Origin: a virus
Virus record (IMG/VR): IMGVR_UViG_3300017753_000014
Location: 1-45,794 of that record
Length of the DNA: 45,794 nt
Reading direction: 5' to 3' (one strand)
Part shown: piece after piece, positions 1 through 45,794 of the stretch
How positions within the stretch are numbered: the first letter of the stretch is position 1
Layout of the letters: the number at the start of each line of letters is the position of its first letter
Notes under the pieces: generated by a model
Told to the model about the DNA's origin: nothing
The model's input: only the letters and a program-made list of their open reading frames with translations
Database searches by the model: none
Program-made: the position numbers and the translations under genes

Positions 1-434
1 ACTTTACCCTCGTTCTCTGGTCTTTTAGGGTCACTCACAACATAGACATTTGCGTAGTATGATAACTTTCTTTTTCTCTTTCTTGCAATCTCTTTATCAG
101 AATCTACACCAGTATTCCAGAGTCTTGAGTTTTCTTCTGAAACAGGATCTTTTTGATTAAGAGTTGTAAGAGAGTTTTCGATAAACCAACCACCAGGTCC
201 TTGAAATGCATGTGACCATAATCTTACCCATGGCATGTCTTCACCTTCAGATGCAGGTAAAAATCTTAATACTGCATAACCATTACCTGATTTATCAAGT
301 TCTGGTTTCCACAGTCTATCGTCTTGATATTTACTCTTATCACCTTTATTATCTTCGGGATTTAATTTATCTTCTAGTGCCTTGGTTAAGGCATCAAAGT
401 TACTTGATGATTGTTTTAATGTTTCGAAATCCAT
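1..434 (-). CDS. 32: gp32-like single-stranded DNA-binding protein (C-terminus beyond window)
   Basis: Covers ssDNA during replication, recombination and repair. About 144 residues are visible and the frame is open at the window edge. The T4 gp32 core is recognisable: NGYAVLRFLP near residue 51, SHAF near 74, then a basic KRKLSYYANVYVVSDP block and PENEGKV near 139, matching T4 KRKTSYWANILVVKDP and PENEGKV. The start at 434 is fixed by AAGGAGAAAAT directly before ATG. The stretch that holds the zinc-binding cysteines of T4 gp32 has no cysteine here. A sigma-70-like promoter and a TATAAATA late promoter lie upstream, fitting expression through infection. Confidence 0.93.
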   Translation of the reverse strand, partial: MDFETLKQSSSNFDALTKALEDKLNPEDNKGDKSKYQDDRLWKPELDKSGNGYAVLRFLPASEGEDMPWVRLWSHAFQGPGGWFIENSLTTLNQKDPVSEENSRLWNTGVDSDKEIARKRKRKLSYYANVYVVSDPKRPENEGK

Positions 435-497
435 ATTTTCTCCTTGTATTATTGTATTATTGTATTTGTGTTGCCTGTATAAACGGCATCTTATTAG

Positions 498-505
498 TAT
501 TTATA
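498..505 (-). promoter_or_regulatory. T4-type late promoter upstream of gp32
   Basis: A perfect TATAAATA on the minus strand, about 64 nt before the gp32 start and in the intergenic gap. This is the T4 late -10 element recognised by the gp55 sigma factor with gp33. It lies downstream of a separate sigma-70-like promoter, so gp32 may have early and late transcripts. Confidence 0.6.
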
Positions 506-514
506 CGAATCATT

Positions 515-536
515 GTAGTTATAATAACATAACTAC
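515..536. repeat. 8-bp inverted repeat over the gp32 promoter
   Basis: Plus strand GTAGTTAT, six bases AATAAC, then ATAACTAC: a perfect 8-bp inverted repeat. It covers the -10 of the upstream gp32 promoter and the last codon of the preceding gene. It could be an operator or a transcript hairpin. No regulator is known from this sequence. Confidence 0.45.
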
Positions 537-549
537 CACTTATTGTCAA
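521..549 (-). promoter_or_regulatory. sigma-70-like promoter for gp32
   Basis: Minus strand TTGACA (549-544), 17-bp spacer, TATTAT (526-521), followed by ACTACAATGATTCG. The -35 is a perfect consensus. The trailing GATTCG is shared with four other intergenic promoters in the window. It overlaps the 3' end of the gene at 533-1372. Confidence 0.65.
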
Positions 550-1372
550 TGCTCTTTTGAAGTTCATCATATGTAATATATACTAAATTCTTGTGTTGGT
601 GAAACTCTGGTTGTAGTCTATTCACCTTACTGTTATTATCAACAGGTGTTCTATTTACTTTATAAAATGCTATATCAGGATTTTCATTCATCAACGCATT
701 TAGTTGTACAATCCAATTATTAGATGGTGTAGGTTTGTGTGTTGCAGGATTATAATTAGGTGTACCTTTATATAAATTGTTTATTCTATTTGTATCACTA
801 TTTAAATCATGTCCCATTAGATATACTTGTTGTGGTTGTTCATTCTTTATTGCTAACCATATTGCAGTAGGACCTGCTGCCCAACCTAAATCTTGACCCC
901 CTTGTACATCTTTTATACATTTAACTTTATCTTTTTGTATCCAAGTAACATTTGTTTTAAAATTGCCTTTGTATTCTTTTAACTTCTCTTTGTTTTTCAT
1001 AACTTGTTTTGCAAAGTTATATAAAGGTGGACCACCTACAACAAATTTCTCACTATTACCTCTCTCTGTTTCAACTTTCAAATCAAGTGTATCAATAAAG
1101 TCCATCATTCGTTTTTCAGTTGTACCATAAACACTATTATTGTATTGTTCTGCTTTTTGAGGAAACCAGTTTCTAAAATAACATTCATTTGTGTATGCAT
1201 AACCACTCTGATATATCTCGTGTGTGATACCTTGGTCAACTGAAACTAAAACATCAGGTGCATATTCTCTGTACATAGCATTACACCCATATATTTTACC
1301 GAAAGGTTTTAATAAATCTAAATTAACACCTTTTCTACTTTCACCATTTCCTAAACAAAAAACTCTTTTCAT
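533..1372 (-). CDS. conserved phage protein of unknown function
   Basis: 279 residues. The N-terminus KRVFCLGNGESRKGVNL resembles a nucleotide-binding-type loop seen in phage proteins with a GNGxSRKG start, followed by YGCNAMYREYAPDVLVSVD. A central segment, LGWAAGPTAIWLAI, precedes YLMGHDLNSD. I recognise the pattern from marine T4-like phages but not a function; a nucleotide-sugar or glycosyltransferase-related role is possible and unproven. Its ATG overlaps the thyX stop as ATGA, so it is translationally coupled to thyX. It is the last gene before the gp32 promoter. Confidence 0.85.
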   Translation of the reverse strand: MKRVFCLGNGESRKGVNLDLLKPFGKIYGCNAMYREYAPDVLVSVDQGITHEIYQSGYAYTNECYFRNWFPQKAEQYNNSVYGTTEKRMMDFIDTLDLKVETERGNSEKFVVGGPPLYNFAKQVMKNKEKLKEYKGNFKTNVTWIQKDKVKCIKDVQGGQDLGWAAGPTAIWLAIKNEQPQQVYLMGHDLNSDTNRINNLYKGTPNYNPATHKPTPSNNWIVQLNALMNENPDIAFYKVNRTPVDNNSKVNRLQPEFHQHKNLVYITYDELQKSIDNKW

Positions 1373-1989
1373 TCTTTCTCTAACAAATATTTACTACTGA
1401 CAGGAAATTGGTCTTTCATATGATGTGCAATATCTCTAGTAATATCTGTTGTTTCTTGTTGAGCATCAGACTTATTTCTTAGATTACACACTCTAGCAAA
1501 CGCATATAATGTGCCTGACCATATCCATTCTGTCATCATACATTGAGGTAATATCATTCTTGCTAACTCAGGTGCGATATTACTATCTAACATATCTTGA
1601 TACATTTCTTTTGCCTTCTTTATCAAAGGCATAATATCATATTCTACTTCTGTATCTGTAGAACCTTGTTTCTTATTTTCGTGTTTCTCTCGCCATAGAA
1701 AAGGTACATAAAACTCTGGGTCTGTATCTACATATCTACGACTTACCTCATTCCAAACTAATCCTACTTGATGTTTAACTAATTGCCTTGCAACAAACAC
1801 TGGTGCTTTGATTCTAAATTGCATTGATGCATGACCAAACGGTGACCAGTGATTATGTGTTGCAAGGTATTTTATTAGTTTTTCATCATTATCCTGCATC
1901 TCTTTATGAACTTTTGAAAAAGATACTCTTGCTGAATTTACAACTGATAGGTCTGAACCCATTATGTCGATTAGGTTTACATTACTCAT
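1369..1989 (-). CDS. thyX: flavin-dependent thymidylate synthase ThyX
   Basis: Methylates dUMP to dTMP using methylene-tetrahydrofolate and FAD/NADPH, supplying dTTP for phage replication. 206 residues, close to the usual ThyX size. The signature is at residues 72-86, KHQVGLVWNEVSRRY, a variant of RHRxxSxNExSxRY with K and Q in place of the two arginines. SPFGHASMQFRI (49-60), ARMILPQ (143-149) and NLRNKSDAQQE (169-179) are further ThyX blocks. The start overlaps the gp33 stop (ATGA), so thyX probably shares the gp33 promoter. It complements the phage ribonucleotide reductase. Confidence 0.95.
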   Translation of the reverse strand: MSNVNLIDIMGSDLSVVNSARVSFSKVHKEMQDNDEKLIKYLATHNHWSPFGHASMQFRIKAPVFVARQLVKHQVGLVWNEVSRRYVDTDPEFYVPFLWREKHENKKQGSTDTEVEYDIMPLIKKAKEMYQDMLDSNIAPELARMILPQCMMTEWIWSGTLYAFARVCNLRNKSDAQQETTDITRDIAHHMKDQFPVSSKYLLEKE

Positions 1990-2198
1990 ATAGGTAATTT
2001 ACCTCTCTTAGGTAAGTAATTCAAATCTCTTGCTTCTAATTCTATTTTCTCTTTTAATGTTTTAGAAATAAATTTAGTTACTGTTTCAATTTCAATTGTA
2101 TTAATTTCGCAATAATATACTACTGCATCCATGTAAGACATATCAGGTTTTTCTCTTCTGATTTGTTCTATGTTATGTAAAAATTTAACGCTATTCAT
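1986..2198 (-). CDS. 33: gp33-like late transcription co-activator
   Basis: In T4, gp33 bridges RNA polymerase and the gp45 sliding clamp to activate TATAAATA promoters. The 70-residue protein aligns by eye with the C-terminal half of T4 gp33: MSYMDAVVYY against MSYLEATTAF, then NTIEIET against NSIPET, KFI, and LKEKIELEARDLNYL against IIEKIQSEAIDENLL. It is shorter than T4 gp33 (112 aa), lacking the N-terminal part. There is no Shine-Dalgarno; the -10 box ends 6 nt before ATG, so the mRNA may be leaderless. Late promoters of the expected type occur in this window. Confidence 0.8.
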   Translation of the reverse strand: MNSVKFLHNIEQIRREKPDMSYMDAVVYYCEINTIEIETVTKFISKTLKEKIELEARDLNYLPKRGKLPI

Positions 2199-2204
2199 AA
2201 TGTA

Positions 2205-2233
2205 GTTATATCACCTTATTTAAAATTTGTCAA
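2205..2233 (-). promoter_or_regulatory. sigma-70-like promoter for gp33-thyX
   Basis: Minus strand TTGACA (2233-2228), 17-bp spacer, TATAAC (2210-2205), with the gp33 ATG beginning at 2198. The -35 lies within the 3' end of the aminotransferase gene. The predicted start site falls on or next to the initiation codon. The TATAACTACA string is shared with the gp32 promoter. Confidence 0.7.
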
Positions 2234-3352
2234 TGTTGTATTGAGCACATCATAATATTCTTCAGTTGCATTTAAAGGTGCTATGATGTGATATGGTTTT
2301 TCTCTTTTTGTACTGAATATTAATCCTGCATTTGATTGAATTTCAAAGTTATGTTTATTAAAAATATCAGTCATATTCTTTTGTACTGTTTCATAGTTTT
2401 TTAGATGACCTTCTTTTTCTAAGATATCTAGATAATATAATACACTAATTATTCCTGGTTGAAAGAATGAATATGTGTACCCATGGTCCCAATTAAAATC
2501 TTTACCTAATGCTTTACCTATCTGTTCATCATAACATGTCATAGATAATGGGAAGTGTCCACCTGTAATTGATTTTGCCATTGTGAATATACTAGGTTGA
2601 AAAGGTATTGTTTTCCACCCAAAGAAATTGCCTAACTTACCACCACCCATGAATATATCATCTACGATAATAGGTATATCATACATTGTTCTATAGATTT
2701 CTAAATTATCCCAGAATGATTTTTTATATGGTTTTAATTTCTTTGCATAGGTGTGTGTTTCTACAATGATGCAAGCAACTTCTTCTAAGTTTACAGTATC
2801 AGGTATAGAAAAATCTCTAGGTATTATTTGTCTATGTGGATATGTTGCCATACCGTAGAACGGATCCTCATTGAATAATGTATTACCCACATTTTGTGTA
2901 AGATAGGTTGAACCATGATAACTACCATCAAAACTAACTATCATTTTTCTATTTGTATTTTCTTTCTTTTGATGATATGCAAATGCTAATTTGATAGCAC
3001 CTTCTACTGCATCACTACCTGATAGTGCATAGAAACTTTTATATCCACCACTCATCTCTTTAATTTTTGATGCTAATTGTAGACTTCTTTTGTTTAGATA
3101 TAACTCTTCATCAGATAAAAAGTTTTCACCAACTTCAGGTTTATCCCAAAGTAACATTTCTCTATGAACTTCTCTTACGAAATTTGATTGACAATAACCC
3201 AACATATAACACCCGAAGTGTAGATGTGGGTCAATATACTTTTTACCGTCAACAACTCTACCAAAATCCCAATAGATACCATTAGAGGTCTTCTTTTCAT
3301 TCACATTCACATCTGCCTGATAACCAGTTATCAGACCATCAAATCTATGCAT
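2216..3352 (-). CDS. class-III PLP aminotransferase, BioA-like
   Basis: 378 residues with fold-type I class-III features: SGSDAVEGAIKLA (111-123) binding PLP phosphate, SFDGSYHGST (140-149), IIVDDIFMGGGKLG (228-241) with the aspartate pair 231/232, and the Schiff-base lysine K260 in MAKSITGGHFPLS. TGG followed by PLS resembles BioA (7,8-diaminopelargonate synthase) more than GABA aminotransferases, but the substrate cannot be fixed; a GSAM-like or sugar-modifying role is possible. The start has a clear AGGAATTGAA before ATG. It lies between an unknown beta-rich protein and gp33, so no pathway partner is adjacent. Confidence 0.85.
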   Translation of the reverse strand: MHRFDGLITGYQADVNVNEKKTSNGIYWDFGRVVDGKKYIDPHLHFGCYMLGYCQSNFVREVHREMLLWDKPEVGENFLSDEELYLNKRSLQLASKIKEMSGGYKSFYALSGSDAVEGAIKLAFAYHQKKENTNRKMIVSFDGSYHGSTYLTQNVGNTLFNEDPFYGMATYPHRQIIPRDFSIPDTVNLEEVACIIVETHTYAKKLKPYKKSFWDNLEIYRTMYDIPIIVDDIFMGGGKLGNFFGWKTIPFQPSIFTMAKSITGGHFPLSMTCYDEQIGKALGKDFNWDHGYTYSFFQPGIISVLYYLDILEKEGHLKNYETVQKNMTDIFNKHNFEIQSNAGLIFSTKREKPYHIIAPLNATEEYYDVLNTTLTNFK

Positions 3353-3360
3353 TTCAATTC

Positions 3361-3906
3361 CTATGTAATTTTAAATTCTGTATTTGTTGAGTGTTCTAAA
3401 TTAGAATTATTAGAGTCTGTTTGTGATAACTCAAACAGAAATGTTAAAGCATCAGAACCATTCCAAGTAATTGCGTGTGTACCAAAATCATTATCACCTA
3501 TTTCTGTTGTCTTTGACTGTTTAGAAACACCGTTAATTTTAAAGTTGCCAGTTGAGGTAATTATTTCATCAAAATATGTTTCATCAGCACCACTAGATTT
3601 TTCTTTCCATACACACGAAGCATTATAATTTTCTCCACCTTGAGGTGATAATGTTATATGCAATTCTGCAGGTACTGTTGTTCCTTTTGGAGTTTCAGCA
3701 GTAGCATGCATCTTCAATAATACATTAGATGAAAAGTCAAAATCATGTGTAACTGCTCTAACTACATCACCTGTTCTTACCTCGAGGTGATTTAAATCAC
3801 TTACTATTATATTACTATTTACATAAAAATCAACATCTGAATTTGTATATAAATCTGAATATTTAGCGTTTTCTTTTAAAGTTACTGTTAATGTTTTTTC
3901 TGTCAT
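3361..3906 (-). CDS. unknown protein with its own late promoter
   Basis: 181 residues, Thr/Ser/Asn/Asp-rich, no cysteine cluster, signal peptide or membrane segment; composition and alternating polarity suggest beta strands. There is one cysteine (SCVWKEK). It is preceded at 16-29 nt by two overlapping TATAAATA boxes and by GGGAGA as ribosome site, so it is probably a late and possibly a virion protein. No family recognised. The aminotransferase gene follows 8 bp downstream with its own strong ribosome site. Confidence 0.75.
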   Translation of the reverse strand: MTEKTLTVTLKENAKYSDLYTNSDVDFYVNSNIIVSDLNHLEVRTGDVVRAVTHDFDFSSNVLLKMHATAETPKGTTVPAELHITLSPQGGENYNASCVWKEKSSGADETYFDEIITSTGNFKINGVSKQSKTTEIGDNDFGTHAITWNGSDALTFLFELSQTDSNNSNLEHSTNTEFKIT

Positions 3907-3921
3907 TGTATCTCCCTTACC

Positions 3922-3935
3922 TATTTATATTTATA
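3922..3935 (-). promoter_or_regulatory. double overlapping late promoter
   Basis: Minus strand TATAAATATAAATA contains two TATAAATA elements (3935-3928 and 3929-3922) sharing two bases. It lies in the 24-bp gap before the gene at 3361-3906. This is the clearest late promoter in the left part of the window. Confidence 0.7.
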
Positions 3936-4647
3936 CACGCAATAAACCATCAAATAACCATAATGCTTCAGGAAAAGTTAATAATTCTAAATTAGATTTC
4001 TTAACTAAAGTATATGATAGTGTTAGTCTACCCTCTTTAGAAGGGTTATAGGTAGAGTGAGGTCTACCTGTGTTAACTAAACTAGGTTTATCTATTGTTT
4101 TTTCATACACCATTTTACAATCTTTTTGATGTGCCCACGCTACACTCCATGTCTTACCATTACCTTTATTAGTGTGTGTATGCACCTCTAAATCATTTTT
4201 ATTATTTAAATCCCACCATCTTATTCTACCACCTTTAGGTTCCCAAGTAACATTTAATTTGACATGATTATCGACAAAGTTTTCAAGAGTATTTTCTTCT
4301 ATAGAGTATACTTCTTGTTTGTTATTGTCTATGTGTACTTTTATACCATCATTTGCTTTTGTATAAAATAATAATTTACTATCAGTAAATAAATTAAATC
4401 TATCTAAAAACTCTGTAACTTTCTCATCATTTTCTGGTGTGTGACAAAAATATACATCAGTATCACCTTTCTCTTTGATATCGTGATACTCATTAAGCAT
4501 ATCTTTTTCTTCTTCTTGTTCTTTACTGTATGTTCGTCTTATATCTTTCCAGTCAGGTTTTATGAAGTCAAAAGGTAAATCGATATACCTGTGGTATATA
4601 TTTTTCATTTGAGTGATATCGTGGTCAGCGTTACTTAGGTTCGCCAT
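3931..4647 (-). CDS. putative 2-oxoglutarate/Fe(II)-dependent oxygenase
   Basis: 238 residues. A facial-triad pattern is visible: H105-x-D107 in KVHIDNN, distal H197 in RPHSTYNPS, and R207 ten residues later in RLTLSYTL. WDLNNK and PSLVNTGRPH fit the aspartyl/prolyl hydroxylase-like layout. The N-terminal 90 residues are charged and unassigned. The substrate is unknown. The start overlaps the nuclease gene end by 17 bp, so they are probably one transcript. Two other oxygenases of different families occur in the window (7413-8465 and 37594-38301). Confidence 0.65.
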   Translation of the reverse strand: MANLSNADHDITQMKNIYHRYIDLPFDFIKPDWKDIRRTYSKEQEEEKDMLNEYHDIKEKGDTDVYFCHTPENDEKVTEFLDRFNLFTDSKLLFYTKANDGIKVHIDNNKQEVYSIEENTLENFVDNHVKLNVTWEPKGGRIRWWDLNNKNDLEVHTHTNKGNGKTWSVAWAHQKDCKMVYEKTIDKPSLVNTGRPHSTYNPSKEGRLTLSYTLVKKSNLELLTFPEALWLFDGLLRV

Positions 4648-5311
4648 ATTCTAACTCAAACATTTTATAGAAATCTTCTAATACTTCTTCTAATCTTTTG
4701 ATGTAATCTTTTTTATCTTTTACATATGTTGCCATAGAACCATCTTCACCACCTATTATAAGTACAACTTTTTCTATTTCTTTACCATATAATTCTTCAT
4801 ACATTAACGCATATGCTGTGCATTGTAAAAAGTAATTTTCTATCCATTCTTCTTTTCTTTCTTTATTAGCAGTCTTGAAATCAATAACCGATAGTTTACC
4901 ATTGTACTCTGCAATGCAGTCTACTTGACCTGCAAGTCTATATTTTTTTGAATATAAAACTGTTTCTAGACAATGTATATTTTGTATCTGGTCAACATAA
5001 GGTTTCATTAACTTAAATAAACCTAAAGGTAATACACTCTTTTCTGTGAGTGGTTCACCTTTGATGTAGTTTTCTATTAGATTATGAGTTGCAGTACCTC
5101 GTCTTGCTGCTCTACCCATTTCCCAATTAGCAACATTCTCACCTATTCTATCTCGCCATTGTTGAAGTTCTACTTTCTTTCTCACACCGAGAACAGATGT
5201 TACACTAGGATAATTTATATCACCTATATTGTAGAAACGATATTTACCTTGTCTTTTACCTTTTGCAGTAGGTAACACACTTTTGTCTATGTCTATAAAA
5301 TTAAATTTCAT
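4631..5311 (-). CDS. PD-(D/E)XK exonuclease, Cas4/RecB-like
   Basis: 226 residues with the RecB-type nuclease motifs in order: RGTATH (H76), LAGQVD (D131), VIDFKT (D144, K146) and the Q163/Y167 helix FLQCTAY. These residues bind the metal and cut DNA. Single-gene members of this family are common in T4-like marine phages and probably act in host DNA breakdown or recombination. It lacks the four cysteines of iron-sulfur Cas4. It is the first gene behind a strong sigma-70-like promoter, consistent with early expression. There is no good Shine-Dalgarno. Confidence 0.85.
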   Translation of the reverse strand: MKFNFIDIDKSVLPTAKGKRQGKYRFYNIGDINYPSVTSVLGVRKKVELQQWRDRIGENVANWEMGRAARRGTATHNLIENYIKGEPLTEKSVLPLGLFKLMKPYVDQIQNIHCLETVLYSKKYRLAGQVDCIAEYNGKLSVIDFKTANKERKEEWIENYFLQCTAYALMYEELYGKEIEKVVLIIGGEDGSMATYVKDKKDYIKRLEEVLEDFYKMFELEYGEPK

Positions 5312-5342
5312 TATATATGCCTATTTAAGTTAAAGTTATACT

Positions 5343-5371
5343 AATATACACTAAACTAATTTATTTGTCAA
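5343..5371 (-). promoter_or_regulatory. sigma-70-like promoter for the exonuclease
   Basis: Minus strand TTGACA (5371-5366), 17-bp spacer, TATATT (5348-5343). The spacer end and -10 together read TTTAGTGTATATT, identical to the primase promoter at 34876-34904. It lies in the 56-bp gap, about 30 nt before the start codon. Confidence 0.8.
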
Positions 5372-5631
5372 CCTTGATTGAAAAAAGTATCAACAATACC
5401 ATTCAAATATATTGCGAGAGCGACAGTATTTAAAATCATAATACTTCTATCTCTCCATAACATACCCACAAGTATCCAACCTGTTATACCTATACAACTT
5501 ACATATAGATTATAAGGAAATGCATTGTTTGATGTTAGTATCATACCAAATATTAATATAATACTTGATGCCCATTTTATGTACCAATCTAAGGTATATT
5601 CAGGTGTTACTTTATTTTGCTTTTGCTCCAC
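5368..5631 (-). CDS. small membrane protein, three predicted TM segments
   Basis: 87 residues. After a polar N-terminus come DWYIKWASSIILIFGMIL, then YVSCIGITGWILVGML, then a final hydrophobic segment IMILNTVALAIYL. I recall similar small DWYIKW proteins in marine T4-like phages, without a known function. The start overlaps the M15 peptidase end by 20 bp, so a lysis-related role is conceivable but not shown. Confidence 0.75.
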   Translation of the reverse strand: MEQKQNKVTPEYTLDWYIKWASSIILIFGMILTSNNAFPYNLYVSCIGITGWILVGMLWRDRSIMILNTVALAIYLNGIVDTFFNQG

Positions 5632-6124
5632 TTATCACATCACTTTCTGTTACATAGTCTTGTTTATTATAAGTATCATACTTAACTTTACCATCTTTTC
5701 TATACGCTCTCAAAAACTGTTTTCTATTTTGTACTTTGTTATTGAAAGAACAATGTACCCACCCACTATTTGGGTCAGACTTATTCCAAAACTCTAATAT
5801 TAACTGGTCATAATTTAAATTATCATCTATATATTCTGCAAGAACCTGATTAGATATACCTGTTATCTCAAAATCTGCTGCTTGTCCTTTTGCGTGTTGT
5901 GAATTAACAGATGAACCTATTGCAATACATAATTCAGGACTTCTATAACCTGAAGTTATTCTAACAGGTTTACCAAAGTGTTCTCTAATAGGTTGTAAAA
6001 TATTTTCACATAACAATATCAATGCAGATTCGTGAGAACTACTAGGTGTATTTGCAATACCTTTTCTAGTAGCAGTTTGTGACCTTGTCATCTCATTTAA
6101 ACTAAAATTTTTACTTAACTTCAT
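5612..6124 (-). CDS. M15-family peptidase, probable endolysin
   Basis: 170 residues of the Peptidase_M15_3 type, zinc metallopeptidases that cut peptide stems of peptidoglycan. Zinc ligands are visible: H77 and D84 in SQHAKGQAADFEI, and H124 in SGWVHCSF. VRITSGYRSPEL (54-65) is the usual upstream block. There is no signal peptide, so release would depend on a holin or delivery in the virion. A clear GAGAGGTAAAAA precedes ATG. A second wall hydrolase, a glucosaminidase, is at 10427-11113. Confidence 0.85.
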   Translation of the reverse strand: MKLSKNFSLNEMTRSQTATRKGIANTPSSSHESALILLCENILQPIREHFGKPVRITSGYRSPELCIAIGSSVNSQHAKGQAADFEITGISNQVLAEYIDDNLNYDQLILEFWNKSDPNSGWVHCSFNNKVQNRKQFLRAYRKDGKVKYDTYNKQDYVTESDVISGAKAK

Positions 6125-6513
6125 TTTTTACCTCTCGTCAATTTAAGTACCTTATCTATTTGTGCTTTAATTATAGGACCTCTATTTGGCCAATGAATAT
6201 ATGGTTCATCACTTTTACTTAGATTATATAAAAAAGGTAATATAACTTTTTCTATTTCTTTAAATCTTTGTGTTACTTCTGTGTCTTCTAATTCTTTAGT
6301 AATACTATCTTTCTCAGCAACGACTTGTAATACTTCATTCATCATTGCCTTAACATCAGATAAATCGCTTTTAACTTTTGATAATTCTAGATTTGTACTT
6401 TCGACTACTTTCTTATCTACTGTTGAATCTGATTTAGGTTTATTAGATACTGGTGTAAAACCAAAATCTTCGTCTAAATCAAATCCTCTCATATAATCAG
6501 GAATATCTACCAT
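6121..6513 (-). CDS. conserved phage protein with coiled coil
   Basis: 130 residues. Acidic N-terminus (VDIPDYMRGFDLDEDFGF), a heptad-like middle (LSKVKSDLSDVKAMMNEVL), and a conserved-looking end, IHWPNRGPIIKAQIDKVL, that I recall from T4-like marine phage hypothetical proteins. Function unknown. ATGA overlap with the peptidase gene downstream. Confidence 0.8.
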   Translation of the reverse strand: MVDIPDYMRGFDLDEDFGFTPVSNKPKSDSTVDKKVVESTNLELSKVKSDLSDVKAMMNEVLQVVAEKDSITKELEDTEVTQRFKEIEKVILPFLYNLSKSDEPYIHWPNRGPIIKAQIDKVLKLTRGKK

Positions 6514-6521
6514 TTAAACCT

Positions 6522-7127
6522 CTATTTAATAAAATTAACAGATATCTCTTCTTTTTTAAAAGAGTTAAATATCTTATTATCATCTAAAGCATGTACTCTT
6601 CTATTTTTATTCGGGTTTTTAAAACCAATACCCATTAATAATAGAACTTGCTCATCTACATCTAAAATACTTCTTACTTTCTCTTCATCAAAACACAAAC
6701 AACAACCAGTTGAATAACCTAACATAGATGCTGTTAGATTTAAATAACCTGATGATATACCTGTTGACATATGTACATCTCTCATTTGAGTTTGATGTGT
6801 TTCATCTGTCATTTCTTTTTTCATATACCAACCTTCAGAGTTTGAATTTTTAGTATATGCAACTAGTAGGTTTGCTAATACTTGAGTATTTTTTTCTGGT
6901 TTACCGTCAATTATAAAACCCTCTGTATGTTTGTATATCTCATCAATAACTAATCTATTAGTTATAAAATTTATATTGTAGAATGAAATATTTTGTTTAC
7001 TAGGACATTGAGATGATGCGTGAACTAAAGTTCTTATATCCTCGTCTGGTATATCTTTACCTAAATCAAAATTTCTCTGGCAATGTTGACTTCTTATAAC
7101 TGCTTTCTCTATATCTGTATTAATCAT
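6522..7127 (-). CDS. nitroreductase-family flavoprotein
   Basis: 201 residues. FMN-dependent nitroreductase fold features: R18 in QHCQRNFD and a HASSQCPSKQN block (FMN-phosphate region), GISSGYLNLTASMLGYSTGC in the middle, and LLMGIGFKNPNKNRR near the end. Such enzymes reduce nitro or quinone compounds with NAD(P)H; some members act on cofactors such as FMN itself. The substrate is unknown here. The stop overlaps nothing; its ATG overlaps the stop of the gene at 7124-7426. Confidence 0.75.
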   Translation of the reverse strand: MINTDIEKAVIRSQHCQRNFDLGKDIPDEDIRTLVHASSQCPSKQNISFYNINFITNRLVIDEIYKHTEGFIIDGKPEKNTQVLANLLVAYTKNSNSEGWYMKKEMTDETHQTQMRDVHMSTGISSGYLNLTASMLGYSTGCCLCFDEEKVRSILDVDEQVLLLMGIGFKNPNKNRRVHALDDNKIFNSFKKEEISVNFIK

Positions 7128-7426
7128 TTTACTCTCCTTCTATGCTTCTTTAAAACTTCAGCAGTCTTTACTTCTTTTACACTTCTTTTTAAAGTATTTT
7201 TTGCTAAATTGCTATTAGGGTGTGCTTCTGCAATTCTAGATAAGTTGTCTTTCCAACCACTATCTTGTCTATAAGATTTACCAGATACCCCACTTACTAT
7301 ATTTATCCCTGATACTAACTGAACAATATGTGGATTGTCATCTAAATACTTTTGTTTATCACTTATTGAAATCATTTTCTCAAATATTTTACCTGTTCTT
7401 TGGTTCTTAAAATCATATGTTGGCAT
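7124..7426 (-). CDS. conserved phage protein, MPTYDFKN type
   Basis: 100 residues. The start MPTYDFKNQRTGKIFEK resembles the FmdB-like zinc-ribbon N-terminus, but the cysteine pairs of that family are missing. A basic C-terminus (KKHRRRVK) suggests nucleic acid or polymerase contact. I recall such proteins in T4-like marine phages with no function. It overlaps both neighbours by a few bases. Confidence 0.8.
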   Translation of the reverse strand: MPTYDFKNQRTGKIFEKMISISDKQKYLDDNPHIVQLVSGINIVSGVSGKSYRQDSGWKDNLSRIAEAHPNSNLAKNTLKRSVKEVKTAEVLKKHRRRVK

Positions 7427-8465
7427 AACTATCTTTTATCCTTTTAAAATCTGACTTATAAGGGTCTTGAATGTAGGGATTGTAATCTTCTCTTAAAGTA
7501 GAATAGTCATTAGGTATTCTAAATGCTAATCTATTTTTAGTTTCACCCTCTCTATTATGTAATGTAATAGTGTTATCAAAAATTAATAAATCATTATCTT
7601 TCTTATATTTATGTTTGTAAATATACTTCTCTTGAAATAAAGACTTTCGTATATACTTGAAAAAGTTTTGTGATTGTTTAACCGACATACCTACAACTTG
7701 ATAACAAGATGGTCCTAAATGTATACCTTTGTAACCATAAACTGATTTTCTAACTAAAGGTATTTCAGGTAGACTTTCTTTGTTATTTAATTTACTCACA
7801 ATATTATCGTCACAATAAACATTTCTACTTACAACTGTATCATTATAACCTTTACCATCTGGGTCTACTTTTTGATTAAAGAATTTATGAATAACAATTG
7901 TATCATCTAATTCTTTTCTAAAACTTTCGGGTTGTTCTTCATACCAATCAACTGTGGTTAAAAAACCTGTGCTACTGTTTGTCATATTTCTATGACCTAA
8001 TAACGATATACCAGGAACAGAATATAATAACCCACTATCGTTGCAATGCCATTCTAGTTCACCACTACCAAACAAACCCATAGGTTTATTATCAGGTGTT
8101 TTATCTTCTGTAACTCTTAATACACTATTAAATTTACCATCTTCAGATGCAACCATTCTTCTTACATCATTAATATAATCTCTATCTTTCTTTTCCATTC
8201 TCATCAATTGAATGGCAGACCATTTCTTAATATTGTATTTTTTCTTTAGAGCAATCATAGGTAGATAAATTGGGTTACCCCATTTTTTCATCCACTTACG
8301 ATACTCACCAACATCTTTGAAATCTACATTTCTGATAATGGTTACTAAGTTCTTTAGATGTTCTTCACCTAATAGTAACCATCTATCATTATTTAAATCT
8401 TCAATTTTTAGGTCATCTACAAATATACCAAAACGACCTAGACCTGGTATCTTACTTATTTTCAT
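7413..8465 (-). CDS. TauD/TfdA-like oxygenase with altered HxD motif
   Basis: 350 residues. The C-terminal part matches the TauD family: LLIFDNTITLHNRE (distal H303) and RLAFRI (R316, 2-oxoglutarate binding). The proximal motif, normally WHxD, reads WHCND (H140, N142, D143), so the usual carboxylate position holds asparagine, with aspartate one residue on. The codons CAT TGC AAC GAT were checked. The enzyme may use D143, be inactive, or act like non-hydroxylating relatives. The substrate is unknown. There is no Shine-Dalgarno; it overlaps the preceding gene by 14 bp. Confidence 0.75.
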   Translation of the reverse strand: MKISKIPGLGRFGIFVDDLKIEDLNNDRWLLLGEEHLKNLVTIIRNVDFKDVGEYRKWMKKWGNPIYLPMIALKKKYNIKKWSAIQLMRMEKKDRDYINDVRRMVASEDGKFNSVLRVTEDKTPDNKPMGLFGSGELEWHCNDSGLLYSVPGISLLGHRNMTNSSTGFLTTVDWYEEQPESFRKELDDTIVIHKFFNQKVDPDGKGYNDTVVSRNVYCDDNIVSKLNNKESLPEIPLVRKSVYGYKGIHLGPSCYQVVGMSVKQSQNFFKYIRKSLFQEKYIYKHKYKKDNDLLIFDNTITLHNREGETKNRLAFRIPNDYSTLREDYNPYIQDPYKSDFKRIKDSYANI

Positions 8466-8694
8466 TTAATATTGTTTGTCTTGCAGGGTCTTCATAAGGA
8501 AAATTGTTATCAATTGCCATAAGAATTTCTTCCCATTTTGCAACTTGTTCTATCTCTTTAATCATAGTTTCTATGATATCACTATGTTCACCTATACCTA
8601 TAGATTTATTTAAATAGACTTCAACATTTGCCTTGTGTTTTGCTAAGTTACCTTCTGCATGTTTTCTAGTTGCTTCTAGTAATATATCTCTCAT
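8452..8694 (-). CDS. conserved small phage protein
   Basis: 80 residues, mostly helical: MRDILLEATRKHAEGN, then KANVEVYLNK, a GIGEHSDII turn, and a glutamate-rich helix. It is recognisable as a family found in marine T4-like phages, function unknown. AAGAGGTATAAAA precedes ATG. The next gene downstream (TauD-like) starts inside it. Confidence 0.8.
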   Translation of the reverse strand: MRDILLEATRKHAEGNLAKHKANVEVYLNKSIGIGEHSDIIETMIKEIEQVAKWEEILMAIDNNFPYEDPARQTILNENK

Positions 8695-8696
8695 TT

Positions 8697-9278
8697 TTAT
8701 ACCTCTTGTAGTTGTGAAATGCCTTCAAGAAACCATTGTGGTATCTTTGCAGGTGATTTCCATGTTGCGAATCTTTTCTTTTCATTTATGTAATATTTTC
8801 TATATGATGCAACAGAATCATTTTTTACTTTACAATAATCTGGCATTGCAGGAGTAGGTTCTGTTTCATTCACATTTGAATTTTTCATGTTAGTAGGTGG
8901 GGTATTTAATATCTCACCAAGTTTTTGAATAGTTACATGGTCTTCTTTATGATTATATCTCTTTTTATATTCTTCGTTTAATCCCATCATATGTTTATAT
9001 AACCACATATAGTTTTTTGTATTTTCAAACAACCATTGTGTACTAGGATGTTTTAACCAACCTGCTTTATATAAAATATTTTCTAAATTAGAATTAGGGT
9101 GTTTCCATCTTTTGATTTTTCTACCATTAACAGTTTTATCATAATACTCTGTGCCATCTGATACTCTATGTACTGTACATAGTAATTGAGCAGACTCTAA
9201 AATCATTTTCACAACATGTTTATCGCAAGACATTTCGGCAGCGACAACAGGATCTTTATGTAGATAAAATATATTCAT
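8697..9278 (-). CDS. conserved phage protein, MNIFYLHKDP family
   Basis: 193 residues. The N-terminus MNIFYLHKDPVVAAEM followed by CDKHVVKMILESAQLL is a strongly conserved opening in T4-like phages. I recall a link to the pyrimidine-dimer glycosylase-related family, but without catalytic evidence that is weak. Further blocks are KHPSTQWLFENTKNY and PAMPDYC. There is no membrane segment or signal. Its ATG overlaps the stop of the small gene upstream (TAATG). Confidence 0.8.
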   Translation of the reverse strand: MNIFYLHKDPVVAAEMSCDKHVVKMILESAQLLCTVHRVSDGTEYYDKTVNGRKIKRWKHPNSNLENILYKAGWLKHPSTQWLFENTKNYMWLYKHMMGLNEEYKKRYNHKEDHVTIQKLGEILNTPPTNMKNSNVNETEPTPAMPDYCKVKNDSVASYRKYYINEKKRFATWKSPAKIPQWFLEGISQLQEV

Positions 9279-9424
9279 TAGTGTAAAGTTCTCCCATCTT
9301 TTTCTAATTGTCTGACTAGATACTTTCTAACTCTTTCCCAGAAATTTAACATATCAGCATCTTCAACATTTTTGATTGCTCTATCAACCAAATCCAGTCT
9401 TCTATTTATTGTTTCTTCTAACAT
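9278..9424 (-). CDS. small protein, 48 aa
   Basis: Short gene starting MLEETINRRLDLVDRAIK and ending EKDGRTLH; a single charged helix with FWERVRKYL. A textbook ribosome site, GGAGGTGAAAA, precedes ATG. It overlaps the stop of the upstream membrane protein gene by 23 bp and its own stop overlaps the next ATG as TAATG. Function unknown. Confidence 0.7.
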   Translation of the reverse strand: MLEETINRRLDLVDRAIKNVEDADMLNFWERVRKYLVRQLEKDGRTLH

Positions 9425-10430
9425 TTTTCACCTCCAAGTATTTTTTATTGTTAGTATTTTCTTGTGCGTTCCAGTCTAATATCTGGTCTAGTTTAACTTT
9501 TATTGCATCTGCATCTAAATCAGATAATTCTTTTGCACCTAATTTTTGTACAAATGTTTTATAGTCTTTTTCTTTTTTTCTAAACTCTCTCAATTTTCTA
9601 TCTTTAGTTTTTCTATTGTTAGTTTCTTTTTTTAATTTCTGTTCCAGTATAACTCTTTCATTTACTTTTGTCAAGTTTTTTCTTTGATTTCTTTGATTTA
9701 ATGATATATTAGCGGCAATCAGTAGTAATACTGCGAGTGGATCAAATACAAATACTAACACAATAATAACTATTCTTACTGCCTCGTCAAAGTGATTCGT
9801 TGCATCATCACCATATATTAGTTCTGCAACATATTTAAGTGGTCCTACCTCTGCCTCTATCTTATCTTGTTCTATTTGTAATGTATTTTTCTGTATCATT
9901 AAATCAGATATGATATCACTAGCATTATCAATCTCAGTATTCAATTCTAATCTTTCAGGTTCTTGTTTCTTTCTTTCTTTCAAACCTCGTGTAACAAACT
10001 CTTTCTCAATATAGACATCTAATGCCTTATCTAACTGATTAAGCGTCTTCTGTGACCTGTCTATGCGTGTTTGTTGCGTCTGTATCTTGTTGTCTAGTAG
10101 TTCTATTTTTAAGTCATTACTAGATGTAGGTTTTACTTGGTCTAAGTGTGCCTTAGATAAGAACCCAAAGATACCCATTGATGTTATAAAGACTAATATA
10201 ACAACAGCACTAAATAAATATGTTTTCAATGCAACTGATACTTCTTTATTAGACCAGTTTTGATATAACCAACTGGCACTTACTAATTTACCTATCTCTA
10301 ACGCTGTACCCATTGCTATAATAGGTACAACTGCACCTGCGAATAATGTTGCAAGTCCCATTATACTATACCCAGCGGCAATGACCGATATAGATATTGC
10401 TGACAAAAATGTTATTAGTGTAAAAATCAT
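9402..10430 (-). CDS. membrane protein with coiled coils
   Basis: 342 residues. Three N-terminal hydrophobic segments (about 2-25, 27-45, 70-92), a long charged coiled coil (about 105-200, starting NDLKIELLDNKIQ), a further membrane segment IVIIVLVFVFDPLAVLLLIAA near 225-245, then a lysine-rich tail. Similar 'coil-containing' membrane proteins occur in marine myophages; a role in remodelling the host membrane or superinfection exclusion is speculation. It is followed within 4 bp by the stop overlap with the glucosaminidase gene. Confidence 0.8.
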   Translation of the reverse strand: MIFTLITFLSAISISVIAAGYSIMGLATLFAGAVVPIIAMGTALEIGKLVSASWLYQNWSNKEVSVALKTYLFSAVVILVFITSMGIFGFLSKAHLDQVKPTSSNDLKIELLDNKIQTQQTRIDRSQKTLNQLDKALDVYIEKEFVTRGLKERKKQEPERLELNTEIDNASDIISDLMIQKNTLQIEQDKIEAEVGPLKYVAELIYGDDATNHFDEAVRIVIIVLVFVFDPLAVLLLIAANISLNQRNQRKNLTKVNERVILEQKLKKETNNRKTKDRKLREFRKKEKDYKTFVQKLGAKELSDLDADAIKVKLDQILDWNAQENTNNKKYLEVKNVRRNNK

Positions 10431-11113
10431 AGCATTACATCCTCTGTAGATATTATTGTTTTAATTTTTTCTACCTGTTTCAATACTCTTTTTGTATAAT
10501 CAGGTGTAGTATGAAATACATTAGTTAGGGTTTCTAGCAATTCTTTTGTTTCTAGACTCATATCATTTTTATGCATTGAGTTTCTCTTATCTCTAAAATC
10601 CTTGTATGCATAATGGGTATTTAGTAAGTTTACTAAGTATACTACAGATTGACATTTAGATTCAAATTTTCTTATACCCCAACCTGCCCATTTCTTCTTT
10701 GACTCTATAAGTATGTGAGGTATATCTTTATTATAAGTTCTAATACCAAAAAGATTATTTGCTTCATTTGCAAATCTACTTGTACCGTAACCCGTTTCTA
10801 AAGATGCCATACCTATTATCATCTCATAAGGTATTCGTTCTTCTTTAGGTGTGGTAAAGTTTACAAAGTCTATACATTTATACATTGACCTAACAAACTG
10901 TGCATTGTTAGTATATTCAAAACTAGGTTCATTCAATCCCATATCTATTGCCCATTTTTGATAATAGTGTTCTACATTATTTACAATTTTATTTTGAGCA
11001 AAATCATTCGGCATAAATGTTCCTACACCATATGAAACTACTACCACTATGCAAGTATGCAATAGTAATAGTAGTCTACTTTTCAGTTTACTTCTTCTGG
11101 ACGATGTACTCAT
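10427..11113 (-). CDS. membrane-anchored glucosaminidase, Bax-like
   Basis: 228 residues. Cuts the glycan strand of peptidoglycan. The N-terminus is basic, then a hydrophobic anchor (about 13-31), placing the domain in the periplasm. The catalytic region is MASLETGYGTSRFAN with E106, then NLFGIRTY (120-127), typical of the Bax/FlgJ-type glucosaminidase family. GAGGGTTATG gives the start. Its neighbour is a membrane coiled-coil protein, so it may locally open the wall during lysis. Confidence 0.8.
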   Translation of the reverse strand: MSTSSRRSKLKSRLLLLLHTCIVVVVSYGVGTFMPNDFAQNKIVNNVEHYYQKWAIDMGLNEPSFEYTNNAQFVRSMYKCIDFVNFTTPKEERIPYEMIIGMASLETGYGTSRFANEANNLFGIRTYNKDIPHILIESKKKWAGWGIRKFESKCQSVVYLVNLLNTHYAYKDFRDKRNSMHKNDMSLETKELLETLTNVFHTTPDYTKRVLKQVEKIKTIISTEDVML

Positions 11114-11348
11114 AACCCTCTAGGTCTTTATTTAATTTTTTTTGATAGAAATAAAAATCATCATGGAACTTTCGCACTTTTAGAAATAATTTTTCTGATT
11201 GTTTCTCTGTAAAATTATTTAAAATGTCTTCTGCAAAATTACCCACATAATACACCATAGATTTTTCGTTTGATGTATAGAAACGGTCTAGTTTATCGGG
11301 AACATCTTTCAGTAGGGACTTTAGGTAACCATCTATTTCTTTCGACAT
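11088..11348 (-). CDS. small helical protein of unknown function
   Basis: 86 residues from MSKEIDGYLKSLLKD; the start at 11348 is preferred to an in-frame GTG at 11354 because AAAGGAAG is 7 nt before it. Helical and charged with several aromatic residues (KFHDDFYFYQKK). There is no signal or membrane segment. It overlaps the glucosaminidase start by 26 bp. Confidence 0.7.
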   Translation of the reverse strand: MSKEIDGYLKSLLKDVPDKLDRFYTSNEKSMVYYVGNFAEDILNNFTEKQSEKLFLKVRKFHDDFYFYQKKLNKDLEGYEYIVQKK

Positions 11349-11371
11349 AAGCACTTCCTTTCATAATATAA

Positions 11372-11683
11372 TTAACAATCGTCTTTAATAGTAGTATCTT
11401 CTAACAATTTGCATTTGTATTTTCTGTCTGCTTCTAATCTCATTTTAGTTGCAACACCATCTAATACTGCAGGCAAATACTTCTGCATTATCGTTATCAT
11501 TTGAATTGCCTGACCATGTATCATTTTTTCTAATTCATACTTCATCAGTTCTTCTGCATTTGCACCATTCTGAATAACATTTGTGGCGACAGCAGTTTCA
11601 TAATCTTTCGCATCTGAATATCTTGAAAAAAATATTGCAAATATAATTATGCCAACCCAAAATAATTTCAATTCTTTTATCAT
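11372..11683 (-). CDS. exported or membrane-anchored small protein
   Basis: 103 residues. Basic start then hydrophobic LFWVGIIIFAIFF (8-20) and a possible signal-peptidase site near SDA-KD (24-27). The remainder is helical with two cysteines near the end (C91 and the last residue). Probably periplasmic. TTTAGGAGTTTATT precedes ATG. No family recognised. Confidence 0.7.
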   Translation of the reverse strand: MIKELKLFWVGIIIFAIFFSRYSDAKDYETAVATNVIQNGANAEELMKYELEKMIHGQAIQMITIMQKYLPAVLDGVATKMRLEADRKYKCKLLEDTTIKDDC

Positions 11684-11692
11684 AATAAACTC

Positions 11693-12070
11693 CTAAAGGT
11701 AATTCGCACCAGTCCATTTTACTCCGAAGTTTCCTTCAAGAATATTTCCTCTGGCAGCATTTTGAGCGAAGGATTTATATCCGTTTGCCATAAGAATATC
11801 ACCTTTTTTAAACTTCTTATGATTATCAGTAGCGACAATACCACCCCATATGCACGATTGTGAACCAAGTGTCTTATAAATTGAAATGTACTTGTTACCT
11901 GGTTTCACAGACCAACCATTAGTAAACTGTTCTTCCATTCTTAATCTTACTTCTGTTTTTGTCTTAGAACCATCATAACTTGTACTATCGCAATAATCAT
12001 CATTTGCTGTTTTTATTAGATTTTTAATGGCATCTTCAAGATTTGTGAATTTTTTTGTTACATATTTCAT
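11693..12070 (-). CDS. unknown protein behind a sigma-70-like promoter
   Basis: 125 residues, starting MKYVTKKFTNLEDAIKNL; later KKFKKGDILMANGYK and AARGNILEG. Lys/Asn-rich, no membrane segment. AAAGGATATACT precedes ATG. It is the first gene after the promoter at 12100-12138 and leads a run of envelope-related genes (11372-9402). Confidence 0.75.
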   Translation of the reverse strand: MKYVTKKFTNLEDAIKNLIKTANDDYCDSTSYDGSKTKTEVRLRMEEQFTNGWSVKPGNKYISIYKTLGSQSCIWGGIVATDNHKKFKKGDILMANGYKSFAQNAARGNILEGNFGVKWTGANYL

Positions 12071-12099
12071 AGTATATCCTTTTGTTATTGTTTCGAATC

Positions 12100-12138
12100 A
12101 GTATACTATTATAATAACACATTACCCACATAATGCAA
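12100..12138 (-). promoter_or_regulatory. sigma-70-like promoter with TGTTATTATAATAG block
   Basis: Minus strand TTGCAT (12138-12133), then TATTAT (12116-12111, 16-bp spacer) or TATAAT (12113-12108, 19 bp), then TATACT directly before GATTCG. The core GTGTTATTATAATAGTAT is identical to that at 17204-17234. It drives the gene ending at 11693. Confidence 0.6.
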
Positions 12139-12141
12139 GCA

Positions 12142-12294
12142 TTAATCCATCCATTTGCCATCTTTTATTAAGTGTGAAAATCTATGTTTTAGTACACTCA
12201 AAATGAGTAAAAATAGACTAGAATGTTCATAAACCCCACCTGGGACTCGTAATCTGTATCTATTTAACTCTGATTCTCTTTGTTTATTAAGCAT
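12142..12294 (-). CDS. conserved small phage protein, 50 aa
   Basis: Starts MLNKQRESELNRYRL and contains VPGGVYEHSS, then SHLIKDGKWMD at the end. The VPGGxYEH and KDGKW pieces look like a small family I recall from marine T4-like phages. GAGGAAAA lies just before ATG, and it overlaps the end of the upstream gene by 8 bp. Function unknown. Confidence 0.65.
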   Translation of the reverse strand: MLNKQRESELNRYRLRVPGGVYEHSSLFLLILSVLKHRFSHLIKDGKWMD

Positions 12295-12850
12295 TTTTCC
12301 TCATAAAATCATCATTCCACTCAAAAGCATCTTTTACTAGATTAGCAGTAAGACCTTTATACACTTTATTTAACTTTTTATCTTTGATATCAATTAAAAG
12401 TTTTGCTTCTTCTTTACTCAAATTCTCTAATACTTGTATAAACATAGTTTCTTTTCTTGCTTTAGATAACCCTGGGTTACCCCCTACTAGAAAATGCCAT
12501 AACTTCTTTGCCTCATCTACTAACCAAGTATGTTGTGTACCTGTAGGTGCTTCATTTGCTTTATATGGGGGTGTACCTGGTGGTAAATCCCATTGTATAT
12601 TAGTATCAAATGCACCCTTTAATATCATTCTCAAAGATTCACTATCGTGTTCTAGTAATACTTCTGTTTTACCAGACTTTGTTTTTGCATTATTAATCTT
12701 TGTGAATATTTCGTGATATGTAAGTCTATCAGAACCTTTTGATGCTGTGGTTGCCCATGCACTCATACTCTTCTTTGATATAAGATTTGGGTTGTCCATA
12801 GGTTTTCTTGGGTTATTTAATTGTTCTACTCTAAATTTATTATCTACCAT
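12287..12850 (-). CDS. conserved phage protein, DUF6433-like
   Basis: 187 residues. Blocks that recur in T4-like marine phages: DLPPGTPPYKANEAPTGT (about 89-106), KLWHFLVGGN, KARKETMFIQVLENLSKEEA (131-150), and DAFEWNDDFM at the end. I connect it to a family I remember as DUF6433, function unknown. It has a late promoter and a strong AAGGAGAAGTT site, so it is probably made late and could be structural. Confidence 0.8.
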   Translation of the reverse strand: MVDNKFRVEQLNNPRKPMDNPNLISKKSMSAWATTASKGSDRLTYHEIFTKINNAKTKSGKTEVLLEHDSESLRMILKGAFDTNIQWDLPPGTPPYKANEAPTGTQHTWLVDEAKKLWHFLVGGNPGLSKARKETMFIQVLENLSKEEAKLLIDIKDKKLNKVYKGLTANLVKDAFEWNDDFMRKNA

Positions 12851-12877
12851 AACTTCTCCTTCAATTCATTATAGATA

Positions 12878-12885
12878 TATTTATA
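12878..12885 (-). promoter_or_regulatory. T4-type late promoter
   Basis: TATAAATA on the minus strand, 28 nt before the start of the gene at 12287-12850 and in an intergenic gap, followed by AAGGAGAAG. Placement and sequence match T4 late promoters. Confidence 0.6.
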
Positions 12886-12887
12886 TG

Positions 12888-13370
12888 TCATTTATCTGGG
12901 TCAAAATCAGGTTCAAAGATTATATCTTCATTGAGTTCATCTAAATCTTGACTTATTTCGTTACTAAAAACATTATCTGTTTTTACATTTTTTACATTTT
13001 TTAAGACTCTTTCATAATCAACTTTTGCTGATGGTCCTAATTCTTTATCGTGATATAATGATACCATTTCTTCTACTAATTTTTGTGATGGGTAATCTAC
13101 ATTAAAATCTCTATAAATTAAACCTCTCAATATATCTATTAGTAACGCTAAATCTCTTGTAAATTGTGGTGAATTAACTCTAATATCACAAGCAATAAAT
13201 GTTCTCAACAATTGTATTGCTGTATCATCTACAACACCCTCAACAAACTCTCTTGTTTGTTCTTTGTGTATCTTTTCATATTGCTTTTGAACTTCTTTCT
13301 TATCAGTTAAAATTTTCTTATTATTTACAATTCTATCTGTAGGAAATACTATTACATTATCTTTAGTCAT
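12888..13370 (-). CDS. conserved phage protein, unknown function
   Basis: 160 residues. N-terminus MTKDNVIVFPTDRIV, helical middle with FVEGVVDDTAIQLLR, DLALLIDILRGLIYR, and an acidic C-terminus (DLDELNEDIIFEPD). There is no Shine-Dalgarno; its ATG lies 8 bp inside the preceding small gene, which has a similar N-terminus. The acidic tail may mimic nucleic acid or bind a partner, but this is a guess. Confidence 0.8.
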   Translation of the reverse strand: MTKDNVIVFPTDRIVNNKKILTDKKEVQKQYEKIHKEQTREFVEGVVDDTAIQLLRTFIACDIRVNSPQFTRDLALLIDILRGLIYRDFNVDYPSQKLVEEMVSLYHDKELGPSAKVDYERVLKNVKNVKTDNVFSNEISQDLDELNEDIIFEPDFDPDK

Positions 13371-13527
13371 TTAAAATACTTTCTATGATATATTTTTTTT
13401 GTTCGTCTATTAATTCTCTTTGTTCTTTTATTTGTGTCATTTGATTTGCAATATCTTTTGCGATATCTCTTATCTTAACTTCTCTTACATTGTTTTTAGG
13501 AAATTGTATTACATTATCTTTACTCAT
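13363..13527 (-). CDS. small protein sharing N-terminus with its neighbour, 54 aa
   Basis: Starts MSKDNVIQFPKNNVREVK, almost the same opening as the next gene (MTKDNVIVFPTDRIV), then a coiled-coil tail with QMTQIKEQRELIDEQKKYI. AGGAGAGATTATAA precedes ATG. Probably a partial duplication of the neighbour or two subunits with one targeting peptide. Confidence 0.7.
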   Translation of the reverse strand: MSKDNVIQFPKNNVREVKIRDIAKDIANQMTQIKEQRELIDEQKKYIIESILND

Positions 13528-13792
13528 TTATAATCTCTCCTTTATAATTGACTAAACCTTTGTCAGTAAAATATTCTACCAATTGATTATAACCACCAAC
13601 TAGTTTATTATTTATTTTAATTTGAGGTACGGTTTTTACCTTTTTACCTATCGCCTCTAAAAACTGTTGTTTTGTTTTATAGTCATTTATACTATTCTCG
13701 CTATACTCAAGTCCAAGACCTTCTAGTAGGTTCTTGGACTTTGTACAGTATATGCAATCAGGTTTACTGAATATTTCTATTCTCATCTTCAT
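13520..13792 (-). CDS. glutaredoxin
   Basis: 90 residues from MKMRIEIFSKPDC; 13786 is a second possible start. The redox motif is CIYC (13-16), preceded by SKPD, with TVPQIKINNKLVGGYNQL as the cis-proline and glutathione-binding block. It reduces disulfides with glutathione and in T4-like phages can recycle ribonucleotide reductase, which this phage also encodes. The longer frame upstream is ignored because it would lie in the end of the lipoprotein gene. Confidence 0.9.
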   Translation of the reverse strand: MKMRIEIFSKPDCIYCTKSKNLLEGLGLEYSENSINDYKTKQQFLEAIGKKVKTVPQIKINNKLVGGYNQLVEYFTDKGLVNYKGEIINE

Positions 13793-14381
13793 CTTTTTTT
13801 CTAAGATTAGAATATGCTTCTTTAGACCTTTCATTTAAATTAAAAGCGTTCAATGATTCTTCTGCATTGTATTCATATAATTTATTGAATTCGCCAAGAG
13901 GCAATCTTAAACCAACCCATGCCCTATAGTTACCATTTTTTGTTAGGGTCACATCTTGTGCAAAGGTTTCATAACCTCTAACAACTGTAGAGTCAATCTT
14001 ATTTAAAATTACACTTTCAAAATCATTTGCAACTTGTTTTGTCGCAACACTAGAACCGATTTCTTTTGCATACTGTTTAGACTCTTTATTCATTTCGCCC
14101 ATAATATTATCAGCGATTTCTGCCTTTGCCTTCATCTTTGCCTTTTCGATTGCAAGGTCAAGACTAGGTGATACAGCAGTACCTACACCATACACACATT
14201 TTTTATTGTCATCTTTTTTAGATAACAGTTTTAAATCACACGCCTTTGTGTCATTGATATCTGCCATAAACCAACCTGGTGTTGTATTTACTACATTACC
14301 ACTCTCACCTTTTATCTTATAAACACTAGAACAACCTGTACCTAATGCTAAAATCGACATTATCATAATAAAATTTTTCAT
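13764..14381 (-). CDS. LPP20-like lipoprotein
   Basis: 205 residues from MKNFIMIMSILALGTGC, chosen because GAGGAATAAT precedes this ATG. The signal peptide ends in a lipobox with C17. The body has YGVGTAVSPSLDLAIEKAK followed by AKAEIADNI, the LPP20/LptM-like pattern of outer-membrane lipoproteins. VRGYETFAQDVTL and YRAWVGLRLPLGEF follow. It is predicted to be anchored in the host envelope. It neighbours two more exported proteins and a further lipoprotein. Confidence 0.8.
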   Translation of the reverse strand: MKNFIMIMSILALGTGCSSVYKIKGESGNVVNTTPGWFMADINDTKACDLKLLSKKDDNKKCVYGVGTAVSPSLDLAIEKAKMKAKAEIADNIMGEMNKESKQYAKEIGSSVATKQVANDFESVILNKIDSTVVRGYETFAQDVTLTKNGNYRAWVGLRLPLGEFNKLYEYNAEESLNAFNLNERSKEAYSNLRKKDEDENRNIQ

Positions 14382-14382
14382 A

Positions 14383-14589
14383 TTATTCCTCTTCTCCGTT
14401 ATTATCAAACTCATTTTTCAAATCTTCTTCTATTGCATCTAAATCACTATCAGACAAAAGTTTATCCTTAGTATGCACTAATTCTTCCACTTTGTCAACA
14501 GTAGTTCGGATATTATTGAAAAACTGATTTATTCCTATCGCATATATTAACCATGCGACCAGACCTATTATTATTAAATTTTTTATCAT
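14383..14589 (-). CDS. small inner-membrane protein
   Basis: 68 residues: one N-terminal membrane segment (NLIIIGLVAWLIYAIG, 4-19) then an acidic helical tail (DLDAIEEDLKNEF). Overlaps the following exported-protein gene by 4 bp. Function unknown; it belongs to an envelope-targeted gene run. Confidence 0.7.
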   Translation of the reverse strand: MIKNLIIIGLVAWLIYAIGINQFFNNIRTTVDKVEELVHTKDKLLSDSDLDAIEEDLKNEFDNNGEEE

Positions 14590-14966
14590 TTAATTTCCCA
14601 CCTTCCGTTAGTTTTTAAACAAGTCTTTCCATGCGACTTGAAAGCATGTCTGCCTCTACTATAATATCTGCAATACTCTGGAGCAGATACATCTCTATAG
14701 TAAAATTCTGCGAACATTTCCCAATAACTAGGACCGTCTAATCTTCTTCTACCGTCACTACATTCTAGGACTTCTTCTTTTGTTATAGTATCACCATTTT
14801 GTCTGATGATAGTTTTTATAAGGCAATGTTGTCCGTCTACATTTTGTTGTGAAGGGACTATATCACTATATAATACATCATCACCAGCATCACTATCTCT
14901 CACTAGTGATATTATTGCAATTAAAACAAAAAATGCAACAAACATTATTTTTAAAAAGTTATTCAT
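14586..14966 (-). CDS. secreted cysteine-containing protein
   Basis: 126 residues. A signal peptide (LKIMFVAFFVLIAIISLV, residues 5-22) is followed by SDAGDD. The mature part has four cysteines (DGQHCLI, LECSDGR, PEYCRYY, KTCLKTN) that could form two disulfides in the periplasm. FYYRDVSAPEYCRYYSRG and CLKTNGRWE look like a family I recall from T4-like marine phages. CGGGAGGTGGG gives the start. Confidence 0.75.
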   Translation of the reverse strand: MNNFLKIMFVAFFVLIAIISLVRDSDAGDDVLYSDIVPSQQNVDGQHCLIKTIIRQNGDTITKEEVLECSDGRRRLDGPSYWEMFAEFYYRDVSAPEYCRYYSRGRHAFKSHGKTCLKTNGRWEIK

Positions 14967-15444
14967 ATTCTACCCACCTCCCGTCTGGCATTTGACACAC
15001 AATACCGTGTGTTACACTTCTATCAGGAGTTTTACCTACACTCATAATAGGAAATGATTCTCTTATATCTATTGTTGATGAATAGTCTTTACACTTAACA
15101 GGACCTTTCATATACGAAGTAGTGGTATGTATAATACCTTTACTACCTGTCTTCTCATTGAACCAGTTTGTGTAAGAAGAACCTTGTGGACCATTATTTA
15201 AGTGGTCTACAAATGTTGCGTTGTGTACATCATAATCGTCATTGTAAGCAAGTTCAGCACCCACAAAGGCACCTACTAAAGCACAACCAGCGGCAACAAA
15301 GGGATTGTCTAATCCCGATAATACACAAGTTGCTGTTGCAGTTGCCCCACCGACAATTGCACTTGTTTGGGATCTACTACCTGTCGAACAGTTAACTAGT
15401 GTTAAACTAATTAGTAAAATCCATACCGTTTTCACGAATCTCAT
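14959..15444 (-). CDS. lipoprotein with glycine-zipper, 17-kDa antigen-like
   Basis: 161 residues from MRFVKTVWILLISLTLVNC (15444 ATG preferred to the GTG at 15447, as GAGG is 7 nt away). Lipobox C19. A Gly/Ala-rich hydrophobic stretch (SAIVGGATATATCVLSG and FVAAGCALVGAFVGAE) resembles the glycine-zipper of the 17-kDa surface antigen family in alphaproteobacteria. The C-terminus, MPDGRWVEYE, also fits. Host-like proteins of this class suggest transfer from an alphaproteobacterial host. Confidence 0.75.
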   Translation of the reverse strand: MRFVKTVWILLISLTLVNCSTGSRSQTSAIVGGATATATCVLSGLDNPFVAAGCALVGAFVGAELAYNDDYDVHNATFVDHLNNGPQGSSYTNWFNEKTGSKGIIHTTTSYMKGPVKCKDYSSTIDIRESFPIMSVGKTPDRSVTHGIVCQMPDGRWVEYE

Positions 15445-15619
15445 CACATATCCTCACTCTCTCATTATCTCTTAATACAAAAATATTAGATGAACCATTA
15501 CCTACAACTATAAATCGTTTATAGTTCATCTTATCCCAAAACTGCCTGCCTCTTTCTGAAAGTATAATTAATGTTGAACAATCATCAAAATCAGAATTTG
15601 TCAATTTAAAGTCACTCAT
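15407..15619 (-). CDS. small protein of unknown function
   Basis: 70 residues, from MSDFKLTNSDFDDC; GRQFWDKMNYKRFIVVGN in the middle. No membrane segment. GGGGAGAAAAGT precedes ATG, and the end overlaps the lipoprotein start by 38 bp. No family recognised. Confidence 0.6.
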   Translation of the reverse strand: MSDFKLTNSDFDDCSTLIILSERGRQFWDKMNYKRFIVVGNGSSNIFVLRDNERVRICDEIRENGMDFTN

Positions 15620-15927
15620 ACTTTTCTCCCCATAGTAATAATATCAGAACCATCTACTAATTGATAGGTACCTTTATTATAACCGATACCTACTGTTTTA
15701 CCTGCAGGAATATAAGGATCAGGTCGTTTCTTTTTATTTGCAACACCACTTATATTATTACTTAATGCATAATGTTCCCTTGAAGATAAATCGGGAAATG
15801 GTGTTCCTATTCTTTCTTTTATAATAACTCTGTTTTTCTTATCAATAGGAAGACCTACAGATAAAAGAAACTTTCTATGTTCTTTCTTTGCAATCAATAA
15901 TCTTTCATTTTTATTTAATTTTTTCAT
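15616..15927 (-). CDS. conserved phage protein, probably leaderless
   Basis: 103 residues, basic; MKKLNKNERLLIAKKEH at the start and YIPAGKTVGIGYNKGTYQ in the C-terminal half. I see no family. There is no Shine-Dalgarno, and the -10 box of its promoter ends 9 nt before ATG, so the message is probably leaderless or nearly so. Confidence 0.75.
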   Translation of the reverse strand: MKKLNKNERLLIAKKEHRKFLLSVGLPIDKKNRVIIKERIGTPFPDLSSREHYALSNNISGVANKKKRPDPYIPAGKTVGIGYNKGTYQLVDGSDIITMGRKV

Positions 15928-15936
15928 ATACGAATC

Positions 15937-15965
15937 AGTTTACATCATTCCTGTAATCTTGTCAA
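15937..15965 (-). promoter_or_regulatory. sigma-70-like promoter inside the previous gene's end
   Basis: Minus strand TTGACA (15965-15960), 17-bp spacer, TAAACT (15942-15937), then GATTCG. It sits in the last codons of the gene at 15940-16155. A TATAAATA at 15976-15969 just upstream is in the coding part and could be a late promoter or chance. Confidence 0.65.
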
Positions 15966-16155
15966 CCCTATTTATAAGGTGTTTTAAAATAGTTTTTATC
16001 TCTTCAATATCTTGCAATGAAACTGTACAGAAATCTCCGTCTGAAGTTCTTATAGTTTCTTTAATCTTTGCTAGATATTCATCATCAAATATTTCTTCTT
16101 CTATATCTTCTTTACCCTTGACACTTTCACGCCATGCATCATCAAACATGCCCAT
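15940..16155 (-). CDS. small acidic protein
   Basis: 71 residues, MGMFDDAWRESVKGKEDIE at the start, then acidic and helical, LQDIEEIKTILKHLIN. No signal or membrane segment and no family. The 3' end carries the promoter of the following gene. Confidence 0.65.
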   Translation of the reverse strand: MGMFDDAWRESVKGKEDIEEEIFDDEYLAKIKETIRTSDGDFCTVSLQDIEEIKTILKHLINRVDKITGMM

Positions 16156-16156
16156 A

Positions 16157-16381
16157 TTATTTACCGTATTTATCTTTTAAAAATTCATTTACTACATGAC
16201 CACAAGACTCTTGATTGTCCCAAGCATTTTTTTCTTCTGCATCATTGTATTTACACTCTTCGTCTAGTTCTTTTTTCATATCATCTCTTATACTCATTAA
16301 TATTTGTAATGCTGGTGTGTTAAGTTCTCTATGAAAAAGGTCAATACATCTTTCTATATCATCAAAATATTTTCTACTCAT
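16157..16381 (-). CDS. small protein of unknown function
   Basis: 74 residues from MSRKYFDDIERCIDLFH; ATG at 16381 is chosen because CGGAACTTAAT precedes it, and the longer frame would sit inside the gene before. Helical with three cysteines. No family. Confidence 0.6.
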   Translation of the reverse strand: MSRKYFDDIERCIDLFHRELNTPALQILMSIRDDMKKELDEECKYNDAEEKNAWDNQESCGHVVNEFLKDKYGK

Positions 16382-16382
16382 A

Positions 16383-16598
16383 TTAAGTTCCGTTGTATGC
16401 GAACATACCCTCATGTTGATTTTCACACCACTCATAAATATCTTCAATGTTTAATCCAAACTCAGCACAAACTTCGTTAAACTGATTTTCAAGTGTATCT
16501 GGATCACACATAGATTGACCTGCTAAAGTTGCTTGTAAATCTAGATATATTGAGTAGCACTTTTGTTTTGCCATTTCTATATCATTTTTTATTGTCAT
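16383..16598 (-). CDS. small protein of unknown function
   Basis: 71 residues from MTIKNDIEMAKQKCYSIYL. ATG at 16598 is chosen because AAAGGAAAC lies just before it and this removes an overlap with the gene at 16630-16899. It then begins about 26 nt after the -10 of its promoter. Contains four cysteines and EWCENQHEGMFAYNG at the end. No family. Confidence 0.65.
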   Translation of the reverse strand: MTIKNDIEMAKQKCYSIYLDLQATLAGQSMCDPDTLENQFNEVCAEFGLNIEDIYEWCENQHEGMFAYNGT

Positions 16599-16623
16599 AG
16601 TGTTTCCTTTCATTATATAGCGA

Positions 16624-16652
16624 ATCATATCATCTATTATTGATAATGTCAA
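16624..16652 (-). promoter_or_regulatory. sigma-70-like promoter
   Basis: Minus strand TTGACA (16652-16647), 17-bp spacer, TATGAT (16629-16624) running into TCG. It lies at the end of the gene at 16630-16899 and drives the gene starting at 16598. This promoter supports the shorter start of that gene. Confidence 0.65.
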
Positions 16653-16899
16653 GCACTTTCTTTCTGTCGTCATCATCATAGGTTTCACCTACTAACCACG
16701 CATCATCATTGTCTGCGTTAGGATTAGGGTTTTCATAAACATATTGACCTTTTGTATTGTGTCTAAACATGGTCATGTAAACACCATCTATAGTCTTTTC
16801 ATAGTCTTCTTGACTTTTAAATGACTTAAAATCAATGCTTTTTATTAGTGTAGCAAAGAATTCAGTTCTTTGTTTATTGAATTGTTTTGAATAGTCCAT
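16630..16899 (-). CDS. small acidic protein
   Basis: 89 residues from MDYSKQFNKQRTEFFATL, with YENPNPNADNDDAWLVGE and ETYDDDDRKK. Acidic, soluble. GAGAGGACACT precedes ATG. No family recognised. Confidence 0.65.
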   Translation of the reverse strand: MDYSKQFNKQRTEFFATLIKSIDFKSFKSQEDYEKTIDGVYMTMFRHNTKGQYVYENPNPNADNDDAWLVGETYDDDDRKKVLDIINNR

Positions 16900-16912
16900 A
16901 GTGTCCTCTCAA

Positions 16913-17161
16913 TTAGGTTAATAAAATATCTTGTTGAATAGAATCTAACTTCTTCATAATAGCAGTATTATCTGCGGTTAGTGTCTTATTAATAGTCTGA
17001 AGCATGTTCATTTGAACTTGCATTTTATTCAAAGTATCAACTAAAATTGACATTTGAACATCAATCTTATCTGTATTGGACTTAATTTTATCAGTATCTA
17101 TACCGATTTCTTCATTTAATAGATTATAAATATCGTCATTATTGAACATAGAATCACTCAT
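16913..17161 (-). CDS. coiled-coil small protein
   Basis: 82 residues, starts MSDSMFNNDDIYNLLNEE; heptad repeats with LVDTLNKMQVQMNMLQ. It follows the promoter at 17204-17234 and is the first gene of that transcript. The start region is repeated upstream (17190-17201). Function unknown. Confidence 0.7.
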   Translation of the reverse strand: MSDSMFNNDDIYNLLNEEIGIDTDKIKSNTDKIDVQMSILVDTLNKMQVQMNMLQTINKTLTADNTAIMKKLDSIQQDILLT

Positions 17162-17201
17162 AGTTTACTCACTTTCATTTATTGTTATCGAATCACTCAT
17201 A
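17151..17201. repeat. 12-bp direct repeat over a start codon
   Basis: GAATCACTCATA on the plus strand occurs at 17151-17162 and 17190-17201, 39 bp apart. The first copy is the start of the gene at 16913-17161. The second holds an ATG followed by 10 codons and a stop, a possible mini-leader or remnant of a duplicated start. Confidence 0.5.
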
Positions 17202-17203
17202 CT

Positions 17204-17234
17204 ATTATAATAACACAATGGGTGAATTATACAA
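17204..17234 (-). promoter_or_regulatory. sigma-70-like promoter, same core as at 12100
   Basis: Minus strand TTGTAT (17234-17229), then TATTAT (17212-17207) or TATAAT (17209-17204), followed by AGTATGAGTGATTCG. The core GTGTTATTATAATAGTAT is identical to the promoter at 12100-12138, so the two are probably one regulatory class. Confidence 0.6.
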
Positions 17235-17246
17235 GCAAATAATGGA

Positions 17247-17468
17247 TTATTTCACTTCTTTTTCTATTTTTTTCTTATGCTCATCAACAGTTCTTAACTC
17301 TACACTCTTAGTATGCGACATAATTCTGTTCATTTCGTAGTGTTTTATGAATGTTTTTATCATACATTGCATTTCAAATATCAATTCATCTATCTTTTTA
17401 CTATCTCTTTTGAGATTTCTTTCTAATTTTGCGATTCTCCTTATTATTTCTTCTTTTTCAGTAATCAT
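17247..17468 (-). CDS. small basic coiled-coil protein
   Basis: 73 residues with ITEKEEIIRRIAKLERNL and a lysine-rich end. Heptads suggest a coiled coil. CTGGAGATAATAC precedes ATG. It is transcribed after the glycosyltransferase at 17475; no function. Confidence 0.65.
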   Translation of the reverse strand: MITEKEEIIRRIAKLERNLKRDSKKIDELIFEMQCMIKTFIKHYEMNRIMSHTKSVELRTVDEHKKKIEKEVK

Positions 17469-17474
17469 AATGTA

Positions 17475-18167
17475 TTATCTCCAGTTATTTTTCACCCAAT
17501 CTTTATCTGATTCGTGGGGTTTGGGATACCCATGAAAGACTGCTACTTTTGCGTTCTCATTTTGTTCAAATGTCCACAAGTTTTTACCGAATCGGGGTTC
17601 ATTTCTATCAAACCATTTGTAAGAAAATGTCCATTCGTCAGGAAAAGTTCTTACATTGTGTTTATGAAACTTCTTGTCCTTTCTCAGTAGTTCTGTTATT
17701 GCGTTTTGGTCGCCTTGTAGTCTGTACCAATAACTTCTATCTTTTGCAAATTCATCCCATATAATAGGTTTCATTGTTTCACTATGCCATTTCATAAGAC
17801 TTGAGTTATACCATATCATTCTACCATTAAAGTCTGATGTAATACTAAATGTCTTTTCATCTTCAAAATTTGCAAAACAATCTATATTTCTCATTAAAAC
17901 CACATCTAAATCCATATATAAATTAACACCTGATAACCCATTATCTGGGTGAAATAGTTGCATTTTGTTCCACCACCCTTGCATATCGTGTAACGGAAAC
18001 TGTTTTACGATTATATCACCTTCTAGAATTTTGTCAAGTTTAACATGGTCAGTAAAACAATAAAATTTATGTGGTACACTTAAATTTCTACTTACCATAT
18101 TGTATAGATTTTGCACATAAATCGGTTGATACTTTGTGCCATACAAGACACAACAAAAATTAATCAT
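17475..18167 (-). CDS. GT-A type glycosyltransferase
   Basis: 230 residues. DxD metal motif D86-L-D88 in NLYMDLDVVLM, with MQGWWNKMQLF just before and FHGYPKPHE at the end, as in GT8-like phage and bacterial glycosyltransferases. It transfers a nucleotide-activated sugar; acceptor unknown. Its ATG overlaps the stop of the preceding gene (ATGA). It is the last gene of the glycan cassette in transcription order. Confidence 0.8.
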   Translation of the reverse strand: MINFCCVLYGTKYQPIYVQNLYNMVSRNLSVPHKFYCFTDHVKLDKILEGDIIVKQFPLHDMQGWWNKMQLFHPDNGLSGVNLYMDLDVVLMRNIDCFANFEDEKTFSITSDFNGRMIWYNSSLMKWHSETMKPIIWDEFAKDRSYWYRLQGDQNAITELLRKDKKFHKHNVRTFPDEWTFSYKWFDRNEPRFGKNLWTFEQNENAKVAVFHGYPKPHESDKDWVKNNWR

Positions 18168-18382
18168 CTTAAATCGTTCTTCACTCTTTGTAATTGTTCT
18201 ATTATTTGATTTAATTTTAACTTACTTGTATCCATTTGGTCTCTACTTTCAAAGTAGACAGAATCACCTAATGTATATGCTTTACCTTGATACTTGTTTA
18301 TAAATGTCTGCAAGTCACTTATCATATTCTTTGCAACAGTTAATTGATATTCTATGGGATTATATTTTTCTTTAGCGCTCAT
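18164..18382 (-). CDS. small protein inside the glycan cassette
   Basis: 72 residues, helical: MSAKEKYNPIEYQLTVAK, then DTSKLKLNQIIEQLQRV. Unknown. AAGGAGTGAT precedes ATG and ATGA overlap couples it to the glycosyltransferase gene. Confidence 0.65.
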   Translation of the reverse strand: MSAKEKYNPIEYQLTVAKNMISDLQTFINKYQGKAYTLGDSVYFESRDQMDTSKLKLNQIIEQLQRVKNDLR

Positions 18383-19194
18383 ATCACTCCTTGTTGATTT
18401 AATAGTTTATATGCTGTACCATCTTCTATTTCGTCAAGAGTAAATTGTTGTTCTGTTATAAACTTCAACCACTCTAAAACTGTTTTCTTACCAGGTCTAA
18501 AAGGTCTTTCAACATACTTTGGGTCTCTAGATGCAACTGCCCAAGATACATTTCTACCATCAGTTATTACAGGCACTCTGTTTAATATTGCGTCTACAGA
18601 TGCTATGCTCATATTTGTTACTAAACAATGACAATCTTTTAATTGTTCTCTAATATCAGTACCCCACCATTCATTACCTGGTCTTGGTTTATTTCTTACT
18701 ATTATATCTCTTTTTGTGTGTTGTGTCAACTCTGATTTAACACCTGCTATCCATTCTTCTTGTGTCATATTATTAAGTTGTTGTGTTACAGTAGGTGATG
18801 AGGGACATATTAGTATATGTTTTGTATCACCAGTATACCAACCTTTAAACTCTGCATCTATACCTTGATTTACTAACTTTCGTAATCTAGAACCATCACC
18901 AACTTTACCTTTAACTGTATGCAAACCACCTTTGACTATTCTAAAATAAGTTTTATCTTCTTCATCAATACTAGGTGTCGGATATCTTGTTATAGGGTAA
19001 GTTATATAACCTACATCTATATAATACCATTCTTCTTTTTTTTCAACACATTGAGCAATTTCTTTTCTGTTCTGACCTGCTAATCCCCAAAAGAAGTGTA
19101 TTGGTCTGTCTTCGTCTTGCCAACCTTTTTCTATAAGAGGAAATATTTTATGAGATAAACATTTATCCCATTTTAATTTATGTGTTATAATCAT
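18379..19194 (-). CDS. GT-B-like capsule/surface polysaccharide protein
   Basis: 271 residues from MIITHKLKWDKCLSHK, the ATG with AGAGG 6 nt upstream. HILICPSSPTVTQQL begins the second half, and NMSIASVDAILNRVPVITD (about residue 198) is the NxSIAS...PV block of GT-B capsule-synthesis proteins. The same pattern occurs at 24482-25402 (YNSIASLESITVGVPAIV). The sugar and acceptor are unknown. Confidence 0.65.
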   Translation of the reverse strand: MIITHKLKWDKCLSHKIFPLIEKGWQDEDRPIHFFWGLAGQNRKEIAQCVEKKEEWYYIDVGYITYPITRYPTPSIDEEDKTYFRIVKGGLHTVKGKVGDGSRLRKLVNQGIDAEFKGWYTGDTKHILICPSSPTVTQQLNNMTQEEWIAGVKSELTQHTKRDIIVRNKPRPGNEWWGTDIREQLKDCHCLVTNMSIASVDAILNRVPVITDGRNVSWAVASRDPKYVERPFRPGKKTVLEWLKFITEQQFTLDEIEDGTAYKLLNQQGVI

Positions 19195-19819
19195 ATAATA
19201 CCTCTGCACTAACTCTTTTAACTTCTTTATATCCTATTTTATTGAATAGTATATTAAATTCATCAAATGTATTTCTCATTCGTTTTGATTTCATTTCAAG
19301 ATGTATAAAAGGTTTATTTTTACTTAATGTTTCTAAACAACCTGATAATATTTGATACTCAAAACCTTCTGCATCTACTTTTATATAATCTACATTTTCG
19401 AAATTCATACTATCAATACTTTTTATTTCTACATTGCCAGGTTTGTCTGGGTCTATATTTGTATTACCTGAATTATCTTTCTCTATATTTAAGAAACCTG
19501 TAGTCTGATGTGAACCTAATGCGAAAGGATATATTGTATAGTTATCAAAATCTTTCATATTTTGAACATAACATTCTCTTACTGAACTATTAGGTTCAAA
19601 TGCCCATATGTATTTTGTATCTGGTCGTTGTATCATGGGTCTAGACCACAAACCTACATGAGCACCCACATCTATGATATACTCAATCTTTCTTTTATTC
19701 TCCATATATTCAAAGAGAGTATCTCTTTGTTTCTTCTGATACTCTCCGTTTAAAATCCATCTCTCAAAGTGAGTATCACTAGAAGGGAAAAGATAATTGC
19801 CTATCTTCTTCTGTATCAT
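19178..19819 (-). CDS. FkbM-family methyltransferase
   Basis: 213 residues. SAM-binding IIDVGAHVGLWS (48-59), AFEPNSSVRECY, and the FkbM signature VDYIKVDAEGFEYQILSGC (143-161) with FIHLEMKS. FkbM enzymes O-methylate sugars or secondary metabolites, here probably a glycan made by the neighbouring transferases. The start overlaps the preceding gene end by 41 bp; its ribosome site is weak. Confidence 0.85.
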   Translation of the reverse strand: MIQKKIGNYLFPSSDTHFERWILNGEYQKKQRDTLFEYMENKRKIEYIIDVGAHVGLWSRPMIQRPDTKYIWAFEPNSSVRECYVQNMKDFDNYTIYPFALGSHQTTGFLNIEKDNSGNTNIDPDKPGNVEIKSIDSMNFENVDYIKVDAEGFEYQILSGCLETLSKNKPFIHLEMKSKRMRNTFDEFNILFNKIGYKEVKRVSAEVLYDYNT

Positions 19820-20060
19820 CTTCTTTTTTATCCTCTTTCAATAATTGTTTTTCTTCATTCCACCATGGTGCATCTGATGAATGTTGCACCCAGGGTGCAT
19901 CTGGTGTTTCTGAAGGTATAGAACTATGGTCTAATCCAGGTTCTACTGTTTCAGATTTTAAAACAACTGGTTTTGATGTGTAGTCGTTAAACTCTCTTCT
20001 TCTTACTTCTCCAGTAGTAGGATTTCTCTCATAGATATACTTCTTTTTATCATCTGCCAT
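19779..20060 (-). CDS. charged small protein of unknown function
   Basis: 93 residues, opening MADDKKKYIYERNPTTGEV, with SDAPWWNEEKQ and an acidic end EEDRQLSFPF. YIYERNPTTGEV and the terminal LSFPF resemble small proteins in other marine phage genomes. Function unknown. Confidence 0.7.
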   Translation of the reverse strand: MADDKKKYIYERNPTTGEVRRREFNDYTSKPVVLKSETVEPGLDHSSIPSETPDAPWVQHSSDAPWWNEEKQLLKEDKKEDDTEEDRQLSFPF

Positions 20061-20856
20061 GTTTATTCCTTTCTCTTCTAAATGTTTCTAAAAAATATTG
20101 TTTTCTTTTACCTTTAAAATCATAAAAATATGTACCTGGTTTAAAAACTCTAGCACTCTTCGGCCATATATCAAAACTACCACACTCTTCGCCACCGTAT
20201 TCTGTAAGTCTTACTTTACAACCTCTTATATTATAGGTCCCTAACTTAAATCTAAACTTTTTAGGTGGGTCTCTCTGTGGTAACAATCCTAATTCTTCTC
20301 TTAATATATTATCATATGTTCTCTGGTCACCATACCAATTCCAATGTGGGTCTTTATGTGCATCTGAAACCCACCTATCATACCTGTAACCAAAAAATCT
20401 TTTAACATCTTCTGTAACTTTCTTCACGACAATCATAGCATTATTTACTCGTGTGCCTTTTCTAATGGGTATCATTATATCAAAATCTTCATCAAACATT
20501 GTATCTAAATTTCTGTTTATGATATGGTCTGTACCACACATAATAATATTCTCTTCATAACCATTATCATCACATATAAATTTTGTTTCATTTAATACTT
20601 TTGATTCAATAATTTGTTTACCCTCTGTGTCAACTCTAAATGTTTCTAAATGTTCCATTTTAGGTATTATTGTTGTATTATCTGTAGATAATATTAGTTT
20701 ACCATTTTCTGAATTATGCCATAGAAAAGTATCATTTAGACATTGTAAAAATAAATGATAATTATATCTATTCTTTAAAACTAAATCTTTTACTTCGTCT
20801 GCTTCTTTCACATCTTTAAAATTAGGATTTTTAAAGAACGGAACTAGATACACCAT
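20050..20856 (-). CDS. putative glycosyltransferase
   Basis: 268 residues; start at 20856 (MVYLVPFFKNPNFKD) since GGAG lies 8 nt before it. NIIMCGTDHIINRNLDTMF (about 103-121) has the loop and acidic metal-binding residues of a GT-A fold, followed by AMIVVKK and WYGDQRTYDNIL, where the last pattern matches acceptor regions of GT8-like enzymes. Donor and acceptor unknown. It follows the WbpE-like aminotransferase gene and overlaps it. Confidence 0.65.
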   Translation of the reverse strand: MVYLVPFFKNPNFKDVKEADEVKDLVLKNRYNYHLFLQCLNDTFLWHNSENGKLILSTDNTTIIPKMEHLETFRVDTEGKQIIESKVLNETKFICDDNGYEENIIMCGTDHIINRNLDTMFDEDFDIMIPIRKGTRVNNAMIVVKKVTEDVKRFFGYRYDRWVSDAHKDPHWNWYGDQRTYDNILREELGLLPQRDPPKKFRFKLGTYNIRGCKVRLTEYGGEECGSFDIWPKSARVFKPGTYFYDFKGKRKQYFLETFRRERNKHGR

Positions 20857-21928
20857 TACCATTACTCCAATACTTTTGTAAAATGTCTATAACTTTTTCT
20901 TTATTAACGCCAGGATAAATTGGCAAACTTACTTGACTGTTTGATATTTTTTCTGTTACAGGTAAATCTATATCAACTATATTTTCAACATCATTACATA
21001 TAGTGCAATTCGTTTTACCCATTCTATATAATGGATTTGCATGTACAGGTTTATCGTAATGTTTTTTTAATTGTAAATCGTTTGAACATCTTTCAATTAA
21101 CTTATTTCTATCTCTGTGTAATATAGGGTAAATATGATAACTATGTTCAACGCCCTCTTGTGTATAACAATAGTCTAGATGTTTATTATAATAATCTGCG
21201 ATTTCTTGTTTCTCTCTTAGAACTTCAGGATAGTATTTTAATTTTAAACTAATAAATCTAGCATTTATATTAGACATTCTCATATTAAATCCAATATCAT
21301 TTTCTTTCCAACTTCTCTGTTCTTTCATTTCTTTTGCAAGACCTTCATCATCTGTTATTACACAACCTGCATCACCAAATGCTCCTATGCCTTTACCAGG
21401 ATAAAAACTAAAAGTACCTGCCTCACCAAATGTACCTACATGTTTACCATTAACTCTAGTACCGTGTGCTTGTGAGCAATCTTCTATTATTATAGATGTA
21501 GACTTTTTACTATTTATTCTTGTCATATCACAAGCATTACCATACATATGTACTGGTAGTATTACTTTATTATCAAAACCTACATTTAGTTTTTCTGGGT
21601 CCATACAATATGTTTTCTCATCAATATCAACAAATTCATTGTATGCACCTAAATATCTTATTGCTGATAATGTTGCAGTAAATGTATGAGAAACTGTGGT
21701 AACTTTATCACCTGAACGAATACCAGCAGAATATAATGCAATCGCTAATGCTGATGTACCACTATTTACTGCAACACAATACTTAGCACCAGTAAAATCT
21801 GCAAAGTCTTCTTCAAACTTTTCTGTACCAAATACAAAGTTACTTGTATTAAGTAACTCTTCGACCTCAGACATAAACTCTTCTTTCAAAGGTTTATGTA
21901 TCTCTGTCATATCGTAATAGGGTATCAT
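20831..21928 (-). CDS. DegT/DnrJ/EryC1/StrS sugar aminotransferase, WbpE-like
   Basis: 365 residues. Transfers an amino group to a 3-keto or 4-keto nucleotide sugar. SGTSALAIAL (56-65), IIEDCSQAHGT (147-157) and SFYPGKGIGAFGDAGC (174-189) with PLP lysine K179 are family hallmarks. With the dehydrogenase and acetyltransferase just upstream it matches the WbpB-WbpE-WbpD set that makes UDP-2,3-diacetamido sugars, so it is probably the 3-aminotransferase. ATGA overlap with the dehydrogenase gene. Confidence 0.9.
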   Translation of the reverse strand: MIPYYDMTEIHKPLKEEFMSEVEELLNTSNFVFGTEKFEEDFADFTGAKYCVAVNSGTSALAIALYSAGIRSGDKVTTVSHTFTATLSAIRYLGAYNEFVDIDEKTYCMDPEKLNVGFDNKVILPVHMYGNACDMTRINSKKSTSIIIEDCSQAHGTRVNGKHVGTFGEAGTFSFYPGKGIGAFGDAGCVITDDEGLAKEMKEQRSWKENDIGFNMRMSNINARFISLKLKYYPEVLREKQEIADYYNKHLDYCYTQEGVEHSYHIYPILHRDRNKLIERCSNDLQLKKHYDKPVHANPLYRMGKTNCTICNDVENIVDIDLPVTEKISNSQVSLPIYPGVNKEKVIDILQKYWSNGNGVSSSVL

Positions 21929-22854
21929 ACTTCTTTATCTATCCACTTCATAAGTTTTAGTGCCTTATCAACATCACTTATACATTCAATTTTGTGATTG
22001 TTAATACATTCTAAAAAATGTCTTTTACCATTCATTAGTGCTTCACTCGATTCTACTTTAGGGCATGTCATATTACCTAATTGATTTATATTATAATCTT
22101 CACCCACTTCACCAGTATCGTACACTTTTATTTTGTTTACATCTATGTCATCATATATAACAGATTTTTTAGTACCTGTCAAGATTATTTCTCTTTTCTT
22201 TACAGGACTTACCCAATTGCAGTTAATAGTAGCAGTAAACCCATTATTAAATTTTAAACATACAATAGACTGATTCGATTTATCGTTTACATGGTTGTTC
22301 TTTATAATAGATTTTTTAACTAATTCAATATCAGGATATAAATGATTTATTATAGCAAGGTCATGTATTGCTAAATCTTTTACAACATCAACATCTTTCT
22401 GAAATAAACCTAAACTAATTCTATGACTATCATAATATAATGGTTTACCTATGTCTATACTTTTAAGAGTTTGTATAGCAGGATGAAATAGAAAAGTATG
22501 GTCAACCATAATTCTTAATTTATCATTGATTGTTTTTCTATAGTCTGCTAGATTTAAGGTATCATCATAACTCATACACACAGGTTTTTCTACCCATACA
22601 TGTCTTCCATAATATATACTCAATTTTGCTAAATCTAAATGACTTTCAGGTTTCGTTGCTATTAATACTGCCTTTACATCATTATTGTGTTCTAATACAT
22701 TTGTTAAACTAACATCATACTTAAATTTACTACCATATAAATGTTTCGCTTTATCTAACTCGTTATGTGATTTATCTACTATGTGAGTAATTTTATCTGA
22801 AAATACCCTTGCAAGATTTCTACCCCAATACCCAAATCCAACTAACGCAATCAT
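21925..22854 (-). CDS. Gfo/Idh/MocA oxidoreductase, WbpB-like
   Basis: 309 residues. NAD-binding GFGYWG (6-11), VEKPVC with E89-K90-P91, and DLAIHDLAIINHL near 161-173. In WbpB the family oxidises the C3 hydroxyl of UDP-N-acetylglucosaminuronic acid. It overlaps the acetyltransferase gene and the aminotransferase gene by 4 bp on each side, which argues for one pathway. The missing step is UDP-GlcNAc 6-dehydrogenase (WbpA), presumably host-supplied. Confidence 0.85.
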   Translation of the reverse strand: MIALVGFGYWGRNLARVFSDKITHIVDKSHNELDKAKHLYGSKFKYDVSLTNVLEHNNDVKAVLIATKPESHLDLAKLSIYYGRHVWVEKPVCMSYDDTLNLADYRKTINDKLRIMVDHTFLFHPAIQTLKSIDIGKPLYYDSHRISLGLFQKDVDVVKDLAIHDLAIINHLYPDIELVKKSIIKNNHVNDKSNQSIVCLKFNNGFTATINCNWVSPVKKREIILTGTKKSVIYDDIDVNKIKVYDTGEVGEDYNINQLGNMTCPKVESSEALMNGKRHFLECINNHKIECISDVDKALKLMKWIDKEV

Positions 22855-23270
22855 TTTATTCTCCTTGCTGGGTTGCCGGCATAGATACCAGGTTCTTCTA
22901 TATCTTTTGTTACGACTGAACCAGCACCTATCGTTACATTGTCACAGATTGTGACAGGTAATATTGTTGAGTTAGAACCTATGTTGCAATTATTACCTAT
23001 ATTAGTTGGTAAAAAGTCTTTACTTAAATTACCATCTTTAAATTTATCGTTAGTGAACATGACACCATGAGCGATAAAACATTTATCCATGATTGTAACA
23101 TTCTCACATATAAAACTGTGTGATTGTATTCTTGTATTATCACCTATATAAGAACCTTTTTGTATTTCACAAAATGGTCCTATAAAAACATTATCACCTA
23201 TAACACATTCATACATATTAACAGGTTCTACAATTGTGTTTTCTTTTCCTATTTTACAGTCACGAATCAT
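22851..23270 (-). CDS. left-handed beta-helix acyltransferase, WbpD-like
   Basis: 139 residues with hexapeptide repeats (VIGDNVFIGPFCEI, TICDNVTIGAGSVVTKDI). Closely resembles WbpD: GVMFTNDKFKDG, TNIGNNCNIGSNSTI and YAGNPARRIK. It would N-acetylate the 3-amino group of the sugar nucleotide using acetyl-CoA. ATG is preceded by AAAGGTTAATAA. It is first of the trio in transcription order. Confidence 0.88.
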   Translation of the reverse strand: MIRDCKIGKENTIVEPVNMYECVIGDNVFIGPFCEIQKGSYIGDNTRIQSHSFICENVTIMDKCFIAHGVMFTNDKFKDGNLSKDFLPTNIGNNCNIGSNSTILPVTICDNVTIGAGSVVTKDIEEPGIYAGNPARRIK

Positions 23271-24489
23271 TTATTAACCTTTCATAAAAATTATCTTGAT
23301 TTACTATTTCATCTAGTGATAAATTTTCACCTAGATATTTGCCTATATTATTATAGTACCATAAATTTGTTTGATTAAAAAACTTGTTTGCATTATCATA
23401 ATTTATCTGACATCTACCACTAATTAATACAGTACCTCTTCCCCATTTGTTTTCTATAAGAAAACATAAACACTCACTAGACATAGAGATATCATTTTCT
23501 AATTGAGATACTTCTTCAAATGTTTTATTTTTTATATCATATTTTATTACTGTATTCCAATCTGTAACTTTTATGTAAGTTTCTTCTGCGTCAAATAATG
23601 TCATATCATTTTTATTATGTAACTCCTCACACATACTACTAAATGATTTAATAACTTTTTCTTTTTTAATAGTATTGTTTTTATGTAATGGTTTTATAAT
23701 CTTTCTCATTGTAGACCAATATTGTAAACCATTTTCAGACATTCTTGAATGAATAAAAGTTTCAGGCACAGGAAATACACATTCGACTTTATTTACATCT
23801 GCAAATCTTTTTATATCTGTTAAAGGTGGCACATACTCATTCATATAAAAGTTTTCTTCGTGTGAGTAATATATGTAAGAAGCAAATGGTACCCAAGTTT
23901 CAGGTTTAAATACTTTTAATTGCATCTTTAGTCTATCATAAATTATTGATTGTGCCTTTTTAGGCATATTTACATCACCTTTATTGCCTGCCCAATTTGC
24001 ATAAGTAAATTGCGATAACAGAACATCAACTTTTTTTAGTTGTAATTTTGTCAATTCAGATTCATCTCTAACTTGATAGTCATTCATATTAACTAAAGTT
24101 TTACCATTATTATGTTCATACACAAAGAAACTATCAAACCCATTTGATTGTACTTTAATTCTGCCCGTTGTCAATTCATAATATCTATTATTCTCTACTT
24201 CTAAAACTTTAAAACCTAAACGCTTAACAAAACTTACTACTTTTCTATCTAATGTTTTATGAAAAATAATTGTTTTCATTTCTGGGTCAGATATACTTTC
24301 TAAAAAAGGTATGTTAAAATGGTCTGGGTGTTCGTGTGATATATAAATCCAATCATACCCATACTGACTAATCTCTTTATCAAACTCTTTTAGTAAATTC
24401 CAACCATTTAAAAAGATACTACCTTTAGTCCAAGGGTCTACTAAAATGTTATCTAATAAAAATGATGAATGATTGAAAAATTTAATCAT
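23260..24489 (-). CDS. metallo-beta-lactamase-fold protein, CMAH-like without Rieske domain
   Basis: 409 residues. ISHEHPDHFN (50-59) gives the metal-site ligands H52, H54, D56, H57. DPWTKGSIFLNGW (18-30), VDVLLSQFTYANWAG, and KPETWVPFASYIYYSHEENF match the metallo-beta-lactamase part of CMP-N-acetylneuraminate hydroxylase (DPWLTGPAFARGW and PFAGYFVESHPSDKY). The Rieske iron-sulfur domain that precedes it in CMAH is missing, so true hydroxylation of sialic acid is unlikely unless another protein supplies electrons. GAGGAATATA precedes ATG. Confidence 0.75.
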   Translation of the reverse strand: MIKFFNHSSFLLDNILVDPWTKGSIFLNGWNLLKEFDKEISQYGYDWIYISHEHPDHFNIPFLESISDPEMKTIIFHKTLDRKVVSFVKRLGFKVLEVENNRYYELTTGRIKVQSNGFDSFFVYEHNNGKTLVNMNDYQVRDESELTKLQLKKVDVLLSQFTYANWAGNKGDVNMPKKAQSIIYDRLKMQLKVFKPETWVPFASYIYYSHEENFYMNEYVPPLTDIKRFADVNKVECVFPVPETFIHSRMSENGLQYWSTMRKIIKPLHKNNTIKKEKVIKSFSSMCEELHNKNDMTLFDAEETYIKVTDWNTVIKYDIKNKTFEEVSQLENDISMSSECLCFLIENKWGRGTVLISGRCQINYDNANKFFNQTNLWYYNNIGKYLGENLSLDEIVNQDNFYERLINDS

Positions 24490-25402
24490 TATATTCCTCT
24501 GCTATTTTTTCTCTATAAGGTTTAACATCACCTTGTAGACATTTTATAATTCTGTGAGCATAATCAGTTTTCATTTCTTCACCTGTAAACTGACACCACT
24601 TTAAATAATCTATGTGATTAAATATCTTTTCTGCACCTGCCCAATAAGGTTTTTCTATATTCTCAAGATTTGTTTCACTTAAATAACCACCTGCATTAGG
24701 TCCTAATACAATAGCAGGTACACCCACAGTTATTGACTCTAATGATGCTATACTATTGTATGTTACAATACAATGATATTTACCTTTTCTTAATTGGTCT
24801 TGTAAAGAATAGTTATTTCTTTCTGTTCTAGATAACTTCTTTCTCACTTCTACTTCTCTATCTGTCAATTTTTTAATTTTCTTAATTAATTTTTTTGTGT
24901 ATGTGTGTGCTACTCCGCCAAAGTGATTGAAAACTTTTTGACTAGGTGGTACTATCAATATTTTTTTCTTATCGTGATATTCTCTTTCTTTTAAATCCCA
25001 TCTTATAACATCTCTTCTGAAATCAAATACATTTTCAATTTCGTGTGCATGAAACTCTGTTCTCAATCTATCTTCAATCTCTTCTTTAGATAAATGATTT
25101 AAAGTTTGTAAGTTATTATATGCTATTCTATGCCATATCTTTGTAATTTGATTACCAAAATAACCTGTATCTATATACAGATAGTCAATGTTATTTTCTA
25201 TACAATCCCATATCAGAGGTGACTTGCCTAAACCACGAAACACACAAGGTGTTTTATCGTCAATATCGAAATCATCATCATTCATATATTTACCTAGACA
25301 ACCTTGAGAAAAACTATGAATGTATGGGTCTACTGCATTTTTACCATTTCTTTCTCTTTCATCTGCTTTTAATAATGACCAATCAACACATCTATATGAC
25401 AT
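24482..25402 (-). CDS. GT-B-like surface polysaccharide protein
   Basis: 306 residues. Resembles the proteins at 18379-19194 and 25392-26381: IDYLYIDTGYFGNQ near 72-85, ILIVPPSQKVFNHFGG starting the second half, and YNSIASLESITVGVPAIVLG near 217-236. The last block is the acceptor/nucleotide-sugar region of capsule synthesis glycosyltransferases. It probably transfers a sugar to a phage- or host-surface glycan. GGAAAGGATAAAAG precedes ATG. Confidence 0.65.
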   Translation of the reverse strand: MSYRCVDWSLLKADERERNGKNAVDPYIHSFSQGCLGKYMNDDDFDIDDKTPCVFRGLGKSPLIWDCIENNIDYLYIDTGYFGNQITKIWHRIAYNNLQTLNHLSKEEIEDRLRTEFHAHEIENVFDFRRDVIRWDLKEREYHDKKKILIVPPSQKVFNHFGGVAHTYTKKLIKKIKKLTDREVEVRKKLSRTERNNYSLQDQLRKGKYHCIVTYNSIASLESITVGVPAIVLGPNAGGYLSETNLENIEKPYWAGAEKIFNHIDYLKWCQFTGEEMKTDYAHRIIKCLQGDVKPYREKIAEEYND

Positions 25403-26381
25403 CTTTTATCCTTTCCCAATATTCACCACTCTCTAAATCTGGTAATCGCCAATGAGAGTAACCTAAGTTATTTAAAAATTGTTGTCTATTGATACTTATA
25501 TTGGGTTGTTCTATATCAGATAGTTCACCTGCCTTCATAGGTAAAAAATAACAATTGGGATTTGTTATGAATAATGGTTTACCTTCTATGATTGCAGGAC
25601 CTCCAGCAGTAGATGTAAATATGACAACTGCAAATGCCTTTCGTATCTCACCTACTAACCCAGGATAATGGTCTAGTGGTGAATGTATTGAAACATTTTT
25701 AGAAGTTTCAGAATATTCTTTCAGTCTTTGATAATCTGACTTATGTTCTATGTAAGACCTCGAGGAGTGTTGTCGTATAATTATAGGTCTATCTGTATGT
25801 TTTCTTAACTCATCTACAGTATCTATTGCCCATTGAGCAGCATTGACACCTAAACCAGAGTACCCACTTGAACCTCTATTGCAACAAATATATATGTGTT
25901 CGCCTTTTAAATTATAATCTTTCAGGTCTATTCTTTTTATTTTTTTCATTCTTTCCCATCTATCTGAAGGGCATTTGTCATTGAAGTATTTTGCCTTACC
26001 AGGATAGATATCTCCATATGCAACTCTAACGAATGAATTCTTTATATCGTATTCGTAATTATGATTTAAGTGAGAGTCTATACCATTTAATACATCATTA
26101 TCAAACATCCATATGTTACCACTCTCTTTGTATTTGTTCCAAACATTAACTCTTAATTGTAATCTCTCTTTTAACTTTTCTTGACCAGGTGCAACTCTTT
26201 GATAATTGAATATCAAAGCATGAGAGGTATTTTTAACATCAAAACCTTCTGCACCCTTATGATTTATTACATGAATGCCATCTTTAGATATAGGTTCACC
26301 AAATGCTTTCATTAACTCCATTTTAAAACCATACTTTACAGTCGTTGCATAGTAAATACACAAATCACGCATCATACTCAT
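25392..26381 (-). CDS. GT-B-like surface polysaccharide protein
   Basis: 329 residues from MSMMRDLCIYYATTVK; 26372-26381 hold several possible ATGs, 26381 follows GAGAGGACAG closely. IYICCNRGSSGYSGLG, RPIIIRQHSSRSYIE, and VVIFTSTAGGPAIIEGKPLF (about 264-283) are the pattern of a capsule-type transferase. It overlaps its neighbours on both sides, the methyltransferase before and the GT-B-like gene after. Confidence 0.6.
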   Translation of the reverse strand: MSMMRDLCIYYATTVKYGFKMELMKAFGEPISKDGIHVINHKGAEGFDVKNTSHALIFNYQRVAPGQEKLKERLQLRVNVWNKYKESGNIWMFDNDVLNGIDSHLNHNYEYDIKNSFVRVAYGDIYPGKAKYFNDKCPSDRWERMKKIKRIDLKDYNLKGEHIYICCNRGSSGYSGLGVNAAQWAIDTVDELRKHTDRPIIIRQHSSRSYIEHKSDYQRLKEYSETSKNVSIHSPLDHYPGLVGEIRKAFAVVIFTSTAGGPAIIEGKPLFITNPNCYFLPMKAGELSDIEQPNISINRQQFLNNLGYSHWRLPDLESGEYWERIKDVI

Positions 26382-27219
26382 CTGTCCTCTCACCATCTAA
26401 TATTGTTGTCTTTTTTGTCTTCTCATACATTTTTTGCAAATTAATGTATAATGTCTTATCTTTTCTATCACCTGCGTACTTCATCTGTAGAGGATATTGA
26501 AACTCTTGTTGTTTTATTTTTTTAGCAATGCACATTATAATTACTTCTTCAGGTTTGTTAGGGTACATCTTTCTATTCTCTGGGTCAGGTATAAAGTAAT
26601 CTAAGTTATGCTCTACAAGTTCACCTATATCTCTCGTTGTACCCTTAACACCTATCAAGTCACTTATTACCCACCCATTTTGATGAAATATATCTGTGTA
26701 TGCAGTAGGGTTAAAGTTCCAAAAACCATGATTTATCTTTGATGCTGGTGCTGCCATAAAAATCGTACCATTCATTTTAGTCATTTGCATAATATTTTTA
26801 AATGCTTGACCTACATTAAAACAATGTTCTAAAGTTCCTACATCTAAAATTAAATCATAGTTTGGTTTATAATCTATTGGCACAGGTTCATTTAAATCTA
26901 ATATTAACTCAACACCTAAATGAGAATACACATCAAATACATCTATATCCATATTAAAGTAATTAAAGAAACTTTCTGCTGTGTATAGTTGTTTTGTACC
27001 ATCTTCTTCTAGTTTTGCTCGTAACTTTTTATGCAAACTAGTATTAACAAATTTTTCTCTAACTTCTAATTTACTTGTATCTATGCCTTGATTTTTAAAC
27101 ATAGTTTCTGTAACAAGTAAATCAGGATAACCTAGTGTTGCAACAGTCAATCTTTTATCACTTTGCAAATTCTTCAAAGTTCTACATACTGTTCTAAAAA
27201 AATACCTATCTATTGACAT
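26365..27219 (-). CDS. SAM-dependent methyltransferase-like protein
   Basis: 284 residues. YDLILDVGTLEHCFNVGQA (about 120-138) matches motif IV/V of class I methyltransferases, followed by MTKMNGTIFMAAPASKIN and NPTAYTDIFHQNGW. The glycine-rich SAM motif is less clear (TVATLGYPDLLV near 25-36). It is probably a sugar or glycan methylase because it sits among the transferases. GGATTAAA precedes ATG. Confidence 0.65.
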   Translation of the reverse strand: MSIDRYFFRTVCRTLKNLQSDKRLTVATLGYPDLLVTETMFKNQGIDTSKLEVREKFVNTSLHKKLRAKLEEDGTKQLYTAESFFNYFNMDIDVFDVYSHLGVELILDLNEPVPIDYKPNYDLILDVGTLEHCFNVGQAFKNIMQMTKMNGTIFMAAPASKINHGFWNFNPTAYTDIFHQNGWVISDLIGVKGTTRDIGELVEHNLDYFIPDPENRKMYPNKPEEVIIMCIAKKIKQQEFQYPLQMKYAGDRKDKTLYINLQKMYEKTKKTTILDGERTDEYDA

Positions 27220-27220
27220 T

Positions 27221-27895
27221 TTAATCCATATCTATTTGGGTTGCTTCACTATAATGTGTAAACCATTCATCTGAATAGTCTACTTCTTCAAATTCAGAAA
27301 ACCAAGGACCGCCTTCTGTGAAATGTATATTCTTTACATCTTCTTTATATTCATACTCTCCTGCTAACCAGTTCCATTCTAATGGTAAATCACCTATGAG
27401 TTTATCACTCTCTAACCATTTGAATTGATGTAACTCTAAACCTGATGCTCTATTCACATAGTTAGGAGTTAATGGGGTACACTTCTTGCAATTCATTAAC
27501 ATAAAACTAGACCAGTTCTTTTTAGGATAAACTGTTTGTTTTTGATTTAAAAATTTAACTTTACTCTTTGGTGTGTAATCGTGTTTGCAAACTTGCACAG
27601 CGTATCTATCATCTCTTAATCGCCACAGTTCGTTTATGTCTGCCTTCATTAACATATCACAATCCATAAACAATGCCCAACCTTGATAGTTCATTAAGTG
27701 TGGTGTTATAAATCTACTAAAAGAAAACTCTGTACTAGACAAAGCATTTCTTTCTCTAATAAAATCGTCTTTGATATTTTCTAAATAGATAGGTGTTATA
27801 GCAACAGGTTTTGTACTGTGTTTTAAAATACTATGTGTTAATACACTATGTGCAACTTTTTCTTTTGTATCATAACCTATGAATACATTAATCAT
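27221..27895 (-). CDS. GT-A type glycosyltransferase
   Basis: 224 residues. MINVFIGYDTKEKVA at the start, ALFMDCDMLM with D78-x-D80, and NWSSFMLMNCKKC place it with GT8-like enzymes. LPLEWNWLAGEY and IHFTEGGPWF are the distal conserved pieces. A similar but distinct enzyme is at 17475-18167. It is coupled to the small gene upstream by ATGA. Confidence 0.75.
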   Translation of the reverse strand: MINVFIGYDTKEKVAHSVLTHSILKHSTKPVAITPIYLENIKDDFIRERNALSSTEFSFSRFITPHLMNYQGWALFMDCDMLMKADINELWRLRDDRYAVQVCKHDYTPKSKVKFLNQKQTVYPKKNWSSFMLMNCKKCTPLTPNYVNRASGLELHQFKWLESDKLIGDLPLEWNWLAGEYEYKEDVKNIHFTEGGPWFSEFEEVDYSDEWFTHYSEATQIDMD

Positions 27896-28050
27896 TTTGT
27901 AAACCTGTGCAATCTATGATAAAGTGTTTCTAGTTCTGCTTTCTTCTCTTTTGGTATTGTTATGTCGTCTTGTGATTGTACTAAAAATACAATCATTTCT
28001 TTAAGTAACGCAACATCTGATTGTGAGAATACTGGTTTACTTACTTTCAT
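27892..28050 (-). CDS. small protein, 52 aa
   Basis: Starts MKVSKPVFSQSDVALLKEM, then EKKAELETLYHRLHRFTK at the end; helical and basic. GGGAGTGTTGTTA precedes ATG, it overlaps the cupin gene end by 14 bp and the glycosyltransferase start by ATGA. Its place between coupled genes supports reality. Function unknown. Confidence 0.7.
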   Translation of the reverse strand: MKVSKPVFSQSDVALLKEMIVFLVQSQDDITIPKEKKAELETLYHRLHRFTK

Positions 28051-28393
28051 TAACAACACTCCCTACTGTTTCTCTTTCAATATCACCATGGTCAAACTCT
28101 GCCCAATATAATTCAAATGCTACACCATCTTCTAAACCTATGAACTGATGATACTCATTTGGTTTTACTTGTGTAAAATCACCAGGTCCTAATATTGTTT
28201 CATCTACCAAATCATAATCATTCTTCCAAACTCTTACAATCATTTTACCAGATTCACAAAAGAACCCATTCCATTTAAACTTATGTTTATGTTTAGAACA
28301 TGATATATCTTTTTTAAATTCTATTCTATGAAACTCAAGAACTCCGTTTGCGTGAATAAGTTCTGTTTGTCCCCATATTTTTCCTGCTTTCAT
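28037..28393 (-). CDS. cupin-domain protein
   Basis: 118 residues. H35-x-H37 in CSKHKHKFKW and H82 in PNEYHQFIG give a metal-binding cupin barrel, with GPGDFTQV between. Single-domain cupins of this type include sugar epimerases/isomerases and regulators; within the glycan cassette a nucleotide-sugar or sugar-phosphate isomerase role is most likely. It could also be an unrelated binding protein. Confidence 0.75.
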   Translation of the reverse strand: MKAGKIWGQTELIHANGVLEFHRIEFKKDISCSKHKHKFKWNGFFCESGKMIVRVWKNDYDLVDETILGPGDFTQVKPNEYHQFIGLEDGVAFELYWAEFDHGDIERETVGSVVNESK

Positions 28394-29151
28394 GGTAACA
28401 TTTCTCCTGCATCTTTTCTTGCTTTACCTTTTAGATGGTCCATATATTCTGCCATTGGCGTATCTGGCCAAGGATTACCGACTCTTCTAATTGTAGGTGA
28501 TAAATTAAATTGAGGTACATTCTTTAAATATTTTTTTCTAACAACATCAAATAAATAACTATCGTGCCACTCATCTTCTTTGACAAGATTTAAATTTGTG
28601 TAGATGTCTTCAAATCTTGATACAAATAATCTAGTTTCATGGTTTCGTAAATTATATCCTACAAAACCACACTCACTATAATAAGTTGGTCTGTCTATAA
28701 ATGATATTGCATATTCACCAGGTAAAAATTTATCTACAACTTCTTTAGCAGTTATTGTCTTTTTGAAAACTACATCTGCATCTATCCAAAAAACATAATC
28801 ATATGGATGTCTTGGTGCTAACATGGCATCACATTTTGCAAATACTTTATAACTAAATCTTATTGCATCTTTTTTGTAATTTGTTCCGTGAATTATTTTA
28901 TCGGGTCTATCTTTTTCTACACTATCAACATTGAGTTCACTCATTCTTGATTGAAATTTTCTTAACTTGTTACCAACTTTACCTTCCCAAATATTTCTAT
29001 AGAAAATATTATCTCTAATTGGAAAATCTTCAGGCACCCAACCTTCATGGTATACTATTAAGTCGAATGGCCAATTGTAGGATTTTAAAAATCTATGTGC
29101 GTAATATTCGTAAAGTTTTTTATTGAAACTAGTTACAATTGCTATCTTCAT
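28390..29151 (-). CDS. GT-A type glycosyltransferase
   Basis: 253 residues. The DxD motif is D124-A-D126 in VFWIDADVVF, followed by ECGFVGYNLRNHETRLF. The N-terminus MKIAIVTSFNKKLYEYY fits a nucleotide-sugar binding start. It is the first glycosyltransferase in transcription order and its ATG, with AGGACAGGAA before it, lies inside the RuvC-like gene end. Confidence 0.75.
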   Translation of the reverse strand: MKIAIVTSFNKKLYEYYAHRFLKSYNWPFDLIVYHEGWVPEDFPIRDNIFYRNIWEGKVGNKLRKFQSRMSELNVDSVEKDRPDKIIHGTNYKKDAIRFSYKVFAKCDAMLAPRHPYDYVFWIDADVVFKKTITAKEVVDKFLPGEYAISFIDRPTYYSECGFVGYNLRNHETRLFVSRFEDIYTNLNLVKEDEWHDSYLFDVVRKKYLKNVPQFNLSPTIRRVGNPWPDTPMAEYMDHLKGKARKDAGEMLP

Positions 29152-29692
29152 TTCCTGTCCTCATTATGTAATATGAATCAACAATGTCTGTAACAGGATT
29201 AGATAATTTATTCATACCCAATTCAGATACTAAATCTTGTCCACCGTCTTTCATAAATTGTTCATACATTTGTTCTTTACTGGCATTACCTTTACCAGTT
29301 GCTCTTTTCTTAACAACACTAGGTACTATATTAGAATAATTTATATGATGTTGATTTAAGAATTTATATTTCAGTATGCCACAATTTTCTGCAATTTGAA
29401 ATAAACCTTGTCCTCTAGAACCATATGAATAACCTTCTATAAAAATCCTTGTGTGTTTATTATTAAATAAACTTAACACCCAATCACCTATTAAACTAAA
29501 TCTTTGAATGTTATCACTATAGTATTTAGGGTATTCGTAACCGTGTACTTTTTTCGCAACCTTTCCTTGATACTTTTTTACTGAAGACAAAAAATGAAAT
29601 GTGCAATCTTTTATTTCAGTTTTGTTTTGATTTTCAGCAATACATACTCCAGGACTATTTAACGAATAATCAATCCCAATTATCCTCATCAT
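29129..29692 (-). CDS. RuvC-like Holliday junction resolvase
   Basis: 187 residues of the RNase H-like fold. Acidic residues: D8 in IGIDYSLNSP, E86 in IFIEGYSYGSRG, and D169/D172 in NPVTDIVDSYYIM. It probably resolves recombination branches before packaging. In T4 this job belongs to the unrelated gp49; marine T4-like phages often carry a RuvC-like enzyme instead. GAGGAGTTAA precedes ATG. It follows nrdB and the zinc ribbon in the transcript. Confidence 0.8.
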   Translation of the reverse strand: MMRIIGIDYSLNSPGVCIAENQNKTEIKDCTFHFLSSVKKYQGKVAKKVHGYEYPKYYSDNIQRFSLIGDWVLSLFNNKHTRIFIEGYSYGSRGQGLFQIAENCGILKYKFLNQHHINYSNIVPSVVKKRATGKGNASKEQMYEQFMKDGGQDLVSELGMNKLSNPVTDIVDSYYIMRTGNEDSNCN

Positions 29693-29837
29693 TTAACTCC
29701 TCTTCTGTAGGAGGAATGTCCTCTTCATCAAATTCATGTCCACAAAAGGGACATAGAATAGGAAGAATATCTCTGGTTTCATCCCATCCAATTCTCATTT
29801 CTGTATTACAATTACTACATTTATGTGTTTTAATCAT
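29670..29837 (-). CDS. small zinc-ribbon protein, 55 aa
   Basis: CxxC pairs at KCSNC (residues 7 and 10) and LCPFCG (29 and 32) make a zinc ribbon, followed by an acidic tail EEDIPPTEEEL. It overlaps nrdB by ATGA and runs 23 bp into the RuvC-like gene. Function unknown; could bind nucleic acid or the reductase complex. Confidence 0.75.
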   Translation of the reverse strand: MIKTHKCSNCNTEMRIGWDETRDILPILCPFCGHEFDEEDIPPTEEELNDEDNWD

Positions 29838-30937
29838 AACTTAAACTTCTTAAACTGGTCTTTTTTAACATCTTGTTTTATACCTCCAATAACATATGAT
29901 TCTATCTCTGTTTCTTGTGGTGCGTTCTGTAATCCTCTACTACTTAACCAATGTGTTATCCATGGTAAAGGGTTTGACTTTTGGTCGTACTTCGGCGTTA
30001 GTCGTATCGCTTTCATCCTTCGGTTTGCCATGTGTTCTACAAACTGGTGTAACAATTTTTCTGACAACCCAATCATACTGCCTTGTGAAAATAGATATGT
30101 TGCCCATCTTTTCTCCTCTGCTACTGCATCATCAAACATTTTATAAACTTCTTGTTCTGTGTCTTTTATAACTTGGTTCATTACTTTATCATTTTCTTTT
30201 TCTCTATACATATTGAGAATTTGTTGCGACATTGCAAAATGTTGACTTTCATCTCTTGCAATAAATGATATTATCTTTGCTGAACCTTCTAACTTTTTTA
30301 ATTCTCCAAACGCAAAACTACATGCAAATGATACATAAAATCTTAAACCTTCAAGTATGTTAACAGTTACTAATGCTAACCATAATCTCTTCTTTAACTC
30401 ATACATATCGACTTGATTAGGTGATAATGTCCAAGTATATCCTAATTCTATTAAATCATCATATGTTTTAGTTACTGATTCTGCTCTTCTTTTTATTTTT
30501 TCATCATCTATAATTGTATTGAAAACATCACTAGGATTTGAATACAAGTTCTTTATAATGTATGTATAACTCCTAGAATGTATGGTCTCCATAAAATCCC
30601 AAGTTACAATACAACCCTCTATTTCAGGTAGTGAAACAAATGGTAGAAATGCTAAACATGGTCCTCTACCTTGCACACTATCTAACATAGTTTGATACTT
30701 CAAGTTTGATGTAAAAATAAATTTCTGACCTTCTGTTAAATCTAGATAATCATTTCTATCTTTCTGTAAAGATACCTCTTCTGGTCTCCAGAAATATCCT
30801 AATTGTGTTTGATTTAACTTATCAAACACTGGATATTTAAATGTGTCATATCTTTGTATTGCTAAATCTTTGCCAAAAAACATTGGTTGTTTAGTTGAAT
30901 CTAAACTTACATCTTTATTTAATACGCTTTTACTCAT
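29834..30937 (-). CDS. nrdB: ribonucleotide reductase class Ia beta subunit
   Basis: 367 residues. Holds the diiron-tyrosyl radical. E. coli-like ligands are visible: WRPEEVSLQKDR (metal Asp), METIHSRSY (E, H and radical Y), NILEGLRF (E), and ARDESQHFAM (E, H). It works with NrdA to make dNTPs. The C-terminus, KKFKL, fits the NrdA-binding tail. It stands after a conserved ORF and nrdA in one transcript. Confidence 0.95.
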   Translation of the reverse strand: MSKSVLNKDVSLDSTKQPMFFGKDLAIQRYDTFKYPVFDKLNQTQLGYFWRPEEVSLQKDRNDYLDLTEGQKFIFTSNLKYQTMLDSVQGRGPCLAFLPFVSLPEIEGCIVTWDFMETIHSRSYTYIIKNLYSNPSDVFNTIIDDEKIKRRAESVTKTYDDLIELGYTWTLSPNQVDMYELKKRLWLALVTVNILEGLRFYVSFACSFAFGELKKLEGSAKIISFIARDESQHFAMSQQILNMYREKENDKVMNQVIKDTEQEVYKMFDDAVAEEKRWATYLFSQGSMIGLSEKLLHQFVEHMANRRMKAIRLTPKYDQKSNPLPWITHWLSSRGLQNAPQETEIESYVIGGIKQDVKKDQFKKFKL

Positions 30938-31577
30938 TTTTAAGGTCCTTTAATTCATAGTGCCAATCATCTGTATCACCAGCAGTCCATTTATGTGTAC
31001 CTTCTACTTCATATTCTACAGTAGAAACTTTAAAATCAGGAAACTTTAATTTACTAGGTGACAATGATTTGTCATAAAATATGACTCTGTTATTTGGTTG
31101 AGCAGCAATGTGTCCATTCTCTAATGCTATAATATTAAATGATTTATGCTGACTAGGTGTTTCAGCAAAAGATACATCTCTTTCTAACTCTGATGATGCA
31201 CAACTATCTATTGTCCACCAATAGTGACCTTTATACCATTGTTTTTCTGGTGACATATATTTGCACATACTACCTCCTAGTAATACTTTTTGTATAATTG
31301 TTATATCATAACTAAAGCAATCCCACAATTGTAATTCTGTCAAAGGCATATTACCCTCGTAATCTTTTTTCCATACAAATGCTGATATGGGTAGTTTATC
31401 AAACAATGCACCATACTCTGGTAAAAAAGTTTCAAAATATAATGCTCTACCCATAATAGACTTTGCACTTACCCAAACACCTGGTGTCAATTCTCCATGA
31501 CCTTTTTCTAAATCATAAAGATATTCTTTCTTTACAAACACTTCTTCGTGTGGGGTATTTATTGCTAAATATGCCAT
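30930..31577 (-). CDS. conserved phage protein between nrdA and nrdB
   Basis: 215 residues from MAYLAINTPHEEVFVKKEYL; ATG at 31577 overlaps the nrdA stop as TAATG. PLTELQLWDCFSYDITIIQ and GHYWWTIDSCAS are strong sequence blocks. I recall this gene in the same place in other marine T4-like phages. Function unknown, maybe linked to the reductase. Confidence 0.8.
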   Translation of the reverse strand: MAYLAINTPHEEVFVKKEYLYDLEKGHGELTPGVWVSAKSIMGRALYFETFLPEYGALFDKLPISAFVWKKDYEGNMPLTELQLWDCFSYDITIIQKVLLGGSMCKYMSPEKQWYKGHYWWTIDSCASSELERDVSFAETPSQHKSFNIIALENGHIAAQPNNRVIFYDKSLSPSKLKFPDFKVSTVEYEVEGTHKWTAGDTDDWHYELKDLKNE

Positions 31578-33874
31578 TATATAGTACAACTCTCACATTC
31601 TTCTTCTACCTCTGTTTCAGGTACTTCATCTTTAAAACCTATAGGGTGTGCAGGTTCGTCTTCGTCTTTCTTACTATCATATGTATTTTGATAATAAGAA
31701 GTCTTCCACCCTAATTTATATGTAGTTAATAAATCTTGTGTCATAACAGATACTGGTACTTGACCATCTTCAAAGTGTTCTGGATTATATGACCAGTTGC
31801 CACTTATTGCCTGGTCAAAATATTTCTGCATTATTGAAACTATATTTATATAACCAGTCATGTCTTTCATATCCCACAATAAAGTATAATAATTTTTTAG
31901 GGTTTGATATTGAGGTACAACTTGTTTTAGAGGACCTTTCTTTGATTTTTTAATACTCAAATAATCTCTAGGTGGTTCTATACCATTTGTTGCATTACTC
32001 ACAACACTTGATGATTCAGATGGCATTTGTGCAGTCAATGTACTGTGTCTTAACCCATGCACTTTTATATCTTCTCTTAACTTTTCCCAAGGTAAAGACA
32101 ATTTTCTATCAACCAATACATCAACATCTTTTTTGTATGTGTCAATGGGCAAAATACCATCTGCGTATTTTGTTCTATCAAAGTATTCACATTTACCTTT
32201 TTCTTTTGCGATATTATTACTCGCCCAAAGTAAATGAAATTGAAATGCTTCTGTAAGTTCGTCTACTAATCTCCATGCTTCTGGGTCTGCATATGAAACT
32301 TTATTCTTTGCAAGGTAATGAGCAAGACCAATATATCCTATACCTAAACTTCTTCTTGCCTTCGTAGATATTTCTGCTGCCTTCACTGGATAATTTTGAT
32401 GGTCTATTATTTCATCTAAACCTCTAACTGCTAAATCACATAAGTCCTCTAGTTCGTCTAAAGATTTTAATTGTCCAACATTAATAGCACTTAAAATACA
32501 TAATGCTATTTCACCTTCTCCGTCTATGTGTTGTATTGGGTCTGTAGGTAATGTAATCTCTTGACATAAGTTAGACATATAAATTCTATCTTTAAAACTA
32601 GAATGTGTATTGCAATGGTCAATATTCATAATGTATATACGACCTGTTTCTGCTCTTTCTTTTAATATGTCAAAGAATAATTGCTGACAACTTATTTTCT
32701 TTTTCTTAACACTAGTTTTTCTTTCTGCCTTTTCATATAATGCATCAAACTCATCTGTTCCCCATGCTTCATATAATTCAGGTACTTCATGTGGTGAAAA
32801 TAAAGTAATGTCTTCTTCATTGATAAATCTTTCATAGAAAAGTTTTGATAATTGTATTGAGTAATCTAACTTTCTAACTCTATTATCTTCAGTACCTTTA
32901 TTGTTTTTTAATACAATGATGTCTTCTATCTCGGCGTGCCATATCGGAAAATGTACAGTTGCACTACCACCTCTTACACCATTTTGTGTGCAACACTTAA
33001 CTGTTGATTCAAACTTTTTAAGAAATGGTATAACACCTGTGTGTTGAACTTCTCCACCTCTAATTCTAGAGTTGATGCCTCTTATTCTTCCTGCGTTGAT
33101 ACCAATTCCTGCCCTTTGAGCAACATACTTACCAATACCCATATCACTAGAAAAAATACTATCGAGAGTATCATCAACATCAACCAAAACGCAACTAGCA
33201 TACTGCTTAAGAGGAGTTCGAACACCTGCCATAACGGGAGTAGGAATATTGATTTTAAATTTACTAATAGCATCATAGTATCTCCTTACATATACCATTC
33301 GAGATTCAGTAGGATAGTCTGCAAAAATTGTGGCAGAAATCATCATATACATGAATTGAGGTAATTCAAAAACTTCATTTGTGCTTCTGTCTTGTACTAG
33401 ATATTTATCAATAACTTGTCTTAATCCAGCATAAGTAAAGTTGTAATCCCTTTTATGGTCTAACCAAGATTGCATCTTATTGAATTCATCTTCATTATAT
33501 TTATTTAATATTTCTTTATCATATAGACCTTTATCTACACACTCTTTTACATGGTCATAAAATTCTGGGTGATCCCATAATCTTTTCATAACTTGTTTTC
33601 TTAATCCATATAACAGTAATCTGCCAGCAACAAATTGATAATTAGGTTCTTCTAATGAAATTAAATCAGCAGCAGATTTAACAAGTATTTGTTGTATTTC
33701 ATCTGTTGATATCCCATCAAAGAATTGTAACCCGCTACTCATTTCTACTTGAGATGAGGAAACACCTGATATGCCTTCACATGCATACTCAACCATTTCG
33801 TGTATCTTATCTATGTTTAAAGTTTCTCTGCCTCTTTCACCTCTTTTTACTACTGATATATCTTTTTCTACCAT
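31577..33874 (-). CDS. nrdA: ribonucleotide reductase class Ia alpha subunit
   Basis: 765 residues from the ATG at 33874, selected because GGAGGAAAAGGTA precedes it and it overlaps the primase stop. Very like E. coli NrdA from the N-terminal cone (SVVKRGERGRETLNIDKIH) on. Active-site pieces: YASCVLVD, SNLCQEITLP, GEIALCILS and SYYQNTYD with the tyrosine pair. The end CESCTI carries the swinging cysteines, CxxC instead of CxxxxC in E. coli. It reduces NDPs to dNDPs. Confidence 0.95.
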   Translation of the reverse strand: MVEKDISVVKRGERGRETLNIDKIHEMVEYACEGISGVSSSQVEMSSGLQFFDGISTDEIQQILVKSAADLISLEEPNYQFVAGRLLLYGLRKQVMKRLWDHPEFYDHVKECVDKGLYDKEILNKYNEDEFNKMQSWLDHKRDYNFTYAGLRQVIDKYLVQDRSTNEVFELPQFMYMMISATIFADYPTESRMVYVRRYYDAISKFKINIPTPVMAGVRTPLKQYASCVLVDVDDTLDSIFSSDMGIGKYVAQRAGIGINAGRIRGINSRIRGGEVQHTGVIPFLKKFESTVKCCTQNGVRGGSATVHFPIWHAEIEDIIVLKNNKGTEDNRVRKLDYSIQLSKLFYERFINEEDITLFSPHEVPELYEAWGTDEFDALYEKAERKTSVKKKKISCQQLFFDILKERAETGRIYIMNIDHCNTHSSFKDRIYMSNLCQEITLPTDPIQHIDGEGEIALCILSAINVGQLKSLDELEDLCDLAVRGLDEIIDHQNYPVKAAEISTKARRSLGIGYIGLAHYLAKNKVSYADPEAWRLVDELTEAFQFHLLWASNNIAKEKGKCEYFDRTKYADGILPIDTYKKDVDVLVDRKLSLPWEKLREDIKVHGLRHSTLTAQMPSESSSVVSNATNGIEPPRDYLSIKKSKKGPLKQVVPQYQTLKNYYTLLWDMKDMTGYINIVSIMQKYFDQAISGNWSYNPEHFEDGQVPVSVMTQDLLTTYKLGWKTSYYQNTYDSKKDEDEPAHPIGFKDEVPETEVEEECESCTI

Positions 33875-34869
33875 TACCTTTTCCTCCAATAACTTAATTT
33901 AGTCAAAGCAGACAACTTTGAATATGTGTTTTCTTTAATAATTTTGTGAAGTTCTCTAGACGATAATCCCTTCATAATCATTTCATTGATATCTTTTTCT
34001 TTGATATCTTCAGACCATATGACTATATTATAATCTTGTTCAATCACTTTGTTCATTCTATTTACTATCTCTATATTTCTAGGTTCATTGTCAAATATAT
34101 ATGTCACTTGTTTTGGTGGAACTCTTGTGAATAATAGGTCGCTTCCACCAGCGGCAATACAGTTGTCAATGAATAAAGAGTCTATCGGACCTTCAGTAAT
34201 ATATATGTGTTCTTGGAAGTTTACTCGGTCTAATCCAAAGACTTTTTTTTCATTTTCATCAATTTTTATTGTTAAATATTTTGGGTTCTCTTTACCGAAA
34301 GCACGCCCTTGAAATGCAAAGATTTTACCCTCTGTATTTAAGAAGGGTATAATCAGTCTAGGATGTTCTTGTGCCGTTGTAAAGGTATTTCTCTTGACTT
34401 TATTAACAAACTCTGTAAACTTATCACAAAAATATAATTTGTCAAGAAAAATCTCTGGTATCTTTCTATTTACACAATACTGTCTTGCTGGGTGATTTAT
34501 ATCTAAATCACTTATCTTTTGTATGTCATCTAAAATAGATGTATTTAAAAACTTAGTAGGTTTAAAGTCGAAATCAGGTTTCGGTGTTGCAGGTCTATTA
34601 TCTTTGTACCTATCAAGTAAGTATTCTTCATATAATTTAGGGTCTAAAAACTTTAGAAAGTTTAATAAGTTCTGCCCCATGCCACAATTATGACATTTAA
34701 AAAAGAAATCATTCTTTTTAAGATAGAGATATGCTCTCGCCTTTGTTTTTGATTTCTTCGAATCACCACAATGTGGGCATCTAAAATTAAACAAATTATT
34801 CTTTTGTTTAAACTGTTCTAGTCTAGATGAAACCCTTGAAATGTACTTTAAATCTGTGTAATTTGACAT
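33874..34869 (-). CDS. 61: DNA primase, gp61-type
   Basis: 331 residues. Makes RNA primers with the gp41 helicase in T4. Zinc ribbon CPHC (31-34) with KCHNC (C59, C62), and a Toprim core YITEGPIDSLF (E226) with IFDNEPRN (D260). No helicase domain. The start lies just 6 nt after a -10 box, without Shine-Dalgarno, so it is probably translated from a leaderless message. The stop overlaps the nrdA ATG (TAATG), putting replication and dNTP genes in one transcript. Confidence 0.92.
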   Translation of the reverse strand: MSNYTDLKYISRVSSRLEQFKQKNNLFNFRCPHCGDSKKSKTKARAYLYLKKNDFFFKCHNCGMGQNLLNFLKFLDPKLYEEYLLDRYKDNRPATPKPDFDFKPTKFLNTSILDDIQKISDLDINHPARQYCVNRKIPEIFLDKLYFCDKFTEFVNKVKRNTFTTAQEHPRLIIPFLNTEGKIFAFQGRAFGKENPKYLTIKIDENEKKVFGLDRVNFQEHIYITEGPIDSLFIDNCIAAGGSDLLFTRVPPKQVTYIFDNEPRNIEIVNRMNKVIEQDYNIVIWSEDIKEKDINEMIMKGLSSRELHKIIKENTYSKLSALTKLSYWRKR

Positions 34870-34875
34870 TCAATG

Positions 34876-34904
34876 AATATACACTAAATGCCTTAGATTG
34901 TCAA
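34876..34904 (-). promoter_or_regulatory. sigma-70-like promoter for the primase-nrdA-nrdB operon
   Basis: Minus strand TTGACA (34904-34899), 17-bp spacer ending TTTAGTG, then TATATT (34881-34876), with the primase ATG at 34869. TTTAGTGTATATT is identical to the exonuclease promoter at 5343-5371. Predicted start is at or beside the ATG. Confidence 0.8.
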
Positions 34905-34911
34905 GTTTATT

Positions 34912-35337
34912 TTAGGACATCATCTCTATTAAAGGTAACAGGTTTCTTGACAATATGAAACCTACTACAATAGAACCTCCTATAATTAACCACTTCCATT
35001 TCTCTAACATACTAACTCTACCAGTTAAGTCTTGTTTAAGTGATTTTATTTCAAGTAATAGTCTTCTTTCTACTTGATTAATATTTTTATGAAGGTCATT
35101 ATAAACATTATTAATATCTGATGCTCTTTCTTTTAATTTATCAAATATTACTTCGTCTATCTGTTCTTGTCTTGAAATTTTCTCTTCGTGAACCGCTAAC
35201 ATAGATTTTATAGATGTTGATACATCTGTCAATTTTTCAATCGCTGTATCTAATTTTGTTTGTATGTTATTCACATTCTCTATATCTTTTCTTAGACTTT
35301 CAATCTGTACTTTTAAATCTACATTAGTGTCTTCCAT
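34912..35337 (-). CDS. coiled-coil protein with C-terminal membrane anchor
   Basis: 141 residues from MEDTNVDLKVQIESLRK; AAGGAAG lies upstream of the ATG. A long heptad-type coiled coil is followed by KWLIIGGSIVVGFILS near the end, a tail anchor. The layout suggests a membrane-linked scaffold or spanin-like function, but nothing decides it. It overlaps the basic small protein by 19 bp. Confidence 0.7.
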   Translation of the reverse strand: MEDTNVDLKVQIESLRKDIENVNNIQTKLDTAIEKLTDVSTSIKSMLAVHEEKISRQEQIDEVIFDKLKERASDINNVYNDLHKNINQVERRLLLEIKSLKQDLTGRVSMLEKWKWLIIGGSIVVGFILSRNLLPLIEMMS

Positions 35338-35516
35338 ATACTGTGTCTTCCTTTTTTTAAACCCCATAGTTTTTTATGTGTTTTTCTTCGTCTTCTATCT
35401 TTTTGTTTTCTAATTAAAATAAATTTTTCATTGAGTAAATATAGTAATGTTCGGTCATCAGGTCTTCTTCTTTTCTTTAAGACTTTATATAATAATCGTT
35501 GTCTTAATTTTTTCAT
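35319..35516 (-). CDS. small highly basic protein
   Basis: 65 residues, from MKKLRQRLLYKVLKKRRR, then DDRTLLYLLNEKFILIRKQ and KDRRRRKTHKK. Arg/Lys-rich, possibly binding nucleic acid or polymerase. AAGGTGTTA precedes ATG. A near match to TATAAATA (ATAAATA, 35534-35528) lies directly upstream, so late expression is possible. Confidence 0.65.
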   Translation of the reverse strand: MKKLRQRLLYKVLKKRRRPDDRTLLYLLNEKFILIRKQKDRRRRKTHKKLWGLKKGRHSIWKTLM

Positions 35517-35546
35517 TAACACCTTACTATTTATCTGTTTAAAAGA

Positions 35547-35578
35547 TATCTGCTGTCACAAAAAAATGACAGCAGATA
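35547..35578 (-). terminator. hairpin, probable terminator
   Basis: A perfect 12-bp stem TATCTGCTGTCA/TGACAGCAGATA with an 8-nt loop containing seven A or T. On the minus strand it is followed by TCTTTT, a weak U-tract. It separates the lysis block from the basic-protein gene. It could also be an mRNA-protecting hairpin. Confidence 0.6.
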
Positions 35579-35589
35579 ATTTGACACTT

Positions 35590-35787
35590 TTAATAATCTG
35601 ATTTTATTAAAGTATATGCACCGTATATAATTGCGCCCCAGGCAGCAATTTTTAATAAAGGTGTAAAGAACAATGCAACAAGACCTACACCAATTAATAT
35701 GATGCCGTCTTGACTAGTTCTTTCACTCCATCTATTGTTAACCCAATCAACTGAGTTAGACCATAGATTGCCTATAAATCCTAACAT
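35590..35787 (-). CDS. small membrane protein, possible holin candidate
   Basis: 65 residues: an amphipathic N-terminus (NLWSNSVDWVNNRWSER), then hydrophobic ILIGVGLVALFF and KIAAWGAIIYGAYTLI, two short membrane segments. In the lysis block beside spanin-like and lipase genes it is one of the better holin candidates here, but there is no sequence proof. GGAGGACTAAT precedes ATG. Confidence 0.6.
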   Translation of the reverse strand: MLGFIGNLWSNSVDWVNNRWSERTSQDGIILIGVGLVALFFTPLLKIAAWGAIIYGAYTLIKSDY

Positions 35788-35788
35788 A

Positions 35789-36070
35789 TTAGTCCTCCTT
35801 TTCTAGTTTACTAATTCTATTTTCAAGTTCATCAATTTTTTGCGTAACGAATGGATACTTTTTTCTCCAAGCATCATCTGGTTGTTCTAACCAAGTCCAA
35901 CCCCAACGCAATACCAAGTAATCTAATATCATATCAAATTTAGAATATAACCATAGACCAATTCTTGTACTTTTAAAGTATGTTGAAAATGCAAGTCCAA
36001 ACAATGACCCAACAAGTGCTGTGTAAATCCACAACCTATTACTTGACATCTCTTGTATCATTTCCCACAT
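35789..36070 (-). CDS. small membrane protein, MWEMIQE family
   Basis: 93 residues. Two hydrophobic stretches (NRLWIYTALVGSLFGLAFS and GLWLYSKFDMILDYLVL), followed by TWLEQPDDAWRKKYPFV and a coiled-coil end. The pattern recurs in marine T4-like phages. Function unknown; it lies in the lysis/envelope block. Confidence 0.75.
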   Translation of the reverse strand: MWEMIQEMSSNRLWIYTALVGSLFGLAFSTYFKSTRIGLWLYSKFDMILDYLVLRWGWTWLEQPDDAWRKKYPFVTQKIDELENRISKLEKED

Positions 36071-36073
36071 AGT

Positions 36074-36880
36074 CTACTCTTCAAATGATGGTTCAATTTT
36101 CACCATATCTTTTAATTTATTACTATACTTACCAATATCATGGTCTCTAACACCATCAAACATTTCAAACTTTTTTAACGCCGCCCAACGACCTCTTAAC
36201 TTATCTTTTATTAATTGCCATGGCGTCATATTTCTTATGTTACCATAATGATTAATATATGTCAAGTCCCCATGGTGTCTAAAACCCATAATCCAAAAAG
36301 GAACTCTTGGCACTACATCATTATTATTCACATGTCTATAATGCTCAAAGTTTGCACCTTTAACAAACTCGTTACCACCAACTCTAGGTGAACCATAAGT
36401 ATATACTGATGGTTTTTTATCTTCTAGTCTAGATGCACATATTGTTGCCATTGCACCACCTAAAGAATGACCACATATATATAATTTTCTATCACCTATT
36501 CTTTGTAGTGATACTGATATATCTGCCCATAATTTATCTATCTCTCCTTTAAATCCCTTATGTACCATACCCTCTGTTCTAGATTTACCTTTAAACGCAT
36601 TTAAATCTGCCTTTATATCTGTCCATTGTTTAGGTTCTGTTCCTCTAAAAGATATTATGACTAGTTCTTTATTCTGTGCTATGTGACATTGAGCGCCTTC
36701 TACATCAAAGAATTTGTAAGTTGTAAAACCTATTCTCTTGTAATGTCTTTTTGCTCGTGTAGCATCGTGATATGCAAGTCGTGAACACTCTGCCATAAAG
36801 TATGACACCCATTCATCATCTACAGCACTTAATTCAAATTTAGTTAAATCTTCATCTGTTACTTTTTCAAAATAAGTCAT
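36074..36880 (-). CDS. class-3 lipase
   Basis: 268 residues. Serine hydrolase GHSLGGAMATICASRL with nucleophile S139, acid D188 in NNNDVVPRVP, and a histidine after it, probably in VRDHDIGKY. ISFRGTEPKQWTDIKADL (76-93) is the oxyanion-side block of the family. It cuts acyl esters, most likely host membrane lipids. There is no signal peptide, so it acts from the cytoplasm or after lysis. ATG follows AAAGGAAGAAAA. Confidence 0.85.
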   Translation of the reverse strand: MTYFEKVTDEDLTKFELSAVDDEWVSYFMAECSRLAYHDATRAKRHYKRIGFTTYKFFDVEGAQCHIAQNKELVIISFRGTEPKQWTDIKADLNAFKGKSRTEGMVHKGFKGEIDKLWADISVSLQRIGDRKLYICGHSLGGAMATICASRLEDKKPSVYTYGSPRVGGNEFVKGANFEHYRHVNNNDVVPRVPFWIMGFRHHGDLTYINHYGNIRNMTPWQLIKDKLRGRWAALKKFEMFDGVRDHDIGKYSNKLKDMVKIEPSFEE

Positions 36881-37269
36881 TTTTCTTCCTTTACTTCAGG
36901 TTTATCTTGCACTGCTTTTTCGTAATAAACAATCGTTTCTTTTTGTTGTTTAATATATCTTAATAACTCTGACATATTTAATGCAAGATTTTCATAATCA
37001 TGCACACTAACAACATAAAATACATAATCGTTGTTAGTCTTCATAAACTTTTCTTTAAACTCTTCGTAGTTCTCATCTGTTACAACATAAAACTTTACAT
37101 CATTCATATCAACTGGTTTAGGTCTAGATTGCACAGGTATATTTTTCTGTACTTCTACAGTTTGAACAACTATCTCTTTCTCTGGTTTTCTTAAATAACC
37201 ACAGTTAGTCAATAGTAGGCAAAGCAGTAACAGACTCAATACTGTCAAATAATTTTTTAGTACCATCAT
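36877..37269 (-). CDS. outer-membrane lipoprotein, o-spanin-like
   Basis: 130 residues. A signal peptide (LTVLSLLLLCLLLTNC) ends with a lipobox at C23. The rest includes a proline-rich linker, IPVQSRPKPVDM, and helices with YVVTDENYEEFKEKF and LRYIKQQKETIVYYEKA. The gene starts inside the gene of a TM-plus-coiled-coil protein (65-bp overlap), the arrangement of Rz/Rz1 spanins, which fuse inner and outer membranes at lysis. It is longer than typical Rz1, so the label is inferred from layout. Confidence 0.65.
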   Translation of the reverse strand: MMVLKNYLTVLSLLLLCLLLTNCGYLRKPEKEIVVQTVEVQKNIPVQSRPKPVDMNDVKFYVVTDENYEEFKEKFMKTNNDYVFYVVSVHDYENLALNMSELLRYIKQQKETIVYYEKAVQDKPEVKEEK

Positions 37270-37594
37270 TTATCCTTTTTTCTATAAGACCAGGTTTCTT
37301 TATACTTAATCTTGTAAGATTATGTTTATGTAACTTCTTTCTCAAGTCGTCACCGTATTTTTCTGCCTCATCTAATTTAGTTTGTAATTCATTATTTAGT
37401 GTTGCAAACTTTTCTTGACTTTCTTGTAAACTATTAATTGTCAATTCGTTTGTCTTTGCAACAGTTTCTAACTTCGCATTATTTTGTTGTAGTGTTGCAA
37501 TTCTTTGCTGTGTATCATTATAATATGCATATGCACCATATACGACACCCCCAATTAATCCTACAACTACTATTAACATATATATTCTTAACAT
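37205..37594 (-). CDS. inner-membrane coiled-coil protein, i-spanin-like
   Basis: 129 residues. N-terminal membrane segment (YMLIVVVGLIGGVVYGAY, 5-22), then a long heptad coiled coil (RIATLQQNNAKLETVA and NSLQESQEKFATLNN), and KHNLTRLSIKKPGLIEKRI at the end. This is the Rz architecture. The lipoprotein gene follows and overlaps by 65 bp. AGGAGATATA precedes ATG. Confidence 0.7.
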   Translation of the reverse strand: MLRIYMLIVVVGLIGGVVYGAYAYYNDTQQRIATLQQNNAKLETVAKTNELTINSLQESQEKFATLNNELQTKLDEAEKYGDDLRKKLHKHNLTRLSIKKPGLIEKRINDGTKKLFDSIESVTALPTID

Positions 37595-38301
37595 TATATC
37601 TCCTCTTGTAAATAATAATTACTTGAAATTTCTTTTTCTTTTCCTTTTTTAATTAAATTTACATCAAAATTTATACTCATACTTCTTCTCATTCCTGTTC
37701 CTTTAAAAGGGTAAACACAATGCTCTATGTCATAAGGGAATATATATAAGTCACCAACTTCAGGTTCTACTAAATGTGTCTTACTTGTGAATAACCCTGC
37801 ACCATTTCCTATCATTGTCAATCTACCATTATGAGGTACAATTGTTTCTGACCTCTCTTGACCAAAATCAGGAACTTGTAAATACATAACAGCAGCAAAA
37901 CCAACTTGAGAATATCCACTATGTTTATGCACTACTTGATATTCATTCTCTGTTTGGTCTGTTATCCACGCATCGTGGACTGTTATATCTTTTAAATAAA
38001 AACTATCATCAACACTACATCTATTATATGTATCTGTAACACACTTATGTATTTCTTGATTTAAATCTACTTCTTCTAACCAATCTGTAACTCTATACTC
38101 TTCCTTACAAGTAGATACACTATCCATTCTAGGTATCTTCGAAGACTCTGAATTATCACTTATATAATTATACTTAGCAACAACATAACTTTTCTCTTCT
38201 ATTTCTTTATTCATTTTGTTGTTGATTGTTTCTATTAGTTCGTTTGATAATCTATATCTTTGAACTTGTTGTCCAAAATTTATACTCTGTAAATGTTTCA
38301 C
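37594..38301 (-). CDS. 2OG-Fe(II) oxygenase (PF13759-like)
   Basis: 235 residues. VHKHSGYSQVGFAAVMYLQV (124-143) holds H125-x-H127; GDLYIFPYDIEHCVYPF (183-199) has H194; RR at 205-206 precedes SMSINFDV. This is the double-stranded beta-helix pattern of phage putative 2OG oxygenases that hydroxylate proteins or small molecules. Start is GTG directly after the preceding stop. Substrate unknown. Confidence 0.75.
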   Translation of the reverse strand: MKHLQSINFGQQVQRYRLSNELIETINNKMNKEIEEKSYVVAKYNYISDNSESSKIPRMDSVSTCKEEYRVTDWLEEVDLNQEIHKCVTDTYNRCSVDDSFYLKDITVHDAWITDQTENEYQVVHKHSGYSQVGFAAVMYLQVPDFGQERSETIVPHNGRLTMIGNGAGLFTSKTHLVEPEVGDLYIFPYDIEHCVYPFKGTGMRRSMSINFDVNLIKKGKEKEISSNYYLQEEI

Positions 38302-39117
38302 TCACTTTTCTTTCTTATTAGTATCTATATAACTTTGATATACTTTATGTGCTTGTCCTAAATCTTTTTTCTTCTCTGGGTCTTTTGCTCTTTGACTGGC
38401 GACTTTTGCTCTCTGACTCATTGCTATCGCCGCCTGCATTTTATGTGCGTGTGTTTTACCAGAGTTTCTTATTTTACTTACAGATTGTTTTGCCTTTGCA
38501 CTATCTGTAAAACCTAAACCGTGTATTGTACCTCTAGGATTTTCATCTGTATATAAATCAGAATGTTTGTCCGAACCTGCTTTTTGACCAGGTTTTCTTG
38601 GTATTCTTTTTGCATCTTCTAAACCTAATTTCTTCTTTACTATATTTGTTGCAGTACCATATCTTACTTCATCACCTTTTTTCTTACCATATCTATCTTT
38701 GAAATCTTTCTTTGGTAATTCATCTGCAACTTTATGAACTTTTTTAATTTGGTCTTTTGTTAAATCTGTTTGTTCTATTAAATCTGATGGTCTAATATTA
38801 TTAGGGTTGCCCTTGTATTGATATATTCTGAAGTTCTTACCTTTATGGTCAAAACTATGTCCGTTATCTTTAATCCAGTTTCTTGCAGTCTGAATATCTT
38901 TAATGTTCTTCATCACAATTCTTGCAGTCTTACCTACATTACCTGTTTGATATATAAGATACTTTATACCTGCTGATGCGTGTAATCCTACACCACGCAT
39001 ATCTCTACCACCTTGACCTTTAGGTGGACTATCTCCAAGGTCTACCATAGGTACTACACTATCTGCACCACCCACTCTGATACTGCCACCGAAATATTCT
39101 TTAAAAGTTTTTACCAT
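38302..39117 (-). CDS. probable internal virion protein with MKxFK leader
   Basis: 271 residues, very basic. Starts MVKTFKEYFGG, like the capsid-targeting leader of T4 internal proteins (MKTYQEFIAE). LTKDQIKKVHKVADELPKKD (about 118-137) and GLGFTDSAKAKQSVSK resemble basic regions in phage structural proteins; its charge fits packaging with DNA. Function unknown. It overlaps the following neighbour's end by 7 bp. Confidence 0.7.
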   Translation of the reverse strand: MVKTFKEYFGGSIRVGGADSVVPMVDLGDSPPKGQGGRDMRGVGLHASAGIKYLIYQTGNVGKTARIVMKNIKDIQTARNWIKDNGHSFDHKGKNFRIYQYKGNPNNIRPSDLIEQTDLTKDQIKKVHKVADELPKKDFKDRYGKKKGDEVRYGTATNIVKKKLGLEDAKRIPRKPGQKAGSDKHSDLYTDENPRGTIHGLGFTDSAKAKQSVSKIRNSGKTHAHKMQAAIAMSQRAKVASQRAKDPEKKKDLGQAHKVYQSYIDTNKKEK

Positions 39118-40502
39118 GACACTTTATTATTAAATCTGACTTGAGGTTCAAAGTCCATAAACTCTATGAAGTCTTTAAAAGATTGTGAAATTTTATCATA
39201 TATTTTATTAAAGAAATTTTTAATATAATTTATTGCTCTTGCGAAAATTCTTTTAACAACATCAAACACACCTTCTGTTAATAAATCTGCATTTTTTATT
39301 TCTTCTTCTGTTATCATTTTTATGCCAACTTTAACTGCTGACCAAAATGTATAGTATCCTGTTTTTGTTTGTTTACCTGCAATTGTTCTTTTCTTTGAAC
39401 CTGATTTAAATGTAACATCAGGTTTTACAAATTTCATAATTTTACTAACATAAGCATCTTTAGAACTAGTTACTGTATGTATTGTTGGTCTTCTACCTTC
39501 AAAATCTGTAACGAGAAAATGGTCTGCTGTTCCTACATTATTACCAAATTTTACTTTACCAGTCATTGCTTCAAATGTAAACTCTCTTGCAAAGTTAGGG
39601 TTGTTAGAAAAAACATTTCTCATATCTGTTTTCATTGCTTGATGTGCCTCATCTGCTCTTCTTAATATTTCTATCTCTGCAAACTTACCTTGTTTTTCTA
39701 AATCAGTTTTACTACCTTTAATATTATATTTTGTCATATCTGTAGAAGGTAAAAGGTTATCTATATGTTTCTTCAATTGTAAAACTACTTTACTTATACT
39801 ACCCGACCTATCTAATGCAGTATAAAAAGTTGCAGTTGCTTCTTTTCTTTCGCCACTCATTAAAATAGCATCACCAGTCTTTAAAGAAATTCTTCTTCTA
39901 CCTATAAGAAAATCTGTCTTTGGTGTTAATGTCGATCCTTGTGGTTTACCTGGTGCAAAATATTTTGCCCATTCATCAGATGCAGGAGGACTATTAGGGG
40001 GAAATTTACCAGTACCATCTAATTTTAAAGTTTTTACAATTCTTTTACCCACTTCATCTGAGTTAGGTATTAGTTTTGATGTGAATTTAGGACCACCAGC
40101 AGCAGATACTATAACTGCTTCCATATCAAATGCCGCCTTTGTAGATGATTCGTTTATTGCGTTTACATATTTATCTTTAAATGATTGATATTCTTTTTCA
40201 TAGACTTCTTCTCTATGACCAAATGGTTGTACTATACCTGATTTCTCATCAACGATTGTATCTAACTGTTCTAGTTTATCTAATACTCCTTTGAGCATTG
40301 TACTATTGTTATCGTTATTCTCTTCTACTTTTCTTTTAAGGGTATTCATTAAGATAGGGTCTTTTTTCTTTTTCTTTTTTTTAACACCAGGTTCGTGTGT
40401 AGGTGGTAATGCAACATTGGCGCCAGAACCTACTGCGTTTGCAGGAGCATCTTCTTCTACCTTTGTTATCATCTCATGTGCTAAATATTTAAATGACTTC
40501 AT
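39111..40502 (-). CDS. probable internal virion protein with nuclease-like motif
   Basis: 463 residues. Starts MKSFKYLAHEM, the shared leader. A polylysine run (41-47) sits in a disordered linker. TDFLIGRRRISLKTGDAI (196-213) with D197 and K208, and E128 on an upstream helix, looks like a PD-(D/E)XK nuclease core (E, D, xLK). ILRRADEAHQAMKTDM and EFTFEAMTGKVKFG recur in homologs from marine T4-like phages as I recall. If nuclease is right, it could be delivered with the genome to degrade host DNA; this is inference. CAGGAGACGATT precedes ATG. Confidence 0.7.
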   Translation of the reverse strand: MKSFKYLAHEMITKVEEDAPANAVGSGANVALPPTHEPGVKKKKKKKDPILMNTLKRKVEENNDNNSTMLKGVLDKLEQLDTIVDEKSGIVQPFGHREEVYEKEYQSFKDKYVNAINESSTKAAFDMEAVIVSAAGGPKFTSKLIPNSDEVGKRIVKTLKLDGTGKFPPNSPPASDEWAKYFAPGKPQGSTLTPKTDFLIGRRRISLKTGDAILMSGERKEATATFYTALDRSGSISKVVLQLKKHIDNLLPSTDMTKYNIKGSKTDLEKQGKFAEIEILRRADEAHQAMKTDMRNVFSNNPNFAREFTFEAMTGKVKFGNNVGTADHFLVTDFEGRRPTIHTVTSSKDAYVSKIMKFVKPDVTFKSGSKKRTIAGKQTKTGYYTFWSAVKVGIKMITEEEIKNADLLTEGVFDVVKRIFARAINYIKNFFNKIYDKISQSFKDFIEFMDFEPQVRFNNKVSW

Positions 40503-41184
40503 AATAATCGTCTCCTGTGTAAACCATTCGTCTTAAATTGTCTTGGTCCTTCATACACAGTAACTCATAATTGTCTTCGTTTAATAACACATCATGTCCG
40601 AAGTAAGTGCCATACACAGAAATATTTGATTGTTTTTTTAATTCTTCTTCTCTATGTTCGACAATAGGAGGTAGAGAATTATCTTCTGTTAGCATTTTAT
40701 CCCACTCACCCTGCATTTTAAAATATTGAACAACTGCACTTTCTAAAACATCTTTATAATTTTTTAGATTAGGATAATCAAACACACCTTTATTTACTAA
40801 TCTTTCTTCACACTCTTTTATTTCTTGCAATATTTGTTCTGATGGTTCTACCATAACTCCATCATGTGCTTTATTCATTAAATCACTTTTTGTATTATGT
40901 TCTTTTAGTAAAACTGCTAAAGCAAGTGCAACAGAACCTAATCTACCACCAAATCCTACTTTACCCATTATTCTTTTTACATTGAAACAGAATCTATGTA
41001 ACCAAGTATATGACTTTTGTTCTTCGCTTTTTCTTAATGTGCTGTATTTTCTTAATACTTTACCAGTCTTATCAATAATGCCATATTTAAATGCATCTTG
41101 TTTCTCAAATGGTGTAGTAAGAATACGAAGAACTCTATATGTGATTAACATATCAACTGCTCTATTACCACTTGTTCCTAACAT
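40489..41184 (-). CDS. conserved virion-region protein
   Basis: 231 residues. ITYRVLRILTTPFEKQDAFK (14-33) and YGIIDKTGKVLRKYSTLR are strongly patterned, followed by a helical region RLGSVALALAVLLKEH. I recall the family among T4-like marine phage structural-region genes. No catalytic motif. AAAGGGGTTATA precedes ATG. Confidence 0.75.
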   Translation of the reverse strand: MLGTSGNRAVDMLITYRVLRILTTPFEKQDAFKYGIIDKTGKVLRKYSTLRKSEEQKSYTWLHRFCFNVKRIMGKVGFGGRLGSVALALAVLLKEHNTKSDLMNKAHDGVMVEPSEQILQEIKECEERLVNKGVFDYPNLKNYKDVLESAVVQYFKMQGEWDKMLTEDNSLPPIVEHREEELKKQSNISVYGTYFGHDVLLNEDNYELLCMKDQDNLRRMVYTGDDYYEVI

Positions 41185-41546
41185 TATAACCCCTTTAATT
41201 TTTCTTTTATATTTTCATCTTCTAAAATATTGTTTAACTCATTTGGATATAAGTAATCTAAATATCCTAATATGCTTTTCAAAATGCCCCAATACTTTAT
41301 ATCTATCTTATATAGTAATAAAGTTATACACGCTTCGGCACCAAATACATTCTGTAATACTATGATATGATTAACTGCTAATCTAACCTTAATCTTATTA
41401 GTAAGTGCATATTTACGAAAGAGTCTTTTAAGATATTTAAATCTTTTTAAATCATCATAAAATTCTGCCTCTTTTTCAAGAGTTGGATTGTCATAGTTTT
41501 TTTGTGCATAAAGTAACCAATTTTCTTTCGTTATTGATTTAAACAT
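41184..41546 (-). CDS. conserved phage protein of unknown function
   Basis: 120 residues, all-helical in appearance; RFKYLKRLFRKYALTNKIKV and NHIIVLQNVFGAEACITLLL are the best-conserved-looking parts. Start overlaps the preceding stop (TAAATG). Common in marine T4-like phage structural regions as I recall, function unknown. Confidence 0.75.
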   Translation of the reverse strand: MFKSITKENWLLYAQKNYDNPTLEKEAEFYDDLKRFKYLKRLFRKYALTNKIKVRLAVNHIIVLQNVFGAEACITLLLYKIDIKYWGILKSILGYLDYLYPNELNNILEDENIKEKLKGL

Positions 41547-41975
41547 TTACACTAATTCGCAATATACCTTTGATGTTCCTACACTTGATTGTTCGTGCTT
41601 AATTCTTAAATTAAGACCACCCTCTTTCACATCTTCGATACCATCATTATCAATGTCTTGTCCATCATCTGCTTTACCAAATGTTTTAAATCTACTAACT
41701 CTTACTGTTTGGTCTCCTTTATTTTCATCAAAACCAACAGGACCAAAATTTAAACCTATTCTCATAAGTTTATTTCTTAGTTCAGTTATTGCATGGTCAG
41801 GACTTAAATATTCTTTCATAGACATAGATTTTACAAATATGTTAACTCTACTCAAAACATCTGGGTCGTGAACATTATGAACACCTATAGAACCATCTTC
41901 AATAGCATTTTGGTCAGATGTGCCAACACCCATACTACCGTGGTCTTCTTTCACATGTTGTTTAAATGTTTTCAT
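41547..41975 (-). CDS. probable internal virion protein with MKxFK leader
   Basis: 142 residues. Opens MKTFKQHVKEDHGSMG, closest of the set to T4 capsid-targeting MKTYQEFIAEA. Later FGPVGFDENKGDQTVRVSRF and DGQDIDNDGIEDVKEGG, a Dx[DN]xDG-like calcium loop possible. Function unknown. Confidence 0.7.
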   Translation of the reverse strand: MKTFKQHVKEDHGSMGVGTSDQNAIEDGSIGVHNVHDPDVLSRVNIFVKSMSMKEYLSPDHAITELRNKLMRIGLNFGPVGFDENKGDQTVRVSRFKTFGKADDGQDIDNDGIEDVKEGGLNLRIKHEQSSVGTSKVYCELV

Positions 41976-42108
41976 TTTTCCCTCTATCTTTATTTTCTTC
42001 TTCTGTTTGTTTATCTTCGTTATCTCTTAGACTTTTACCTTTAGTCAAATCTTCTTCAAAGTCATCCATTTCTTTATCTTTACTATGATTTTTGAATGAT
42101 TTCACCAT
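41962..42108 (-). CDS. small charged protein with MKxFK leader, 48 aa
   Basis: Starts at 42108 (MVKSFKNHSKDKEMDD), as GAGGAGAGTACAA precedes that ATG. Rest is highly charged. The leader matches that of the three neighbouring proteins, so this may be a small packaged protein. It overlaps the next gene's start by 14 bp. Confidence 0.65.
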   Translation of the reverse strand: MVKSFKNHSKDKEMDDFEEDLTKGKSLRDNEDKQTEEENKDRGKNENI

Positions 42109-42343
42109 TTGTACTCTCCTCTGATTTTGGTACAGTTTGTATATCACTTATTACATCTCCACCATTATCATTTATCATGCCCAACAATTTATCAACCTGT
42201 TGAATTGCTCCATGAAGTGCATTTAAGTTATTCTTCATATTATTTAAACTCAATTCACTTTGTTTTATTTGTTCCGCCAATGCATTAAAATCTTTTTCTA
42301 ATGTTTGTCTTTCTAAAACTAAAACTTTTTTCGATACCGTCAT
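42083..42343 (-). CDS. coiled-coil protein
   Basis: 86 residues: MTVSKKVLVLERQTLEKDF then heptads (LSLNNMKNNLNALHGAIQQV). Possibly oligomeric virion or assembly factor; no family known to me. GAAAGGGTTTTAGT precedes ATG. Confidence 0.7.
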   Translation of the reverse strand: MTVSKKVLVLERQTLEKDFNALAEQIKQSELSLNNMKNNLNALHGAIQQVDKLLGMINDNGGDVISDIQTVPKSEESTNGEIIQKS

Positions 42344-42358
42344 ACTAAAACCCTTTCA

Positions 42359-42820
42359 CTATGCTAATGCGTAACCATTACCTGCAAGAACATTCCAATT
42401 ACTATTTTTAAATATACAAGTTACAGTTTCACCTGGTGCATTTAAAGTTATTGTAGAATAACCTCTCAAGTTACTAGGTGTTATTGTAATAGCGTTTGTG
42501 CCACTTGTAGAAACATTAATGATTGTTTTTACTTGTCCATCAGAACCATCTGCTAATGAGCAAGGCGCTGCCGCTGAAGTTGCATTTACTTCTGTAATTG
42601 GTGTTGTAACATTAATAGCAGTTGATGTTGAACCATCACCTGTTATAGATTGTGAAGTTGCTTTTAATCCTAACCAAGAAGGTATATTATTAAAGACATC
42701 TTCTGCTGTTACTTTTTTATTGATAGGTGTATTAGACGGGTCGTCTACAACATGAAATAAGTCTGCACTTGCAAGATTGTCACCCAAATCTGTAAGTGCT
42801 GTAATTTTTTTATCTGCCAT
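42359..42820 (-). CDS. virion structural protein, fibre/neck-like
   Basis: 153 residues. Opening KKITALTDLGDNL, then ADLFHVVDDPSNTPINKKV and TAEDVFNNIPSWLG, a pattern found at the start of fibre and neck proteins in marine phages. The remainder is Thr/Ser/Asn-rich beta type (STAINVTTPITEV). It has a late promoter, a structured leader and a strong ribosome site. Confidence 0.75.
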   Translation of the reverse strand: MADKKITALTDLGDNLASADLFHVVDDPSNTPINKKVTAEDVFNNIPSWLGLKATSQSITGDGSTSTAINVTTPITEVNATSAAAPCSLADGSDGQVKTIINVSTSGTNAITITPSNLRGYSTITLNAPGETVTCIFKNSNWNVLAGNGYALA

Positions 42821-42835
42821 TTTATCTCCTCTAAA

Positions 42836-42870
42836 CCCTTTCGGGAATGCTACTGTAAGTAATACTTACA
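42836..42870 (-). promoter_or_regulatory. two hairpins in the late-gene leader
   Basis: On the minus strand TGTAAGT-ATT-ACTTACA (42870-42854) is a 7-bp inverted repeat, and CCC-GAAA-GGG (42845-42836) is a GNRA-tetraloop hairpin of 3 bp. Both lie between the late promoter and the ribosome site of the structural gene at 42359-42820. They may stabilise the message. Confidence 0.4.
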
Positions 42871-42872
42871 TC

Positions 42873-42915
42873 AAAAAAATATTTATAAGGGCGCCCCACA
42901 CCGTAAAGCGCCCTT
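42873..42915 (-). terminator. rho-independent terminator overlapping a late promoter
   Basis: Minus strand AAGGGCGC, 13-nt loop, GCGCCCTT, then ATAAATATTTTTTT. The stem is GC-rich in an AT-rich genome and ends in seven Ts. It follows the gene at 42929-43234. The U-tract side contains TATAAATA, so termination and late initiation share bases. Confidence 0.8.
42880..42887 (-). promoter_or_regulatory. T4-type late promoter inside the terminator tail
   Basis: TATAAATA on the minus strand, beginning at the last stem base of the terminator. It is 60 nt before the structural gene at 42359-42820. Context is unusual but a perfect consensus. Confidence 0.65.
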
Positions 42916-42928
42916 GGTTAAATTAATA

Positions 42929-43234
42929 TTAAGCGTCTGCCGAAGCAGTTAACGCCACTAGTGTTTCAAATTGTATTCTACTTGCACGACCTCCTGTGCC
43001 AGTAGTTTTTAAGTTCCAACCGACATGAGAAACTTTACCACTTTGTGACTCTGCGTCTTTAAAATTAAAAAGACCTATAGTTACTCCATCGATAAGATTA
43101 TCTTCTGTTGCATTGTTGAATAATTTGCCCGAAGCGGCAGCACCCATATTCGCTGCTTTCGGTTCTTTTTGCACTTGTGCCAATGCCCATAGTGGGGCAC
43201 TACCGTGTGCATCTGTGTTTGACCAACTTGACAT
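42929..43234 (-). CDS. virion structural protein, small
   Basis: 101 residues. WSNTDAHGSAPLWALAQV at the start and GWNLKTTGTGGRASRIQFET near the end (70-89); Ala/Gly/Asn-rich beta type. The GTGGRAxRxxxETLV segment resembles a small structural protein of marine T4-like phages I recall. It is followed directly by a strong terminator, so expression is probably high. GGGAGAGAATGTT precedes ATG. Confidence 0.75.
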   Translation of the reverse strand: MSSWSNTDAHGSAPLWALAQVQKEPKAANMGAAASGKLFNNATEDNLIDGVTIGLFNFKDAESQSGKVSHVGWNLKTTGTGGRASRIQFETLVALTASADA

Positions 43235-43278
43235 AACATTCTCTCCCTTTTTTAGGTACTCACTTGTTTAAAATATAA

Positions 43279-43353
43279 TTAAATTTCTGCACAAGCGTAA
43301 CAGTTGATTTCTAATCCTACTGCTACTTCTTTTATTACTGGACTTTTCCACAT
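43279..43353 (-). CDS. PqqA-like tiny peptide, 24 aa
   Basis: Peptide MWKSPVIKEVAVGLEINC plus YACAEI. It matches the PqqA precursor pattern: W near the N-terminus, P, E, G and E15-I-N-C-Y19, i.e. E-x3-Y, the pair crosslinked in PQQ biosynthesis. Cysteines 18 and 21 flank the tyrosine, unlike PqqA. AAAGGAGATTTATT precedes ATG and two late promoters lie upstream. Codons were checked one by one. No PqqB-E partner is in the window. It may be a RiPP precursor or a virion peptide. Confidence 0.75.
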   Translation of the reverse strand: MWKSPVIKEVAVGLEINCYACAEI

Positions 43354-43387
43354 AATAAATCTCCTTTACTTGTTTTGTTAAAAAAGT

Positions 43388-43431
43388 ATTTATAAACTCT
43401 ATAAACACTATTCTATCTATACTATTTATAG
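43388..43431 (-). promoter_or_regulatory. tandem late promoters for the PqqA-like gene
   Basis: Two TATAAATA boxes on the minus strand at 43395-43388 and 43431-43424. The first is 35 nt before the peptide gene's ATG, the second follows directly after the stop of the gene at 43433-43924. Both fit T4 late promoters. Confidence 0.7.
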
Positions 43432-43432
43432 T

Positions 43433-43924
43433 TTATTTGAATCCTAAACCTTTTAATTCTCTTATAACTTGACTCGCATTTTGAAATCTAATACCTATAC
43501 CACCCTTCGTTGTAAACTCTTTTGTATTTCTACCATAGTCATCTATTAGTATAGACGGTTTACCACCCACCTTTGCATATAATTGTTTTTCACTTCTTTG
43601 AACTAGATTAACTCTACCTCTAGATATGCGTAAGTTTTTTTGAATCCAAGAACTCTTACCTGGTTTACAATTTGGGTCTTCTTGTGAAGCAGCAGATAAT
43701 ATATGTGGGTCATACTTTTCTATAAACCGCCATAAGTTTTTGCCGTCATTTAACCATGGCATATTATACCAAAACTTAGGTTTGGCAATTACAGGATCCC
43801 ATCTTTCGTTTTTAGGAATTTGCATCCACTTATTAAGTGTAATGCCCAAAGTATTTTTGATGTTTTTCTCGAAATCACAAAGAACGCCATCCATATCACA
43901 ATAGATTCTAGTATAGTTAGACAT
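43433..43924 (-). CDS. HAD-like 5'-deoxynucleotidase (NT5C type)
   Basis: 163 residues. CDMDGVLCDF (9-18) gives catalytic D10 and D12; HILSAASQED and GKSSWIQKNL, and PSILIDDYGRNTKEF are the other HAD motifs. NT5C-type enzymes dephosphorylate nucleoside monophosphates, helping nucleotide recycling. It follows TAATG from the gene before. It fits the phage nucleotide metabolism set (ThyX, Nrd). Confidence 0.8.
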   Translation of the reverse strand: MSNYTRIYCDMDGVLCDFEKNIKNTLGITLNKWMQIPKNERWDPVIAKPKFWYNMPWLNDGKNLWRFIEKYDPHILSAASQEDPNCKPGKSSWIQKNLRISRGRVNLVQRSEKQLYAKVGGKPSILIDDYGRNTKEFTTKGGIGIRFQNASQVIRELKGLGFK

Positions 43925-45036
43925 TATTTGTCAAATTCCGCCTCGGGTTTAGTATCTATTTTTGATGGTTTTGTTCCTACCATTGTTTTCTTTTTCTCTT
44001 GTTCTTTTTTCATCTTATCTTTTAGATGTTTATATGCAATGCCTACTGTCAAAGGTACTTCACCTGTTTCAGGATTAGGTTCAGGTGCCAACTTTGCGTT
44101 CTTTTCGTTTTCTAACTGTTGTTTTGCCAACGCAAGTTGCCCCTTTAAATCTGTAATCTGTGCCATCAACTTGTCTGAGTCTTTTTCTTTTGCAAGTTTA
44201 GTTTTTAGTTGTGCTACTTTATTTTTGCCAGTAGGGGTCATATCTTCAGGCATGTACTCTTCTCTTGCATTATCTATTACTGATAAGTCTTTAGGGTCTA
44301 CACCGCCTAAGAATGTATCTCTTCCTTTAAAGTAATTACCAGGTCTTTTTACTATTGATTTGTATGTAAATAAATCAACATTTGTTGTTTTAACTGTAAT
44401 CTGACTAGGAGAAGCATTAAAATGTGCTTTTGCATAATCTCTTGCTCTAAGTTTATCAGGTTGTGTCCCTAAAGCAACTATTTTTGCTTTTGATTGTGGA
44501 GTTTTTCTGTATACTGCAATATATTGTTTTCTACCTTGTTCATTAAGACTTTCACCAAATACAGCACTCATTCTATTTTTACTAATTAAATTTTCTATAT
44601 CTTTACCAGAAATATAATCTGGTAATGCTTTTTCAAGTGCATCTCTTGGACTACCACCCTTCATTGCGATTTTCATAAACTTATCTGCGAATGGTTTAAA
44701 CTGTTTGTCCTTCTTCATATCGTCTGCAAACTTTCTAATAAAGGTTAAATTAACCTCATCAATCTGTTCTTCTTTCATTTCCTTTTTCTTAATTGCTTTT
44801 TGCAATCCAGGTGGTAGTTTCTTTTGAGCACTTGTTAACTCATCTACCTTTGCCTCATTTTTAGCGGCGTGCATTTTATCTATCTTATTAAAAAATGCCT
44901 TCTTCTCATCAGGTGTCATTTGAGGTATAGACTTACCTGATTTTTTTAATTCTTTCTTAAATAATGCCTGATAGTCCTCATCAGTTTTTTTGATTGCCTC
45001 TTCTAGACTACCTGGTTTTATACCTAAATATCTCAT
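43924..45036 (-). CDS. conserved virion-region protein, MRYLGIKPGSLEEA family
   Basis: 370 residues, lysine-rich, coiled-coil C-terminus (NKVAQLKTKLAKEKDSDKLM). The MRYLGIKPGSLEEAI start recurs in T4-like marine phages as I recall. EAKVDELTSAQKKLPPGLQK and EEQIDEVNL may be binding segments. No enzymatic motif. GGAGAAAAGTAA precedes ATG; the end meets the nucleotidase start. Confidence 0.75.
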   Translation of the reverse strand: MRYLGIKPGSLEEAIKKTDEDYQALFKKELKKSGKSIPQMTPDEKKAFFNKIDKMHAAKNEAKVDELTSAQKKLPPGLQKAIKKKEMKEEQIDEVNLTFIRKFADDMKKDKQFKPFADKFMKIAMKGGSPRDALEKALPDYISGKDIENLISKNRMSAVFGESLNEQGRKQYIAVYRKTPQSKAKIVALGTQPDKLRARDYAKAHFNASPSQITVKTTNVDLFTYKSIVKRPGNYFKGRDTFLGGVDPKDLSVIDNAREEYMPEDMTPTGKNKVAQLKTKLAKEKDSDKLMAQITDLKGQLALAKQQLENEKNAKLAPEPNPETGEVPLTVGIAYKHLKDKMKKEQEKKKTMVGTKPSKIDTKPEAEFDK

Positions 45037-45794
45037 TTACTTTTCTCCTTAACTTTAGCGGCGAGGTCTTTATCTGCCCCACCCCAAGTTCCTGATGATT
45101 TTGTTATAAAGGAATTTACTCTTGCAAATGCCCATTGATGTTGTGAAGCGCCTGGTCTGTGACCACCTTTCCACGCTGCCATTCCTCTATCAAAAACTTT
45201 CTTTAATATTCCATATGGCATTCCTGATTTTTCTGCTTTCTTTTGTAGACCTGCAATTTTCTCTACTAATTTTTTAGCACCAGGGTGTTCTAAATTTTCT
45301 TTAAATTGATATTGTAAACTTTTTGGTGAGATAGAAACTAATTTACTTTTTTCTGGTTGAGTCATATCTCTCATATGCATTTGTATCACACGCAAAACAT
45401 CAGATTTTGATACTCTAAAGTTTTTTAATATAACATCAGGACTTATTTTTTGTGTGCCTTTATAATTTGGATTGTCTACTAATTCTAAATCTGGATTAAT
45501 TTTTATTGCTGGTATTCCTAAATCAGCAAGATGAAATGCTAACATGGCGGCGCCTAAACTGTGTAACATTAAACCATCAGGTCTACCTTGAAATGTTCTA
45601 CCTGCTAAATTGTATTGTAAAATACTTCTAGGGTCAACTCTGTGTAGTACACTCGCATGTTTACCATACGCCTTTTTTGCTTCAGGATTACCACTCTTTA
45701 CTATACCTTTTGAACTAGGGTCAATATAATAGAAATCATCTAGTAATGAATCATCAAACAATTCTTGTACACACATTCTTTCTAACTGTTGTAC
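45033..45794 (-). CDS. conserved phage protein, N-terminus beyond window
   Basis: About 253 residues visible; the frame stays open to the window end before the internal ATG at 45776, so the true start is probably outside. KHASVLHRVDPRSILQYNLA and GMPYGILKKVFDRGMAAW with GGHRPGASQHQWAFARVNSF near the end are blocks I connect with the DUF5824-like family of phage proteins. A virion role is likely from position. The final bases overlap the next ATG. Confidence 0.7.
   Translation of the reverse strand, partial: VQQLERMCVQELFDDSLLDDFYYIDPSSKGIVKSGNPEAKKAYGKHASVLHRVDPRSILQYNLAGRTFQGRPDGLMLHSLGAAMLAFHLADLGIPAIKINPDLELVDNPNYKGTQKISPDVILKNFRVSKSDVLRVIQMHMRDMTQPEKSKLVSISPKSLQYQFKENLEHPGAKKLVEKIAGLQKKAEKSGMPYGILKKVFDRGMAAWKGGHRPGASQHQWAFARVNSFITKSSGTWGGADKDLAAKVKEKSK

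Follow-up and report, generated by a model that had tools for sequence, protein, structure and literature searches.

A T4-like N-terminal leader on four unrelated proteins of a marine phage: a candidate capsid-targeting signal

Introduction

Why should four neighbouring proteins with unrelated bodies begin with nearly the same residues? This question is raised by a stretch of 45,794 nucleotides (the window), a fragment of a T4-like pelagiphage, in which an M(V)K(T/S)FK start is common to four proteins, referred to here by number as 38302, 39111, 41547 and 41962. Comparable leaders are on record for phage T4, where the products of ipII and ipIII begin with MKTYQEFIAEA and that of ipI with MKTFKEF...STITEA. 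Residues 4 and 7 of the T4 leader direct targeting and residues 8 and 10 permit processing, while an aspartate at position 10 stops processing and leaves targeting unaffected (PMC9026906); the protease gp21 cleaves after L/I-x-E.

The phage group concerned is abundant in the ocean, and many of its genes between gp41 and gp61 have no known role. A packaging tag legible in the sequence would tell which of their products enter the host alongside the DNA, would account for the recurrent nucleotidyltransferase in cyanophage virions, and would offer a means of loading chosen proteins into marine phage heads. Among the matches listed in our literature search, which covered few subscription papers, no paper tied cyanophages or pelagiphages to a capsid-targeting sequence, the sole match for cyanophage and capsid targeting being a history of T4 head work.

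Results and discussion

Four non-homologous proteins share an N-terminus

All four genes lie on the minus strand, and the numbers that name them are therefore 3' ends; the original prediction was right that four neighbouring leader-bearing N-termini exist, but gave these positions as protein beginnings. Translation starts at 39117 (38302, MVKTFKEYFGG), 40502 (39111, MKSFKYLAHEM), 41975 (41547, MKTFKQHVKED) and 42108 (41962, MVKSFKNHSKD), the last being an ATG that has an AGGAG ribosome site and falls within a longer ORF opened by GTG at 42147 (Table 1). Past the first residues the bodies are unrelated (all pairwise blastp E values at least 0.36), and in a Pfam and PHROGs search of ten window proteins the tagged four found no match, except for a weak one of 39111 to phrog_22045 (function unknown, E 0.0044). 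A two-strand scan for M-x(0-2)-K-[ST]-[FYL] picked up the four together with three further starts that all lack K-[ST]-F-K. The occurrence of one leader on non-homologous bodies is a trait shared with T4-type capsid targeting.

Such starts might arise by chance in an AT-rich genome with much K, S, T and F, as the motif is short and UvsX (see below) shows that accidental matches occur. Nevertheless, only 0.0076 N-termini of the form M-x(0,1)-K-[ST]-F-K were expected against the four seen (Poisson P for at least four about 1e-10), an expectation based on how often each residue occurs in a rough collection of 78 minus-strand ORFs. This set contained three tagged N-termini, 41962, dropped for overlap, having been added by hand. 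Internal K-[ST]-F-K occurred once in the proteins of the same set, versus 0.7 expected. Conservation across families also speaks against chance and excludes it for the 41547 and 38302 families, and we hold this explanation to be extremely improbable.

Table 1. Features of the tagged genes and their neighbours, with positions in the window.
Feature	Position	Strand	Basis
38302 protein, 271 aa	38302..39117	-	Mosig and cyanophages conserve the C-terminal half
38302 leader MVKTFKEYF, without [ILV]-x-E site	39091..39117	-	scan; resembles T4 ipI MKTFKEF
39111 body, predicted PD-(D/E)XK nuclease fold	39111..40148	-	AlphaFold model, VIA-align
Invariant P-K-T-D ... S-x-K, residues 194-208, candidate catalytic motif	39879..39923	-	43 sequences
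I-N-E, residues 116-118	40149..40157	-	aligned with L-S-E ending the short leader of stand-alone relatives
DAPANAVGSGANVALPP behind V-E-E, resembles mature gp23 N-arm	40401..40451	-	gp23 sites, short homologues in relatives
39111 leader MKSFKYLAHE, residues 1-10	40473..40502	-	start scan, relatives
phrog_18642 protein, no leader, same block	40489..41184	-	PHROG, N-terminus comparison
DUF7207 / phrog_407 protein, no leader, negative control	41184..41546	-	Pfam, PHROG
41547 protein, 142 aa: leader, variable linker, conserved body	41547..41975	-	alignment of relatives
41547 leader MKTFKQHVKE, predicted cut after E10	41946..41975	-	family conservation, T4 match
41962 protein, 48 aa	41962..42108	-	ORF within longer GTG ORF
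41962 leader MVKSFKNHSKD, site decayed	42076..42108	-	comparison with relatives
5'-nucleotidase-like HAD protein, leaderless here	43433..43924	-	Pfam, PHROG

The 41547 leader matches that of T4 position for position

Loci of the 41547 family were retrieved by body motifs, the leader not being used, and M-x(1,4)-[FYL]-x-x-[FYHILMV]-[ILV]-x-E fits 49 of their 50 distinct N-termini. The family leader, M-K-T-F-K-x-[HYM]-[ILV]-x-E, aligns position for position with MKTYQEFIAE/A of T4 (a slash marks cleavage throughout). Position 4 is F or L and position 7 is H, Y, M or F in 50/50, while I/L/V at position 8 and E at position 10 are each found in 49/50, so that both the targeting (4, 7) and the processing (8, 10) residues of T4 are kept. 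The window protein itself has V at position 8, outside the strict L/I of T4, whereas the Melnitz homologue begins MKNFKNHIAE/. Judged by its sequence, 41547 is the strongest case for capsid targeting among the four, and this reading of it is well supported. The AlphaFold model of its body is of low confidence (mean pLDDT 62.6), too poor for a structure search.

Two further explanations bear on this conservation. The leader is located at the start codon, where a translational or regulatory signal in the RNA could also act, but in the 41547 family 37 distinct leaders of 30 bases differ in their codons at synonymous sites; it is therefore the protein, not an RNA element, that is under conservation, making an RNA signal highly improbable. 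A tandem-duplicated gene start without a function of its own would fit the adjacency of the tagged genes and is hardly more probable: each family keeps the leader separately over many contigs, with a linker after it that differs in length and sequence, relatives bear similar tags on unrelated bodies elsewhere, and functionless copies, already unlikely, are not expected to retain [ILV]-x-E at one place. Tandem duplication, an RNA signal and chance were all rejected as the origin of the leader.

The targeting half alone remains in 38302 and 41962

In 38302 and 41962 the targeting residues F and Y/H are present, shifted by one, and no [ILV]-x-E follows the leader. These two proteins retain only the targeting half and are therefore predicted to be packaged yet untrimmed. 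Several relatives of 41962 carry F-V-K-E where the site of the window protein has decayed.

Tagged enzymes occur in the virions of relatives

In relatives, similar tags are found on nucleotidyltransferases, kinases (adenylate kinase among them), an S-AdoMet lyase, RimK and other enzymes of the same block, a spread absent from the original prediction. Across 160 IMG/VR loci, with the 41547 family excluded, E occupies the last position in 59 distinct starts, versus 7-24 for each of eight other residues, and gp23 of relatives has like cleavage sites (FLGE/, FLSE/, LLTE/ and FLAE/).

Published mass spectrometry places several so-tagged proteins in virions, namely T4-GC190 of S-SM1 (MKKFSAFLNE/A), gene 91 of S-SCSM1 (MKSFLQFLKE/A), and gp6, gp13, gp14 and gp154 of S-CREM2 (FLEE/FLTE, here two alternative motifs), although the virion lists do not separate head from tail and the authors of two of the proteomes caution that such proteins may be CsCl carry-over. 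These tagged virion proteins include a nucleotidyltransferase in all three phages, and a SAM lyase and a kinase in S-CREM2. The cyanophage NMNAT/cytidylyltransferase T4-GC190 resembles our case in carrying the leader and in belonging, in S-SM1 and S-SCSM1, to this same block, and it is found in the virions of three phages by mass spectrometry; it differs in that the homologue of this pelagiphage falls largely outside the contig, with just a DUF5824-like C-terminal part (45033-45794) left in the window. Our literature search found no pelagiphage virion proteome.

Of the 218 S-CREM2 proteins read, five match the pattern, and four of these belong to the virion (Fisher P 0.0016 when the 28 virion proteins outside the structural class are set against non-virion proteins; 0.012 for all virion proteins versus the rest), the tag pattern having been composed after the virion N-termini of this phage were known. 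A looser pattern gave 5/11 (P 0.011; 0.09 with all virion proteins). With a matrix made from the pelagiphage family alone, six virion proteins stood in the top nine (P 0.00017), a cut-off set after the list was seen, and a rank test over all proteins gave P 0.052. For S-SCSM1 (282 CDS, 48 labelled virion), one of three pattern matches is a virion protein, alongside UvsX and an oxygenase. The top matrix score there belongs to gene 30 (MKTFKQFMSE), which was not detected in the virion. UvsX fits the pattern in three loci as well; as it does so by chance, lone matches are no proof, and a regular-expression match by itself was rejected as evidence of a tag.

Several neighbouring families lack the leader

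The leader pattern is found in none of 54 distinct N-termini of the DUF7207 family, whose homologues S-CREM2 gp159 (recognised by eye) and S-SCSM1 gene 96 are absent from the published virion protein lists. It occurs in 0/270 distinct N-termini of five leaderless families of the block and in a minority in six other families (6/45, 6/49, 0/43, 4/59, 19/47 and 11/40), for which starts were picked by a heuristic. Homologues of the 5'-nucleotidase-like HAD protein in HTVC008M and Melnitz have a short N-terminal extension. HTVC008M, Melnitz and Mosig have annotated genes for a gp21-type protease and a gp22-type core protein; the window, being a fragment, does not include the head genes.

39111 combines a leader, a gp23-like arm and a predicted nuclease-like fold

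Relatives of 39111 have the leaders MKSFKELAHE and MPKHYKEMMDE. In the window protein, the first site (A-H-E at residues 8-10) is degenerate, and V-E-E follows at residues 15-17 (V-E-E/DAPANAVG), leading into a segment that resembles the mature N-arms of gp23 from Melnitz (FLSE/AAPTNSTGSAVDN) and Mosig (FLSE/AAPTNATGSS). Short proteins homologous to this segment occur in relatives, and two such homologues, S-CREM2 gp160 and S-SCSM1 gene 97, are among the virion proteins. Comparing the gp23 arm with the 39111-type arm in eight genome pairs over all 40,320 permutations gave P 0.0028, a hint only, because both proteins track one phage tree, which leaves the test dependent on kinship; gp23 was sought in the 32 records behind the loci and found in three.

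The AlphaFold model of the 39111 body aligned in VIA-align with HinP1I (Z 10.1 and 8.6) and HhaI endonuclease (6.2), the next unrelated row scoring 4.5. It is thus predicted to fold like the restriction enzyme HinP1I, with a PD-(D/E)XK core, but is only 10% identical to it (185 residues, rmsd 4.1, for the Z 10.1 alignment) and has S-x-K in its candidate motif. The motif P-K-T-D ... S-x-K, invariant in 43 sequences, may have a catalytic role; E-x-K or Q-x-K is expected where it has S-x-K, with S instead of D/E. A profile search of solved structures revealed no convincing relative and Foldseek gave no match in the PDB at E <= 0.001; among viral models it gave two at this threshold, an uncharacterised protein of cyanophage S-RIM50 and one nameless.

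A proposed route into the host

We propose, with a probability of roughly 0.74, that the leader serves for capsid targeting as in T4 and that tagged proteins are packaged, cut where a site is present, and ejected with the DNA. Its opening 7-8 residues (K-[ST]-F-K-x-[HYF]) would bind the prohead core and thereby incorporate each tagged protein into the prohead. If [ILV]-x-E follows (41547, probably 39111), a gp21-type prohead protease would cleave after E to release the body; proteins without this site (38302, 41962) would be packaged with the tag retained. The bodies would then exit the head alongside the DNA and act at the onset of infection. As the tag is T4-like and the virions of relatives carry so-tagged enzymes, it probably marks proteins delivered by the phage into the host. 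The original prediction, a capsid-targeting signal like the one removed in the T4 prohead on four candidates for ejection, is partly supported: well for 41547, by family-wide conservation of the T4 positions and the I/L/V-x-E site, and also for 39111, where a degenerate first site is followed by a capsid-protein-like second one. For 38302 and 41962, which retain the targeting half, removal of the leader is not supported.

Alternatively, the leader may serve to dock minor structural head proteins to the core or shell, in which case they would remain part of the particle and never be ejected. The lack of a cut site in 38302 and 41962, the gp23-like arm of 39111 and the presence of its homologues gp160 and gene 97 in virions would all suit docking, whereas the tagged nucleotidyltransferase, S-AdoMet lyase, adenylate kinase and RimK have no obvious structural role, and we consider this alternative unlikely.

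The capsid-targeting reading can be set beside known systems. Shared with T4 IPI, IPII and IPIII are an N-terminal leader of 10 residues that correspond in position, an I/L/V-x-E site, and the use of one leader on unrelated bodies. The differences are that the tag is carried by Kyanoviridae-like marine phages, not T-even phages, that enzymes are among the cargo (nuclease fold, nucleotidyltransferases, kinases, SAM lyase), that some leaders retain targeting residues only, and that the tagged genes lie between the gp41 and gp61 homologues. More tentatively, and with less than even odds for the proposal as a whole, marine T4-like phages of the Kyanoviridae may use a single exchangeable tag for loading heads, in cut and uncut forms, to bring an enzyme kit (nuclease, several nucleotidyltransferases, kinases, ligase-like protein, SAM lyase and RimK) into the host before phage expression, with one member mimicking the mature capsid N-arm and varying with it from phage to phage. 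The inner-head ejection proteins of the giant phages phiKZ and SPN3US likewise bear N-terminal propeptides that a prohead protease removes by cutting after x-x-E, but most of those in SPN3US exceed 100 residues, and the motifs are A-x-E or S-x-E (PMC5694885).

A shared leader on four neighbouring proteins

Four neighbouring proteins of the window, referred to as 38302, 39111, 41547 and 41962, begin with M(V)K(T/S)FK. By chance, the window ORFs would be expected to yield about 0.008 such N-termini, whereas four are present; the fourth was added manually, a rule on overlaps having removed its ORF from the counted set. The shared leader of the original prediction is real, but the positions assigned to it there are 3' ends rather than starts (Table). 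The bodies of the tagged proteins are mutually unrelated in blastp. The window is a virus record of 45,794 bases. All four proteins lie in its right part (33.9-45.8 kb, minus strand), inside a block of mainly unnamed genes that has a DNA primase at its end and is followed by ribonucleotide reductase genes; the gene order of this part matches that of the T4-like phages HTVC008M (KC465899) and Melnitz (MZ577097), and Mosig (MT647606) is an additional relative. The leader had been proposed as a capsid-targeting signal, working like that of T4 internal proteins; we consider this likely for 41547 and 39111, while for 41962 and 38302 it is possible in an untrimmed form.

Table. Locations of the features discussed (window coordinates unless a contig or phage is named)
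Feature	Location	Strand	Remark
38302 protein	38302-39117	minus	start 39117
39111 protein	39111-40502	minus	start 40502; gp23 N-arm copy
41547 protein	41547-41975	minus	start 41975
41962 protein	41962-42108	minus	start 42108
Locus protein	L176:30342-31235		gp23 N-arm copy
Locus protein	L181:43121-43306		gp23 N-arm copy
Locus protein	L003:22687-23205		gp23 N-arm copy
S-CREM2 gp12	L177:7704-10313	minus	annotated Cas9-like
S-SCSM1 gene 30	L186:44215-44535		MKTFKQFMSE
Class 3 lipase	36074-36880		Pfam Lipase_3, E 8e-22
Overlapping gene pair	36877-37594
Truncated DUF5824 protein	45033-45794		at contig end
Sugar/cell-surface genes	20831-27895

The leader of the 41547 family

In T4, ipII and ipIII begin with MKTYQEFIAEA and ipI with MKTFKEFTSTTTPVSTITEA. 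According to a review of T4 head work (PMC9026906), targeting depends on residues 4 and 7 of this leader and processing on residues 8 and 10, and Asp at position 10 blocks processing with targeting unaffected; the review names L/I-x-E as the gp21 cleavage site. For the 41547 family, 80 contigs were retrieved by body motifs, and the set, HTVC008M, Melnitz and the window included, comprised 84 genes with 50 distinct N-termini. The T4-like pattern M-x(1,4)-[FYL]-x-x-[FYHILMV]-[ILV]-x-E was found in 49 of these; the sole exception is HTVC008M (MKSFKDFQNVNE), where the site is shifted two residues downstream. All 50 have F or L at position 4; position 8 holds I, L or V in 49/50, and position 10 holds E in 49/50. 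Behind position 10, a stretch variable in length and letters leads into the conserved body. At position 8, the window protein departs from the strict T4 L/I with a V. Judged by its sequence, 41547 carries the features of a putative T4-type capsid-targeting leader.

The 39111 protein

The stretch behind V-E-E in the 39111 N-terminus (MKSFKYLAHEMITKVEEDAPANAVGSG) resembles the arm of the major capsid protein gp23 behind its presumed cut site (slash), FLSE/AAPTNSTG in Melnitz and FLSE/AAPTNATG in Mosig. A homologue of this arm protein in S-SZBM1 is annotated "major head protein", and those in S-CREM2 (gp160) and S-SCSM1 (gene 97) are listed virion proteins. Since the remainder of 39111 corresponds to a stand-alone gene of HTVC008M and Melnitz that has its own short leader ending L-S-E/A, two tagged proteins appear to have been fused in the window gene. 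Copies of the gp23 N-arm, the part behind the presumed prohead cut site, also occur in locus proteins of relatives (Table), and in several phages the copy is most similar to the same phage's own gp23.

The structure model of the 39111 body (mean pLDDT 76, built with 43 sequences) gave no significant match with Foldseek alone. VIA-align placed two restriction endonucleases at the top, HinP1I with Z 10.1 and 8.6 and HhaI with 6.2; the next unrelated row scored 4.5, ahead of BbvCI (4.2) and MutH (3.3), which are PD-(D/E)XK enzymes too. P-K-T-D and S-x-K are invariant in 43/43 sequences, and we read the body as a predicted PD-(D/E)XK nuclease fold.

Tagged proteins in relatives and in cyanophage virions

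In relatives, leaders ending [ILV]-x-E stand directly ahead of unrelated bodies: a nucleotidyltransferase (CTP_transf_like, with DUF5824), a DUF6267 K-W-D-G-A-P-A protein (presumably ligase-like), a zeta-toxin/AAA_33 kinase, an adenylate kinase, a RimK-like ATP-grasp protein and an NTP_transf_2 fusion. Across 160 IMG/VR loci, the 41547 family excluded, E occupies the last pattern position in 59 distinct starts, part of them by chance (e.g., UvsX, recognised by eye, in three loci); D stands there in 7, and each of Q, K, N, S, A, G and T in 10 to 24. The pattern occurs in 0/270 distinct N-termini of five leaderless families of the block.

In published virion studies, S-SM1 virions are reported to contain the cytidylyltransferase T4-GC190 (Sullivan 2010, PMC3037559), which begins with MKKFSAFLNEAE, and the S-SCSM1 list includes gene 91, an NMNAT (PMC9602691 and sequence record), which begins with MKSFLQFLKEAA. 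Six further genes of this block (89, 90, 92, 93, 95 and 97) carry a virion-protein label in the S-SCSM1 record, and the full pattern is found in 0/6. Among the 52 virion proteins listed for S-CREM2 (PMC10665884), the full pattern is found in gp6 (S-AdoMet lyase family, MKDFDSFLEE), gp13 (MKDLHSFLTE), gp14 (kinase-like, VKRFDAFLTE) and gp154 (cytidylyltransferase, MKNFSSFLTE), and a variant in gp136 (MQTFSMFFSE); gp12, which has no Pfam match, carries FASFMAE/AA, with FASFMAE at residues 19-25. The consulted passages of these papers draw no link between such proteins and a targeting sequence. A scan of 218 of the 219 S-CREM2 proteins returned five matches, four of them virion proteins, in a test that was not blind, as the pattern was composed after these sequences had been viewed. 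The later test on the whole S-SCSM1 proteome (282 proteins) had a weaker outcome, with one virion protein among three matches; gene 30 there has the phage's top score in a matrix trained on pelagiphage family N-termini and no virion label.

The 38302 and 41962 leaders and neighbouring genes

The 38302 protein begins with MVKTFKEYFGG; its relatives retain K-[TS]-[FL]-K-E-[YF], and the full pattern is found in 0/43 distinct N-termini of the family. On one contig (L098), MKTFKQFIEAP precedes the C-terminal part. The 41962 protein begins with MVKSFKNHSKD, and several relatives with MVKKFKSFVKEEEL. Judged by the T4 rules, both proteins should be packaged yet untrimmed.

A class 3 lipase gene lies near the tagged genes. 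An overlapping gene pair, one member with a lipobox-like L-L-T-N-C start and the other with an N-terminal membrane stretch, is a candidate spanin pair. Any leader of the truncated DUF5824 protein would lie beyond the contig; DUF5824 is likewise present at the C-terminus of the HTVC008M nucleotidyltransferase. Elsewhere, the window carries genes of sugar/cell-surface type, including a DegT aminotransferase and a family 8 glycosyltransferase. The S-CREM1 study (PMC9964418) mentions a distant homologue of lipoprotein lipase (ORF157) directly following the virion proteins of that phage.

Follow-up and report, generated by a model that had tools for sequence, protein, structure and literature searches.

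The window, the whole 45,794-base stretch of an IMG/VR virus record analysed here, carries a real 24-codon gene whose product is, by its sequence, PqqA, the precursor peptide of the cofactor PQQ. Genes of this kind are conserved across phages under purifying selection, as gauged from their pN/pS ratios. In the explanation that we favour, and consider likely, the phage makes a host-matched PqqA late in infection, as the consumed peptide substrate for the host's PqqBCDE; that the gene is expressed, that host enzymes modify its product, that PQQ rises and that the phage benefits are the parts of this proposal that we infer. A widespread and almost unannotated phage gene would in this way be tied to the cofactor pathway for methanol and alcohol oxidation in marine and lake waters.

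Translation of the ORF gives W2, P5, E15 and Y19, and a strong Shine-Dalgarno site (AAAGGAG) precedes it, both as a previous reading of this DNA made without database searches (hereafter the sequence-only reading) had described; the copies in related phages also have strong ribosome-binding sites. The peptide scores 23.4 bits against TIGR02107, the NCBIfam PqqA equivalog (cut-off 20; model positions 1–21 of 21), and 21.2 bits over the full length of Pfam PF08042 (PqqA; cut-off 21.1), and a six-frame search of the entire record returned this ORF as the sole PqqA match (E 1.7e-4). Since both family cut-offs are passed, it can be called PqqA by sequence, beyond mere similarity, which is a closer kinship than the 'PqqA-like' gene first proposed; a chance ORF was rejected. 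The E-x3-Y spacing of the Glu and Tyr that contribute the atoms of PQQ is present as E15 and Y19. C18 and C21, which had been taken to set the peptide apart from PqqA, do not do so, as both are standard in alphaproteobacterial PqqA. The window peptide had no PqqA family match in PHROGs. The usual, non-obligatory linkage to pqqBCDE is absent, and we agree with the sequence-only reading that no partner enzyme lies in the window; several of the bacterial genomes considered below also carry a second, unlinked pqqA, so such linkage does not define the family.

Table 1. Features at the pqqA locus of the window (positions are those of the whole stretch).
Feature	Position	Strand	Remarks
pqqA, 24 codons, peptide MWKSPVIKEVAVGLEINCYACAEI	43279..43353	−	TIGR02107 above cut-off; E15 and Y19 are the predicted cross-link residues
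Shine-Dalgarno region AAAGGAGATTTATT	43354..43367	−	from sequence
Proximal late-promoter-like box TATAAATA	43387..43394	−	kept in relatives with or without pqqA
Distal second box TATAAATA	43423..43430	−	window only; missing from the other four pqqA-bearing relatives
101-aa gene downstream of pqqA	42929..43234	−	no family match; leader TGAGTACC...GGGAGAGAAT
Terminator-like hairpin and U-rich tail, closing the pqqA/101-aa unit	42879..42914	−	
NT5C-like 5'-3' deoxyribonucleotidase, upstream neighbour	43433..43924	−	phrog_2643, E 1.2e-25

The nearest named genome to the window is that of Pelagibacter phage Mosig EXVC030M (Kyanoviridae, T4-like), with 76% nucleotide identity in the RNR/primase block. 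A long series of glycosyltransferase-, aminotransferase- and methyltransferase-like genes at 17475–29151 is apparently a surface-sugar cluster in a T4-like phage, and a similar block is found in Mosig. Homologues of the NT5C-like deoxyribonucleotidase upstream of pqqA occur in Melnitz and HTVC008M.

Two copies of the octamer TATAAATA do stand about 34–77 nt upstream of pqqA, as had been noticed at the outset. Across the whole window the octamer is no commoner than expected by chance (10 observed vs. 13 expected), so that the argument for a promoter rests on conserved position, and here the proximal box is retained at the locus in 20 of 21 relatives, which bears out the late-type promoter first suggested. 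Immediately 3' of the 101-aa gene there is a strong hairpin (−20.7 kcal/mol, z −3.8) with a U-rich run behind it, and pqqA and this gene apparently share one transcript. The hairpin is terminator-like, in keeping with the terminator claimed for the downstream gene; the label 'structural gene' is unproven, because the 101-aa protein matched no family in Pfam, NCBIfam or PHROGs; its AlphaFold model (pLDDT 45) is too poor for use.

Using the 101-aa gene as a probe independent of pqqA, we located 21 syntenic relatives, three of which have pqqA in the same place. Together with the window itself and one contig found through the PqqA pattern (L109), this gives five contigs with pqqA and 18 without. 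In all but one of the pqqA-less relatives TATAAATA lies 63–65 nt before the 101-aa gene, as against 151–155 nt in the three pqqA-bearing ones, while the leader of the 101-aa gene is retained in both groups. The two groups differ by about 90 nt, made up of a ribosome-binding site and the gene and cleanly inserted between a late-promoter box and an existing late-gene leader. The syntenic pqqA copies have a pN/pS of 0.29 and are flanked by phage genes; no second-site pqqA was found on the contigs of the pqqA-less relatives, which are fragments.

Viral pqqA extends well beyond this locus. We scanned viral contigs with degenerate DNA patterns, one for each PqqA type. The alpha-type pattern (G-x-E-[IV]-N-C-Y-x-C-A), to which the window peptide belongs, was found in at least 120 viral contigs, and nearly all of the matches listed are 24–27-codon PqqA genes with a ribosome-binding site; W, P and E9 occur in 91 of 91 unique genes among them, though the pattern does not require these residues. 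A second pattern, W-x2-P-x7-GFEVTMY, likewise matched at least 120 viral contigs. For the matches listed, the alpha-type has a pN/pS of 0.21 over all codons and 0.47 over those that the pattern leaves free; the corresponding values for the second type are 0.20 and 0.34. The E-x3-Y pair, present in the 91 unique alpha-type and 108 unique beta-type viral genes listed, is fixed there by the search patterns; it is also kept in the relatives that were found through the neighbouring gene, i.e. without any PqqA pattern. A third type, recovered with the pattern GMEINMY, occurs in seven viral contigs (L327–L333) and reads MAWxxPKVAEVxxGMEINMY...

Among the matches listed, the immediate neighbours of first-type genes form 48 distinct contexts and those of second-type genes 91, and several Mosig-like proteins are found in only a minority of the short viral pqqA loci, pointing to the involvement of many different phages. 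Queries for PqqB, PqqC and PqqD gave no match in 1.96 Mb of pqqA-bearing viral loci and did find host operons, and PqqE is absent from 50 longer pqqA-bearing viral contigs; these contigs are thus not misassigned host operons. One of the 50, the 72-kb contig IMGVR_UViG_3300025120_009955 (L211/L317), holds a full PQQ alcohol dehydrogenase as well as pqqA. There, a formate-dehydrogenase-like alpha subunit adjoins the alcohol dehydrogenase; the contig may come from a C1-metabolism phage or may include host DNA. As a host metabolic gene lying inside phage genomes and conserved across phages, viral pqqA is a candidate auxiliary metabolic gene.

Cultured phages carry the gene too. A tblastn search with the window (alpha-type) peptide found no match among named phages; the same query does find pqqA on plasmids, which indicates that the search works and that the named phages have no alpha-type match. 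Pelagiphage genomes were one place in which the sequence-only reading would have sought the gene, and the closest cultured ones, Mosig and HTVC008M, have no pqqA. A GFEVTMY-type query, in turn, gave 12 matches among 50,697 named phage records, nine of which infect Methylophilales methylotrophs: Venkman, P19250A, MEP301, MEP401, MEP402 and four Melnitz records. (This is a count of carriers; the taxonomy lists further methylophage names.) The other three are one environmental podovirus and two draft Acinetobacter records, the latter possibly chromosomal DNA. Venkman and P19250A belong to a single genus-level cluster (PMC8163748), MEP401 and MEP402 are Zobellviridae and Melnitz belongs to the Kyanoviridae, so that the nine records represent about four lineages. 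When 2.6 kb of MEP401 was compared by blastn, MEP402 matched broadly, while the other methylophages and the environmental podovirus matched only at the ~70-bp pqqA, with 80–86% identity.

In the records, these methylophage genes are mostly unannotated or overlain by an opposite-strand ORF, and the open literature on these methylophages mentions no phage pqq gene. In Melnitz (MZ577097.1, 76134–76208, plus strand; L169:3135–3209) the unannotated pqqA, encoding MKWTKPVAQEMRFGFEVTMYIMTR and preceded by an AAGGAGG site, lies directly before tRNA-Leu, where the record has an opposite-strand ORF. In Venkman, P19250A, MEP301, MEP402 and MEP401 (L321–L325) pqqA is uncalled between annotated genes, making these records candidates for re-annotation. 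The sequence-only reading had looked to conservation of E-x3-Y and of the late promoter across related phages for support; purifying selection, the E-x3-Y pair in about 200 unique viral genes among the matches listed, the conserved promoter and the recurrence in nine methylotroph phage isolates all speak for it, and taken as a whole its interpretation is partly supported.

What, then, is the host of the window phage? Scanning bacterial genomes with an AT-biased pattern led to five marine Alphaproteobacteria, four of which have a true pqqE (about 560 bits). Of the 28 genomes in their order, 22 contain PqqA and 19 score above cut-off for a PQQ alcohol dehydrogenase. The PqqA of the alphaproteobacterial operon, MWKSPVVREVAVGLEINCYACAEI, is two residues from the window peptide, and a second, unlinked PqqA, MWKSPVVKEVAVGLEINCYACAEI, found beside a LysR gene in several genomes, is one residue from it; this unlinked cellular copy is also the closest DNA match of the window pqqA (61 of 69 nt). 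Four of the stand-alone copies (L122, L123, L124, L126) lie 3' of a LysR-like gene, away from the pqq operon, and are convergent with a transporter-like gene that reads as an EmrB-type MFS protein; some alphaproteobacterial genomes hold both the operon and the stand-alone pqqA. Given near-identical PqqA in these bacteria and the lack of pqqA in the SAR11 phages Mosig and HTVC008M, the likeliest host would be a PQQ-making alphaproteobacterium rather than SAR11, with the qualification that so short a peptide has a weak phylogenetic signal. PqqA type also tracks host elsewhere, the GFEVTMY-type being that of the Methylophilales phages.

In PQQ biosynthesis, PqqE, together with PqqD, forms the cross-link between Glu and Tyr in PqqA; each PQQ costs one PqqA peptide, whereas the enzymes are catalytic. 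When a lytic phage shuts off or degrades host mRNA, the precursor would therefore be the first component of the pathway to run short. A pqqA captured from a PQQ-making host and expressed late in infection could furnish the PqqE/PqqD, PqqB and PqqC of the infected cell with this peptide, so that a single 75-bp gene would restore the precursor, an economical route to continued PQQ synthesis. The extra PQQ would let periplasmic quinoprotein alcohol dehydrogenases keep feeding respiration while virions form. As the same gene occurs in hundreds of phage contigs and nine methylophage isolates, many phages probably top up the host PQQ supply during infection, which suggests phage control of PQQ respiration through supply of a consumed substrate and not of enzymes. 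Against PqqA supply it can be said that the locus has more contigs without pqqA than with it (18 vs. five), that the nearest named relative of the window, which lacks the gene, infects SAR11, and that the phylogenetic signal of so short a peptide is weak. With regard to dosage, PMC7936290, in the part that cites work on Gluconobacter, reports that PQQ goes up when single pqq genes are overexpressed, pqqB ranking first and pqqA next.

The sequence-only reading had kept a phage RiPP, a virion peptide and a decoy in play, and each of these is less likely than plain PqqA supply. A decoy would occupy PqqD/PqqE, lower host PQQ and redirect metabolism; an excess of substrate analogue could indeed titrate PqqD, and no pqq enzymes accompany viral pqqA. 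We nevertheless think this unlikely, since the glutamate and tyrosine that react, along with the entire recognition region, are preserved under purifying selection where an inhibitor could dispense with either residue, a PQQ dehydrogenase accompanies pqqA on one phage contig, and methylotroph phages would be damaging their host's main energy route. Somewhat less probable again is a different RiPP, in which the peptide, once cross-linked by host PqqE, would itself act as a virion component, signal or antimicrobial. Its appeal lies in the apparent co-transcription of the window pqqA with a late gene and in one study in which a PqqA-annotated family was co-expressed with defence systems (PMC11118758), but the viral sequences follow host PqqA types and do not diverge to a phage-specific form, and the highly varied contexts contain no fixed virion partner.

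The patchy presence of pqqA at the window locus would also suit a passive passenger, a small host gene taken up by chance and of no benefit. This is very unlikely in view of the purifying selection on the gene, its strong ribosome-binding sites and its recovery, several times over, in unrelated lineages whose only common DNA in the tested region is pqqA. That the gene is misassigned bacterial DNA or a chance ORF is almost certainly wrong: IMG/VR contigs can include host DNA and the ORF has just 24 codons, but the HMM E-values speak against chance, phage genes flank pqqA in the syntenic relatives and sequenced phage isolates carry it. Host contamination was rejected because no viral copy is adjoined by pqqB, pqqC or pqqD. 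Beyond the supply of PqqA itself, we lean, by a little, towards a broader reading, in which stand-alone pqqA is a hallmark of phages of PQQ-dependent planktonic bacteria, repeatedly captured from hosts and missed because it falls below annotation length limits. If so, infected cells would in general be limited by the peptide substrate, and PqqA type could serve as a host marker.

The window element itself is of a known kind, as viral PqqA was reported earlier from Lake Baikal, where it occurs with a methanol dehydrogenase in methylotroph phage VP_266 (PMC7678222), and is listed among reservoir viral genes (PMC13188868). Within the open literature covered by this analysis, what appears to be new is the breadth of the gene, its host-matched types, its clean insertion and its recurrence across cultured methylophages. 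Compared with bacterial PqqA (TIGR02107/PF08042), the window peptide is alike in length, in W-x2-P, in the G-x-E-x3-Y core and in matching over its whole length, whereas its gene is on its own in a late unit of a phage without pqqB–E. Mosig EXVC030M, although the closest named genome, is complete and has no PqqA. The Methylophilales phages Melnitz, Venkman, MEP301, MEP401/402 and P19250A, whose hosts are methylotrophs, resemble the window in having a stand-alone pqqA with its own ribosome-binding site, but they carry the GFEVTMY-type peptide and belong to other phage lineages, with the gene at other loci. VP_266 likewise has a phage-borne PqqA, which was read there as an auxiliary metabolic gene serving PQQ supply; it infects a freshwater methylotroph and also encodes a methanol dehydrogenase, whereas the window, without a dehydrogenase, holds an alpha-type copy in a T4-like marine phage.
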